Assembly (NCBI GenBank): GCA_027623325.1 | Contig: JAQBXY010000026.1 | Span: 1 to 45,588 of the forward strand | Direction: 5' to 3' | Length of the DNA: 45,588 nt | From: Gemmatimonadota bacterium | GTDB taxonomy: Bacteria > Gemmatimonadota > Gemmatimonadetes > Longimicrobiales > Gaopeijiaceae | In this document: one piece after another, positions 1 to 45,588 of the stretch | How positions within the stretch are numbered: the first letter of the stretch is position 1 | Layout of the letters: each line of letters starts with the position of its first letter | Position numbers and translations under genes: made by a program | The notes under the pieces: model-generated | The model's database searches: none | What the model was told of the DNA's origin: nothing | What the model saw: only the letters and a program-made list of their open reading frames with translations

Positions 1-1
1 G

Positions 2-73
2 CGCTTGAATCATCGCGACGACCGCCGCGTCGGCCGGCATCGCCTCCAGTGGCGCGATCACGCGCGACTCGTC
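2..73 (-). other. Possible truncated coding fragment at left edge
   Basis: On the minus strand, the codons between the IS end and the window edge stay open. Third positions are almost all G or C, and the translation looks protein-like (ending AAVVAMIQA). The frame meets a stop just inside the IS end, at 86-88. This could be the remainder of a gene interrupted by the element. I do not recognise the product. It is too short to be certain, and chance in GC-rich DNA is a fair alternative. Confidence 0.2.
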
Positions 74-84
74 CTGTTCCAAAA
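70..84 (+). repeat. Left 15-bp terminal inverted repeat of IS remnant
   Basis: CGTCCTGTTCCAAAA is the exact reverse complement of 506-520. The inner part starts with TGTTCC, which fits IS481/IS3-like ends beginning with TG. The 11-mer TGTTCCAAAAC (75-85) recurs at 419-429, and its inverse core GTTTTGGAAC occurs at 162-171. The element may therefore contain nested or duplicated ends. Confidence 0.6.
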
Positions 85-515
85 CTTAGCCTAGCGACAA
101 GGTAAGCGCTGACAGCAGGTTAGCCTGCTTGGATCCGAGCACAGTGGGGTCGGGCTTTGACGTTTTGGAACGGGCAAACGGATGCTGAACGCACCTCTAC
201 AGATGTTCGTTCTGATGCGTCACGTCGGTGCGGCTGCCGCCACGGAGCGCGAACCTGAACGCCTATGCCGAGCGATTCGTACTCTCGATCAAATCGGAGT
301 GTCTCGATCGGATGGTGCTGATGGGGGAGCGACACCTACGGTGCGCGGTCGGGAGCTACGTGGAGCATTATCATCTCGAACGCCCACACCAGGGCCTCGG
401 CATTCAACCGATCGAAGGTGTTCCAAAACCCTCCGAGGGTGCCGTTCTGGCTGGGCGGGATCCTAAGCCATTACTACCGAGAGGCAGCTTGAGGCCTCGT
501 TCGAATTTTGGAACA
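75..515 (+). mobile_element. Decayed insertion sequence remnant, IS481/IS3-like
   Basis: About 440 bp lie between inverted ends that begin TGT and finish ACA. They enclose the C-terminal third of a DDE transposase, whose natural stop is 23 bp before the right end. An intact element of this type would exceed 1 kb, so most of the transposase, including the first catalytic residues, is deleted. The remnant lies between a possible truncated frame on the left and the end of the transporter operon on the right. The family is inferred from the transposase tail and TG/CA ends only. Confidence 0.6.
219..492 (+). pseudogene. Transposase C-terminal fragment, integrase core, frameshifted
   Basis: From about 219 the frame reads a typical integrase-core tail: [26 protein letters not shown], then a [15 protein letters not shown] block. 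This is the region around the last catalytic Glu (AYAERFV) in IS481/IS3-type transposases. A stop at 213-215 and the loss of homology upstream show the N-terminal two thirds are missing. Between about 410 and 439 the frame shifts. The expected C-terminus ([13 protein letters not shown], then stop at 490-492) is in another frame, while the original frame runs on without homology to 581. It is not functional. Confidence 0.7.
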
Positions 516-520
516 GGACG
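506..520 (-). repeat. Right 15-bp terminal inverted repeat of IS remnant
   Basis: TTTTGGAACAGGACG is the exact reverse complement of 70-84. It lies 13 bp after the ancestral transposase stop codon, as expected for an IS end. I see no convincing target-site duplication outside the pair. Confidence 0.6.
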
Positions 521-602
521 GGGCAGGAGCACCGAGTTTCAACTCCCGGACTTGCCCGACGAGGCCTCATCGAAGCGTTGACGGGCGACATGCAGTCGTA
601 GG

Positions 603-1568
603 TCAGGTCGTCAGGTGGCAGGCGCTGAAGTGATCGGGGCCGACCGGTTTCAGCTCAGGAACCTCCCGGGCGCAGATAGCCTCCGCACGGGGGCATCGAC
701 TCCGGAAGACGCACCCGGAGGGAGGATTGATGGCGCTGGGGATGTCCCCGCTCAGGATCGTCCGCTTCGTCCGACGTCCCGGCTCCGGCACGGGAATCGC
801 AGAGAGGAGCGCCTCGGTGTAGGGATGATTGGGGTTGTCATGCAGGTCCCGGGCGGGAGCGATCTCCATGATCTTCCCGAGGTACATCACGGCCACCCGG
901 TCGCAGATGTGATCCACCACGGCCAAGTCGTGAGCAATGAAAAGCATGGTCAGATCGAGCTGGTCCTTGAGATCGCTCAGGAGGTTGATGACCTGGGCCT
1001 GGATGGAGACATCGAGGGCCGAGACAGGCTCGTCGGCCACTAGGAAGTCGGGATTCACGGCCAGGGCCCGCGCGATCCCGACTCGCTGACGCTGTCCTCC
1101 GGAGAACTCATGCGGAAAACGATCCAGCTGATCGGCGGAGAGCCCCACTTGCTCCAAGAGTTGCACCGCGCGTTCGGGTCGGCTCTCCGGCGTTCCAATC
1201 CGGTGTAGCGCCAACGCGTGTCCGAGGACCGTCCGGACCTTCTCGCGCGGATTCAAGCTGGCGTAGGGGTCCTGGAAGATGATCTGCATGCGCTTCCGGA
1301 AGGGGCGCATGCCGTTCCTGGGCAGCTCGAGGATGTTGGTCCCGTCGAAGACCACCTTCCCTGCGGTCGCCTCTTCGAGACGCAGGACCATTCGGCCGAC
1401 CGTGGTCTTGCCCGAGCCGCTCTCTCCTACGAGTCCGAGAACCTCCCCCCGCTTTACCGAGAAGGTGACGCCATTCACAGCTTGGACGTGATTGACGACG
1501 CGATTGAGTGCGCCTCCCCGAACGGGGAAGTGTTTCACGAGACCCTCTACGGAAAGCAGGTCCGTCAC
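603..1568 (-). CDS. dppF: Dipeptide/oligopeptide ABC transporter ATPase (DppF/OppF type)
   Basis: This is the second ATPase of a Dpp/Opp-type importer and hydrolyses ATP at the inner face of the membrane. The 321-aa protein shows Walker [10 protein letters not shown] (near residue 50), the signature [15 protein letters not shown], and Walker [12 protein letters not shown]. The C-terminal oligopeptide/dipeptide extension carries the cysteine-rich motif [15 protein letters not shown]. Length and domain order are normal for the family. It overlaps the upstream dppD by 4 bp and is the last gene of the minus-strand arm. The matching binding protein and permeases lie about 18 kb away on the other arm (20255-23755). 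Substrate cannot be read from the ATPase. The dpp versus opp name is a family-level choice. Confidence 0.9.
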
Positions 1569-2575
1569 GGGGCGACCTCCGTCGCGAGGCCCAGCTCGCG
1601 CCAGCGCAGGCAGCGAACGTCGTGCTCGTCGGAAGCCTGCTCCAGGATGGGCGCGGTGTCACTACACTCCGGTCGCGCGTGGGGACAGCGGGTGGAGAAG
1701 CGGCATCCGGCCGGTAACTCCCGCAGCGCGGGCACGTGCCCCGGAATGGTCCGGAGCCGCCGCTGCCCGTCCGACCCGCCCAGACGGGGAATCGACGCGA
1801 TGAGCCCGGCGGTGTACGGCATCCGTGGGCGGCTGAAGATCTCCTCCACGGGTCCGCGTTCCACGACCTGGCCGGCGTACATCACCACCACGCGATGAGC
1901 GATCTGGGCTACGACGCCGAGGTCGTGCGTAATGAAGATGATGGCCATCCCCAGTCGTTCCTGGAGCTCCTCCAGGAGATCCAGGATCTGGGCCTGGATG
2001 GTGACATCAAGGGCGGTCGTAGGTTCGTCGGCGATGAGGAGGCTCGGGCTACAGGCCAGCGCCATGGCGATCATGGCACGCTGGCGCATGCCGCCGGACA
2101 TCTCGTGGGGATAGTTGTCGACGCGCCGGGTGGGTTCCGAGATACCCACCGTCTCCAGCATCGCGATGGCACGCGCGCGCGCCTCTACCTTGGAGAGCGC
2201 TTCGTGCTCAATCAATACCTCGGCGATCTGCGCGCCCACGGTGTGCACCGGGTTCAGACTGGTCATCGGTTCCTGGAAGATCATCCCGATCTGCTTGCCC
2301 CGAACGGAACGCATCTCCTCATCGGACAGCTCGGTGAGCTCCCGTCCGTCCATCCGGATCGATCCCCTCGTGATTCGCCCCACCCTAGCTGGGAGGAGGC
2401 GCATGATGGAGAGCGCGGTCACCGACTTACCCGATCCGCTCTCTCCCACGATGGCGAGCGTCTTCCCCTGATCCACGGTGAATCCGACCCCATCCACGGC
2501 GACCACGGCGTCACCTCGCCCGAGGACAAAGCTGGTCTGCAGGTCGCGGACCTCCAGGAGGGGCGAGGTACTCAA
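1565..2575 (-). CDS. dppD: Dipeptide/oligopeptide ABC transporter ATPase (DppD/OppD type)
   Basis: This is the first ATPase of the Dpp/Opp importer. The 336-aa protein has Walker [14 protein letters not shown] (near residue 43), signature [15 protein letters not shown], Walker [19 protein letters not shown], and the C-terminal [15 protein letters not shown] motif of the oligopeptide-transporter subfamily. It overlaps the upstream amidohydrolase and the downstream dppF by 4 bp each, so the three are probably translationally coupled. With dppF it would complete the transporter whose other subunits (20255-23755) sit on the right arm. Placing importer ATPases at the end of a hydrolase operon supports a dedicated uptake role, which is an inference. 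Confidence 0.9.
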
Positions 2576-3963
2576 CTGCCCGTTCCGCTTCGGAGAGGGC
2601 GGGCGAAGCGCCCCGTCCCGGGGGCCGCCGTGATCGTCGTCCCATCCCAGATCTTCTGTCCTGCGAGGACCGTTGCGGCGATGCGTCCGAGGTACCGGTC
2701 GCCGTGGGCCAGCTTCGCGACGTCCCGTGCCGCAGTGAGCAGGTTCTCAGGCGTCGGTCGGGTCTCCCCGGACAGGTCCACCAGAACGAGGTCGGCCCGG
2801 GCCCCCGCAGCGATGACGCCCCGATCGGGCAGATCGAAGCGGCGCGCCGCAGCGGTCGACACGAGGTCCGCGACTCGAGGGAGCGTCAACGTACCCCGAG
2901 CCACGGCGTCGAGCAGGCAGGGCAGCAGGAACTCCGTCCCTGGATGCCCCGGAGGCGCGGTGAGGAAGTTCTGCGCATGGGACGCCTTCTCGGTTACCGA
3001 AAAGGCTGCGTGGTCGGTGGTGACGTGGGTCAGCGTCCCGTCGTGTAGGGCCTCCCAGAGTGCCTCCCGGTCGGTCGCGGTCCGAATGGGCGGATTGACC
3101 TTACCGTACACGCCGACCCGAGCGACGTCTTCATGGGTGTGGCGGAGGTAGTGCGGGCATGTCTCCGCGCTGAAGTCAGAACTGCCGGCGAAGCGACGCA
3201 GGACCTCCAGGGTGACCGCGGAGGTCACGTGGGCGATGTGGAGCTTCGCCCCAGCCTGAAGGTTCAGGGCGAGGAGTTGGGCGACCGCCAACGCCTCCGC
3301 GATGGGCGGCCGAGCGGCGGCGTGCGTGGCGGCGTCCGCGGGGTCCAGCCCGGCGGCGAGGGCCGCACCCCTCGCCAGGATCGCCGGATGCTCAGCATGC
3401 GCCACCACCGGCAGACCATGACGGGCTGCCAGGGTGAGGGCCTGGAGCTGATCTGCGGGATCGGGCCACGCGAGTCCCTCGAACTCTCGCTCTCGGCCCG
3501 ACGGTGCGGGGATCGTGAAGATTTTCAGCGCCACGGCGCCGGACTCGGCCAGCGCCTCGAAGGCGGACGACGTCAGCTCGGCCGGAGCCGCGTACAACGC
3601 GAAGTCGACGAGCGCGGAGGCCGCGAAGTGGTCTCGACGAAGTGCCACCCGGTCGGGAGCGTTGCAGCACGGGTCCGTTATGGGCATCTCGAACAGCGTC
3701 GTGATGCCACCCGCCGCGCACGCTGCCGTCTCCGACTCGACCGTCCCGCGCTCGGGGTATGCTGGAGAACGCAGGTGACAGTGGATGTCGATGGCTCCCG
3801 GGAGGACGTGTAGCCCGGCCGCATCCCACGTCTCGGTCGCCTCGACGGAGGCGTCCGGGGAGGTGATGGCCGCGATCCGACCATCCTGGATGCCCAGAGT
3901 TCCCGGGCGCACGCCTTGCGGCGTGACCAGCAAGCCGCCGGTGATCGCCAGGTCGAAGGTCAC
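2572..3963 (-). CDS. Cyclic amidohydrolase (dihydroorotase/allantoinase/hydantoinase family)
   Basis: The 463-aa protein is a TIM-barrel metal amidohydrolase of the family that opens cyclic ureides (dihydroorotate, allantoin, hydantoins). The HxH motif is in DIHCHLR (near residue 60). The lysine that would be carboxylated is in [10 protein letters not shown], further His ligands are in HAEHP and LHIAHVTSA, and the Asp ligand is in [10 protein letters not shown]. All expected ligands are therefore present. The full length matches allantoinase and hydantoinase. It overlaps dppD and the glycosidase-like gene by 4 bp. A PuuE-type allantoinase and ureidoglycolate lyase on the other arm favour a ureide ring substrate. 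Dihydroorotase is less likely in this context. The exact substrate is unresolved. Confidence 0.8.
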
Positions 3964-5381
3964 CGCAGACCCAGCTCGTCCAGTGCCTGGGCCACACCAT
4001 CGAGGTGGGTGAGGTGCATCGACGCGTAGTTGGGGGCCAGCACCACGCCGTCACCGCCCGCCCGGTACGTCGCCATGACCGACCGGTACACGATGTCCTT
4101 CGAACACTTCGCGGTCTCGGGGCGGGTGCGCGGGGCGTCGACCCCGATGCCCATGTACACGTTCGCATTGCCCTCCACACCCCGCACCGCATCGGCGCAC
4201 TGCCCGTGGACGTAGGTGTCGGGGTCCATACCCGCGGCGATCAGCTCATCGAAGGGAGCCTCGTTCAGCCCGAGGATCCGGAAGAGCGCGCGCGTGGCCT
4301 CGTCGGGCTGGAAGTCACGGAGGATCGTCGTGCGCAGGAAGTTGAGCTCCTTGTGCCAGATCTCACCGCTCTGATGCTGATACGTGATTGGCTTCACGAA
4401 GTCGGCGTAGCGCGTCTGCTCCGCCCATGGCCACTGCGCCCTGCGGAGGAGGCTGAAGTGATTCCGGTTCCACACGTTCAACCCGAACGGGAGATCAGGG
4501 CGGCACCACTTGACCAGACCGTACAGCTCGCGGTCGAGGTCCTTGTTACGCTCGAGCCAGAACTTCTCCCAGATGAGCGCCTCCGGATTGTCGAGCAGAA
4601 CGCGCAGGAAGGTGACGAGCGGGCCGTCGACGAAGGTCTTTCCAGCCGCCGCTTCCTGCATGAAGTCGTACAGGCGGAGCAGAGCCTGACGGCACGCCTC
4701 GACGTTGATGCCTCGATCGATCGCTTCTCGGCGCGACGGCTCGGAGAAGTCCCCGGGGGCGCCGCCCTGGATGAGCGTATCGAGGGGGGAGTTCCGCTCG
4801 TTGCACCACATGACTCCGTCGAGGGCGTGGTTTCGCACCTGGTCCTCGATCATCGAGTGGATCCAGCGGCGGTACCCTGGATTCGACGTCGAGGGCTCGC
4901 CGCCGAGCCGACCGAAGAGATCGACCTCCATCGCCTGCGCCAGCGTCGGGACCTCCACATTTCCGGCTGAGCCGTGCCCCGCGTACTTGAAAAACGGCTC
5001 CATCAGCTCGATGTAGACCTTCATCCCGCGCTCGTGTGCTTCCGGGATCACCATCTTCAGGATGTCGCGCCCCTCGAACTCCGGATCCCGGCTCCGGAAG
5101 TCGGCCATGAACGTGTGCTCGTAGTAGCGCGGGTCCGGATCGAAATAGGCGCCCCCGCGCATCTGGTACGGCTCCGGCACGCCGTGGTCCGGCCAGCCGT
5201 CGAGCTCGTGCGTGATCGATCGACCCGACTTGAGCCCCAGCCAGCTGACGGTGCCGAGCATGAGGACATTGACGCCCACCCGGTTCTGTAGCGTGTCGAG
5301 CACCGTGTCTACGCCCTCGTCCACGAAGCTGATCGGACTGATCTGGATGCCGACGAAACGGTCCTTCGATTCGGAGGTCAT
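3960..5381 (-). CDS. TIM-barrel, glycoside-hydrolase-like protein, function unknown
   Basis: This 473-aa soluble protein has no signal peptide, so it is probably cytoplasmic. The N-terminus (VGIQISPISF, GVNVLMLGTVSW) resembles the first strands of a beta/alpha barrel. Later segments (AHERGMKVYIELMEPFFKY, LDGVMWCNERNSPL, LPFGLNVWNRNHFSLL, ADFVKPITYQHQSGE) resemble those in GHL10-like putative glycosidases, where acidic residues follow beta strands. Candidate acids are E in YIELMEP and E in WCNERNS. It overlaps the cyclic amidohydrolase by 4 bp and follows the aminotransferase by 19 bp. I cannot name a reaction. An intracellular glycosidase-like barrel in an amide-cleaving operon suggests the substrate may carry a sugar, or that the barrel has another use. 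Confidence 0.6.
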   Translation of the reverse strand: MTSESKDRFVGIQISPISFVDEGVDTVLDTLQNRVGVNVLMLGTVSWLGLKSGRSITHELDGWPDHGVPEPYQMRGGAYFDPDPRYYEHTFMADFRSRDPEFEGRDILKMVIPEAHERGMKVYIELMEPFFKYAGHGSAGNVEVPTLAQAMEVDLFGRLGGEPSTSNPGYRRWIHSMIEDQVRNHALDGVMWCNERNSPLDTLIQGGAPGDFSEPSRREAIDRGINVEACRQALLRLYDFMQEAAAGKTFVDGPLVTFLRVLLDNPEALIWEKFWLERNKDLDRELYGLVKWCRPDLPFGLNVWNRNHFSLLRRAQWPWAEQTRYADFVKPITYQHQSGEIWHKELNFLRTTILRDFQPDEATRALFRILGLNEAPFDELIAAGMDPDTYVHGQCADAVRGVEGNANVYMGIGVDAPRTRPETAKCSKDIVYRSVMATYRAGGDGVVLAPNYASMHLTHLDGVAQALDELGLR

Positions 5382-5400
5382 GAAGCGCGTCGGGCTCGGG

Positions 5401-6579
5401 TCATGAGGAGGATCGTGCGGCGGCGCTGAACGCGCTGATGCGCTCCATCGCCTCTTGGATCATCGGGAGTGGCTGCAGATAGCTGATCCGGATGTAGTCG
5501 GTGCTTTCGTCGCCGAACATGGTGCCCGGGAAGAGCATCACGCCGGTCTCCTTCAGAAGGCGCAGACAGAAGTCGGGGGATGCCAGTCCGGTCGATGAGA
5601 CGTTCGTATAGATGTAGAAGGCGCCGCCGGGGTGGCCGTAGGTGAAGCCAGCCTCGTCGAGGGCAGGCATGAGCCAGGCGCGGCGCTGAGCGTACGCCTC
5701 GAGCATCGCGTCGACGGGTTCCTGCGGGCCGGTCAGCGCCGCCAGAGCGGCGTATTGGCTGATGGTGCAGGTATTGATGGAGAGCGTGTGACGGGGCTCG
5801 GTCAGCATCGCGATCAGGTCGCGGGGCGCCGCCAGGTAGCCTATGCGCCACCCCGTCATCGAGTACGTCTTGGAGAAGCCGTTGAGCGTGACGGTGCGCT
5901 CTCGCATTCCCTTCAGCGTCGCGATCGAGAGGTGCTCGTTCGGGGCGTAGATCATCTGCGCGTAGATCTCGTCAGCCACGATGATCAGGTCGTGTCGAAT
6001 CGCCAGCTCGGCGATCGCCCGGATCGCGTCGGGCGGGGTCACCGCACCGGTCGGGTTGTTGGGCGACACCAGGACGAACATCCGGGTGGCCGGTGTGATG
6101 CGCTTCTCGATCTCCGCCACGTCCAGCGCGAAGTCGTCCTTCTCGAACGTCGGTACCGGGACGGGGGTGCCTCCACAAAGGCGGACCGCAGTGTCGTACG
6201 ATGTGAAGCGCGGGCTCGTGATGAGGACCTCGTCTCCGGGCGAGCACAGGCCCAGCATCGTCAGCATGATGCCTTCCTGGGCTCCGGCCGTGACTACGAT
6301 CTCGTCGGCCGCGTAGTCGAGCCCGTATCGGGCCGTCAGGTCCATGGCGATCGCCTCTCGTAGCGGCGCGATCCCGGTGGGACCCGTGTAATGGTGATGG
6401 TTTGCGTCGAGAGCGTCCTTCGCTGCCTGAACGATGTGCGCGGGCGTGTGGAAGTCCGGGTCTCCCCGGCCGAGTGCGATGACGTTGTCGAGGCCTGCCG
6501 CCATTCCGAGCATTCGGGTGCGGAACGCTCCGTCCTCTTCGACGATGCGGGGTGCGAGGCGATCGATCAGAAGGCTCAT
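5401..6579 (-). CDS. PLP-dependent class I/II aminotransferase (AspC/AAT-I family)
   Basis: The 392-aa protein moves amino groups between an amino acid and a 2-oxo acid. Visible motifs are the substrate-side NNPTGAV, the cofactor Asp in IIVADEIYAQMIY, and the PLP lysine in NGFSKTYSMTGWRIGYLA. A conserved Arg of the C-terminal domain is in YIRISY. Length is typical of fold-type I subgroup I-gamma aminotransferases. It overlaps the upstream amidohydrolase by 4 bp. A clear paralogue is on the right arm (13501-14688), with the same GRGDPD, TPAHI and TGPQE segments. The two may act on different amino donors. Specificity cannot be read from sequence. Confidence 0.85.
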   Translation of the reverse strand: MSLLIDRLAPRIVEEDGAFRTRMLGMAAGLDNVIALGRGDPDFHTPAHIVQAAKDALDANHHHYTGPTGIAPLREAIAMDLTARYGLDYAADEIVVTAGAQEGIMLTMLGLCSPGDEVLITSPRFTSYDTAVRLCGGTPVPVPTFEKDDFALDVAEIEKRITPATRMFVLVSPNNPTGAVTPPDAIRAIAELAIRHDLIIVADEIYAQMIYAPNEHLSIATLKGMRERTVTLNGFSKTYSMTGWRIGYLAAPRDLIAMLTEPRHTLSINTCTISQYAALAALTGPQEPVDAMLEAYAQRRAWLMPALDEAGFTYGHPGGAFYIYTNVSSTGLASPDFCLRLLKETGVMLFPGTMFGDESTDYIRISYLQPLPMIQEAMERISAFSAAARSSS

Positions 6580-7802
6580 CCGTGCATTCTCCGGCCGCCG
6601 ACGAAGGTCGTCTTCACGCGTTCGAGCGCGAACAGGTCTTGGTCCGGCTTGCCGTCCACGACGATGAGGTCCGCGGCCTTGCCGACCTCCAGTGTCCCGA
6701 TGAGGTGGTCCATCTTCGAAAGTCGGGCCGCCCGAATGGTGATCGACGCGAGGGCGTCCATGTTGTCGACGCAGACTCCGACCTTCACCATGTGCGCGAG
6801 TTCGGGTGCGATCACGTCGTGCTCAACGGCGGGGCTGCCGGCATCGGTTCCGAACACGATCGGCACGCCGGCCTTCGCGGCCTTCACCAGTCCCGCATAA
6901 CGAGTTGGGTCCGCCACGGCCTTCTGGCGCTCCACGATCTTCCACTGGGGGATGCCGAAGCGTCGGGCGATGTCCGGCTGACTCTGCTGGACCAGGGGCG
7001 CAAACGTCGTGACGATGGGGATCTTCTTTTCCAGGAGCAGCGCCACCGTGGCGTCCGACATTGAGCCGCCGTGCTCAATGCAGTCCACGCCGAAGCGGGC
7101 GACCCGTTCGATGCACGCGTCGTACGTCGCGTGGGCGGTGATCGGCAGACCGTTGCGGTGCGCCTCGTCGATGACCGCGTGCAGCTCCTCGTCGGTGAAC
7201 TCGAGGGTGTCGTGGCACGCCATGATCTTGATGAGGTCGGCCCCACCTTTGACCTGCTCGCGGACGGCCCGGCGCATCTCGTCGGCGCCACTAGCCTCCC
7301 GGCAGACCCAGTAGGTGTGTCCGCCGGTCTGGATGATGGCAGCGCCCGTGACCTTCAGCCGGGGGCCCGGAACGATGCCCTGCTCCACGGCCTGCTTGGT
7401 GAAGAGGTTCATTTCGTGAAAGCCGAGGTCTCGCACCATGGTCACGCCGGCGCGCAGGCACTTCAACATGTTGCCCGCGGCCTTGAAGGCGGAGATCGGC
7501 TTGGGGTCGTCCATCGACTGGCGAGCCAGGTCGTGGATCCCGTCCCAGTTCAGATGAGCATGGCTGTTGATGAGACCGGGCATGAGCGTTCCACCGGTGT
7601 CTTCAACCGCGGCAGAACCCGCGACCATGTCAGCCCGCGTCCCGACGGCGACGACCTTCCCGTCGCGCACCTCCACGAAGCCGTCCTCGATGACGTCGCC
7701 CGCCATGGTCAGCACCCGTCCCGTCAGTACGACGTGCTCGGCGGGGGGGTCGAACATCGGTTTCGTGATCTTCTGATATCGCCAGGCGGCGGGCTCGGGC
7801 AT
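6576..7802 (-). CDS. Metal-dependent amidohydrolase (imidazolonepropionase/prolidase-like)
   Basis: The 408-aa protein belongs to the amidohydrolase 1 family. It shows HxH in INSHAHLNWDG (near residue 80), a probable carboxylated Lys in GGADLIKIMA, a His ligand in ITAHATYDA, a second in DCIEHGGSM, and the Asp in VFGTDAGSP. It lacks a signal peptide, so it should act in the cytoplasm. Relatives cleave Xaa-Pro or Xaa-Lys/Arg dipeptides, imidazolone rings or other amides, so specificity is open. It is the second amidohydrolase of the left arm and is quite different from the cyclic one at 2572-3963. It ends in a 4-bp overlap with the aminotransferase and follows the M24 gene by 44 bp. Confidence 0.8.
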   Translation of the reverse strand: MPEPAAWRYQKITKPMFDPPAEHVVLTGRVLTMAGDVIEDGFVEVRDGKVVAVGTRADMVAGSAAVEDTGGTLMPGLINSHAHLNWDGIHDLARQSMDDPKPISAFKAAGNMLKCLRAGVTMVRDLGFHEMNLFTKQAVEQGIVPGPRLKVTGAAIIQTGGHTYWVCREASGADEMRRAVREQVKGGADLIKIMACHDTLEFTDEELHAVIDEAHRNGLPITAHATYDACIERVARFGVDCIEHGGSMSDATVALLLEKKIPIVTTFAPLVQQSQPDIARRFGIPQWKIVERQKAVADPTRYAGLVKAAKAGVPIVFGTDAGSPAVEHDVIAPELAHMVKVGVCVDNMDALASITIRAARLSKMDHLIGTLEVGKAADLIVVDGKPDQDLFALERVKTTFVGGRRMHG

Positions 7803-7846
7803 GCTCCGGGGTCCTCGTCAGGGAAGGGTGTGGGTCGGCGGTGGGG

Positions 7847-9016
7847 TCAGACGGACAGTGTGCGGGACTCGACAGGGTGGTCGGTCTGGAAGCGGCTCGC
7901 TACCTCCACTCCATCCGTACCCGTGACGAGGGTATCGATCGTACGCCATCCGTCCAGCCCGGGGCGGTACACGCCGGGCTCGCACGAGAAGACCATTCCG
8001 GGGCCCGTGGGCGTCCGGTCGCCGGGGGCGAGCCAGGGGGCCTCATGCCCCTCGACCCCCATCCCGTGGCCGATGCGATGGCGGATGGCGTCGCCCAGGC
8101 CCGCCCGTCGAAGGACGCCGAGGGCGGCGTGGTTCACCTCGGCGCACGGTAGACCACGTTCCAGCGCGTCCACGGTCGCGGCGCCCGCTTCGGCCATCGT
8201 CTCCATCACGCGCCGTTGCTCCGGCCCGATCTCTCCGTAGACCAGGGTCACGCCGCTCTCCGCATGATATCCGCCGAGGCTACACCCGATTCCGGCTACG
8301 ATCGGCTCTCCGGGTCGCGGGCGGCGCGCGGTCACGCTGCCGTGGGGCAGGGCCGCGCGCGGCCCGGAGTGTACGGACGCGGTGATGCCCATCTTGGTCC
8401 CCTGGAACTCCTCGCCGTGCGTGTCTGCCAGCAACCGTCGGACGGCTCCGGTGCAGTCCGCGAGCAGATCCTCTTCTGTGCCTGATTGCCGGAGGATGTC
8501 TCCACCAGCCTCCAGGAGCCGGGACAAGACGCGGTCGGCGAAACGGGCGGCCTCCCGGATCAGCGCGACCTCCGCGCCTGTTTTCACGGCCCGCTCGGGC
8601 CGGACGTGGTCGACGAGGTCGAGCCGCTCCAGCCACGCGCGGGCGGGCCCCAGGAGTTCGGCGGCGAGCGCGTCGACGGCCATTCGGGCGACGCCCGCCT
8701 CCTCCGTCATCCAGAGTACCGGCGGGCGCTCTCCGGGAAACTCTTCGTAGGTGCGCACCTCGACCCCGGGCACGTCCATCGCGTTCTCGAGTTCGAGCAG
8801 CGGGACCAGGAGCAGGGCCTCTCCGTTCACCGGGAGCCAGAGCCCGATCGGGCGCTCGTTCACCGAGAAGTGCCATCCGGTCGCGTACGTCACATTGCCG
8901 GACGAGAGTAGGAGGAGGCCGTCCAGCTCCGCGGCTTCGGCGCGCCGTCGCAGCCGCTGGCGGACCTCTTCGAAGAAGGTGGGTGGGAGCGGGCTCGGGG
9001 CGAGAGCAACCGTCAC
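7847..9016 (-). CDS. M24 family hydrolase, creatinase-like, metal ligands lost
   Basis: This is a pita-bread-fold protein of 389 aa with an N-terminal creatinase domain (about 10-150) and a C-terminal M24 domain. Metallopeptidases of the family use D, D, H, E, E. Here the first Asp position reads Gly (VAGIG), the second reads Glu (YHAESG), and the last Glu reads Ile (GWRTID). The His of GHGMGVEGHE and the Glu of SCEPGVY remain, as does the His of LPHGSV. That pattern resembles metal-free creatinase, which cleaves creatine to sarcosine and urea, rather than aminopeptidase P. I chose the GTG at 9016 because it overlaps the upstream stop as GTGA. A GTG at 9034 is possible. Ectoine hydrolase (DoeA) is an alternative relative. 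Confidence 0.75.
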   Translation of the reverse strand: MTVALAPSPLPPTFFEEVRQRLRRRAEAAELDGLLLLSSGNVTYATGWHFSVNERPIGLWLPVNGEALLLVPLLELENAMDVPGVEVRTYEEFPGERPPVLWMTEEAGVARMAVDALAAELLGPARAWLERLDLVDHVRPERAVKTGAEVALIREAARFADRVLSRLLEAGGDILRQSGTEEDLLADCTGAVRRLLADTHGEEFQGTKMGITASVHSGPRAALPHGSVTARRPRPGEPIVAGIGCSLGGYHAESGVTLVYGEIGPEQRRVMETMAEAGAATVDALERGLPCAEVNHAALGVLRRAGLGDAIRHRIGHGMGVEGHEAPWLAPGDRTPTGPGMVFSCEPGVYRPGLDGWRTIDTLVTGTDGVEVASRFQTDHPVESRTLSV

Positions 9017-10092
9017 AGCGTCGCGTCCTCCCACGGCCCGACCACCTCGATCTCCCGGCCCACACCGAGCTCGGCGCCCAGGGCGAGCAAGTCGTCGAGC
9101 ACGATATTCTCCAGCGGCACCCCCGCCTCGGACTTACGGGCCACGCGTCGAGCCTCCTGTTCGCCCGGGATCAGGATCTCCGTGAAGCCCGGTCGCAGCG
9201 CGCTCGACTTGCACATCCTCGCGAAGTCGTCCATCCGCCGCCGGAAGTCGTCGAGCGGCATGAACCATTCGACGTCGATCGCGATGAGCGTGTGACTCAC
9301 GTCCCATCGCGCCTGGTCCGCATAGGGCTTGAGCCCGTAGCCGCCTCCGCCGAGGACACCGGTGAGCACATCGGTCATGAAAGCGAGACCGTACCCCTTG
9401 TACTGACCGATCCCCAGCAGTGCGCCGGCCATCGCCGCGTTCGGGTCGTCCGTCTCCTCGCCCTCCGGGGTCAAGGCCCAGTCGAGCGGGATCGCGCGTC
9501 CCTCCTTCGCGTGCCACGTCATCATCCCCTTGCCAGCGGTGGTGAGGGCGATGTCGAGGACGGCGGGGAAGCCGAGCCCCGTTGGCACCGCGATCCCCCA
9601 CGGATTGGTGCCGACCACACCTTCCCGGCCACCCCAGGGGGCCATTTCCGGCCCGGCGTTCGTGAGCGCGATTCCGATGCAGCCCGCCTCCGGACCCAGG
9701 CACGCGTGTACCGCGCTCGAACCGAAGTGTGTCGAGTCACGCACCACGACCTGACCGATGCCGCAGACCTTGGCCTTCTCGATCGCGAGCCGCATGGCGC
9801 GTGTCGCCGCCACCGTCCCGATTCCGTTGTGGGCGTCGACCAGCGCTAGCGCCGGGCTCTCCTTCACGATCTCCCACGGTGCGGCCGGGTCGACCAGCCC
9901 TTCGGCGAAGCGGCTCCCGTACCGCCTAAGCTTCTTCACCCCCTGGCCGTGGCCGGGGTGGAAGCGGAGCTCCGAGAAGACGAGCGCGTCCCCGAAGATC
10001 TGGGCCTCCTCGTCCGGGAGTCCCATCGCACGGAGGAGGTCGAACACGAAGGCCTCGAGGCTTTCGCGCGTCACGGCGGTCATCGGAATCAC
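9013..10092 (-). CDS. Malate/L-lactate/ureidoglycolate dehydrogenase family (Ldh2/AllD)
   Basis: The 359-aa NAD(P)-dependent oxidoreductase has the non-Rossmann fold that oxidises 2-hydroxy acids or reduces 2-oxo or imino acids. Family marks are the N-terminal RFHPGHGQG, the catalytic His in RDSTHFGSSA, the cofactor-binding TTAGKGM, PEGEETDDPNAA and the glycine-rich QYKGYGLAFMTDVLTG. AllD, which oxidises ureidoglycolate to oxalurate, belongs to this family and would fit the ureidoglycolate lyase on the right arm. Lactate, malate, sulfolactate and piperideine-carboxylate enzymes look alike. It is 20 bp after DUF4438 gene 1 and overlaps the M24 start. The family is secure; the AllD role is an inference from context. 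Confidence 0.85.
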   Translation of the reverse strand: MIPMTAVTRESLEAFVFDLLRAMGLPDEEAQIFGDALVFSELRFHPGHGQGVKKLRRYGSRFAEGLVDPAAPWEIVKESPALALVDAHNGIGTVAATRAMRLAIEKAKVCGIGQVVVRDSTHFGSSAVHACLGPEAGCIGIALTNAGPEMAPWGGREGVVGTNPWGIAVPTGLGFPAVLDIALTTAGKGMMTWHAKEGRAIPLDWALTPEGEETDDPNAAMAGALLGIGQYKGYGLAFMTDVLTGVLGGGGYGLKPYADQARWDVSHTLIAIDVEWFMPLDDFRRRMDDFARMCKSSALRPGFTEILIPGEQEARRVARKSEAGVPLENIVLDDLLALGAELGVGREIEVVGPWEDATL

Positions 10093-10112
10093 GGCGTTTG
10101 CGTCTCCGCTGC

Positions 10113-11003
10113 TCAGTCGTCGAGGTCCAGGAGTTGGACGAGGTTGGCGTCAGGTGCTTCGAAGCTGCCGAGCTGGCCGGCCGGAGCAGTCATGAGGATC
10201 GCGACGCCCGGTCCGTACCCGGCGCGGGGGCCGTCGGTGGAACACACCACGCCGATCGCGCGCGCACCCCTCAGGTGCCCGTGGTTGTACCGGCTGTCCG
10301 TGTCTTCGAACGCGACCAGGTCACCGAGGCGCAACTGGTCGAGTCCGAGTTCGGCGAGGAGCGCTCGGTCGGTGGACTGGATGTGCAGGCTGCCCCCCTG
10401 GGAGGTCAGCCCCAGACCTGCTCCGGCCAGGTGTGCAGGGATCTGGGCGACGACGCCGAAGGCGACGTGTCCGCTCTCTTCCTTGACGGTAAGGGCGGCC
10501 AAGAGTCCGGGGGCGATCCCTTTCAGCGAGACACCGGGGTGGTCCGTGAGGCTCAGACCCACGCCCTCGGCGCGCACGAGGACCTGGTCGCCAACGGCCA
10601 TGCGAGTCCGCGCCACGCCCGGCAGGTGCACGATCACCTGTTCGGAGAAGCGTCCCGACTTTCCCGTCACGACCCCGACAACGCCGGCCGCGCCCCCGGT
10701 CATCACCTTGGCGCGGTTGCCCACGCAGGCGAACACATTCAAGCCTCGGTTCTGGTTGTCGTCGGGCCGGTGGATGCTCACGCCCGGATGGATGCAGTCT
10801 GCGGCCCAGCCGAACGCCCGGTCCCCGACCGAGACGTTGTATACGATTCCGCCGTACGTCGGCAGCAGGAACGGGGTCCCGTCGGCAGCCAGCCGATAGG
10901 GCTCGGCCGGCAGGCCGGGGAAGCCAGGGTGGGCCACTGCCCCGGCGACGGAGACGGCGACGAGGGCCTGCTGGTTCGTAGCGAGGTCGTTGCGTGGGGT
11001 CAT
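10113..11003 (-). CDS. DUF4438 protein, first of a tandem paralogous pair
   Basis: This 296-aa protein is recognised as DUF4438 by its N-terminal GGIVYNVSVGDRAFGWAAD, the HPGVSI motif and the C-terminal GPGVAILMTAP. The function of the family is unknown to me. No signal peptide or membrane segment is visible. I chose the ATG at 11003 because it overlaps the stop of the paralogue by 4 bp and is preceded by GAGGGG. The frame is open to 11159, but the upstream part is the antisense of its neighbour. It shares the same ordered motifs with 11000-11869, so the pair arose by duplication and may form a hetero-oligomer. Confidence 0.8.
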   Translation of the reverse strand: MTPRNDLATNQQALVAVSVAGAVAHPGFPGLPAEPYRLAADGTPFLLPTYGGIVYNVSVGDRAFGWAADCIHPGVSIHRPDDNQNRGLNVFACVGNRAKVMTGGAAGVVGVVTGKSGRFSEQVIVHLPGVARTRMAVGDQVLVRAEGVGLSLTDHPGVSLKGIAPGLLAALTVKEESGHVAFGVVAQIPAHLAGAGLGLTSQGGSLHIQSTDRALLAELGLDQLRLGDLVAFEDTDSRYNHGHLRGARAIGVVCSTDGPRAGYGPGVAILMTAPAGQLGSFEAPDANLVQLLDLDD

Positions 11004-11869
11004 GCGTCCCCTCGGATGCCGAGAGTCTGAGCGATGTTGGCGGCGGGGTCGATATGGAAGTCGAGCAGGTCGGCCGGGCCGGTGATGAGCGTCAGGATCC
11101 CGGGGCCGTGCCCGGTCATGACCGAGTCGCCGTGGATGCAAAGGCACACGGCGGTCCACCCCTTCCGGTACGAGCGGCCGAAGCGGTGGTCGACGTCCCG
11201 GATCCCGATCAGGTCGCCGAGCCGCATTCGGTCGATCCCGAGTTCGGCCATCAGGGCGCGATCGCCGGACATGAGATCCTGGTCCACGAACTCGGCGTTG
11301 AGCTCGGCGCCCGAGCCCATGATCCGGGCCGGAAGTTCCATGGCCACTGGGCAGCTCACCCGACCCTTTTCGATCTGCAGGCCGAAGGCTTCGGCAAGCG
11401 CGGGGCTCGTCTTCTTGAACTCGATATCGGGGTAGCTGTCGAGCTTCAGGCCACGGCCTTTGGTCCGGATCTGTACGGTGTCCCCGATGGTCATCTCCTC
11501 GAGCACATCAGGCTGGAAGTCGATGAGAAGGCGCGCGTGTTCACCGGTCACCACGCCACGCGCGCCTTTGGCCAGTCCCGTCACTACTTCGGCCTGGTTC
11601 CCGATGCACGTCAGGTAGTGGAGGGCGAAGTCGGCCCGCTCCTCGGCGTTGGCGATCGAGACGCCCGGCTCGACGTGGTCGCCCGCCCAGCCGAAGGCCC
11701 GATCGCCGACACGGGCGTTGTACACGATCCCGGACATCCCCGGGAGCATGACGCCGACGCCGTCGGGCCAGGGCGTGTAGCCGCCTTGTCGGACGGATGG
11801 CTGGCTCACCCGGCCGGTCACGGCCATCTCGACGAGGTCATCGAAATTCCAGTGCAGCGGCTCGTTCAT
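11000..11869 (-). CDS. DUF4438 protein, second of the tandem pair, first gene of left arm
   Basis: The 289-aa protein has the DUF4438 marks SGIVYNARVGDRAFGWAGD, EPGVSI and GPGILTLITGP. It is probably cytoplasmic. I chose ATG 11869, which is preceded by GAGG at ordinary spacing; the open frame extends to 12127 but runs through the intergenic region and the start of the opposite gene. It is the first gene of the minus-strand arm, so it and its paralogue should be made in the largest amounts, which suggests a central step. The conserved GD.A.GWA(G)D and E/HPGVSI motifs offer possible acid or metal-binding residues. No function can be assigned. Confidence 0.8.
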   Translation of the reverse strand: MNEPLHWNFDDLVEMAVTGRVSQPSVRQGGYTPWPDGVGVMLPGMSGIVYNARVGDRAFGWAGDHVEPGVSIANAEERADFALHYLTCIGNQAEVVTGLAKGARGVVTGEHARLLIDFQPDVLEEMTIGDTVQIRTKGRGLKLDSYPDIEFKKTSPALAEAFGLQIEKGRVSCPVAMELPARIMGSGAELNAEFVDQDLMSGDRALMAELGIDRMRLGDLIGIRDVDHRFGRSYRKGWTAVCLCIHGDSVMTGHGPGILTLITGPADLLDFHIDPAANIAQTLGIRGDA

Positions 11870-11972
11870 CGGTATCCTCGGACCGCTCGCTTGACAGCGC
11901 CCTCCGGAATGGGGCACGTTGCTCGGCCAATTGTCGACAACATACAGGCCGCAGGGCAAAGAGTCCAACTCC
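11870..11972. promoter_or_regulatory. Divergent promoter region between the two catabolic arms
   Basis: This 103-bp gap separates the start codons of the two arms and must contain both promoters, unless each arm has only internal ones. TTGACA at 11891-11896 is a perfect -35 hexamer on the plus strand, but the sequence 17 bp further on (GCACGT) is a poor -10. A 10-bp palindrome lies at 11931-11940. No clear terminators are present. Confidence 0.55.
11931..11940. promoter_or_regulatory. Palindrome TTGTCGACAA, candidate GntR/FCD operator
   Basis: This perfect 10-bp palindrome lies 33 bp before the M32 start codon and 62 bp before the DUF4438 start. Regulators of the FadR/FCD group often bind short palindromes of the TTGTnnACAA or TNGTNNNACNA type. 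The cluster encodes one such regulator at 17603-18271. It could act on both arms from here. Evidence is position and shape only. Confidence 0.4.
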
Positions 11973-13493
11973 ATGAAATACAACGCCTTACTGGAGCGAA
12001 TGGGCGAGGTGAACGACCTCCTCTGCTCCCAGTCGATGCTCGACTGGGACGCTCGGACGATGATGCCGCCCGGAGGGGCGCACACCCGCGCGAAGCAGCT
12101 GGCCACACTCAAGGTCTTCGCCCGCAATCACTTGGTGGCAGACGAGACTCGTCGCCTCCTGGACGCGGCCGAGGCCGAGACGGTCAACCTCCCAGGGGAC
12201 AGCGTCGAGCGGACGATCTGCACTCAGGTCCGCGAGGCCATCGACTATCACCTGAGGATTCCGGCCGCGCTGGTGCACAAGCGCACCGAAATCGGTTCCA
12301 AGGGACAACACGTCTGGGCGAAGGCGCGCCAGGAAGGAGACTACGCCTCGTTCGCACCGGTCCTCGAGGAGACGCTCGAGTTGAACCGCGAGATGGCCGA
12401 ATGCATCGGGTACGAGGCACATCCGTACGACGCGCTCATGTACCGGTTCGAGCCAGGCGAGACGGTCGCGACGCTTCAACCTCTCTTTGCCGCACTCCGA
12501 GGGGGTCTCCTACCTCTGGTTCAGGCGATCGGGGAGAAGAAAGCCCCGCGCGTCGACTTCCTACAGCGTCCCTTTCCTGTGGAGAAGCAGCTCGAGTTCG
12601 CGCTTAAGATGGCGCGTAAGCTAGGCTACGATACGGATCGAGGACGCCTCGACCTCACTGTGCACCCGTTCGAGATCTCCTTTACCCGCAACGACGTTCG
12701 CATCACCACCCGCGTGAACGACGAGTGGATGCCGAAGAGTCTGTTCGGCACGCTCCACGAGACGGGGCACGCGGTGTACGAGCAGTACTGCGATCCGGCG
12801 TACACCCGGACACCCCTCGCCACCGACCTCATCGGACTGTACGCGGTGGGCGGGGTGAGCTTCGGCGCCCACGAGAGCCAGTCTCGCCTCTTCGAGAACC
12901 ACGTTGGTCGGAGCCGCGAGTTCTGGGAGCACAACTACGGTGAGCTGCGCGACACCTTCCCCGAGCAGCTCGCGGGCATCGATGCCGAGACTTTCTGGCG
13001 TGCTGTGAACCGCGTCGAGCCTGGCTTCATCCGGGTCGAGTCGGACGAGTTGACGTACGACTTCCACATCATGCTGCGCGTGGATCTGGAAGCTTCGCTC
13101 ATCGACGGCAGCCTGAGCGTGGCGGATCTGCCCGAGGCGTGGAACGCGAAGGTGAAGGAATACCTGGGTCTCGACGTGCCGAACGACCGACTCGGCGTAC
13201 TGCAGGACGTGCACTGGTCGTCGGGGCAGGTCGGGACGTTTTGCAACTACACCATCGGCAACGTGATGGCGGGGCAGCTCTTCGCCGAAGCGAAGAAGGA
13301 CGAGCGCGTGCGCGCAGGCTTGGCGACTGCCGAGTATGCGCCGCTCCGCGAGTGGATGACCGAGCACGTTCATCGCCACGGCCGCAGGTACACACGGGAA
13401 CAGCTCCTGGAGCGTGCCACGGGGCAGGGGCTCGAGCCGTCCTTCTACATGGAGCATCTCTCGGCGAAGTACTCCGAGATCTACGGACTCTGA
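11973..13493 (+). CDS. M32 family metallocarboxypeptidase (carboxypeptidase Taq type)
   Basis: This 506-aa zinc carboxypeptidase removes C-terminal residues from peptides in the cytoplasm. It shows the HExxH zinc site in TLHETGHAVYEQY, the third ligand Glu in GAHESQSRLFENH, and the family motifs DWDARTMMP near the N-terminus and GQVGTFCNYTIGNVMA near the C-terminus. Length matches carboxypeptidase Taq. I chose ATG 11973 because homology starts there; an upstream GTG/ATG frame to 11919 overlaps the promoter region. It opens the right arm and is followed after 7 bp by an aminotransferase, consistent with trimming imported peptides and then deaminating the freed amino acid. Confidence 0.92.
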   Translation: MKYNALLERMGEVNDLLCSQSMLDWDARTMMPPGGAHTRAKQLATLKVFARNHLVADETRRLLDAAEAETVNLPGDSVERTICTQVREAIDYHLRIPAALVHKRTEIGSKGQHVWAKARQEGDYASFAPVLEETLELNREMAECIGYEAHPYDALMYRFEPGETVATLQPLFAALRGGLLPLVQAIGEKKAPRVDFLQRPFPVEKQLEFALKMARKLGYDTDRGRLDLTVHPFEISFTRNDVRITTRVNDEWMPKSLFGTLHETGHAVYEQYCDPAYTRTPLATDLIGLYAVGGVSFGAHESQSRLFENHVGRSREFWEHNYGELRDTFPEQLAGIDAETFWRAVNRVEPGFIRVESDELTYDFHIMLRVDLEASLIDGSLSVADLPEAWNAKVKEYLGLDVPNDRLGVLQDVHWSSGQVGTFCNYTIGNVMAGQLFAEAKKDERVRAGLATAEYAPLREWMTEHVHRHGRRYTREQLLERATGQGLEPSFYMEHLSAKYSEIYGL

Positions 13494-13500
13494 GGTCGGC

Positions 13501-14688
13501 ATGACGAACGCTCGCACCCGACTCGCCCAGCGCGTCCTGCTCAAGGACCAGCACATCGTCACCCGGATGATGGAGCTTGCTTCCGGACTTCCCGACGTGA
13601 TCAAGCTCGGGCGCGGCGACCCGGATCTCGATACGCCCGCGCACATCATCCGGGCGGGGCAGGAGGCGTTGGCCGCGGGCGCGACGCACTACACGAATCC
13701 GATGGGACTCCCCGAACTCCGCCAGGCGATCTCGGACAACATCGCCTCGCACGGCGGGGCCCGGTACGCGCCCGAAAACATCGTCGTCACCCCGGGCGGG
13801 CAGCAGGCCATGTTCATCATCGCGCTCGGGCTCCTCGATCCGGGAGACGAGCTGCTCATCCCGTGCCCGGGGTACAACCCGTATCTCCAGGCCGCCGAGC
13901 TCACGGAAGCGAAGCTCGTCGAGATCCGGATGTCGATGGAGACGAACTTCACGCTCACGGCGGAGATGGTGCGCGCGCACATCACGCCGCGCTCGAAGGT
14001 TCTCGTTCTCATCAACCCTGGGAACCCGACGGGGACGGTGATTCCTCCGGAAGAGGTCGAGCGGATCTGCGAGGTCGCGAAGGAGCACGACCTCATCGTC
14101 GTCTCCGACGAGATCTACGCCCGGATCGTATACGGCGATCATCGCGCGCAGCCGGTCGCGGCGCTCCCCGGGATGCAGGAGCGCACGATCACGCTCTCCG
14201 GTGTCTCGAAGGCGTACGCGATGACCGGCTGGCGGGTCGGGTACTTCGCCGGACCCTCCGACCTCATGCCCGCGCTCGCGGAGATCCATCACGCCTTCGC
14301 CATCTCCACGTCCGCAGTGGGCCAGTGGGCCGCGCTCGCAGCCCTGACCGGTCCGCAGGAGTGCGTCGAGGAGATCCGGCAAACCTTCGACGAACGGAGG
14401 CGGGTGCTCTGTGCGGGGCTCGACGCGCTGGGAATCCCCTACGCCGAGCCCGAGGGCGCTTTCTACGTCTACGCCCGGGTCGCCGAGACCGGTGTGCCCG
14501 CGACCGAGTTCTGCGAGCGACTCCTCACCGAGGGGCAGGTCATGATTTTCCCGGGCAAAATCTACGGTGACTACACGGACGACTTCGCCCGCATGTCGCT
14601 GACGCAGTCGGTCCCCCGCATCGAGGAAGCGCTCCGCCGCATGGCGAGCGTTGTCGAGTCCATTCGTCAAGAACAGTCCGTGACCTAG
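13501..14688 (+). CDS. PLP-dependent class I/II aminotransferase, second copy
   Basis: The 395-aa fold-type I aminotransferase has NPGNPTGTV, the cofactor Asp in IVVSDEIYARIVY, the PLP lysine in SGVSKAYAMTGWRVGYFA, and C-terminal FARMSL, where the usual substrate-carboxylate Arg is expected. It is paralogous to 5401-6579 on the other arm, with colinear GRGDPDLDTPAHII and ALTGPQE segments. The arginine context differs (FARMSL here, YIRISY there), so substrates may differ. The ATG at 13501 is 7 bp after the carboxypeptidase stop; the longer frame upstream is inside that gene. The amino donor is not determinable. Confidence 0.85.
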   Translation: MTNARTRLAQRVLLKDQHIVTRMMELASGLPDVIKLGRGDPDLDTPAHIIRAGQEALAAGATHYTNPMGLPELRQAISDNIASHGGARYAPENIVVTPGGQQAMFIIALGLLDPGDELLIPCPGYNPYLQAAELTEAKLVEIRMSMETNFTLTAEMVRAHITPRSKVLVLINPGNPTGTVIPPEEVERICEVAKEHDLIVVSDEIYARIVYGDHRAQPVAALPGMQERTITLSGVSKAYAMTGWRVGYFAGPSDLMPALAEIHHAFAISTSAVGQWAALAALTGPQECVEEIRQTFDERRRVLCAGLDALGIPYAEPEGAFYVYARVAETGVPATEFCERLLTEGQVMIFPGKIYGDYTDDFARMSLTQSVPRIEEALRRMASVVESIRQEQSVT

Positions 14689-14713
14689 AGCCCAAAAACG
14701 CGAGATCAGAGCC

Positions 14714-15193
14714 GTGAAGTCAGACAATCCGAACGTCCGCGGGATCAAGCACATGGCCTTCGCGGTGAAGGACGCCGCCGGGGCGCTCGACGCGTATGCA
14801 CGCTTCCTGCACGTGCCGGCGGACACTCACATCGAGTTCTACCCGAAGTCGAAGAACCGCGTCGCGCTCTTCTACCTCGGGGGCATCGAGTACCAGCTCT
14901 GCGAGTCCACCGACCCCGACGGCCGCTTCGCGAAGTGGATCGCCGCACGCGGTGCGGAGGGGCTACACCACATCTGTTATGAAGTGGACAGCATCGACGA
15001 AGCGCTGGCCCATGCGCAGAAGCAGGGCGCGACGCTCCGTATCTGCCAAGCGTGCCAGGTCCTCGGCTCGCATCCGCACCCCGAGGGGTGGGTGGCCTTC
15101 CTGGACGACGAGGCCGGTGGCATCGAGATCGAGTTCATGCAGGTGTACACGCCCGAGCAACTGAAAGAGTACGAAGCCTACAAGGGGATCTGA
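14714..15193 (+). CDS. VOC superfamily protein (methylmalonyl-CoA epimerase/glyoxalase-like)
   Basis: The 159-aa protein has two beta-alpha-beta-beta-beta repeats of the vicinal oxygen chelate fold. Candidate metal ligands are His in GIKHMAFAVKD, Glu in YQLCEST, His in EGLHHICYEVDSI and Glu in GIEIEFMQV. The layout most resembles methylmalonyl-CoA epimerase, but VOC proteins also include lyases, isomerases and dioxygenases. The start is a GTG, since no ATG precedes the first conserved strand. It is 25 bp after the aminotransferase and 1 bp before the deacylase. A role as an epimerase or isomerase of a pathway intermediate is an inference. Confidence 0.75.
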   Translation: MKSDNPNVRGIKHMAFAVKDAAGALDAYARFLHVPADTHIEFYPKSKNRVALFYLGGIEYQLCESTDPDGRFAKWIAARGAEGLHHICYEVDSIDEALAHAQKQGATLRICQACQVLGSHPHPEGWVAFLDDEAGGIEIEFMQVYTPEQLKEYEAYKGI

Positions 15194-15194
15194 G

Positions 15195-16187
15195 ATGACG
15201 GCCGCCCGCACCATCACCGTAGGAACCGCGACCGCAGCGCCGGGGAACGCCGTTCGCGGCACGATTCCCGTGACCGAGCTGGCCGGTGGAACCCCGCTGG
15301 AGATCCCGGTCGTCGTGGTCAACGGCGCGAAGGGGGGACCGTGCTTCTGGGTGAACGGCGCGATCCACGGGGACGAGCCCGAGGGACCGCTCGCCTGCCA
15401 GATCGCGCTCGCCGAGGTGGATCCCGCGAAGCTGTCCGGTACGCTCGTCCTGTGCCCGGTGCTCAACGTGCCGGCCTTCAACGCGGCCGAGCGTGGCAAC
15501 CCGGCGGATACCTTCAGTTACGACATGAACCGAATCTATCCGGGCCGGCCCGGCGGATACCTCAGTGAGCGGGTCGCGGCGGCTCACGCCGCCGCAATGG
15601 GTCCGGTCGCAGACTTCGAAATATCCATCCACTCGGGCGGCGCCCACTCCTTCCTCGACAAGGCGATCTTCGTCGACGAGAGCCCGGAGTCGGTCGAGCT
15701 GGCCACCGCGATGGGCCCGGGCTGGGGGTGCATCATGTCCAACTTTAACCCATCGGGCAGTCCGATGGCTTATATGAAGCAGCTCGGAAAGGTGGGGATC
15801 ACCGTCGAACTCGGTGGACGCTCCGCCACGTCACCCGAGGCCTTTGCCCGGGTCGGCCGCGAACTTGCCGACTCGATCCTCAACATCCTGCGCCACTACG
15901 AGATGTATCCCGGCGAGGCGGCGTACCCGTCACCGCGCTACCGGGGGCAGCAGGAGGCACTTCTCGCGCCCGCGTCCGGGATCTTCCTGCCCGCTCCTGG
16001 CGTCGACTTCCTGACCATGATGAAGAAGGGCGACCCGATCGCGCGCATCGTCAACATCTTCGGAGACACGCTGGCTTCCCTCGAGGCACCCGCCGACGGG
16101 ATGTTCTTCGGACTGCGTGCACTACCCAACGTCCAGACCGGCGACTGGTGCTGCTTCTTCTGCAAAGTCGAAGGGACGCGGGACTGA
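15195..16187 (+). CDS. Succinylglutamate desuccinylase/aspartoacylase family deacylase
   Basis: This 330-aa zinc hydrolase is of the AstE/AspA (M14-like) family, which removes acyl groups from amino acids. The zinc motif is NGAIHGDEPEG (near residue 55), followed by the conserved YDMNRIYPGRPGG, the third zinc ligand in ISIHSGG, and a probable catalytic Glu in TVELGGRSA. The C-terminal beta domain (about 240-330) is lipoyl/biotinyl-like, as is common in this family. Start ATG 15195 is 1 bp after the VOC stop. DoeB of ectoine breakdown belongs here too, but its partner genes EutBC are absent. The natural substrate is probably an N-acyl amino acid or an N-acylated intermediate. Confidence 0.85.
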   Translation: MTAARTITVGTATAAPGNAVRGTIPVTELAGGTPLEIPVVVVNGAKGGPCFWVNGAIHGDEPEGPLACQIALAEVDPAKLSGTLVLCPVLNVPAFNAAERGNPADTFSYDMNRIYPGRPGGYLSERVAAAHAAAMGPVADFEISIHSGGAHSFLDKAIFVDESPESVELATAMGPGWGCIMSNFNPSGSPMAYMKQLGKVGITVELGGRSATSPEAFARVGRELADSILNILRHYEMYPGEAAYPSPRYRGQQEALLAPASGIFLPAPGVDFLTMMKKGDPIARIVNIFGDTLASLEAPADGMFFGLRALPNVQTGDWCCFFCKVEGTRD

Positions 16188-16189
16188 GG

Positions 16190-17104
16190 ATGGAGCCTCC
16201 GCGCGACTTCGTCGGGTACGCCGACAGCCCTCCAGACGTCCACTGGCCGAATGGCGCGCGCCTGGCTGTGAACTTCGTGCTCAACTACGAGGAGGGCTCG
16301 GAGTACTCGATGCAGGACGGAGACGGCCGTACCGATGCCGCCCTCTCCGAGGTCGCCACCTCGCGGGTGCCGCGTGGCGACCGGGATCTTGGCGCGGAGA
16401 GCATGTTCGAGTACGGAAGCCGGGTCGGGTTCTGGCGGATCCACCGGCTCTTCCAGGAGCGCGGGTTGCCGCTGACCGTCTTCGCCTCCTCCCTGGCGCT
16501 GGAGCGGAATCCCGAGGCGGCCCGGGCCATCGCCGAGTCCGACTGGGACGTCGTGTGCCACGGGCGGCGCTGGATCGAGCACTACCTGCTCGACGAGGCG
16601 ACGGAGCGGGCAGAGATCGCGGAGGCCTACGACACGGTCGAGCGCCTCGTCGGCCGGGCGCCGGAAGGGTGGTACTGCCGGTACGCGCCGTCGACGAACA
16701 CGCGCAGACTCCTCGTCGAGCACGGCGGGTTCATGTACGACAGTGACGCGTACAACGATGAACTCCCGTACTGGGTTCGTGTGAGAGATTGGTCACACCT
16801 CGTGATCCCCTACTCGCTGGTCACCAACGACGCGAAGCTCGTTGGCGGACCGCTAGTGACCGGTCGCGCGTTCGCGGCCTTCCTCATCGACGCCTTCGAA
16901 GAGCTCGTCGGCGAGGCCGAGGTCCACCCGCGCATGATGTCGGTCGGGATGCACGCCCGAATCCTCGGGCAGCCCTCACGCATCCGCGGGTTACGGACCT
17001 TCCTCGACCACATCCGGGATCGGGCCGATGTCTGGATCTGCCGTCGGGGTGACATCGCGGCCCACTGGCGTGAAGCCGTGCCCTCGCCGCGCGTCGGCGC
17101 GTGA
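16190..17104 (+). CDS. puuE: PuuE-type allantoinase / polysaccharide-deacetylase-fold ureide hydrolase
   Basis: The 304-aa NodB-fold protein matches the allantoinase PuuE along its length, as I recall that family. It shows PPRDFVGYADSPPDVHWP at the N-terminus, FVLNYEEGSEYS (where chitin deacetylases have TFDDG), SMFEYGSRVGFWR, VVCHGRRWIEHYL, NTRRLLVEHGGFMYDSDAYND and a C-terminal DVWICRRGDIAAHW. Members open allantoin to allantoate; some relatives hydrolyse other cyclic imides. I chose ATG 16190, 2 bp after the deacylase stop. It overlaps ureidoglycolate lyase by 4 bp, the pairing expected in purine-ureide breakdown. Confidence 0.8.
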   Translation: MEPPRDFVGYADSPPDVHWPNGARLAVNFVLNYEEGSEYSMQDGDGRTDAALSEVATSRVPRGDRDLGAESMFEYGSRVGFWRIHRLFQERGLPLTVFASSLALERNPEAARAIAESDWDVVCHGRRWIEHYLLDEATERAEIAEAYDTVERLVGRAPEGWYCRYAPSTNTRRLLVEHGGFMYDSDAYNDELPYWVRVRDWSHLVIPYSLVTNDAKLVGGPLVTGRAFAAFLIDAFEELVGEAEVHPRMMSVGMHARILGQPSRIRGLRTFLDHIRDRADVWICRRGDIAAHWREAVPSPRVGA

Positions 17105-17610
17105 TAGACGGCCGTGCCGTGAGCGCTCAGGCGCCCAACGCGGCGGCGTTCGCTCCGTTCGGGGCGTGGATCGAGCCGCCGGCCGACGTGGGTGGTCGGG
17201 CGATGTTCGGGGAGTGGCTCGACCCCGTGAAGGGACGAGCCCTGCACTGCCACCTGAACCGGGTCGAGCCGACCTCCCTGCCTGTGAAGGTGGATCGGGT
17301 AGAGCGGCACCCCCACGCCGCCCAGCTCTTCCTTCCCGTAGGGGTGGCCCGCTACCTGGTGACGGTCATGCCCTCCAACGAGGCGGGCGAACCCGACCCT
17401 CGGAGAGCCCAGGCGTTCGTCGTGCCCGGCACGATGGGTGTGGCCTACCATCCAGAGACGTGGCACGCAGGCATCTCTGTGCTGGAGGCGGAGGGGAGCT
17501 TCGCCGTGATGATGTGGCGAGGCGACAAGGACGACGACGTCTTCGCGTCCATCGAGCCGATCTGTGTGCGTGCGGCCGAAGACGCGGTCGAGGGTATGGG
17601 CGATGGCTGA
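17101..17610 (+). CDS. allA: Ureidoglycolate lyase (AllA family)
   Basis: The cupin-like enzyme of about 169 aa splits ureidoglycolate into glyoxylate and urea. Family motifs are VERHPHAAQLFLPVG (near residue 70), RYLVTVMPS, and the active-site His segment VAYHPETWHAGISVLE. The start is GTG 17101, overlapping the PuuE stop as GTGA; GTG 17119 would also fit and would lose only six residues. The end overlaps the GntR regulator by 8 bp. Together with PuuE it implies a ureide branch, yet allantoate amidohydrolase is missing, so the lyase may act on a related ureido-hydroxy acid. Confidence 0.82.
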   Translation: MIDGRAVSAQAPNAAAFAPFGAWIEPPADVGGRAMFGEWLDPVKGRALHCHLNRVEPTSLPVKVDRVERHPHAAQLFLPVGVARYLVTVMPSNEAGEPDPRRAQAFVVPGTMGVAYHPETWHAGISVLEAEGSFAVMMWRGDKDDDVFASIEPICVRAAEDAVEGMGDG

Positions 17611-18271
17611 ACCCACTCTCCACCCCATCGAGCAGACGTCGCTGCGCGTGCAGGTCGCCGAGCGTCTGCGCACCGCGATCATCACGGGTAAGCTGCGCCC
17701 GGGGGATGCCCTCACGGAGACCGCGTTGGCCGAACAACTGAACGTGAGCCGCGCGCCGGTCAGGGAAGCGATCCAGGATCTCGAGAACGACGGCCTGGTC
17801 GAGACCGTGGCGTACCGCGGGAAGCGAGTGAAGCCGCTGACCGTTCGCGAGGTGTCCGAGATCCGCGAGATGCGCCAGCACTTCGAAGTCATGGCCGTGC
17901 AGCGGATCCTGGACCAGGGCACGGGGGTGGTGGAGCTGTGGGCACCGTGTCGAGCGATGGAGGAGGCTGCCGCCCAGGGTGACCGGGACGCACTGATCGC
18001 TGCGGACGAGGCGTTCCACCGTACGATGATCCGTCTTTCCGACAACCAGCTGCTCGCCCAGCTGTGGGCCGGCCTCTACCTGAGGATCCTCCAGATCATG
18101 TCGTTGCGGAACGACCAGAACGTCGATCTGACGGACATCGCCGGAACGCATCCGCCCATTGTGAGAGCGTTGGAGTCGGGGGATGCGGAGGGCGCGGTAC
18201 GCCTCGTTTCCGAGCACTTCGACGCGCTCGCGAGCTTCGATCCTGCCACCATCGCCGGCGACCCGAAATGA
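17603..18271 (+). CDS. GntR family transcriptional regulator, FCD (FadR-like) group
   Basis: This 222-aa regulator has an N-terminal winged helix-turn-helix (about 12-75; LTETALAEQLNVSRAPVREA is the recognition region) and a C-terminal FCD all-helical ligand domain. Probable metal or ligand residues are Asp and His in ADEAFHRTMI, His in AGTHPPIVRAL and His in VSEHFDAL. I chose ATG 17603 because the helix-turn-helix follows at normal spacing; the longer frame to 17564 lies inside allA. FCD members usually repress catabolic genes and are released by an organic acid. The likely target is the palindrome at 11931-11940. It sits mid-operon, so it would be self-regulated. Confidence 0.88.
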   Translation: MAEPTLHPIEQTSLRVQVAERLRTAIITGKLRPGDALTETALAEQLNVSRAPVREAIQDLENDGLVETVAYRGKRVKPLTVREVSEIREMRQHFEVMAVQRILDQGTGVVELWAPCRAMEEAAAQGDRDALIAADEAFHRTMIRLSDNQLLAQLWAGLYLRILQIMSLRNDQNVDLTDIAGTHPPIVRALESGDAEGAVRLVSEHFDALASFDPATIAGDPK

Positions 18272-19212
18272 GCGAGCGACGCGTCCTGATCACGGGAGCG
18301 GGTGGGTTCGTGGGGCGGGCCCTGGCTACGGGTTTCGCCGATCTGGGGTGGGACGTGATCGGACTGGATCGGGCGTTCGATGAATGGCCCGAGGACCCCC
18401 GGGCCCGACGCGTGATTGCCGATCTGGAAGAATGTGTCCCGGACGGTGTGCCCGAGGTGGATCTGGTGGTCCACGCGGCCTGGGTGACGACCGACCCGCA
18501 GGCCCTCGGGATCACGCTCGAAGAGTACCGCGGCAGGACTCTGCTTCCGCTCGCGACGATGCTGCGCTTCGCGCTCGTCGCTGGTCCCGCGGACTTCGTC
18601 TTCTTGAGCTCGTCCGGTGTCTTCGCTCCGGGCGACGCGACTGAAGGACTCACGGACACGCAGGGGCCTACCGGGGACTCTCCGTACGCGAAGACGAAGC
18701 GGGACGGAGAAGGAATGGTGGCCGCAGCCCTGGCCGATGACACCGGAGCAGTCCACGTGGTGCGGCTGGGCTACCTCTTCGGGCCGCACGAAGTCGCGCG
18801 CCCCACTCGGCAAGGGGTGTCGCTGGTGGCCCGCTGGATCACCGCAGCCCGGGCGGGCCAACCGCTTGAGGTGCGCGCCGACGATCCCGTCCGGGACTGG
18901 ACCTTCGCCCCCGATCTCGCGCGGGCGCTCGAGCGAGTGGTGGAGGGGCCGCCCGCGGGACGACCGGTACATCTCGGGAGTCCGTGCGTGATGCGGGACA
19001 GCCAGGTCGCGGCGCTGATCGCCGCCGAGGTTCCCGAAGCGGAGATCGTGACGGTGCCCGCGGGGGGACCGGTAAAGCCGCCGATGGTTCCGAGCGACAT
19101 CGCGGCCCTCCGGGACTTCGTCTGGACCGACGTGCCGGATGGGCTGCGTGTGCTCGCAACGGCGGACGTGCCGGACGGCTTCGGCCTGGCCGGCCGGGAG
19201 CGTTCCGCATGA
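18268..19212 (+). CDS. NAD-dependent epimerase/dehydratase, extended SDR
   Basis: The 314-aa protein has the Rossmann glycine motif ITGAGGFVGRALA at the N-terminus, the active-site Ser region FLSSSGVFAPGD, and the YxxxK pair in SPYAKTKRDGE. The cofactor Asp in GLDRAFDEW suggests NAD. Relatives act on nucleotide sugars or free uronates and denatonate-like sugars. It overlaps both the GntR gene and the following oxidoreductase by 4 bp (ATGA). Its presence beside two Gfo/Idh/MocA enzymes points to a sugar-like or polyol part in the substrate, which is an inference. Confidence 0.8.
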   Translation: MSERRVLITGAGGFVGRALATGFADLGWDVIGLDRAFDEWPEDPRARRVIADLEECVPDGVPEVDLVVHAAWVTTDPQALGITLEEYRGRTLLPLATMLRFALVAGPADFVFLSSSGVFAPGDATEGLTDTQGPTGDSPYAKTKRDGEGMVAAALADDTGAVHVVRLGYLFGPHEVARPTRQGVSLVARWITAARAGQPLEVRADDPVRDWTFAPDLARALERVVEGPPAGRPVHLGSPCVMRDSQVAALIAAEVPEAEIVTVPAGGPVKPPMVPSDIAALRDFVWTDVPDGLRVLATADVPDGFGLAGRERSA

Positions 19213-20258
19213 AGCCCCTCCGCTTCATTCTCGTCGGCCTCGGCGCCCGGTCCCGCATCTGGCGACGGATCATCGGGGAGCACCCCGAGTGCCGACTCGT
19301 CGGCCTGGTGGAAACGGACCCTGAGCGCCTCGCCACGGCGCTTGCCCAGACGCCCGGCACTGTTGGCGGCTCCACCCTCGAAGGGATCGCGGCCGACGTC
19401 GAGGCAGACGTCGCGCTCCTGTGCACTCCCCCCGGGGGTCGCCACGAGCAAATCGCCGCCGCGTGCGGCGCCGGTCTCGCGATCCTCGCGGAAAAACCGC
19501 TTGCCGACACGCTCGTCGACGCAGAGGCCCACGTACGCGCGGCAGCCGAGGCGGGTGTGCCTCTCGCGGTGGGGCTCAACTTCCGCTACTTGGGGGTGAC
19601 CCGAGCGCTGAAGGAACTCTTCTCGGCGGACCGGCTCGGGTCGCCCGAGTTCGGTCACTTCACATACGAGCGGTGGCGCGACGGGCGACTCCCGACCCTG
19701 AACAAGTATCCTCTGACCATGTCGCAGCCCATGCTCTGGGAGCAGTCGATCCACCACTTCGACTTGATGCGTTTCGTGTACGATGCGGAACCGATCCGCA
19801 TCTCTGCCCGGACGTTCAACCCGTCGTGGTCGATGTACGACGGCGACGCCAACGTCGGAGCGCTCATCACCTTCCAGGGCGGCATCGAAGTCACCTATCA
19901 GGGGACGTGGGCCGGCAACTGGCAGAAGATGGGCTTCGAGTGGCGAACAGAGTGCGAACGTGGGATTGCCGTGCAGCAGGAGATGTTCGGGGCGCTTGGC
20001 TACGCCCTTCGGGACGACTCGGAGCTAACGCCGGTGTCGCTCCCGAAAGAGGAGCCGTGGGTCGACGACGCCCGCGGGCTCCTCGCCGACTTCGTGGGCC
20101 ACTTCCAGGAAGGGACGCCGCTGCCCTGCTCGGGGACCGACCACCTGAACTCCCTTCGCATGGTGGAGGCCTGCATCCGGTCTTCTGAAGGCGAGGTGAC
20201 CGTACGTCTACCGGAAACCATGACGATGCCGGAAACCATGAGGACGACCCCCCCATGA
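19209..20258 (+). CDS. Gfo/Idh/MocA family oxidoreductase, first copy
   Basis: The 349-aa NAD(P)-dependent oxidoreductase has an N-terminal Rossmann domain (LVGLGARSRIWRR), the EKP motif in AILAEKPLADT (near residue 95), and a C-terminal dimer domain with the conserved His-x-x-Asp type helix SIHHFDLMRFV. Members oxidise or reduce hydroxyl groups of sugars, inositols or hydroxy acids. The C-terminal tail contains a repeated LPETM/MPETM segment from an 18-bp imperfect tandem repeat (20211-20246). It overlaps the epimerase and the binding-protein gene by 4 bp each. A second, distantly similar member is at 23822-24904. Confidence 0.85.
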   Translation: MKPLRFILVGLGARSRIWRRIIGEHPECRLVGLVETDPERLATALAQTPGTVGGSTLEGIAADVEADVALLCTPPGGRHEQIAAACGAGLAILAEKPLADTLVDAEAHVRAAAEAGVPLAVGLNFRYLGVTRALKELFSADRLGSPEFGHFTYERWRDGRLPTLNKYPLTMSQPMLWEQSIHHFDLMRFVYDAEPIRISARTFNPSWSMYDGDANVGALITFQGGIEVTYQGTWAGNWQKMGFEWRTECERGIAVQQEMFGALGYALRDDSELTPVSLPKEEPWVDDARGLLADFVGHFQEGTPLPCSGTDHLNSLRMVEACIRSSEGEVTVRLPETMTMPETMRTTPP

Positions 20259-21811
20259 AGCTTCGCCTTCCCAAGGCCCGAGCCGCCGTCGCCGGACTCC
20301 TCAGCGCCGCCACGCTCACCGGGTGCGTTGAGCGGTCCGACGACACGATCGTCGTGGGACTCAGCGCCAACATCACGACGTTCGAGCCCGGGATGATCTC
20401 AAGTCGAGACAACGCGAATATCGCCCGGCACATCTTCAGCTCCCTCTTCAACCTGACCGCCGAGGGAGAGCACGTCCCCGAGCTCGCCTACTCGCTCGAC
20501 ATCTCCGATGACGGGATGGCCTACGTCTACACGCTCAACGAGGGGTTGACCTGCCACGATGGTGAGCCGCTCACCGCGGAGGATGTCGCCTACACCTTCA
20601 ACCGGATCGCCGACCCTGCGAACCGATTCACGGGCAACACTCCGGGCTTCGTCTTCACCTCGATCGGCTTCCGGAGCGCCGAGGCGATCGACGATCTGCG
20701 GGTGCAGATCAACATCGCCCAGAGGAACCCGATCGCCTTGGGCCTCATCACCGAGGTCTACATCCACTGCAAGGATGCCTACGAGGCGATGAGCCTCGAC
20801 GCGGCGGCATCGAACCCGATCGGGTCCGGCGCGTATCGCCTGGCATCATGGACGCGCGGGTCGGAGGTCGTACTCGAGAAGGTGCGGGAGCCCGGCAGCT
20901 TCCAGCGGATTGTATGGCGGGTCATTCCCGAGGCATCGACCCGCACGGCGGAGCTCATCGCGGGCAATGTGGACATCATCACGAACGTCGTTCCCGAGCA
21001 GATCGAGGCGATCAACGGCTCCGGTCGTGCCGAGGTGCAGGTCGTTTCGGGGATGCGGCGCATGTACCTGGGCTTCAACCTCTCCGCGGAACACGCTCGG
21101 CTCCCGGGTGGGGACGCGATTCAGAATCCAATGGTGCGGCGGGCGCTCCAGTACGCCGTGGACGTACCGACTATATGTCGTCAGCTCCTGAGCGTAGAGT
21201 GCGAACGGGCCACGGGGCCCGTGAACCCACCGAACGACAATCCGAACCTCACGCCCTATCCCTACGATCCGGCAACGGCCGAGCGCCTACTGGACGAGGC
21301 GGGCTGGCGTCGCGGCGATGACGGTATGCGCTTCTCGATTCGGATGCAGGCGGGTCGGGGACGGTACGTGAACGACGTCAACGTCGTCCTCGCGATCAGT
21401 CAGTACCTGAGCGACGTGGGGCTCGACGTCGATCTGGAGCTCATGGAGTGGGCGTCGGTGTACACGCCGCTCCTCCGGGGGCGCAGTATGGGGCCCCTCT
21501 TCTTTCTGGGGACCGGTGGCGGGATCTGGAGCCCCATTTACGACATGACGGACATGGCTCAGGTCGGTTCCGGGACGAACTACACACATTGGAGTGACCC
21601 ACGCTGGTTCGACCGCTGGCCGGAGCTCGTGAACATCGCGACGCCGGAGGAGCGCCGCCCGATCATCAACGAGATGCTCCAAGTCTTCTACGACGACGGA
21701 CCTTGGCTGCACCTCTACTTCCAACCGGACTTCTACGGGGTGTCGAACCGCATTTCGTGGCGGGCGCGACGCGACGAGTACGTCGAGATCTTCGAGGCCA
21801 CACTGAAGTGA
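20255..21811 (+). CDS. dppA: ABC transporter substrate-binding lipoprotein, family 5 (Dpp/Opp type)
   Basis: The 518-aa periplasmic binding protein carries a lipoprotein signal (basic MKLRLPKAR, hydrophobic stretch, lipobox LTGC with Cys23). The SBP_bac_5 domain is marked by the N-terminal TTFEPGMISSRDNANI, GLTCHDGEPLTAEDVAYTFNR, NPIGSGAYRL and NPMVRRALQYAVD. Family members bind peptides, but also nickel, opines, heme and oligosaccharides, so the ligand is open. The start overlaps the upstream stop as ATGA. Two permease genes follow; the ATPases are on the other arm (603-2575). It defines the import step of the cluster. Confidence 0.9.
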   Translation: MKLRLPKARAAVAGLLSAATLTGCVERSDDTIVVGLSANITTFEPGMISSRDNANIARHIFSSLFNLTAEGEHVPELAYSLDISDDGMAYVYTLNEGLTCHDGEPLTAEDVAYTFNRIADPANRFTGNTPGFVFTSIGFRSAEAIDDLRVQINIAQRNPIALGLITEVYIHCKDAYEAMSLDAAASNPIGSGAYRLASWTRGSEVVLEKVREPGSFQRIVWRVIPEASTRTAELIAGNVDIITNVVPEQIEAINGSGRAEVQVVSGMRRMYLGFNLSAEHARLPGGDAIQNPMVRRALQYAVDVPTICRQLLSVECERATGPVNPPNDNPNLTPYPYDPATAERLLDEAGWRRGDDGMRFSIRMQAGRGRYVNDVNVVLAISQYLSDVGLDVDLELMEWASVYTPLLRGRSMGPLFFLGTGGGIWSPIYDMTDMAQVGSGTNYTHWSDPRWFDRWPELVNIATPEERRPIINEMLQVFYDDGPWLHLYFQPDFYGVSNRISWRARRDEYVEIFEATLK

Positions 21812-21845
21812 GCGGCCGCCGAATCCCGACGGGAAGGTAGGCCGC

Positions 21846-22835
21846 ATGGGCGTCTACATCGTGCGGAGGCTCCTACAGAGCGTCATCGTCGTGATCGGCG
21901 TTACGCTGGTGAGTTTCCTCGCGCTCCAGGCGGGAGGCGACCCCACCTACCTATTCGTCAGCGAGCGGGCTTCCCTCGAGGAAATCGAGGCCACCCGCCA
22001 GGCGCTCGGCTTCGATCGACCGCTGCATATGCAGTATCTGAGCTTCGTCGGTGACCTGGCGCGGGGCGACTTCGGCCAGTCGTTGTCGTACCGGCAGCCC
22101 GCGATGGAGATCGTCCTCGAAGCGCTTCCGGCCACCATCGAGCTGACGCTGTTCGCCATGCTGGGCGCGCTACTGCTGGCCATCCCCCTCGGGGTGCTCG
22201 CGGCGATTAACCGGGGCACGGCGTGGGACGGCTCCATTACGACGATGTCGATGCTGGGCCAGTCGATCCCGAGCTTTTGGATGGGGATCATGATGATCCT
22301 TTTCTTCGGGCTCTACATGCGGATCTTCCCGATCTCGGGTCACGTACCCTTCCTGGCCCCCCTGATGGCGGGCGACTTCGGGACGGCCTTCTCGAACCTC
22401 CCCCGCACGATCTTCCATCTGATTCTTCCGGGGATCGCGGTCGGCACCTATTCGCTCGCGCGCAACACCCGGCTCGTCCGTTCGTCGATACTCGAGGTGT
22501 TGGAGCAGGACTACGTGCGGACGGCGCGATCGAAGGGGCTCCCTGAGATGCGCGTCCTCGTCCACCACGCGCTGCGCAACGCGTGGCTTCCCGTGGTGAC
22601 GATCATCGGCCTCGAGTTCGGCTTCCTGCTCGGCGGCGTGGTCGTCGTGGAGACTGTATTCAGCTATCCGGGGATCGGGCGTCTTCTCTTCGCGGCGATC
22701 AATCAACGAGACATTCCGCTCGTTCAGGCGGGGGTCATTTTGCTCGCGGGGATCTTCGTCCTACTCAACCTGGTGGTCGATCTCGTGTACGTCCGACTCG
22801 ATCCGCGCGTGAAGCTGGCAGGAGGCCAGGGATGA
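21846..22835 (+). CDS. dppB: ABC transporter permease, DppB type
   Basis: This 329-aa inner-membrane protein has about six transmembrane helices, starting with YIVRRLLQSVIVVIGVTLVS. It has a long first periplasmic loop and the ATPase-contact EAA loop in YVRTARSKGLPEMRV. The motif FSYPGIGRLLFAAI near the C-terminus is typical of DppB. It follows the binding protein by 34 bp and overlaps dppC by 4 bp (ATGA). The gap before it holds a short GCGGCC/GGCCGC pair that could form a weak stem. Confidence 0.92.
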   Translation: MGVYIVRRLLQSVIVVIGVTLVSFLALQAGGDPTYLFVSERASLEEIEATRQALGFDRPLHMQYLSFVGDLARGDFGQSLSYRQPAMEIVLEALPATIELTLFAMLGALLLAIPLGVLAAINRGTAWDGSITTMSMLGQSIPSFWMGIMMILFFGLYMRIFPISGHVPFLAPLMAGDFGTAFSNLPRTIFHLILPGIAVGTYSLARNTRLVRSSILEVLEQDYVRTARSKGLPEMRVLVHHALRNAWLPVVTIIGLEFGFLLGGVVVVETVFSYPGIGRLLFAAINQRDIPLVQAGVILLAGIFVLLNLVVDLVYVRLDPRVKLAGGQG

Positions 22836-23755
22836 GCGAGTACACCGGCGACGCGATGGTCCTCGGCAACCCGCGCGGAAGTGGGTTCCGCCGCGAAGCC
22901 GAGCGGGCCGTCCGCGTGATGGTCGCTGCGCGCTGGCCGGTCTTCGCGGTCGTCTTCCTCGCGATCGCGGCGGTCGCAGCGGCGTTGGGTTCGTGGCTGG
23001 CGCCCTTCGATCCCAACCGGCAGAACCTCGTCCTACGACTCGCCGAGCCGATCACTGCCGGCCCGGACGGGGGCACCTTCTGGCTCGGGTCCGACACGCT
23101 CGGACGTGACGTCCTGTCCCGGCTCCTCTACGGAGCGCGGGTGTCTCTGAGCGTGGGCTTCGCCGCCATCACGGTCGGGGGCACGATCGGCATCGCGGCC
23201 GGCCTACTCGCCGGCTACTTCGGCGGTTGGGTGGACGACGTGATCATGAGGCTGGGCGACATCCAGCTCGCGTTCCCGTTCATCCTGCTCGCGATCATGT
23301 TCCTGGTCGTCCTCGGCTCAGGGGTGTGGAACCTCGTTCTGGTCCTGGGCGTGGGGCAGTGGGTCACGTATGCGCGTATCGTGCGCGCGGACACGCTCTC
23401 CTTACGCGAGAAGGAGTTCGTGGAAGCGGCCCGGGCGCTGGGGGATGGCACGCTGTCGATCATGTTCCGGACGATTCTCCCGAACATCCTGGCCCCGCTC
23501 ACGGTTATCGCCTCGTTCAACGTGGCGAGCGTGATCCTCTCCGAGGCGGCACTCTCCTTCCTCGGCCTCGGGGTTCCGCCGGACGTCCCGACTTGGGGAA
23601 GCATGTTGGCCGAAAGCCGGGACACGCTCGTCGCGAACAAGTGGTGGCTCGCCGTCTTCCCCGGCGTGGCGATCATGCTGACCGTGCTGAGCTTCAACAT
23701 CCTGGGCGACTGGCTCCGGGACTTCCTGGACCCGCGGCTGCGGGAACGCACCTGA
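22832..23755 (+). CDS. dppC: ABC transporter permease, DppC type
   Basis: The 307-aa permease starts with a short cytoplasmic tail, then a first helix (WPVFAVVFLAIAAVAAALGSW), the DppC signature FWLGSDTLGRDVLSRLLYGAR, and five further helices. The EAA loop is in FVEAARALGDGTLSIMFRTI. SFLGLGVPPDVPTWGSML is the conserved segment before the last helix. I chose ATG 22832 for the 4-bp overlap with dppB; the frame extends upstream inside dppB without homology. The two ATPase genes expected directly after it are absent here. Confidence 0.92.
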   Translation: MSEYTGDAMVLGNPRGSGFRREAERAVRVMVAARWPVFAVVFLAIAAVAAALGSWLAPFDPNRQNLVLRLAEPITAGPDGGTFWLGSDTLGRDVLSRLLYGARVSLSVGFAAITVGGTIGIAAGLLAGYFGGWVDDVIMRLGDIQLAFPFILLAIMFLVVLGSGVWNLVLVLGVGQWVTYARIVRADTLSLREKEFVEAARALGDGTLSIMFRTILPNILAPLTVIASFNVASVILSEAALSFLGLGVPPDVPTWGSMLAESRDTLVANKWWLAVFPGVAIMLTVLSFNILGDWLRDFLDPRLRERT

Positions 23756-23821
23756 TACCGCGGGGCCTGGACCACCTCGGCCCTGCGCCGATGCATACCG
23801 CATGAGAAATGGGAGAGGTAG

Positions 23822-24904
23822 ATGAAGGTCGGAATCATAGGGGCGAGCTTCGCGCGCGCCGCGTACCTGCCTGCGCTTCGCCATGTACCCGGCGCCGAAG
23901 TCGTGGCTCTGGCCTCGGCGCGGATGGAGAGCGCCCGGCTCGCTGCGTCCGAGTTCGACGTGCCGCACGCCTACGACGACTGGGAAGCCATGATCGACTC
24001 GCACGAGCTCGACTTGGTCTGCATCGCGACGCCGACGGTTCTCCACGAAGTCCAGACCCTGCGAGCGATCGAGGCGGGTGCGCACGTGCTCTGCGAAAAA
24101 CCCACCGCCATGGACGCGGGTGAGGCCGCGCGCATGCTGAAGGCGGCCAAGGCAGCGGGTCGGGTGCATATGATCGACCACGAGCTCCGCTTCAATCCGA
24201 ATCGCGTGCGCATCGCCGAACTCATCGGCGAGGGCGCGTTGGGGGAGATCCGTCACGTCAACATCGCCAGCATCGGGAAGAGTTGGGCGGATCCGGCCAG
24301 CCGGCCCAAGGGAGACTGGTGGAGCCTCGCGGAGCAGGGCGGGGGACGCCTGGGCGCCAATGGCAGCCACCAGACGGACCTTCTGCGATGGTGGCTGGGC
24401 GAGGTGGCGTGGGTCACCGGTGCCGCGCCGGTGATGGTACCCGATCGCGTCGATCGGGAGTCCGGCGAGCCGTGGACGGCGACGGCAGACGACATTGCGC
24501 ATTTCACCGTCGAGACCGTCTCCGGCGCGATCGCGCAGGTCTTCCTGTCCGGCGTCGCGGTGCACGACATGGGCAACATGACCCGCATCTTCGGATCGGA
24601 GGGAACGATCCTGCTCAACAATGACGACGAGCGCCTGCTCTTCGCCAAGGCAGGAGGCGACTTCGAGGACATCAGCGTCGCCGATCCCAACGCGCAGCTG
24701 CCCGGGGTCAACGCCGGCATTTGGAACGTCTCCGTCGTGGCCCTCCTGCAGGAGCTCTGCTCTGCCATCCAGGAAGGGCGAACGCCATCGCGGGGCGCGA
24801 CGTTCGCGGACGGGCTGGCGAATCAGATCGTGCTCGATGCCGTGCGGATCTCCGGTACCGAACGCCGTTCGGTCCGACCCGGGGAGGTCCATGTCGGCGG
24901 GTGA
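23822..24904 (+). CDS. Gfo/Idh/MocA family oxidoreductase, second copy
   Basis: The 360-aa protein has the Rossmann motif VGIIGASFARAAYL at the N-terminus, the EKP motif in HVLCEKPTAMDAG (near residue 97), and the catalytic-region His in GANGSHQTDLLRWWLG. It differs clearly from the copy at 19209-20258, so the two are not a recent duplication. A GGGAGAGG ribosome-binding site precedes ATG 23822, after a 66-bp gap that could hold an internal promoter. The SDR start lies 14 bp inside its 3' end. Substrate is unknown; a sugar, polyol or hydroxy acid is likely for the family. Confidence 0.85.
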   Translation: MKVGIIGASFARAAYLPALRHVPGAEVVALASARMESARLAASEFDVPHAYDDWEAMIDSHELDLVCIATPTVLHEVQTLRAIEAGAHVLCEKPTAMDAGEAARMLKAAKAAGRVHMIDHELRFNPNRVRIAELIGEGALGEIRHVNIASIGKSWADPASRPKGDWWSLAEQGGGRLGANGSHQTDLLRWWLGEVAWVTGAAPVMVPDRVDRESGEPWTATADDIAHFTVETVSGAIAQVFLSGVAVHDMGNMTRIFGSEGTILLNNDDERLLFAKAGGDFEDISVADPNAQLPGVNAGIWNVSVVALLQELCSAIQEGRTPSRGATFADGLANQIVLDAVRISGTERRSVRPGEVHVGG

Positions 24905-25640
24905 CGCGGGCCCCGAGGGGCGCCTAGGAGGGCAGGTACAGGTAGCGGGCCAGTCGGTCCTCGTCACCGGTGCGGCGCAGGGGCTCGGCGCCGCCATCGC
25001 TCGCCACCTGCACGGACTCGGCGCTCGGTTGATCCTGCTCGATCGGGACGAGGAGGGGCTGGCGAAGACCGGGTCCGTCTGCGCCGGCGCCACCACCGCG
25101 GTCGTGGACCTCGCCGACGCCGCAGATACGGAGCGGGTCATCGCCGAGGTCGTGTCCGGACCGGTCGACACGCTCATCCACAATGCAGCGATCCTCCGCG
25201 TAGAGCCGATTGAGGTCGTGACGCTCGACACGTTCCAGGCCACGCTCAACGTGGGGATCCAGGCGGCGTTTCAGCTGACCAAGGCGGTGTGGGCGGGCAT
25301 GCAGGAGCGCGGCGGCGCCCTCGTCTTCGTCTCCTCTCGATCCGGTGTGGAGGGCTTCGCCGACGAGACCGCCTACTGCGCGACCAAACACGCGCTCGAG
25401 GGCTTCTCCAAGTGCGTCGCGATGGAGGGGGAGCCCCATGGGATTCTCTCCGTGACCATCACGCCGGGCATGTACATGCACACGCCCATGTCCGAGACCA
25501 CCTATCCCCCGGAGCTTCGGGAGAAGTGGATGGACCCCATCGAGCTCGCTCCGGCCTTCCAGTACCTCGCGACCCGTCCCATGCACCTGTCCGGCCAGCG
25601 ACTGAACGCGTGGCAACTCTCACAGGAATCCGCTTCATGA
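24891..25640 (+). CDS. Short-chain dehydrogenase/reductase (classical SDR)
   Basis: This 249-aa protein has the cofactor motif VTGAAQGLGAAIA, LDRDEEGL after strand 2 (NAD preference), NAAI, the catalytic Ser in FVSSRSGVEG and the YxxxK pair in TAYCATKHAL. PG follows in ITPGMYMHTPM. Start ATG 24891 overlaps the preceding gene by 14 bp and gives a normal length with a slightly long N-terminus. It ends in a 4-bp overlap with the M20 peptidase. It probably oxidises a hydroxyl group in the same pathway as the two Gfo/Idh/MocA proteins. Confidence 0.87.
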   Translation: MSAGDAGPEGRLGGQVQVAGQSVLVTGAAQGLGAAIARHLHGLGARLILLDRDEEGLAKTGSVCAGATTAVVDLADAADTERVIAEVVSGPVDTLIHNAAILRVEPIEVVTLDTFQATLNVGIQAAFQLTKAVWAGMQERGGALVFVSSRSGVEGFADETAYCATKHALEGFSKCVAMEGEPHGILSVTITPGMYMHTPMSETTYPPELREKWMDPIELAPAFQYLATRPMHLSGQRLNAWQLSQESAS

Positions 25641-26998
25641 GCATGCAGCCCATCTACGACTGGATCGACGCCCACGCCGACGAGTGCGTGCAGGACCTGC
25701 AGCGCCTGGTGCGCCAGCCCTCCATCTCCGCCCAGGGCATCGGCCTCCGGGAGTGTGCAGGGTTGGTGAGAGACATGATGCACGCCGACGGGCTTCCCGC
25801 CGAATTCCACGAGTTGGATGAGGGGCCTCCCGTGGTCTTCGGGCACCTCGAGGCGACCAAGCCGGCAAAGACCATCCTGTGCTACTCGCATTACGACGTG
25901 CAGCCTCCCGAGCCGCTCGACGAATGGACAAAGGGTGGGCCGTGGTCCGGCGACGTCGTCGACGGAGTCCTGTATGGGCGAGGATCGACAGACAACAAGT
26001 CGGGGGTCCTGGCCTTCAACAAAGCCGCCAAGGCGTTCCTCCAGGTCCGGGGCGAAGTACCCGTCAGCCTCAAGTTCCTTATCGAGGGCGAGGAGGAGAT
26101 CGGCTCGCCCAACCTGGCGGCGTGGGCGGAGCGCAACAAAGAGCTGCTCAAGGCCGACGGCATGCACTGCCTCGACGGGTCCATGGAGACGGGCACGGCG
26201 GTCCCGGATGTTTCGCTCGGGCTCAAGTCCGTGCTCTTCGTCGAGCTCATCGCCCGTGGCGCGAAAACGGACGTCCACTCGCTGAACTTCCCGCTCGTGG
26301 AATCGCCCGTGTGGGAACTCATCTGGGCCCTCAACACCATCCTCGATCGGGATCGCCGGATTCTCATCGAAGACTGGGAGGAAGGTCTGTGGGAGCTCGG
26401 CCCCGACGATGAGGCTCAGCTGGCGGATAAGGCGGCGCGGGTGGATCTCGGTGCCCTGAAGGAGGAGTGGGGCATCTCCGAGTTCGCCCTCGGACGAGAC
26501 GGCATCGACGCGATCCGGGCGAGGACGTACGAGCCCACCGCCAACATCCAGGGCATGATTGCCGGATACACCGGGCCAGGTAGGAAGACCATCATCCCGC
26601 ACGAGGCCCGAGTCCGGATGGACTTCAGGCTGATCCCCAACATCCAGCCGGCCGACGCGATCCGGAAGCTGAAGGCTCACCTCGAGAAGCACGGCTTCGG
26701 TCACATCGAGGTTCAAGCCTTTGACGGCGCCGAGCCACCGTACAAGATCTCGGTGAAGGAAGACATCAGTCAGGCGATCATCGCGGCTGCCCACGAAGTC
26801 TACGGCGAGCTACCCGTCGTGAACGGCGTATCCGCCGAGGGCGCCATCCTGCGCCACGTGTGGATTCCGTGCGTTCTGACCGGCTTCGCCAACCCTGGCG
26901 CGAACCTCCACGCACCGGACGAGAACATCCACGTGGACAAATACCTGCAGGGGATCAAGTACGCCGCCGCCATCATGGATCATTTCGGGAGGACGTAA
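25637..26998 (+). CDS. M20 family metallopeptidase (dipeptidase/carnosinase-like)
   Basis: The 453-aa di-zinc hydrolase shows the metal His in CYSHYDVQPP (near residue 80), the bridging Asp in YGRGSTDNKSG, the catalytic Glu pair in IEGEEEIGSPN, and the final His in NLHAPDENIHV. A lid/dimerisation domain occupies about 190-340. The WTKGGPWSG and GRGSTDNK context matches CNDP-like dipeptidases better than the AllC/carbamoylase branch, so I do not call it allantoate amidohydrolase. It overlaps the SDR by 4 bp and is the last gene of the right arm. It probably cleaves imported dipeptides or peptide-like amides in the cytoplasm. Confidence 0.9.
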   Translation: MSMQPIYDWIDAHADECVQDLQRLVRQPSISAQGIGLRECAGLVRDMMHADGLPAEFHELDEGPPVVFGHLEATKPAKTILCYSHYDVQPPEPLDEWTKGGPWSGDVVDGVLYGRGSTDNKSGVLAFNKAAKAFLQVRGEVPVSLKFLIEGEEEIGSPNLAAWAERNKELLKADGMHCLDGSMETGTAVPDVSLGLKSVLFVELIARGAKTDVHSLNFPLVESPVWELIWALNTILDRDRRILIEDWEEGLWELGPDDEAQLADKAARVDLGALKEEWGISEFALGRDGIDAIRARTYEPTANIQGMIAGYTGPGRKTIIPHEARVRMDFRLIPNIQPADAIRKLKAHLEKHGFGHIEVQAFDGAEPPYKISVKEDISQAIIAAAHEVYGELPVVNGVSAEGAILRHVWIPCVLTGFANPGANLHAPDENIHVDKYLQGIKYAAAIMDHFGRT

Positions 26999-27038
26999 GG
27001 CCGGCGGTGGTTCCTCGAAAGCGAAGCTGGGCTCGCGC

Positions 27039-27404
27039 CTACATCCGATCCGCCATGTCCACCAGCCCTGAACCCTGCTTCCCGATTCGGTATCCGAGAA
27101 AGAAGAGCCCAGCCGAGGCGACGTGCGCCGTGATACCGGCCGCCACCGCCCAGCCGTAGAGGAAGGCGCCGACGATGGCGAGGAGGACTGCAGCCGCGAT
27201 CACCCCTCGGCTCCACCTCTGCACCATTTTACGCACCTCCTGCGGACTGCGCCCCGCGATGACGTCCACGGCCTGTTTCTGGGCCCATGAGGCGTCCTTG
27301 CCCAGCTGAGCCTTCGCTCTCTGCTTCTTGAGATGCGCGGGCTCCTTCCCTGGCCGGAACCCCTTCACCGGGCGCTGGGGCCCACCCCCTTTCCTCGCCG
27401 CCAT
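27039..27404 (-). CDS. Small membrane protein with basic N-terminus, unknown function
   Basis: This 121-aa protein begins with a Lys/Arg/Pro/Gly-rich cytoplasmic segment (about 1-65, including KGFRPGKEPAHLKKQRAK). Two hydrophobic segments follow (about 68-90 and 92-107), joined by a short turn. I do not recognise the family. It converges on the M20 gene with a 40-bp gap. The positive tail could bind nucleic acid or phospholipid, but nothing proves this. The frame has plausible codon use and no overlap, so it is likely real. Confidence 0.55.
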   Translation of the reverse strand: MAARKGGGPQRPVKGFRPGKEPAHLKKQRAKAQLGKDASWAQKQAVDVIAGRSPQEVRKMVQRWSRGVIAAAVLLAIVGAFLYGWAVAAGITAHVASAGLFFLGYRIGKQGSGLVDMADRM

Positions 27405-27434
27405 AATACGCTGGATCCTCTTCGAGTCGAGTTA

Positions 27435-27536
27435 CTACCTGGTCTGCGTAATGATGTAGGGAAGGGGGGTGTGACGCACCTCCCGCGGCCAGTGAACATC
27501 TCCTAGAACGCGCCTGACCTCTTCGTAGAAACCCAT
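27435..27536 (-). other. Putative 33-aa small ORF in a 266-bp intergenic stretch
   Basis: The gap 27405-27670 holds one short minus-strand frame with protein-like content: MGFYEEVRRVLGDVHWP followed by a Pro/Ile-rich tail and TAG. No Shine-Dalgarno sequence is evident before its ATG. It might be a small protein, the tail of a lost gene, or chance. No other structure is visible in the gap. Confidence 0.2.
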
Positions 27537-27670
27537 CTCGTCGGGAGGCCGTGCTGGCAGGCTGGCCCTGGGGGATGCTGGCCTCGAAGTCCGGAAGAGT
27601 CGCCGGCGCGCGGGGTCGCAGCTAGGTCGCAGCGGAGGCGTTGTACGATCCGTCGCCGACCGGAAGCGCC

Positions 27671-28321
27671 TCAGCTCTCACGGTTCGCCGACCCGTCCGC
27701 GTATCGCGGTTCCGACCAGAGGCCGTATCCTATCCCAACGAAGCCTAGGCCGAATATGACATCGCCGATCGTCACGAGAGCGTGCGATGTGTTGTGACCG
27801 AACAGTGGCGTCTCGGAAATGAAGAAGAGCACCGAGCCTAGAACCAGGGCCGCACCAGCCCACCGAGGCAGGACATTGGCCCGCATCGTTGCGATACCGA
27901 ACAAGACATAGCCGAGGACATATCCAAGGATGACGGCGGGCATCGCCCACGGACGCGGTGCCATCGCCCGCTCGAATAGAGCGGGAGCCTCGTTCGCGAT
28001 CAGTGGGATGGCCGTCGAGACGAGAAAGAAAATGCCGCACACCACCGCAGTTCCGATCAATGCGAGGACGAATCCGATCAGCCCCAGCTTCCCGCTCTCC
28101 TTGGACTGGCGCGCGTAAACTCCTCCCAGACTGATGATCATCAGGATCGCTGCCGCCCAGTAGATCACATGCGATGGGACCCACCGCGGGTTCAGGACCG
28201 CGGCGAGGTCTTCACCGACAGGGTGAAGCAGGGCCCCAAGAGCATAGAGGATGCCCCCCACAATGCTTATCGGCCCACTCCACCGAACCGTCCGTTCCAA
28301 AGCCGCAGAATTGGTTCCCAT
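27671..28321 (-). CDS. Polytopic membrane protein, unknown function (DUF4386-like topology)
   Basis: The 216-aa protein has about six hydrophobic helices: near 15-35, 50-70, 80-108, 128-150, 155-175 and 182-205. Short loops join them, and a polar C-terminus carries no known motif. I chose ATG 28321 because it is preceded by AGGGAG and the membrane segments start after it; the frame runs further upstream to 28465 without hydrophobic or conserved content. It diverges from a small plus-strand gene at 28483 over about 160 bp that must hold promoters for both. Function cannot be inferred. Confidence 0.65.
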   Translation of the reverse strand: MGTNSAALERTVRWSGPISIVGGILYALGALLHPVGEDLAAVLNPRWVPSHVIYWAAAILMIISLGGVYARQSKESGKLGLIGFVLALIGTAVVCGIFFLVSTAIPLIANEAPALFERAMAPRPWAMPAVILGYVLGYVLFGIATMRANVLPRWAGAALVLGSVLFFISETPLFGHNTSHALVTIGDVIFGLGFVGIGYGLWSEPRYADGSANRES

Positions 28322-28482
28322 TCCATTCTCCCTGGTGGCGGTTGGTGCCAGCGCATACGCGGCGTGCTTGTGAGGCGAAGGTAGTGAGCGGAAGAGGACG
28401 CCGCATCGTTGCGCGATGGCGATCAAGAATCGAAGTGCGACTCGAGGGGTAGTAAGGCCCTTCATCCCGCAGGAGAGGTTCC

Positions 28483-28656
28483 ATGGCGAAGACGAAGATC
28501 TACAAGACCGACGGCAAACCGACCCCCTATTTCTGGTCCGACCGTGACGGCGAGGAACAAACCGCCGTCACCGTCTACAAGCAGACGGCGAGTGGCGTCA
28601 AGCGCATGAGGGGCGTGCGGTTCAACGCGATCACGAACAAGATGAAGAGGGACTGA
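28483..28656 (+). CDS. 57-aa basic small protein
   Basis: A good ribosome-binding site (AGGAGAGG) lies 5-6 bp before ATG 28483. The frame encodes a Lys-rich protein (MAKTKIYKTDGKPTPYFW at the start, RMRGVRFNAITNKMKRD at the end) that ends at TGA 28654-28656. There is no signal peptide or membrane helix. The alternating charged and beta-prone residues suggest a compact beta-rich fold. I do not recognise a family with certainty. The site strength and clean codon use support a real gene. No operon partner is evident. Confidence 0.6.
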   Translation: MAKTKIYKTDGKPTPYFWSDRDGEEQTAVTVYKQTASGVKRMRGVRFNAITNKMKRD

Positions 28657-28832
28657 CCCCTTCTCCTCCCGTGCCCCGAACGGTGCCCAAGTGCGCAACG
28701 TCGAGGTGTACGACCGGGTCGAGCCCCAGGGCTAGTTGCTGGCAGGGCGGTGTCCGGGCTCACGGGCACCAGGCACCGTCCTAGCCTGTAGCTTTAACAA
28801 GCCGCGATCCAAGTACGAGTCGCGCAGGACGC

Positions 28833-30266
28833 TCAGCCGGGCAGCTTCTCGAACCACATGTTCCGCACCCGCCCGTTCGACACGCGCATGCCGGTCACCG
28901 CACCACTTCCATCGCGTTGAAAGTCCGCGGTCCCGAAGAAGGACTCCCCGCTGAAAGAGTCTTCTTCCACCGGCTCGAAGTCGAAGTCCGCGTGGCGTCG
29001 GTGCTTGGCGATCAATCGTGCCCCCTCGACCGCCAGCGTGTACATCGTCTGGAGTTCCGGGCTGAAGTAGCGTCCGGCCAGTGTTGCCAGTTCCACCGCG
29101 GTCGGTTTCCAGGCCTCGCGTTGATCCTCGCGCTCCTCTTGCCTGGTCTGCGGCTCGGGACGCGGGCCCATTCGGTCGCCGAAGAAGGCCTCCGCGACGT
29201 CTCCCGCGATACTCCCGTCGAACTGTGCGAGGTTGCTCATGGTGATCACGCCCGCATCCAACTCGGGGAAGTACGTGAACGAGGCGCGGTAGCCTGCGCT
29301 CGAGCCCGTGTGGGCGAGCACCCGGAGGCCACGCCGCTCGGTGACCGTGATGCCGAACGCGTAGACCAACGTGTCGCCGTTCGCGAGCACGCCCCGCTCC
29401 TGCATCTGCTCGAGGGCGGCGGGCCCGCCGACGGCGGCGGTGCCGAAGTTGGCCATCCACCGGGCTAGGTCGCCCGCCGTCGTGTAAATGCCGCCCGCTC
29501 CGAAGAGCGCGCTGTTGTCGAAGATGCGGACGAAGTCACCTTCCTCGGTCCGCCCGTACGATTCGGCCGAACCCGGGATCGACTGCCCGAGGCGCGACAT
29601 GATGGTGGTGTGGGTCATCCCGAGCGGCCCGAACACGCGTTCCTCCATGAAGTCCGGAAAGGACATCCCCGACACCTCCGCGACGATGTCGGCGACAAGC
29701 ATGTATCCCGTGTTGCAATAAAGGTGCTCGGTGCCCGGCTCGAAGTTGAGCTCCCTCATGCGTGCGGTGAGGCGCAGGGCGTCACCCTGTGACATGCCGT
29801 CGCCCGCTTGCCATCCCTCGAGCGCTCGAGAGTTGTAGATCTCACGCAGCCCACTCACGTGGTGGACCAAATGCCGCACCGTGATCGTCGGTCCGAAGTC
29901 CGGGACGGCGGGCAGATAAGTACGTATGTCTTCGTCGAATGAGAGTTTGCCATCCTGCGCCAGCAGAACGATCGCGAAGGCCGTGAACTGTTTCGCAACC
30001 GAACCGATGTCGAGGACGGTCTCGCTCGTCATGGGAACCCCGTGCTCGAGGTTCGCGAGTCCGTAGCCCTTCGCGAAAATCACCTCTCCGCGCTCGACGA
30101 CGGCGATCACGCCACCCGGCTGGCCTCCGGTGCTGTACGGAGCCATGAGTTCGTCGACCCGGGCCGCGGGAGTGCCCGTCCTCTGGGCGACTGCCGGCGT
30201 CGGTTCCGCGATCCCGAAGAGGGCAACGAGTAGGAGAGGGCGGAGGAGGCCGATGTTTCGAGTCAT
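28833..30266 (-). CDS. Secreted serine hydrolase, beta-lactamase class C / PBP4* family
   Basis: The 477-aa protein has an N-terminal signal peptide (LLRPLLLVALFGIA, likely cleavage after AVAQ). Its serine beta-lactamase-like domain carries SxxK as SVAK (Ser89, Lys92), the YxN motif as YCNTGY, and the third motif as HTG in LAHTGSSAGYR. A C-terminal domain of about 100 aa follows a charged linker (QTRQEEREDQREAWK) and resembles the lipocalin-like tail of these proteins. Such enzymes act as esterases or D-amino-acid peptidases more often than as resistance enzymes. AAGGA precedes the ATG. It is 30 bp after the nucleotidyltransferase gene, so the two may share a transcript. Confidence 0.88.
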   Translation of the reverse strand: MTRNIGLLRPLLLVALFGIAEPTPAVAQRTGTPAARVDELMAPYSTGGQPGGVIAVVERGEVIFAKGYGLANLEHGVPMTSETVLDIGSVAKQFTAFAIVLLAQDGKLSFDEDIRTYLPAVPDFGPTITVRHLVHHVSGLREIYNSRALEGWQAGDGMSQGDALRLTARMRELNFEPGTEHLYCNTGYMLVADIVAEVSGMSFPDFMEERVFGPLGMTHTTIMSRLGQSIPGSAESYGRTEEGDFVRIFDNSALFGAGGIYTTAGDLARWMANFGTAAVGGPAALEQMQERGVLANGDTLVYAFGITVTERRGLRVLAHTGSSAGYRASFTYFPELDAGVITMSNLAQFDGSIAGDVAEAFFGDRMGPRPEPQTRQEEREDQREAWKPTAVELATLAGRYFSPELQTMYTLAVEGARLIAKHRRHADFDFEPVEEDSFSGESFFGTADFQRDGSGAVTGMRVSNGRVRNMWFEKLPG

Positions 30267-30296
30267 GTCGTGTCCTTGTGCGGCGAGGATCTCGTC

Positions 30297-30866
30297 TTAG
30301 CTGGGCTCGTACGCCTGTGCCTGTCGGAAGACGTCGACGAGCTCGAGCTCGATCAGCCAGCGGTCCATCTCGCTGATGTCTATCAGATCGCCACTGATAC
30401 GAAGCATCATCGCGATGTCGCGAAGGTGGCGATCCGACTGTGAGGCCTGATAGTACTGCAGCTTACGCAAAACGACGTACTCGATCGGGGCGACCCATAT
30501 CTCGATCGCCTCAATCCGCATCCGACGGCGATGTTGGAAGGCCCATTGATGGAGCGGGTCGTCGCCTGCGAGATAGATGTCCGCCCTGAGCGCCGTATCC
30601 CGATGAATGATGTTGAAGTGCCCCGCCGGCGAGCGGGTCGCCTCCTCCTGCAGGTTCTCCAACGGGGGCAAGTAGTAATCGCCCCCTTGGAACACACTTT
30701 CCAGTCGCGGAATATTCGCCGGCCGCAGCTCGAGCACGACGTCTACGTCACGAGTAAATCGGGGGTCACCGTAGATGACGGACGCGACCCCGCCGGTGAT
30801 CATGTAGGGGATGCCCGTTCCCTCCAGGGGCTCGATGAAGAGCCCGATGAGGTCAGGGGCAGTCAC
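30297..30866 (-). CDS. Nucleotidyltransferase-fold protein, toxin-like (AbiEii/DUF6036-like)
   Basis: This 189-aa protein has the polymerase-beta type nucleotidyltransferase motif: GG at 25-26 (MITGGVASVIYG), the acidic pair D40 and D42 in FTRDVDVVLEL, and a third Asp at 95 in LRADIYLAG. It therefore retains the catalytic triad. A helical C-terminal region includes VVLRKLQYYQASQSDRHLRD, as in AbiEii-type toxins. The upstream 70-aa gene overlaps it by 14 bp, the arrangement of a toxin-antitoxin pair. It may transfer a nucleotide to tRNA or protein, but the target is not predictable. It could also be a resident enzyme with no toxic role. Confidence 0.72.
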   Translation of the reverse strand: MTAPDLIGLFIEPLEGTGIPYMITGGVASVIYGDPRFTRDVDVVLELRPANIPRLESVFQGGDYYLPPLENLQEEATRSPAGHFNIIHRDTALRADIYLAGDDPLHQWAFQHRRRMRIEAIEIWVAPIEYVVLRKLQYYQASQSDRHLRDIAMMLRISGDLIDISEMDRWLIELELVDVFRQAQAYEPS

Positions 30867-31065
30867 CGCCGACCGCGCTGCGCGTCCGCGCCCACACCTC
30901 CTGCTCGGAGAGTTCCGGCCAGCGGGCGCGCAGGGCCGCGGCTTTCAGCTCGTACGCCTGTCGGATGAGGGTCTGCATGACCCCGAGTTTTTTGGCAGGC
31001 GTCATGTGACGCAGGAGTTCGGTTTCCTCCTCCATCAGCCTCACTTTGAACTCTCCCGAACTCAC
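30853..31065 (-). CDS. Small helical partner of the nucleotidyltransferase (antitoxin-like)
   Basis: The protein of about 70 aa is rich in charged helices (LMEEETELLRHMTPAKKLGV, ELKAAALRARWPELSEQEVWAR). Short proteins with an arginine followed by a WPELSE- or HPxxxE-type motif recur next to nucleotidyltransferase genes, as far as I recall. The start is GTG 31065, overlapping the esterase stop as GTGA, which couples its translation to the esterase. The 3' end overlaps the nucleotidyltransferase by 14 bp. An antitoxin or specificity role is inferred from context alone. Confidence 0.6.
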   Translation of the reverse strand: MSSGEFKVRLMEEETELLRHMTPAKKLGVMQTLIRQAYELKAAALRARWPELSEQEVWARTRSAVGGDCP

Positions 31066-31955
31066 CGCGTGACGTGCTCCGCGAGGAAGCCCCGAATGAC
31101 TTCGTAGATCCCCTGGAACTCGTCCACGGTGAAATTGCCGTGACCGCCGCCCGGAACGGTGTGCAGCCGGTTAGGAACCCCGGCCCGGTCGAGGGAGTCG
31201 CGGAGTCGGAGCGCGTGGTCGTAGGGGACCGTCGGGTCCGCATCCCCGTGAATCGTCAGGATCGGCGGCAGGCCAGCGCGGACGTACGTGAGAGGAGACA
31301 CCCGCTCCGCGATCTCGTAACGGTTCGGCATGCTGCCCATCCACTGAACCGCATAGCTCTTCATGTTGTCCCCGTCGAGAAGATCCCCGACATCCGTGAT
31401 GCCGTACCAATTCACAACAGCCGCGACCCGCAGCGGTTCGTTGCCCGGGCATTGGCGATCGAGGCCGGCGGACGCCGGAGTCATACCTGTCGTCAACGAG
31501 AGGTGTCCCCCGGCGGAGTAGCCGGTGAGGACCAACCTATTGGCATCGATCCCGTACTGCTCGGCATTGCGGATAACCCAGCGCAGCGCGCAGAGGCCGT
31601 CCTCCACAGCCGCCGGCGCGAGCCCCACTCGACCCAACCGATACCCGACGTTGACGACGGCCCACCCCATCTCGAGGTAGGGCAGGAAAGAAAGGGAGCT
31701 CCCTTCCTTCGAACCCCCGACCCACCCGCCGCCGTGGAACTGGATCAGTGTCGGGCGGGGGCCCTGCTGGCCGCGGGGTAGGTACAGGTCGAGCTTCGTC
31801 TCGAAGCCGTCGGCGACTCCGTACACGACGTTCGACACGACCCGGTACTGCGCTGCGGTCGCGACATACGACCTCTGAGCAGGTGTCGTCTGCGACGCCG
31901 CGGGGCCGGCGAGCATCAGGCCGAGGATGATGGGGAGCGCAGCGCTGAGCTTCAT
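31062..31955 (-). CDS. Secreted alpha/beta-hydrolase, carboxylesterase type
   Basis: The 297-aa protein has a signal peptide (MKLSAALPIILGLMLAGPAA, cleavage near AASQ) and an esterase domain. The oxyanion-hole motif is HGGGW in LIQFHGGGWVGGS, the nucleophile elbow is GYSAGG, the Asp is in IHGDADPTVP and the His is in GGGHGNF. It is likely an esterase or feruloyl-esterase-like enzyme acting outside the cytoplasm. I chose ATG 31955, preceded by GAGGAAC; the frame extends to 32045 without a signal peptide. It ends in a GTGA overlap with the antitoxin-like gene. Confidence 0.87.
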   Translation of the reverse strand: MKLSAALPIILGLMLAGPAASQTTPAQRSYVATAAQYRVVSNVVYGVADGFETKLDLYLPRGQQGPRPTLIQFHGGGWVGGSKEGSSLSFLPYLEMGWAVVNVGYRLGRVGLAPAAVEDGLCALRWVIRNAEQYGIDANRLVLTGYSAGGHLSLTTGMTPASAGLDRQCPGNEPLRVAAVVNWYGITDVGDLLDGDNMKSYAVQWMGSMPNRYEIAERVSPLTYVRAGLPPILTIHGDADPTVPYDHALRLRDSLDRAGVPNRLHTVPGGGHGNFTVDEFQGIYEVIRGFLAEHVTR

Positions 31956-32076
31956 GGTGATCTGTTCCTCGTTAAAGATCCCGTGGGATGGGCGGACAAG
32001 AGTGGTCCGCCCGCGGAGGCGGAGCAAGATCGCGCCTCTAGTCAACGCTCTACTTCACCCGTGGCGCTCCCGACCG

Positions 32077-33606
32077 CTAGTTCGGCACCAACCGCTTCAA
32101 CTCTTCGAAGAAGTTCTGCACCAGGACGTAGCCGAGGTCTCCGGAATCGTCCTCGTCGCTGACGAATCGGCGCACCATCAGGAATCGCTCGCCGTCGGCC
32201 GTCACGTCGTAGAAGTTGTTTTCGGCCTGGACGTGGAATCCGGCCGGGATCGCGAACAGCGTCTGTTGGCCTTGCGGTTGCCCGGTGGTCGGATCGAACC
32301 GCACCGCGACCAAGGCCCCCGTCCCATCGACGTAGAACAACTCGCTCCCGCTCTTTGCCCACAGCGGTCCGAAGCCGCCGCTGGCGGAGATGCGCACCCT
32401 CGTCGAGTTCACGTCGGGAAACGGTCGTACGAAAACCTCTTGCTGGCCTGCCTCGTTGGAGATGTAGGCCAACCACCGGCCGTTCGGTGAAATTTCTGGC
32501 GCACCCTCGAAGAACTGTGGATTGGCGACGAGCGGCACTGCGGCACTGTCGACGCCCGGTCGGAACGCCAGGATGTCGCGCATTCCCAAACCCATCGCCG
32601 CCGTGGCGCCCGCGCGCAGGATCAACCACTGGCCGTCGGGGCTCCACGAGCCCTGTGCCACACTACGCACGTCGTCGAGTACCAGCACGGGGTCTCCCGT
32701 TCCATCCGCCCGTCGAGACCAGACATTGAAGTTCCCGATGTCTGGGCCCGAAAAATACGTTACATGTTGTCCATCGGGTGCCCAGAATGGCCGGGATTCA
32801 TCGTCCTGGGAGAAGGTGATCCTCTCCTCGGGGCCATCCGGCAAGTGTTTGATGCGGACGTCGGTGGTCCCGTCTCGCACACTATTGAAAGCGATGCGCG
32901 TTTCGTCCGGCGACAGCCGCCATCCCGTGTTGGTCGGGAGGCTGATCGTGTATCCGGGATCGACCGGCTGGGCGACCCCGGCGCGGGTAACCCACGTGAA
33001 CTCCATCTGCCCCACGGTCCCACCGGAGGCCGATAAGTAGACGAGTGTGCCCTCCTCCGACAGGCTGAAGTACGGAATCGCGTCCGAATCGATGAACACT
33101 CCGTCGATCAGGGGTATCGCCGGACCGGTCAAGCGCATCTCACGGCTGTCGAACGGTGCTGCAAGTAGCCTGCCGTCCATCGTCGCGAACACGAGATGAC
33201 CTGTCGACGTCACGGATCCCTTGATCCCAGGCGTGAGCACCGTCCGCTCTCCGGTCGCAAGGCGGACCGCCTCGATGACGTTCTCCTCACTGGTCGCTCC
33301 CCACTTCATGAAAATGGCTACCTCACCTCGAGGCAACACTTGGAGAAAGCCGTAGTAATCGGTGCTCACGGAATCTGTCCGGAGTACTTCTTCGACGGGG
33401 CCGCCGTGCACCGGCACGCGGCTCAGGTCGCCACCCGGTGTGGAGTAGTACAAGAAGCCGTCGGGTCCCCACGTCGGGCAACAATCCGAAACGGCCAAGG
33501 TGCGCACGATGCCGCCTCCGAGCGGAGCGACCTTGAGTTGCCCGTCCTGTTGGAACGCCACCTCGGTGCCGTCGGGAGATATCACGGGATACAGGATATC
33601 GCCCAC
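32077..33606 (-). pseudogene. Truncated Ser/Thr kinase-PD40 protein: only the C-terminal propeller remains
   Basis: The frame of about 509 aa is a TolB-like beta-propeller with repeats such as VISPDGTEVAF, RLSPDETRIAF, SWSPDGQWLIL and EISPNGRWLAY. It ends NFFEELKRLVPN, a tail I know from kinase-propeller fusions. Intact proteins carry a kinase domain and a transmembrane helix before the propeller. Here there is neither, nor a signal peptide. The first possible start is a GTG inside the propeller at 33606, and homology stops within about 15 bp of a permease fragment on the opposite strand. Truncation by rearrangement is more likely than a free-standing gene. Confidence 0.65.
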
Positions 33607-33629
33607 GGTGCCTGAAACGGGGGTGGGCG
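33600..33629. repeat. 7-bp inverted repeat at rearrangement junction
   Basis: CGCCCAC (33600-33606) and GTGGGCG (33623-33629) are exact reverse complements around a 16-nt loop. The break between the minus-strand propeller and the plus-strand permease fragment falls inside it. It could mark the recombination site, or be a chance stem in GC-rich DNA. Confidence 0.35.
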
Positions 33630-35234
33630 CCAGGCGCGCTGCTCCTCTTGCTCGGTGCCGTCGGCCTGGTCCTGCTCATGGCGTGCACGAACGTGGCCGC
33701 TCTGCTCGTGACACGGACGAGCGATCGCCGCGGTGAAATGTCGGTCCGAGCGGCATTGGGGGCCGGCCGGGCTCGGCTCGCCCGCCAGGTCCTTACCGAG
33801 TCCGTTCTGCTCGGCGTGATTTCGGGGGCGATCGGCGCCGTCCTCGCGGTGGCCGCCTTCGACGTGCTCGTCGCGGCGCTGCCGCTCCCGCGTATGCTCG
33901 GTGACACACTCCACCTCGATTGGACGATGTTGGCCACGAGCCTCGTCCTCTCCGTGGTGGCAGGGTGCGCCGTTTCCCTCGGGCCGATGCATGGTCTGCT
34001 GCGTGGCGATGTGCAGGCGAGCGCATTCCGCTCCCGCGTCGCATCGGGCTCGACGCAGGGCGGGGGCAGGCTTCAGAGGGGATTGGTAGTCGGCGAGGTC
34101 CTCATCGCCGTGGTGCTCGCGACCGGTGCGGCGCTTCTCGTGCGCACGATCGGGGAACTCCGAGCCATCGAATTAGGGCTCGACCCCGAGGGTGTGATGA
34201 CGGTGGAGGTTGTGTTGCCCGAGGCGGGTCACGATCCGTCCGTCCGACCTCAGCTCTACGCGTCACTGCTCGAGCGGGTCGAAGCGTTGCCCGGCGTACA
34301 GTCGGTGGGCCTCATGAATCGTGTGCCGGTGCGGGACGGGGGCTGGCAGGGGACGCTGAACATTCTCGATCGGCCGGACCTGGCGGAGGGCGCTCGGCCC
34401 AATGCGTTCTTCCGGGTTCTCAGTCCCAATGCCATCGACGCGCTGGGCATCGAGGTCCTCGAGGGTCGCGGTGTTCGCTCGACCGACGGACCCGATGATC
34501 CACTCGTCGCGCTCGTGAACGAGACTTTCGCGAACTCCATGTATCCCGGGGAGTCGGCCGTGGGTCGGTTCTTCGAGCGGTCGAGCAGCCCCATCGAGAT
34601 CGTCGGCGTGATTCGGAATGTGCCCGTGTACGGTCTGATCGGTGAGGTTCCGATGGCGGCCTACTACCCATGGGATCAAATGTTGAGTCGGTCGGCCTAT
34701 GCGGTCATCGTGGCGAAGACCTCCCTGGAACCCAACGACCTCGTAGCTCCGATCCGCGCCATTCTCGGCGATGTCGCGCCGCGCGCCGCGCTCGGCCGGG
34801 TCGCGTCCATGGAGGCCGTGACCGACGCGGCGATGGCCGAGCCCCTCAGGCTTCGCTTCTTCCTCGGCATGTTCAGTGTGCTGGGCATCATCCTCGGGAC
34901 GGTCGGCGTCTACGGCGTCGTGTCCTACTCCGTGCAGCGACGACAGACCGAGTTCGGAATCCGGATGGCGCTGGGTGCGGAGCCCGGGCGACTACTGGGA
35001 GATGTTATCCGCAATGGTATGGTCCCGGTCGTACTCGGTGTCGTTGCCGGAACGATCGTCGCTGCTCTGAGCTCGACGGTGCTGGCCCGTTTCCTCTTCG
35101 AGGTCGAGCCGACTGATCCGGTGAGCCTGCTCCTCGCGTCAGGCGCGCTTCTCGCGACCGGCATCGTGGCGTCGATCGTGCCGGCGTGGCGGGCCAGCAC
35201 GACGCATCCGGGTGAGGCGTTGCGGGCGGAGTAG
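33621..35234 (+). pseudogene. ADOP/MacB-type ABC permease, C-terminal part only
   Basis: Homology to ADOP permeases starts at about 33621-33630 with PGALLLLLGAVGLVLLMACTN, the second transmembrane block. It continues through a full second half with FtsX domain 1, a second MacB periplasmic domain, FtsX domain 2 (VYGVVSYSVQRRQTEFGIRM) and the end TTHPGEALRAE. Intact ADOP proteins have about 800 residues, so the first roughly 280-400 are missing. The best start in the remaining frame is TTG 33648, which lacks a ribosome-binding site. The missing N-terminal half may be the fragment at 39473-40294. Confidence 0.75.
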
Positions 35235-35268
35235 GTGAGGCGACTAGCCGAGAGCTCGACGCGCCCGC

Positions 35269-36864
35269 CTACATCACAGTCAGACGGCGCAGCGCAGCCT
35301 CGAGCAGAATCGTGTAATACTCCCGAAAGTTGTCGGCGGTGAGTGGGATCCACTCGTCGATCTCAGCCGGATTGCCTTCGGCGATCTCGCCGTTTGGGGT
35401 GATGGTGTGACCGATGTTCCACATGAAGTGTGCGATCGGCTGATCCGTGCCCGGGAAGGTCAGTACCTCCTCCCATTCCCACGTATTGGAGTATCCCCCG
35501 GGCGGCATGCCGACGACGGGCCCGAGATCGTTGTCGATCACCTGATGGATGAACTGATCGAGGTGCGAACCGCCGTCCGGGCCGGAGATCACGGCGAACG
35601 GGCCACGGAAGTGGACCTCAGCAGGCCGGAGCACGCCGTCGGAATCGCGAGGCGCGTGTGCGGACTTGAAGGGCACACTGTTCGTGTATGCGTCGCCCCG
35701 TTCGAGGGCCGGCCTCACGTCGACTTCCAACCACTCCATCAACCAACTGCCGTCATCGATCGTCTCTCGCACGCCTCCATCGGTGAAGCCCTGCCTGCCG
35801 AACGCTTCGCGACGCTCATCGATGAAGGGCCCGGTCACGTCACTGATTCGCAGATTCCCGAACGTGGTCTTGAATGGGCGCCCCTGGATACGTTGCACAG
35901 CATAGGCGCCGCGCGAGCCGCCCCCCGAGCGCGTCACGTCCATGATCATCGTGTAATCGAGCAGCTCTTGTTCCTGTGCGAGGTCCATGAGCGCATCGAC
36001 GTCCTCGACCATCGTCTCGCGAAACCCCGTCCAGCGGAGGACGACGATTCGCCGCATCTCGTCTACGAGGAGATCGTAGGTCACGGTCCGGTGCATCAGC
36101 TCGAAGCCTGGATAGGCCGGCTCTGACGTACCGAGCCAGGCGAGCGAGCCTTCCGGGCTCAGCGGAAGCTCGTAGGTCCGTTCCGAACCGTCTCGGGACT
36201 GGGTCGTCAGCCGGATGCCGTCACCACGCAGCTCGGGAGGGAACAGAGCCGTGGCCACGGTCATGGCTTGAGCCAGCTTCCACTTGAGGCCGATCGTCGT
36301 CGAGTGCCGCATGTAGCGGGTCGCCTCTATCTCCCAATCCGCGATCGACACGCCGTTCACGGCCACCACACGGGAGCCGAGCTCGGGCAGGGAAGCTCCG
36401 ACCGGTCCGTTTGCCAGATCGCCCACGAAGTAGGAAGCCCCCTCGGCACCGAAGTCAGGAAACACACGGACCGGCGCCACCCGCGCCTCCATTTCGTCAC
36501 CGCCGATGACTTCGAGTCCGGAGCTGTCTGACAGTTGGAGCCCGCCCGGCACGAGCGACACGCTCAGGTGGCGGTCCCGGCGGGCTGCGCTGAGTCGCGA
36601 GATCGCGTAGAACAGATCTTCATCCGTGTCGGCCGACACGAAGTCATCCTTCAGCGCCTTCATCGCCTCGATCGGGTCGAAGCCGAGCGTCTGGTTCTTG
36701 ATGTGTGACCAGGCCTCCCTCCGCTCGGTGCGGGCCAGGATCGTATCGAACAGTTCAGCACGCATTTGCGGCGTGCCGACACTGATCGTCGGGGGGGCGG
36801 TGCAGGCGCTCCCGGTGACGATCGTGGCGAGGGCGAGGAGGCGCATCGGGGGTGTGTTGGTCAT
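35269..36864 (-). CDS. S41-like peptidase lipoprotein with PDZ-like segment
   Basis: The protein of about 531 aa has a lipoprotein signal (MRLLALATIVTG, lipobox GSAC), then a helical N-terminal region (about 30-100). A PDZ-like stretch (ELGSRVVAVNGVSIADWE) follows, and then a domain resembling the S41 tail-specific protease fold (RRIVVLRWTGF, TMIMDVTRSGGGSRGAYAVQ, AVISGPDGGSHLDQFIH). The Ser in GPDGGSH sits where S41 enzymes have the nucleophile (TSSAAE), but the context is altered, so activity is uncertain. I chose ATG 36864 for a normal signal length; ATG 36846 and ATG 36891 also fit. It diverges from the TonB receptor. Confidence 0.6.
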   Translation of the reverse strand: MTNTPPMRLLALATIVTGSACTAPPTISVGTPQMRAELFDTILARTERREAWSHIKNQTLGFDPIEAMKALKDDFVSADTDEDLFYAISRLSAARRDRHLSVSLVPGGLQLSDSSGLEVIGGDEMEARVAPVRVFPDFGAEGASYFVGDLANGPVGASLPELGSRVVAVNGVSIADWEIEATRYMRHSTTIGLKWKLAQAMTVATALFPPELRGDGIRLTTQSRDGSERTYELPLSPEGSLAWLGTSEPAYPGFELMHRTVTYDLLVDEMRRIVVLRWTGFRETMVEDVDALMDLAQEQELLDYTMIMDVTRSGGGSRGAYAVQRIQGRPFKTTFGNLRISDVTGPFIDERREAFGRQGFTDGGVRETIDDGSWLMEWLEVDVRPALERGDAYTNSVPFKSAHAPRDSDGVLRPAEVHFRGPFAVISGPDGGSHLDQFIHQVIDNDLGPVVGMPPGGYSNTWEWEEVLTFPGTDQPIAHFMWNIGHTITPNGEIAEGNPAEIDEWIPLTADNFREYYTILLEAALRRLTVM

Positions 36865-36891
36865 TCGGGCAAGATGCCGCCCGAGGGACAT

Positions 36892-36986
36892 GGCGCAAGC
36901 CGTGGCCGCACTGTCGTTTGGTCCAACTCTACCTGGAAAAAATCGACGCAGGGTAGTCGATCAGCCTCTCTCCTATAGAATTGAGC
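36892..36986. promoter_or_regulatory. Divergent region with -10 element TATAGA directly before the TonB receptor
   Basis: TATAGA (36974-36979) lies 7 bp before the GTG at 36987. That would put the transcription start on the start codon (a leaderless message). No Shine-Dalgarno sequence is present before either possible start (TTG 36981, GTG 36987). A matching -35 is not evident. Confidence 0.3.
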
Positions 36987-39134
36987 GTGACTTCCAGAAT
37001 ATTCGTCGCGGCCGCCCTGGCCCTCGCGTTGGCTGTCCCCTCCGCTCATGCCCAGAGCGCTCGCGTAACCGTTCGAGCGGTGAGCGACGGCGCGCCCGTC
37101 GCCGGAGCCCAGGTGGCGGCGGGTACGGTCGGCTCCCTCACGAACGCGGGGGGAGAAGCAGTGCTCGTTCTCGATGCCGGGCTACACACCCTCGGCATCA
37201 CACGGATCGGCTACGCGTCTGTGGAGCTTCAGCTGGATCTTCGAGCGGGTGCCGACACGACGGTGGTCGTCGAGCTCGAGGAAGAAGCCATCGAGACGGA
37301 GGGGATTCTCGTGACCTCTACCCGGACGGAGAGGCGGATTCAGGATGAGCCCCTCCGCGTCGAGGTTGTCTCTCGCGAGGAGGTGGAGGAGAAGCTGCTC
37401 ATGACTCCCGGAGACATTGCGATGCTCCTCAACGAGACGGCGGGGCTGCGGGTGCAGCCGACTTCGCCGTCTTTGGGCGGAGCGAGCGTTCGAATCCAGG
37501 GGCTGCTCGGTCGCTATACGCAGATTCTGTCGGACGGACTTCCGTTGTACGGCGGTCAGACGGGCGCGTTGGGGCCCCTGCAGATCCCTCCCATGGACCT
37601 CGGTCAGGTGGAGGTCATCAAGGGTGCCGCTTCCGCGTTGTATGGATCAACCGCGATGGGCGGTGTCGTGAATTTGATCTCTCGACGCCCCGAGGATGAG
37701 CGCGAAATACTCCTGAACCAGACGACGCTCGGTGGGACGGACGCCATCCTGTGGCTCTCGGATGAAGTCAATGAGCAATGGGGCTATTCGGTGCTCGCGA
37801 GCGTGCATCGCCAGGAGCAGGCGGACCTGGACGACGACGAGTGGGCGGACCTCCCGAGCTTTCGCCGCGCGGTTGCACGCCCGCGACTGTTCTGGAATGA
37901 CGGTCATGGCCGGTCCCTGTTCTTCACAGTAGGGGGGATGGCCGAGGACCGAGAGGGTGGAACGGTTGCGGGAGGTGCAACTCCGGCCGGGAGCCCGTTC
38001 GTCGAGTCCATCGAGACACGCCGTCTCGACGCTGGCTTGGTCGGCCGAGCGCTGCTCTCGGGATCGCGCTTGGTCAACGTCCGTGCCTCGGCGACGGGAC
38101 AGAGACACGAGCACTTCTTCGGAGACTTCCTCGAACGAGACGCCCACCGGACCCTCTTCGCGGAGACGGCCCTGTCGGGTCAGGACGGAGATCACGCCTG
38201 GGTGCTCGGGACCGCCGTGCAGCACGAGCGATACGCGGCCCAGGACGTTTCTCGGTTCGACTTCACGCACACCATCCCCGCTGCCTTCGTCCAGGATGAA
38301 TACGCTCCGACTCGGTGGTTGACGCTGTCGGCAAGCGCCCGTCTGGATGACCATAGCGCGTATGGAACGTTCGTGAGTCCCAGGGTGTCGGCGCTCCTAC
38401 GGCCGGGAGAGTGGGTGATTCGAACGTCGGCGGGCACCGGCTACTTCGGACCCTCTCCGTTTACCGAGGAGACGGAAGCCGTCGGGTTGAATCGCCTGGA
38501 GGCCCTGCAAGGGTTGGTAGCCGAGCGTGTGCGGAACGCGATGCTCGACGTGGGGCGCTCCTTCGGGGCTTTGGAGGTGAACGCGACGGTGTTCGGGTCC
38601 CGGATCCAGGACCCCCTCGTGGTGCGACCCGGTGCGCCCGGGACGTTGACGCTATCCAATTCTCCGGGGCCCGTGTCTACGTGGGGGACCGAGCTGCTGG
38701 CTCGCCTCGAACGTGGCCCGATCCACGCCACCGCCACGCACGTGTACACCCGCTCGCGCGAGCGCGACCTCGACGGCACCGGCCGCCGAGAGGTTCCGCT
38801 GACGCCCCGCCACACCATCGGCATGGTCGGTGCCTGGGAGGACGAGGAGAGTGGCCGCGTGGGAGTCGAGTTCTACTACACCGGGCTCCAATCGCTCGTC
38901 GAGAACCCCTACCGCACGGAGTCCGAGCCCTACGTCTCGATGGGCTTTCTGGTGGAGTGGCGTGTCGGGCGGGCCCGCTTGTTCCTGAACGCTGAGAATC
39001 TTTTGGATACGAGGCAGACGTCGTACGACCGGCTGGTACTTCCGGCCCGGGGCCTCGAGGGGCGATGGGTCACGGATGTATGGGCCCCGTTGGAGGGGAG
39101 GGCGTTCAACGGGGGGATTAGGCTGGCGTTCTAG
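36987..39134 (+). CDS. TonB-dependent outer-membrane receptor
   Basis: The protein of about 715 aa has a signal peptide (VAAALALALAVPSAHAQ), then a carboxypeptidase-regulatory-like domain (about 24-95; RVTVRAVSDGAPVAGAQVAA). A TonB-box/plug region with VTSTRTERRIQDEP, GASVRIQGLLGRYTQILSDG and SALYGSTAMGGVVNLI follows, and then a beta-barrel to the final GIRLAF. The length is that of BtuB/siderophore-type receptors, shorter than SusC-like ones. The start is GTG 36987 or TTG 36981. No adjacent transport genes name the ligand. It ends just before a PIN-domain remnant. Confidence 0.88.
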   Translation: MTSRIFVAAALALALAVPSAHAQSARVTVRAVSDGAPVAGAQVAAGTVGSLTNAGGEAVLVLDAGLHTLGITRIGYASVELQLDLRAGADTTVVVELEEEAIETEGILVTSTRTERRIQDEPLRVEVVSREEVEEKLLMTPGDIAMLLNETAGLRVQPTSPSLGGASVRIQGLLGRYTQILSDGLPLYGGQTGALGPLQIPPMDLGQVEVIKGAASALYGSTAMGGVVNLISRRPEDEREILLNQTTLGGTDAILWLSDEVNEQWGYSVLASVHRQEQADLDDDEWADLPSFRRAVARPRLFWNDGHGRSLFFTVGGMAEDREGGTVAGGATPAGSPFVESIETRRLDAGLVGRALLSGSRLVNVRASATGQRHEHFFGDFLERDAHRTLFAETALSGQDGDHAWVLGTAVQHERYAAQDVSRFDFTHTIPAAFVQDEYAPTRWLTLSASARLDDHSAYGTFVSPRVSALLRPGEWVIRTSAGTGYFGPSPFTEETEAVGLNRLEALQGLVAERVRNAMLDVGRSFGALEVNATVFGSRIQDPLVVRPGAPGTLTLSNSPGPVSTWGTELLARLERGPIHATATHVYTRSRERDLDGTGRREVPLTPRHTIGMVGAWEDEESGRVGVEFYYTGLQSLVENPYRTESEPYVSMGFLVEWRVGRARLFLNAENLLDTRQTSYDRLVLPARGLEGRWVTDVWAPLEGRAFNGGIRLAF

Positions 39135-39173
39135 GCCGAAACACAACCCGATCGTTGACCGTACTCTGTCCAG

Positions 39174-39466
39174 ACTCCCGCGCCCGTGGTCATGGAGCTG
39201 CTCGCCGGATGTAGAACGGAGGAGGCCGCGGCCGAGCTCAACCGCCTACTCGGCCGCTTCGAGATCGTCGAACTGGAGGGGCTGGCAGATTTCGAGGACG
39301 CAGCCCTCGTTCAACGCATTTGTCGCCGCGGCGGACACTCGGTGCGGTCCATGATCGACTGCCTGGTGGCGGTCATGGCGCTGCGAACGGGGCGGCCGCT
39401 CTTGGCTCGTGATCGAGATTTTGCCGTAATCGCCCAGAAGATCGAGTTGGAGTTGGTCGACCTGGG
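39174..39466 (+). pseudogene. PIN-domain (VapC-type) toxin fragment, N-terminus lost
   Basis: The frame holds PVVMELLAGCRTEEAAAELN, FEIVELEGLADFEDAALV, SVRSMIDCLVAVMALRTGRP and LLARDRDFAVIA. These are the middle and C-terminal segments of VapC-type PIN nucleases, with Glu and Asp residues at usual positions. The first catalytic Asp (normally in a MxxVDSS-like start) is missing, because an in-frame stop at 39156-39158 precedes it. Beyond about 39466 the frame reads the antisense of a permease. No antitoxin is seen. The fragment is therefore cut at both ends. Confidence 0.65.
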
Positions 39467-39472
39467 GCGAGC

Positions 39473-40294
39473 CTTCCGAAGGAAGCCCTGCGGCATCACA
39501 CCGACGACCGTGTGTGGCACTCCTCCGATGCGGAGGTCACGCCCGATGATGTCGGGGTCGCCTCCGACGCGTGACTGCCAGAGGTCGTAGCCGATCACGA
39601 CGACCGAGGGGGCGCCGAGTACTTCGTCTGCGGTGCCGAGTGACCGGCCTAGGGAGGGCGCTACGCGAAGAAGTTCGAACGTGGAGGCTGTGGCCTCGGC
39701 TCCCGCCACCGGCGGCGCCAATCCGTCCTCGGAGTCGACATTGTACAAGGAAGTCCGGACCGCCCCGACGGCTTCGAACGACGATAGACCGTCTCTCCAC
39801 TGCATGTAGTCGTAGTAGGTCGTCGTCTCCGGCCGGTTGGTCGCCTGGTTCCAGTAGCGCAGGAGTCGGACTCGATGTCCGTCCGGGACGGGGAGCGGTG
39901 CCTCCAGTGCATTCGCCAGATGCGTCGGGGTCAGCCCGACGGGTATTCCGACGGCTAGGGCAAACACGGTGACGAGGGTCATGCCCGGATGTTTCCCCAT
40001 CATCCGCAGGCCGAGTTTCCGATCGAGCAAGGAGAACCAGATCTTGGGCCGACTCGCCCCCGAGCGGGACGCAAGTCTCGGCCTCATGGTGGAGCGCACC
40101 CGCTCGCGGAAACCGGCCGAGATCATGTCCACCGTTGTGCGTAGCAGGAACGGATAGAGCCGGGTCCGGTTATTCCCGAGCTCGAGGCAGGCCGCTTCGA
40201 ACGCTTCGCGCATCCCATCCGCGAAACTCCGACGGAAGGGCGCGGGAAACGCGCGGAGGCCCAGTTCGAACAGCAGTCGGACGGGTCGGCTCAT
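39473..40294 (-). pseudogene. ADOP/MacB-type ABC permease, N-terminal part only
   Basis: Starting at ATG 40294, the frame reads the N-terminal prefix seen in PadR-linked ADOP permeases (LLFELGLRAFPAPFRRSFAD). The first membrane helix (GMTLVTVFALAVGIPVGLTP) and the first part of the MacB periplasmic domain (STFELLRVAPSLGRSLG, VVVIGYDLWQSRVGGDPDII, GVMPQGF) follow. Homology ends at about 39482, and the open frame then crosses the antisense of the PIN remnant to 39311. It overlaps the PadR gene by 4 bp, so it was a PadR-permease operon. Roughly 500 residues are lost or sit elsewhere. Confidence 0.75.
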
Positions 40295-40659
40295 CGTGAA
40301 GCGTCCGGCAGCAGCTGGTGCGAACGCGCGAGTTCCAGCGCCCGGTGCAAGCGCAATGCTTCCTGCCGAAGAGCCTGCTGCCCATGGTCGGTGAGGGCGT
40401 AGTATCGCCTGGAGCGGCCACGAGTCTCGGTAGGCGCGTCGTCCGGCGTGGCCACTTCCCGGACGAGACCCTCAGTCATCAACCGGCTGAGCAGTCGGTA
40501 CAACGATCCGATTCCCGCCGTGACGACTCCTCCCGAATCACGCTCGACCGCCTGCATGATGGCGTAGCCGTGGAGATGCCGGTCGACGAGGGCTACGAGT
40601 ACGTGCCAGTCGGTCGCAGTTAATGGGCCGGCGAGGGGGGCTTCGTCAGCGGGCTTCAC
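40291..40659 (-). CDS. PadR family transcriptional regulator
   Basis: The 122-aa protein has the PadR winged helix: TATDWHVLVALVDRHLHGYA, the recognition stretch GVVTAGIGSLYRLLSRLMTE, and a wing in ETRGRSRRYYALTDHG. A short C-terminal helix for dimer formation follows (LRLHRALELAR). In this lineage PadR genes often precede ADOP permeases and repress the operon. Here the partner is truncated (39473-40294). A 14-bp inverted repeat 22-54 bp before the start (40681-40713) is a probable operator. Confidence 0.88.
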   Translation of the reverse strand: MKPADEAPLAGPLTATDWHVLVALVDRHLHGYAIMQAVERDSGGVVTAGIGSLYRLLSRLMTEGLVREVATPDDAPTETRGRSRRYYALTDHGQQALRQEALRLHRALELARSHQLLPDASR

Positions 40660-40671
40660 GCGGGGCTCCTG

Positions 40672-40677
40672 TTATAA
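40672..40677 (-). promoter_or_regulatory. Possible -10 element of the PadR operon
   Basis: On the minus strand the sequence reads TATAAC just before the PadR start region. A -35 at 17 bp would fall inside the palindrome 40681-40713 but is weak (TACGAG). The layout would let a bound repressor block RNA polymerase. Confidence 0.3.
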
Positions 40678-40680
40678 GCT

Positions 40681-40713
40681 GTGTGCATATATGTCTCGTA
40701 CATATATGCACAC
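40681..40713. promoter_or_regulatory. 14-bp perfect inverted repeat, probable PadR operator
   Basis: GTGTGCATATATGT (40681-40694) and ACATATATGCACAC (40700-40713) are exact reverse complements with a 5-nt spacer CTCGT. The inner ATGT...ACAT halves match what I recall of PadR-binding sites. The AT-rich palindrome stands out from the high-GC surroundings. It lies between the PadR gene and the 3' end of the DUF5916 gene, so transcription from there is the only plausible regulated output. Confidence 0.6.
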
Positions 40714-40731
40714 GTCGCAAGCCCTGCTACG

Positions 40732-43077
40732 TCAGTATCGCAACAACCGCGTCGCTTTCACCGCCAGACCTCGGCTCCTGAGTCCCGAGCCCCGTGGACC
40801 CGTGTCGCGCTCGTCGGTCCACACGAGGAAGATCTCACTCCCCGGCGCGTACTCCCAGCGGAAACGCAGGTTGCTCGACAGGGTGTTGTCCGCCTCGTTG
40901 TACTGAACGAGCGAGCTGGCAAACATGCGCGGCGTGAAGGCATAGTCGGCGCGGAGGCGGAAGACCGCCTGGGTCGCCTCACCTTCCGGCAGCTCGAGCA
41001 GGTTGAGGCTGACCCCAGGTTCCAGGGATAGCTGATTGGTGACGACGACCCTCCCCTGGTTCACGGTGAGCGCGCGAATAGAACCGTGATAGAACGAGCC
41101 CCATTGGTACGAGACGCTTCCGGAGAGGCGGCGTTGCGGACCCGATGTGTAGGAGACGCGCTGGCTCGTGAACGTGTACCTGCCCATCGGAATCGCGAGG
41201 TCACTCGTGACGAAGAAAGGCGCGTCAATGCGCTCGAACTCGCGAACGATCTCGATTGAATACTGATCGCTGCTCTCCAGCTCCAGGTCGAAGTTTCCGG
41301 ATTGTCGACGTGATTCCATCGACCCGCTGCCGTCCCCGAAGAAAGTGACGCCCGTTTCCCACGTCAGCTTGCGGATCCATGCGATCGACGTGGGACGAGG
41401 ACTGAACCGGACCGACGCCGCCGACTTGGCGAAGTCGCTCCGCCGCAGGAAGCCGATTTCCGGGTTGAAGGCTGCGCCCACTTCGAGATAGGAGGCGTTC
41501 GCTCCGTACGTGTCCCCTTCGTAGCTCGCGGCCGCCTGCCAGCTATCGTCCTTGGTATCGAGCGCAGGAGCCTCGGTCCGGGCCCAATAGCCGCCGAGCT
41601 CGAGATTCTCGAAGAACGCGAAAGAGGCGTCGAGCCCGTACGCTCGGTTCGCACCGCTCCCAGAAACGGCCACGGACCGGTTCGTGATGAGGGCGCCGAG
41701 CGAGCTTCGGTTGAGGATGTCGCGTTTGACACGAAACACGGAGTAGTTCGTGCTGCGGATGCCGGCATCCTGGTCCGCACGCGTCTGAATGTTGATCGCT
41801 CCGACGGCGAAGGGGCCGACCTTCCCGGTGACCCGCCCCCCGCCCGTGATCGGGACCACTTGTCCACGATCGAGCCCGATTCTCCGACTATAGAACAGAG
41901 TGGGTGCGTCACCGGCGCTGCGGCCGAATGCCATTCCGCGTCCCGGTCGAAAGCCGTTGGCGACTCCTCCCTGGCCGAAGTCGAAGACGCCTCTGCCCTC
42001 GAGGAAGAAGTCGCGCTTCTCGGGGAAAAAGAGGCTGAACCGCGTCAGATTGACCTGCTGCTCATCGACCTCGACCTGGGCGAAATCGGTATTCACGGTC
42101 ACGTCCGCGGTGAGGTTCGCGGTCACCCCGTACTTGAGGTCCAGCCCCACGTCTCCGGTCCGTTCGTTCGAACGAGTCGGCGTCGATAGCCGGTCGGTCG
42201 TAAGGCCTCCGATCGCATACGGCTTGAGTTCGAGATTGCTGCCCGCCGGGGGGAGCGATAGGCCCACTAAAGTCCCCGCCGCCGAGATCCGGTTCAGCGC
42301 CTGGGGACCCGCCAGGACCGCCGGAACCGGGCTCAGGTAGATCCACTCGTTGTTGTGGCGAATCGAGCGCCGGAACTGAATGCCCCACATCTGGTCGGGG
42401 CCGGCGTTGTAGCGGAGTGATTTGAACGGAATGGCCATTTCAACGACCCAGCCGCCGTCGAACTGACCGCCTGCGACATCCCAGACCGGATTCCAGTCGG
42501 TGTTCGATAAGCCCTCGTCTACGACCGCGTAGTCGGCGCGAGCGCCCAGCATGTTGGCGTAGAACATCGCCCCGCTTCGCCGGTCGTAGAACGTGTCGAA
42601 CATGACCCCGAAGTTCTCGTTGTTGCGAAGTCCCGGGGTGTCGCGTCTGAGTTCGTTCACGACCCACGTCTCGGGCGGCGTTGAGTCCCAACACCGGCAC
42701 GTCACGTAGATGTTGGTGTCATCGAAGGTGACCCAGACGTCGCTCCGCTGCGAGGCGGGGGCTCCCGCAATCGGCGTCACCTGCACGAAGTCGCCGAACG
42801 GTCGGAATTCGCTGTAGACCGCCTCGTCCAGTCGTCCATCCAGCGTCAACGGCTCGTTCAACCGGATGGCCCGCACGGTAGCGCGGCCTCGGTCGTCGCG
42901 GGTGATCGATTCCGGGAGCACCGGAGCCGGCGATCCGTCGAGGACCTGTCTCGTCGCAGCACTCCCACGACCTGCATCCTGTGCCGCGAGTGGAGCCCCA
43001 GAAGGAAGCAGCGCGATGGCGGCTACGGCCAGGGCAATCTTGAAGCGGGCGATCACATCCGTGCTCATGTTCGGCAC
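40732..43077 (-). CDS. DUF5916 outer-membrane protein with carbohydrate-binding CBM9-like domain
   Basis: The 781-aa protein has a signal peptide (FKIALAVAAIALLPSGAPLAAQ). A CBM9-like domain (about 65-260) contains LNEPLTLDGRLDEAVYSEF, WVTFDDTNIYVTCRCWD and WVVEMAIPFKSLRY. A DUF5916 beta-barrel region follows, with DFAQVEVDEQQVNLTRFSLF and FPEKRDFFLEGRGVF, ending in an aromatic AVKATRLLRY as in outer-membrane proteins. Its function is not established. The binding domain suggests contact with a surface or soluble polysaccharide. The start may be ATG 43077 or 43068. It diverges from a small barrel gene over 183 bp. Confidence 0.88.
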   Translation of the reverse strand: MPNMSTDVIARFKIALAVAAIALLPSGAPLAAQDAGRGSAATRQVLDGSPAPVLPESITRDDRGRATVRAIRLNEPLTLDGRLDEAVYSEFRPFGDFVQVTPIAGAPASQRSDVWVTFDDTNIYVTCRCWDSTPPETWVVNELRRDTPGLRNNENFGVMFDTFYDRRSGAMFYANMLGARADYAVVDEGLSNTDWNPVWDVAGGQFDGGWVVEMAIPFKSLRYNAGPDQMWGIQFRRSIRHNNEWIYLSPVPAVLAGPQALNRISAAGTLVGLSLPPAGSNLELKPYAIGGLTTDRLSTPTRSNERTGDVGLDLKYGVTANLTADVTVNTDFAQVEVDEQQVNLTRFSLFFPEKRDFFLEGRGVFDFGQGGVANGFRPGRGMAFGRSAGDAPTLFYSRRIGLDRGQVVPITGGGRVTGKVGPFAVGAINIQTRADQDAGIRSTNYSVFRVKRDILNRSSLGALITNRSVAVSGSGANRAYGLDASFAFFENLELGGYWARTEAPALDTKDDSWQAAASYEGDTYGANASYLEVGAAFNPEIGFLRRSDFAKSAASVRFSPRPTSIAWIRKLTWETGVTFFGDGSGSMESRRQSGNFDLELESSDQYSIEIVREFERIDAPFFVTSDLAIPMGRYTFTSQRVSYTSGPQRRLSGSVSYQWGSFYHGSIRALTVNQGRVVVTNQLSLEPGVSLNLLELPEGEATQAVFRLRADYAFTPRMFASSLVQYNEADNTLSSNLRFRWEYAPGSEIFLVWTDERDTGPRGSGLRSRGLAVKATRLLRY

Positions 43078-43260
43078 TCGGCTTGGCTCAGGCGGGTGCC
43101 GGTGTGGAACGTCGGCGGGCCTCGACAGGGACTACGGGCGCCAGAAGGTCAGCCGTCGGCTCAAGACCCGCAAGCTGGGTTAACGTCACGATCGCTCCGG
43201 TCGAGTCGTACTGTTCTGAGAAGCCAGGTCCGTCCGATTTCGCAGAGGAGATCGATCGCC

Positions 43261-43737
43261 ATGAGAGTCCTAGCCGCGCTGCTGCTGTGCGCTTTTCTTG
43301 CTGTTGAGTGTGAGGCGCAGATCGCGGTTGAGGTGTCGTATGGTGTCGATCGGAACGTCGACTCCAGTGAAGCTCGACGAGACGGCTGGCTGAACGGGAC
43401 CGTCGAGTGGATGTTGCCCTCCGGGCTGGGTATCGGCATCGGGACGGATCACCAGTTTTCGGGCGTCGCGCCTGCTCCGAGCGATTTCCGTGGTTGGGCC
43501 CTCTACGCCTCCACGAGCTTCGAGATGCCGGATCGCAAGGTGTCTCCCTTCGTTCGCGGTGGAATTGGGGCTGGTCGGGCCCCCTGCCAGGGCGACACCT
43601 GCACGGACGGCCTATATCTACGTGCCTCGACGGGCCTGAGGGTCCGCGTGGCCGAGAGACTCCGCCTTTCGACGGAGATCGGAGTCAGTCGGGTGAGCCG
43701 ACCGTTCGGCGGTGTGGGCCTGTCGTTTCGGTTCTAG
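43261..43737 (+). CDS. Small outer-membrane beta-barrel protein
   Basis: The 158-aa protein has a signal peptide (MRVLAALLLCAFLAVECEAQ), then alternating polar and hydrophobic strands typical of an eight-stranded barrel (GTVEWMLPSGLGIGIGTDH, WALYASTSFEM, FVRGGIGAGRA, LRASTGLRVRVAERL) and a terminal aromatic residue (GLSFRF). Two cysteines (CQGDTC) may form a loop disulfide. I chose ATG 43261 after an AGAGGAG-like site; the longer frame upstream lacks a signal peptide. Function is unknown. It could be a porin-like or OmpX/OmpA-barrel structural protein. Confidence 0.65.
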   Translation: MRVLAALLLCAFLAVECEAQIAVEVSYGVDRNVDSSEARRDGWLNGTVEWMLPSGLGIGIGTDHQFSGVAPAPSDFRGWALYASTSFEMPDRKVSPFVRGGIGAGRAPCQGDTCTDGLYLRASTGLRVRVAERLRLSTEIGVSRVSRPFGGVGLSFRF

Positions 43738-43834
43738 GGTTGATTCCTCTGGCAGCCACCTGGTTCGGCTCATACTGTGCGGTGATCGACGACACACACC
43801 GCGCGCTATTGCAGTGCGCTAGGGAGAGGGGACG

Positions 43835-44227
43835 ATGAGGAATCTGTTCAACGCGTGTGCACTCGTGGCCCTGGCTGGACTCATGGGGTCGGCTACCGCG
43901 GTGCAGGCGCAGGTCATGAACGTGCCGCTGCCTCCGCTCCCGCCGAACCAGGAGATGCTCGTCCTGGAGGTCAACCTCGCTCCCAGCCAATCCTCCAATC
44001 CGCACCGCCACAACGCGCACGTCTTCTTGTACGTGTTGGAGGGCCGAGTGAACATGCAGGTGGCCGGAGGCGAGATGGTCACCCTGACACCGGGTCAGAT
44101 GTTTTACGAGACTCCAGAGAGCATCCACTCGGTCTCGCAGAACGCGAGTGATACGGAGACCGCGAAGTTATTGGTGCACATCATCAAGACCGTGGGCGCA
44201 CCGGTGACGACTCCGGTTTCGAACTGA
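43835..44227 (+). CDS. Periplasmic small cupin-domain protein
   Basis: The 130-aa protein has a signal peptide (LVALAGLMGSATAVQA, cleavage after VQAQ), then a single cupin barrel. Cupin motif 1 is visible as NPHRHNAHVFLYVLEG (His, His and a later Glu), and motif 2 as PGQMFYETPESIHSVSQN (with a His). These would bind a metal ion. Many such proteins are unassigned or act as sensor-like or isomerase enzymes. An AGGGAGAGGGG stretch precedes the ATG. The gene stands between the barrel and the propeller gene in the same direction. Confidence 0.8.
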   Translation: MRNLFNACALVALAGLMGSATAVQAQVMNVPLPPLPPNQEMLVLEVNLAPSQSSNPHRHNAHVFLYVLEGRVNMQVAGGEMVTLTPGQMFYETPESIHSVSQNASDTETAKLLVHIIKTVGAPVTTPVSN

Positions 44228-44299
44228 GACGCGCGAACCCTGCGAGCGCAGAGTTCGTAGGGTAGAGGCGCCGACGTCGAGACTGTGGGGAGGGTGAGT

Positions 44300-45588
44300 A
44301 TGCAACGAGTCCTGAAGTGGTCTGGTCTGTTCGCGTTGACGCTGCCCATTCACCTCGTGCTCGTGCTTGCCTACATCGGCGTGCCCCGCCCCCCTGCGAT
44401 TTCGGCCGAAGGGGTGGGCCGTGTCGGTTGGCAGCCGGTGCTGGACAACGCTGGCCAACTCTGGAGGACCCAGGAATCCCGAAGCCTCGTTACCTGGATG
44501 CCCGACGGATCAGGGGTGCTGGTGCGCGCCCGACGTTGGCTGCTCGATTCGCGACTACACACCCTGTCGCACGCCGCGGCGGACCCGGTCTTCTTGCCCG
44601 AGCTTCCGAGGAACGTGGCCGGGATTTATGGCGATCCCGGGCGTGATTATCTGATTCTGGGGTGGGACACGGACGGCGACGAACAGCATCGCATGTATCG
44701 GTGGGACCTCGACGGCGCGGACCCGGTCCTCCTCACGACCGACTCCGAGCGAGTGGGGTTCGGTGCCTTCGAGCCCGACGGCGCCCGCATCGCCTACACC
44801 AGCACCCGAAGAAACGGCGCAGATTTCGACGTCTATGTGATGGATCCGACGGACCCGAAGTCCGACGCCCGCGTGCTCGAGGTCGAGGGCAGCTGGAGCG
44901 TCGCGGGATGGGCGCCTGAGAACGACCAACTGCTCCTCGTCCACGTATCGTCCAGCGCGGTCAACGCGCTCTACATGTTCGACCTCGACAGCGGCACGCT
45001 GGAGCCGGTCGCGGCGGCCGGGTCGGCTGACGAGGACGACGTGCGCCACGGTGCTCCGCAGTGGAGCCGAGACGGCAGCGCGCTGTACTACACCAGCGAC
45101 CGTGGAACCGAGTTCATGCAGTTGCGTCGACTCGATCTGGGTACCGGTGAAGAAGCCGTTTTGTCGGAGGAGATCCCTTGGGATGTCTCTTCGGTCCAAC
45201 AGTCGGGCGACGGCGCGCTTCTCCTCCTGGAGGTCAATGAGGACGGGGCGACGCGGTATTACACGACGGATGCGCTGGGCGAGGGAATGCACCCCCTCGA
45301 TCTGTTCTCGTCGGGTCAATTCGCGGCCACCCTGCATCCGACGGAGCCGCTACTCTTGGTCAACCACGCCGACGGCGACGGGGTCGCTCGTGGCTTCGTC
45401 TACGATCTGAGCCGCGACAAGCTCACGCTTTGGGCCGGTCCGTCTCCCTCGGAGAGCGTGGTTCTCGAGGCGCGTACGGTTCGATACCCCACCTTCGATG
45501 AGGTCGACGGCGAACCGCGGAGGTCGGTTTCGTGGACCGCCGTGAATACCGTCAAGGAAACGCGCGTATCCTGCGGCATATACGCACG
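44300..45588 (+). CDS. S9 peptidase-type propeller protein, partial at window end
   Basis: The frame is open from ATG 44300 through the end (at least 429 codons). A single N-terminal hydrophobic helix (LFALTLPIHLVLVLAYIGV) may be a signal anchor. Beta-propeller segments follow (GFGAFEPDGARIAYTST, GWAPENDQLLLVHV, PQWSRDGSALYYTSDRG). The stretch RTVRYPTFDEVDGEPR resembles the linker just before the catalytic alpha/beta-hydrolase domain of S9 peptidases. The last 23 codons after about 45520 do not look like the expected continuation, so the gene may be broken or frameshifted there. The catalytic part is outside the window. Confidence 0.6.
   Translation, partial: MQRVLKWSGLFALTLPIHLVLVLAYIGVPRPPAISAEGVGRVGWQPVLDNAGQLWRTQESRSLVTWMPDGSGVLVRARRWLLDSRLHTLSHAAADPVFLPELPRNVAGIYGDPGRDYLILGWDTDGDEQHRMYRWDLDGADPVLLTTDSERVGFGAFEPDGARIAYTSTRRNGADFDVYVMDPTDPKSDARVLEVEGSWSVAGWAPENDQLLLVHVSSSAVNALYMFDLDSGTLEPVAAAGSADEDDVRHGAPQWSRDGSALYYTSDRGTEFMQLRRLDLGTGEEAVLSEEIPWDVSSVQQSGDGALLLLEVNEDGATRYYTTDALGEGMHPLDLFSSGQFAATLHPTEPLLLVNHADGDGVARGFVYDLSRDKLTLWAGPSPSESVVLEARTVRYPTFDEVDGEPRRSVSWTAVNTVKETRVSCGIYA

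Follow-up and report, generated by a model that had tools for sequence, protein, structure and literature searches.

An M24B-fold protein with altered metal ligands encoded in an operon shared by Gemmatimonadota and Alphaproteobacteria

Creatinase (creatine amidinohydrolase; structures 1chm and 7yto) is a metal-free enzyme of the M24 fold, whose catalytic residues include His232, Glu262 and Glu358 and whose Arg64 and Arg335 hold the carboxylate of the substrate. Canonical M24B metallopeptidases, such as the prolidases of Xanthomonas (PepQ, 5cde) and Pyrococcus (PepQ, 1pv9), carry five metal ligands, Asp/Asp/His/Glu/Glu (here D1, D2, the metal His, E1 and the bridging E2). The M24 fold is also used for a non-peptidase reaction, as proposed below for the protein studied here, by the DMSP lyase DddP; unlike that protein, DddP retains its binuclear metal ligands (PMC4108388). 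In ectoine breakdown, the M24 hydrolase DoeA works alongside the AstE-family deacylase DoeB, as described in PMC3187862. Here we describe an M24 protein whose residues, as far as tested, fit neither the canonical prolidases nor creatinase.

The M24 gene and its predicted structure

The window, i.e., the whole stretch of 45,588 nucleotides analyzed in this study, is a contig from a Gemmatimonadota bacterium and contains an intact ORF of the M24B (prolidase) fold on the minus strand (Table 1), exactly where the first-pass annotation had placed it. The encoded protein matches two Pfam models, Peptidase_M24 with 135 bits against a cut-off of 23 and Creatinase_N with 29.7 bits against a cut-off of 22. 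An ORF-finding tool gave GTG at 9034 as an alternative start, resulting in a 395-aa form; the 389-aa form is preferred because its own GTG, at 9016, overlaps the stop codon of the Ldh2-family dehydrogenase gene by 4 nt as GTGA. Such a start/stop overlap is the usual sign of translational coupling, and the two genes are predicted to be coupled in this way. All residue numbers below refer to the 389-aa form (those of the 395-aa form are six higher).

The AlphaFold2 model of this protein has a mean pLDDT of 88.1 and a pTM of 0.88, with lower pLDDT values around H317 (64 for block 311-320) and H324 (58 for block 321-330). Both the pita-bread fold and the Creatinase_N domain that characterize M24B are present. 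The comparison with creatinase and ectoine hydrolase that had been suggested in the first-pass annotation came out divided: in VIA-align, the creatinase fit at least equals that of prolidase (Z 38.7, 38.4 and 37.9 for creatinases, 37.1 for prolidase and 36.1 for DoeA, most of these gaps being little above the tie limit), and Foldseek ranks Xanthomonas prolidase first (1.5e-30; creatinase, 2.3e-27). The best creatinase superposition covers 371 aligned residues with an rmsd of 2.8. The predicted model thus supports the M24 fold and does not choose between the creatinase and prolidase kinds.

Table 1. Positions of the M24 gene, its site residues and the surrounding genes in the window
Feature	Position	Strand	Basis
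dppF, dipeptide/oligopeptide-type ABC transporter ATPase	603-1568	minus	named from sequence, synteny
dppD, dipeptide/oligopeptide-type ABC transporter ATPase	1565-2575	minus	named from sequence, synteny
Allantoinase/dihydroorotase/hydantoinase-like amidohydrolase, patchy across loci	2572..3963	minus	Pfam, NCBIfam
473-aa protein, predicted (beta/alpha) barrel like glycoside hydrolases	3960..5381	minus	predicted model
Class I/II aminotransferase 1	5401..6579	minus	Pfam, NCBIfam
Amidohydrolase, kin of Xaa-Pro/Xaa-Arg carboxypeptidase-type enzymes	6576..7802	minus	Pfam, NCBIfam
M24B-fold protein, 389 aa	7847..9016	minus	Pfam matches, alignment, GTGA overlap with upstream gene
I360, replaces second (bridging) metal Glu (E2); His376 in creatinase	7937..7939	minus	alignments
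E346 (SCEPG), first metal Glu (E1) retained; aligned to creatinase Glu358	7979..7981	minus	alignments
H317 (GHG), metal His retained; low-confidence model loop	8066..8068	minus	alignments, model
E253 (HAESG), replaces second metal Asp (D2); creatinase Glu262 position is two residues later, at G255	8258..8260	minus	alignments
G242, replaces first metal Asp (D1)	8291..8293	minus	alignments
H225 (LPHGS), the PHG His; aligned to creatinase His232	8342..8344	minus	alignments
R55 (NERP), aligned to creatinase Arg64; Arg also in many canonical relatives	8852..8854	minus	alignments
Ldh2-family dehydrogenase, directly upstream of M24	9013..10092	minus	Pfam, NCBIfam, overlap
Two DUF4438 proteins	10113-11003, 11000-11869	minus	Pfam; relatives of TM1086
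M32 carboxypeptidase (Taq type), divergent from operon	11919..13493	plus	
Aminotransferase 2, glyoxalase-family, AstE/DoeB-like deacylase, PuuE-like, ureidoglycolate-lyase-like	13501..17610	plus	Pfam, NCBIfam
Epimerase, two GFO/IDH/MocA, family-5 substrate-binding protein, two permeases, SDR, M20 dipeptidase-like	18064..26998	plus	

Metal-site residues in the clade and its relatives

Metal positions were assigned by alignment with the Pyrococcus prolidase 1pv9. In the window protein they are occupied by G242, E253, H317, E346 and I360, and the five-ligand pattern of M24B metallopeptidases is therefore absent. The canonical prolidases are its best sequence matches, and it resembles them in retaining the His and Glu ligands, the PHG His and the second His (H324); it differs in having Gly and Ile at two of the five ligand positions and Glu at one. 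We compared these positions across 100 aligned M24 rows (33 from the window clade, 38 canonical, 24 from sister groups, two of creatinase, one of DoeA and two of unusual plasmid proteins). Dropped before counting were L029 (broken frame), the partial sequences L096, L026, L033 and L034, L065-L068 (the same genes as L013, L020, L027 and L030), L001 (the window itself) and L003-L006 (weak own-genome matches). The G/E/H/E/I pattern was found in 33/33 clade rows (some of which are one gene seen in two collections), with H225 fixed as well, and D/D/H/E/E in the 38 canonical rows; the change is therefore not due to chance or sequence error. The first-pass annotation, which had reported Gly, Glu and Ile in place of Asp, Asp and Glu, is thus borne out, although Glu for Asp at D2 is a conservative replacement that could leave metal binding intact.

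The clade scan yielded 28 loci from one pass over 84,980 species genomes, and most carriers of the pattern lie inside one conserved operon. Pseudotabrizicola algicola ETT8 and Devosia sp. YR412 are cultured carriers. Among the 71 pattern matches in viral contigs, none was a relative. Across the 25 rows of a second alignment (A1; 42-78% identity to the window protein), H225, E253, H317, H324 and E346 are invariant, as expected for a working active site. Since the side chains of Gly and Ile cannot coordinate metal, the canonical two-metal site cannot form in the window protein: judging from its residues, the second metal site (M2) is gone, and the first-site (M1) ligands E253, H317 and E346 remain.

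We also examined how far the protein agrees with creatinase, whose residue letters were checked against 1chm (literature numbering is the chain index plus one). In the alignment with full-length creatinase, His232, Glu358, Arg64 and His324 correspond to H225, E346, R55 and H317, respectively. A loss of the metal His in creatinase, hinted at by the first alignment, was rejected because the 100-row and full-length alignments place its GYGHS against GHG. The two proteins share the fold, the His232 and Glu358 positions and a broken canonical metal site. The creatinase-type active site proposed in the first-pass annotation holds in part: the matches to His232 and Glu358 are exact. Arg64 is aligned with R55, which is weak evidence because Arg is frequent at this position among the canonical rows as well. 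Glu262 is where the match fails. It belongs to the motif ALERT and lies two residues past the D2 position, at which E253 itself stands and creatinase has Ala; the Glu262 position is Gly in 31 and Ala in 2 of the 33 clade rows, and hence the full creatinase residue set is absent from the clade. Moreover, the Arg335 segment is a gap in the window protein, His376 is replaced by Ile, and sequence scores favor prolidase (111 bits) over creatinase (38.7 bits).

The nearest relatives outside the clade carry the motif SELERT or AESERT (or a close variant). Like the clade, they have lost D1 and the bridging E2, have Glu at D2 and keep the His and E1; unlike the clade, they also have Glu at the creatinase Glu262 position (both Glu residues in 24/24 sister-group rows) and lie in other operons. 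Twenty of these rows come from Chloroflexota, one genome of Gemmatimonadota, Deinococcus and Haladaptatus, and 4 from three Devosia-order genomes. Against 1chm, the Deinococcus sister scores 98.6 bits and a Devosia sister 83.0, compared with 38.7 for the window protein. Where they are annotated, the sister groups bear only general names (Xaa-Pro peptidase or aminopeptidase P family). One Devosia genome has two AESERT-type M24 genes in tandem (L099, 8698-10994). In six Chloroflexota loci (L103, L104 and L106-L109), the SELERT-type gene is near genes for 2-oxoacid dehydrogenase E1 components, unlike in the window operon.

In the main tree (67 rows after thinning, 12 site columns removed), a branch with 99/99 support parts 21 canonical rows, a narrow sample because most of them came from matches to the window, from a side made up of 27 rows of the window clade, the two sister groups and creatinase. 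This position agrees with a creatinase-like reading of the clade. The window clade and the AESERT group are united with 86/84 support. The place of creatinase itself, which has a long branch, is only tentative: a tree that keeps it on the outside is worse by 0.43 log units (AU p 0.437). A grouping of creatinase with the SELERT proteins, supported at 99/95 with the site columns and at only 36/20 without them, is not claimed. DoeA was left out of the trees with and without site columns because of its very long branch (3.35). Several metagenome-assembled genomes labeled Acidobacteria or Reyranella group with Gemmatimonadota or Rhodobacter-type rows (L010, L014, L016 and L017 in the main tree, L028 in another); some of them may be misbinned, or the operon may have moved between phyla. 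Two plasmid proteins, from Aminobacter pSR1 (L124) and Agrobacterium pTiK224 (L125), show other patterns of metal-ligand loss, and the pTiK224 gene adjoins SIS, PfkB-kinase and ABC-transporter genes.

The operon around the M24 gene

On the minus strand, the genes are ordered as two DUF4438 genes, Ldh2, M24, amidohydrolase, aminotransferase, barrel protein, allantoinase-like gene and the two ORFs at 603..2575, which we take to be dppD and dppF. The divergent plus-strand genes begin with M32, aminotransferase 2 and the glyoxalase-family, AstE-like, PuuE-like and ureidoglycolate-lyase-like genes, followed by the epimerase, a GFO/IDH gene, the substrate-binding protein, two permeases, a second GFO/IDH gene, SDR and M20. 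Of 29 loci, many of them incomplete, 26 contain Ldh2, 24 the amidohydrolase, 22 dppD, 21 the barrel protein and 21 M32. The two aminotransferases are paralogs, for which counts at 40% identity were too high, and 48% was used for the refined counts. The amidohydrolase is present in 24/25 loci containing both M24 and aminotransferase 1, and M32 in 18/18 loci containing both flanking genes; the allantoinase-like and AstE-like genes are less regular, occurring in 13/20 and 12/15, respectively, of the loci that keep the genes on either side of them.

Related arrangements occur elsewhere. In one Chloroflexota locus (L030), substrate-binding proteins, permeases and GFO/IDH genes accompany an M14-M24-M20 run, and the remaining enzymes of the operon are absent. 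Three genomes with AESERT-type M24 have a different operon, comprising a substrate-binding protein, M24, permeases, an AstE-like gene, dppD, dppF and an amidohydrolase. What the loci have in common is import through a peptide-type transporter and hydrolysis in steps, rather than urea. The first-pass annotation had pointed to neighbors that release or handle urea-containing groups, and this theme proved weak: the three candidate genes fall below their NCBIfam cut-offs (PuuE-like, 361 bits against 424.6; allantoinase-like, 266 against 357.85; ureidoglycolate-lyase-like, 66.5 against 160) and are patchy across loci. A search of the window's own genome gave no match to uricase and no clear urease, its urease-domain match being marginal (23.3 bits, cut-off 23, positions 58-106 of 121). 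A urea-releasing role for the M24 protein is possible and is not favored.

The sugar-type oxidoreductases and the glycoside-hydrolase-like barrel predicted for the 473-aa protein hint at a glycosylated compound. This protein, 76-91% identical over 20 aligned rows, has no match in Pfam or NCBIfam and no significant match in a sequence search of the PDB; its model (pLDDT 68) gave weak fold matches to Cwp19, PgaB and beta-galactosidases, and it is possibly a new family. The DUF4438 pair, which is conserved in the operon, is related to the solved, uncharacterized Thermotoga protein TM1086. No publication on DUF4438 was found in the open-licence literature, nor, judged by titles and the beginnings of abstracts, was a description of the operon.

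Proposed function and alternative explanations

Our best reading, to which we would give somewhat less than an even chance, is that the window protein is a creatinase-side M24B hydrolase of C-N bonds, most likely metal-free, that acts on a small carboxylate-bearing molecule derived from an imported compound. It would probably be metal-free because the second metal site is destroyed. The second metal site of a prolidase-like ancestor would have been lost in this lineage. The substrate would derive from a peptide-like, possibly glycosylated compound brought in by the family-5 ABC transporter. In the active site, R55 of the partner subunit may bind the substrate carboxylate, as Arg64 does in creatinase, E253 and E346 may hold and polarize the group to be cleaved, and H225 may play an acid-base role, activating water and protonating the leaving nitrogen.

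A one-metal enzyme is the next possibility, and a less probable one. Because E253, H317 and E346 are retained, they could hold a single M1 ion in a modified peptidase, whose target in the imported compound would be a peptide or amide bond. The three M1-type ligands in 33/33 rows, the conservative Asp change and the higher prolidase sequence scores are all in keeping with this idea, as are the peptidase neighbors (M32, M20 and the carboxypeptidase-like amidohydrolase; an M14 gene also adjoins M24 in L030 and is near it in L024). However, both D1 and the bridging E2 are lost, and the His and Glu at H317 and E346 are no proof of metal, because creatinase, which is metal-free, keeps both (His324 and Glu358).

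An ectoine-hydrolase-like role is improbable. The protein would then open the ring of a cyclic amidine or hydantoin-like molecule that the pathway makes or imports, and the AstE/DoeB-like deacylase and the aminotransferases would act next. DoeA/EutD (6twk) shares with the window protein the fold, the PHG His and an operon with an AstE-family deacylase; the AstE protein of the cluster scores 98.8 bits to the DoeB model, relatives of ring-opening amidohydrolases are nearby, and an AstE-family gene is also found in the sister-group operon. Nevertheless, the window protein is far below the cut-offs of the NCBIfam DoeA models (47.1 bits against 575 and 38.2 against 613), DoeA has other residues at nearly every site position, and the AstE and allantoinase-like genes are missing in several loci.

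Slightly less credible still is a catalytically dead binding or structural partner, comparable to Spt16 and PA2G4 of the same fold. The loss of metal ligands fits such a role, and non-enzymatic M24 proteins exist, as noted in PMC3888471; against it are the invariant H225, H317, H324, E253 and E346 and the location of the gene among catabolic enzymes. An ordinary two-metal prolidase with substitute ligands, as the prolidase fold, the PHG His and the conserved H324 might suggest, is very unlikely given the non-coordinating Gly and Ile and the canonical D/D/H/E/E paralog (L002) in the same genome.

Beyond this single protein, we put forward, rather doubtfully, a wider view: M24B may contain a large overlooked set of metal-site-deficient hydrolases that are labeled Xaa-Pro peptidases and lie on the branch of creatinase. 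The window clade would then be a metal-free C-N hydrolase with its active-site Glu two residues earlier than that of creatinase, belonging to a horizontally spread pathway for a glycosylated or ureido peptide in Gemmatimonadota, Alphaproteobacteria and Chloroflexota.

The window protein is a new variant within a well-known fold. Together with the SELERT and AESERT sisters, its clade forms a graded series from two-metal peptidase to creatinase, so that the transition from a metalloenzyme to a metal-free fold becomes directly testable. The operon is common to Gemmatimonadota and to Rhodobacter-type and Devosia-type Alphaproteobacteria, and its substrate is probably an organic nitrogen compound that is widespread in aquatic settings. 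Because such M24 proteins are annotated as proline peptidases, an operon of more than fifteen genes goes unread.
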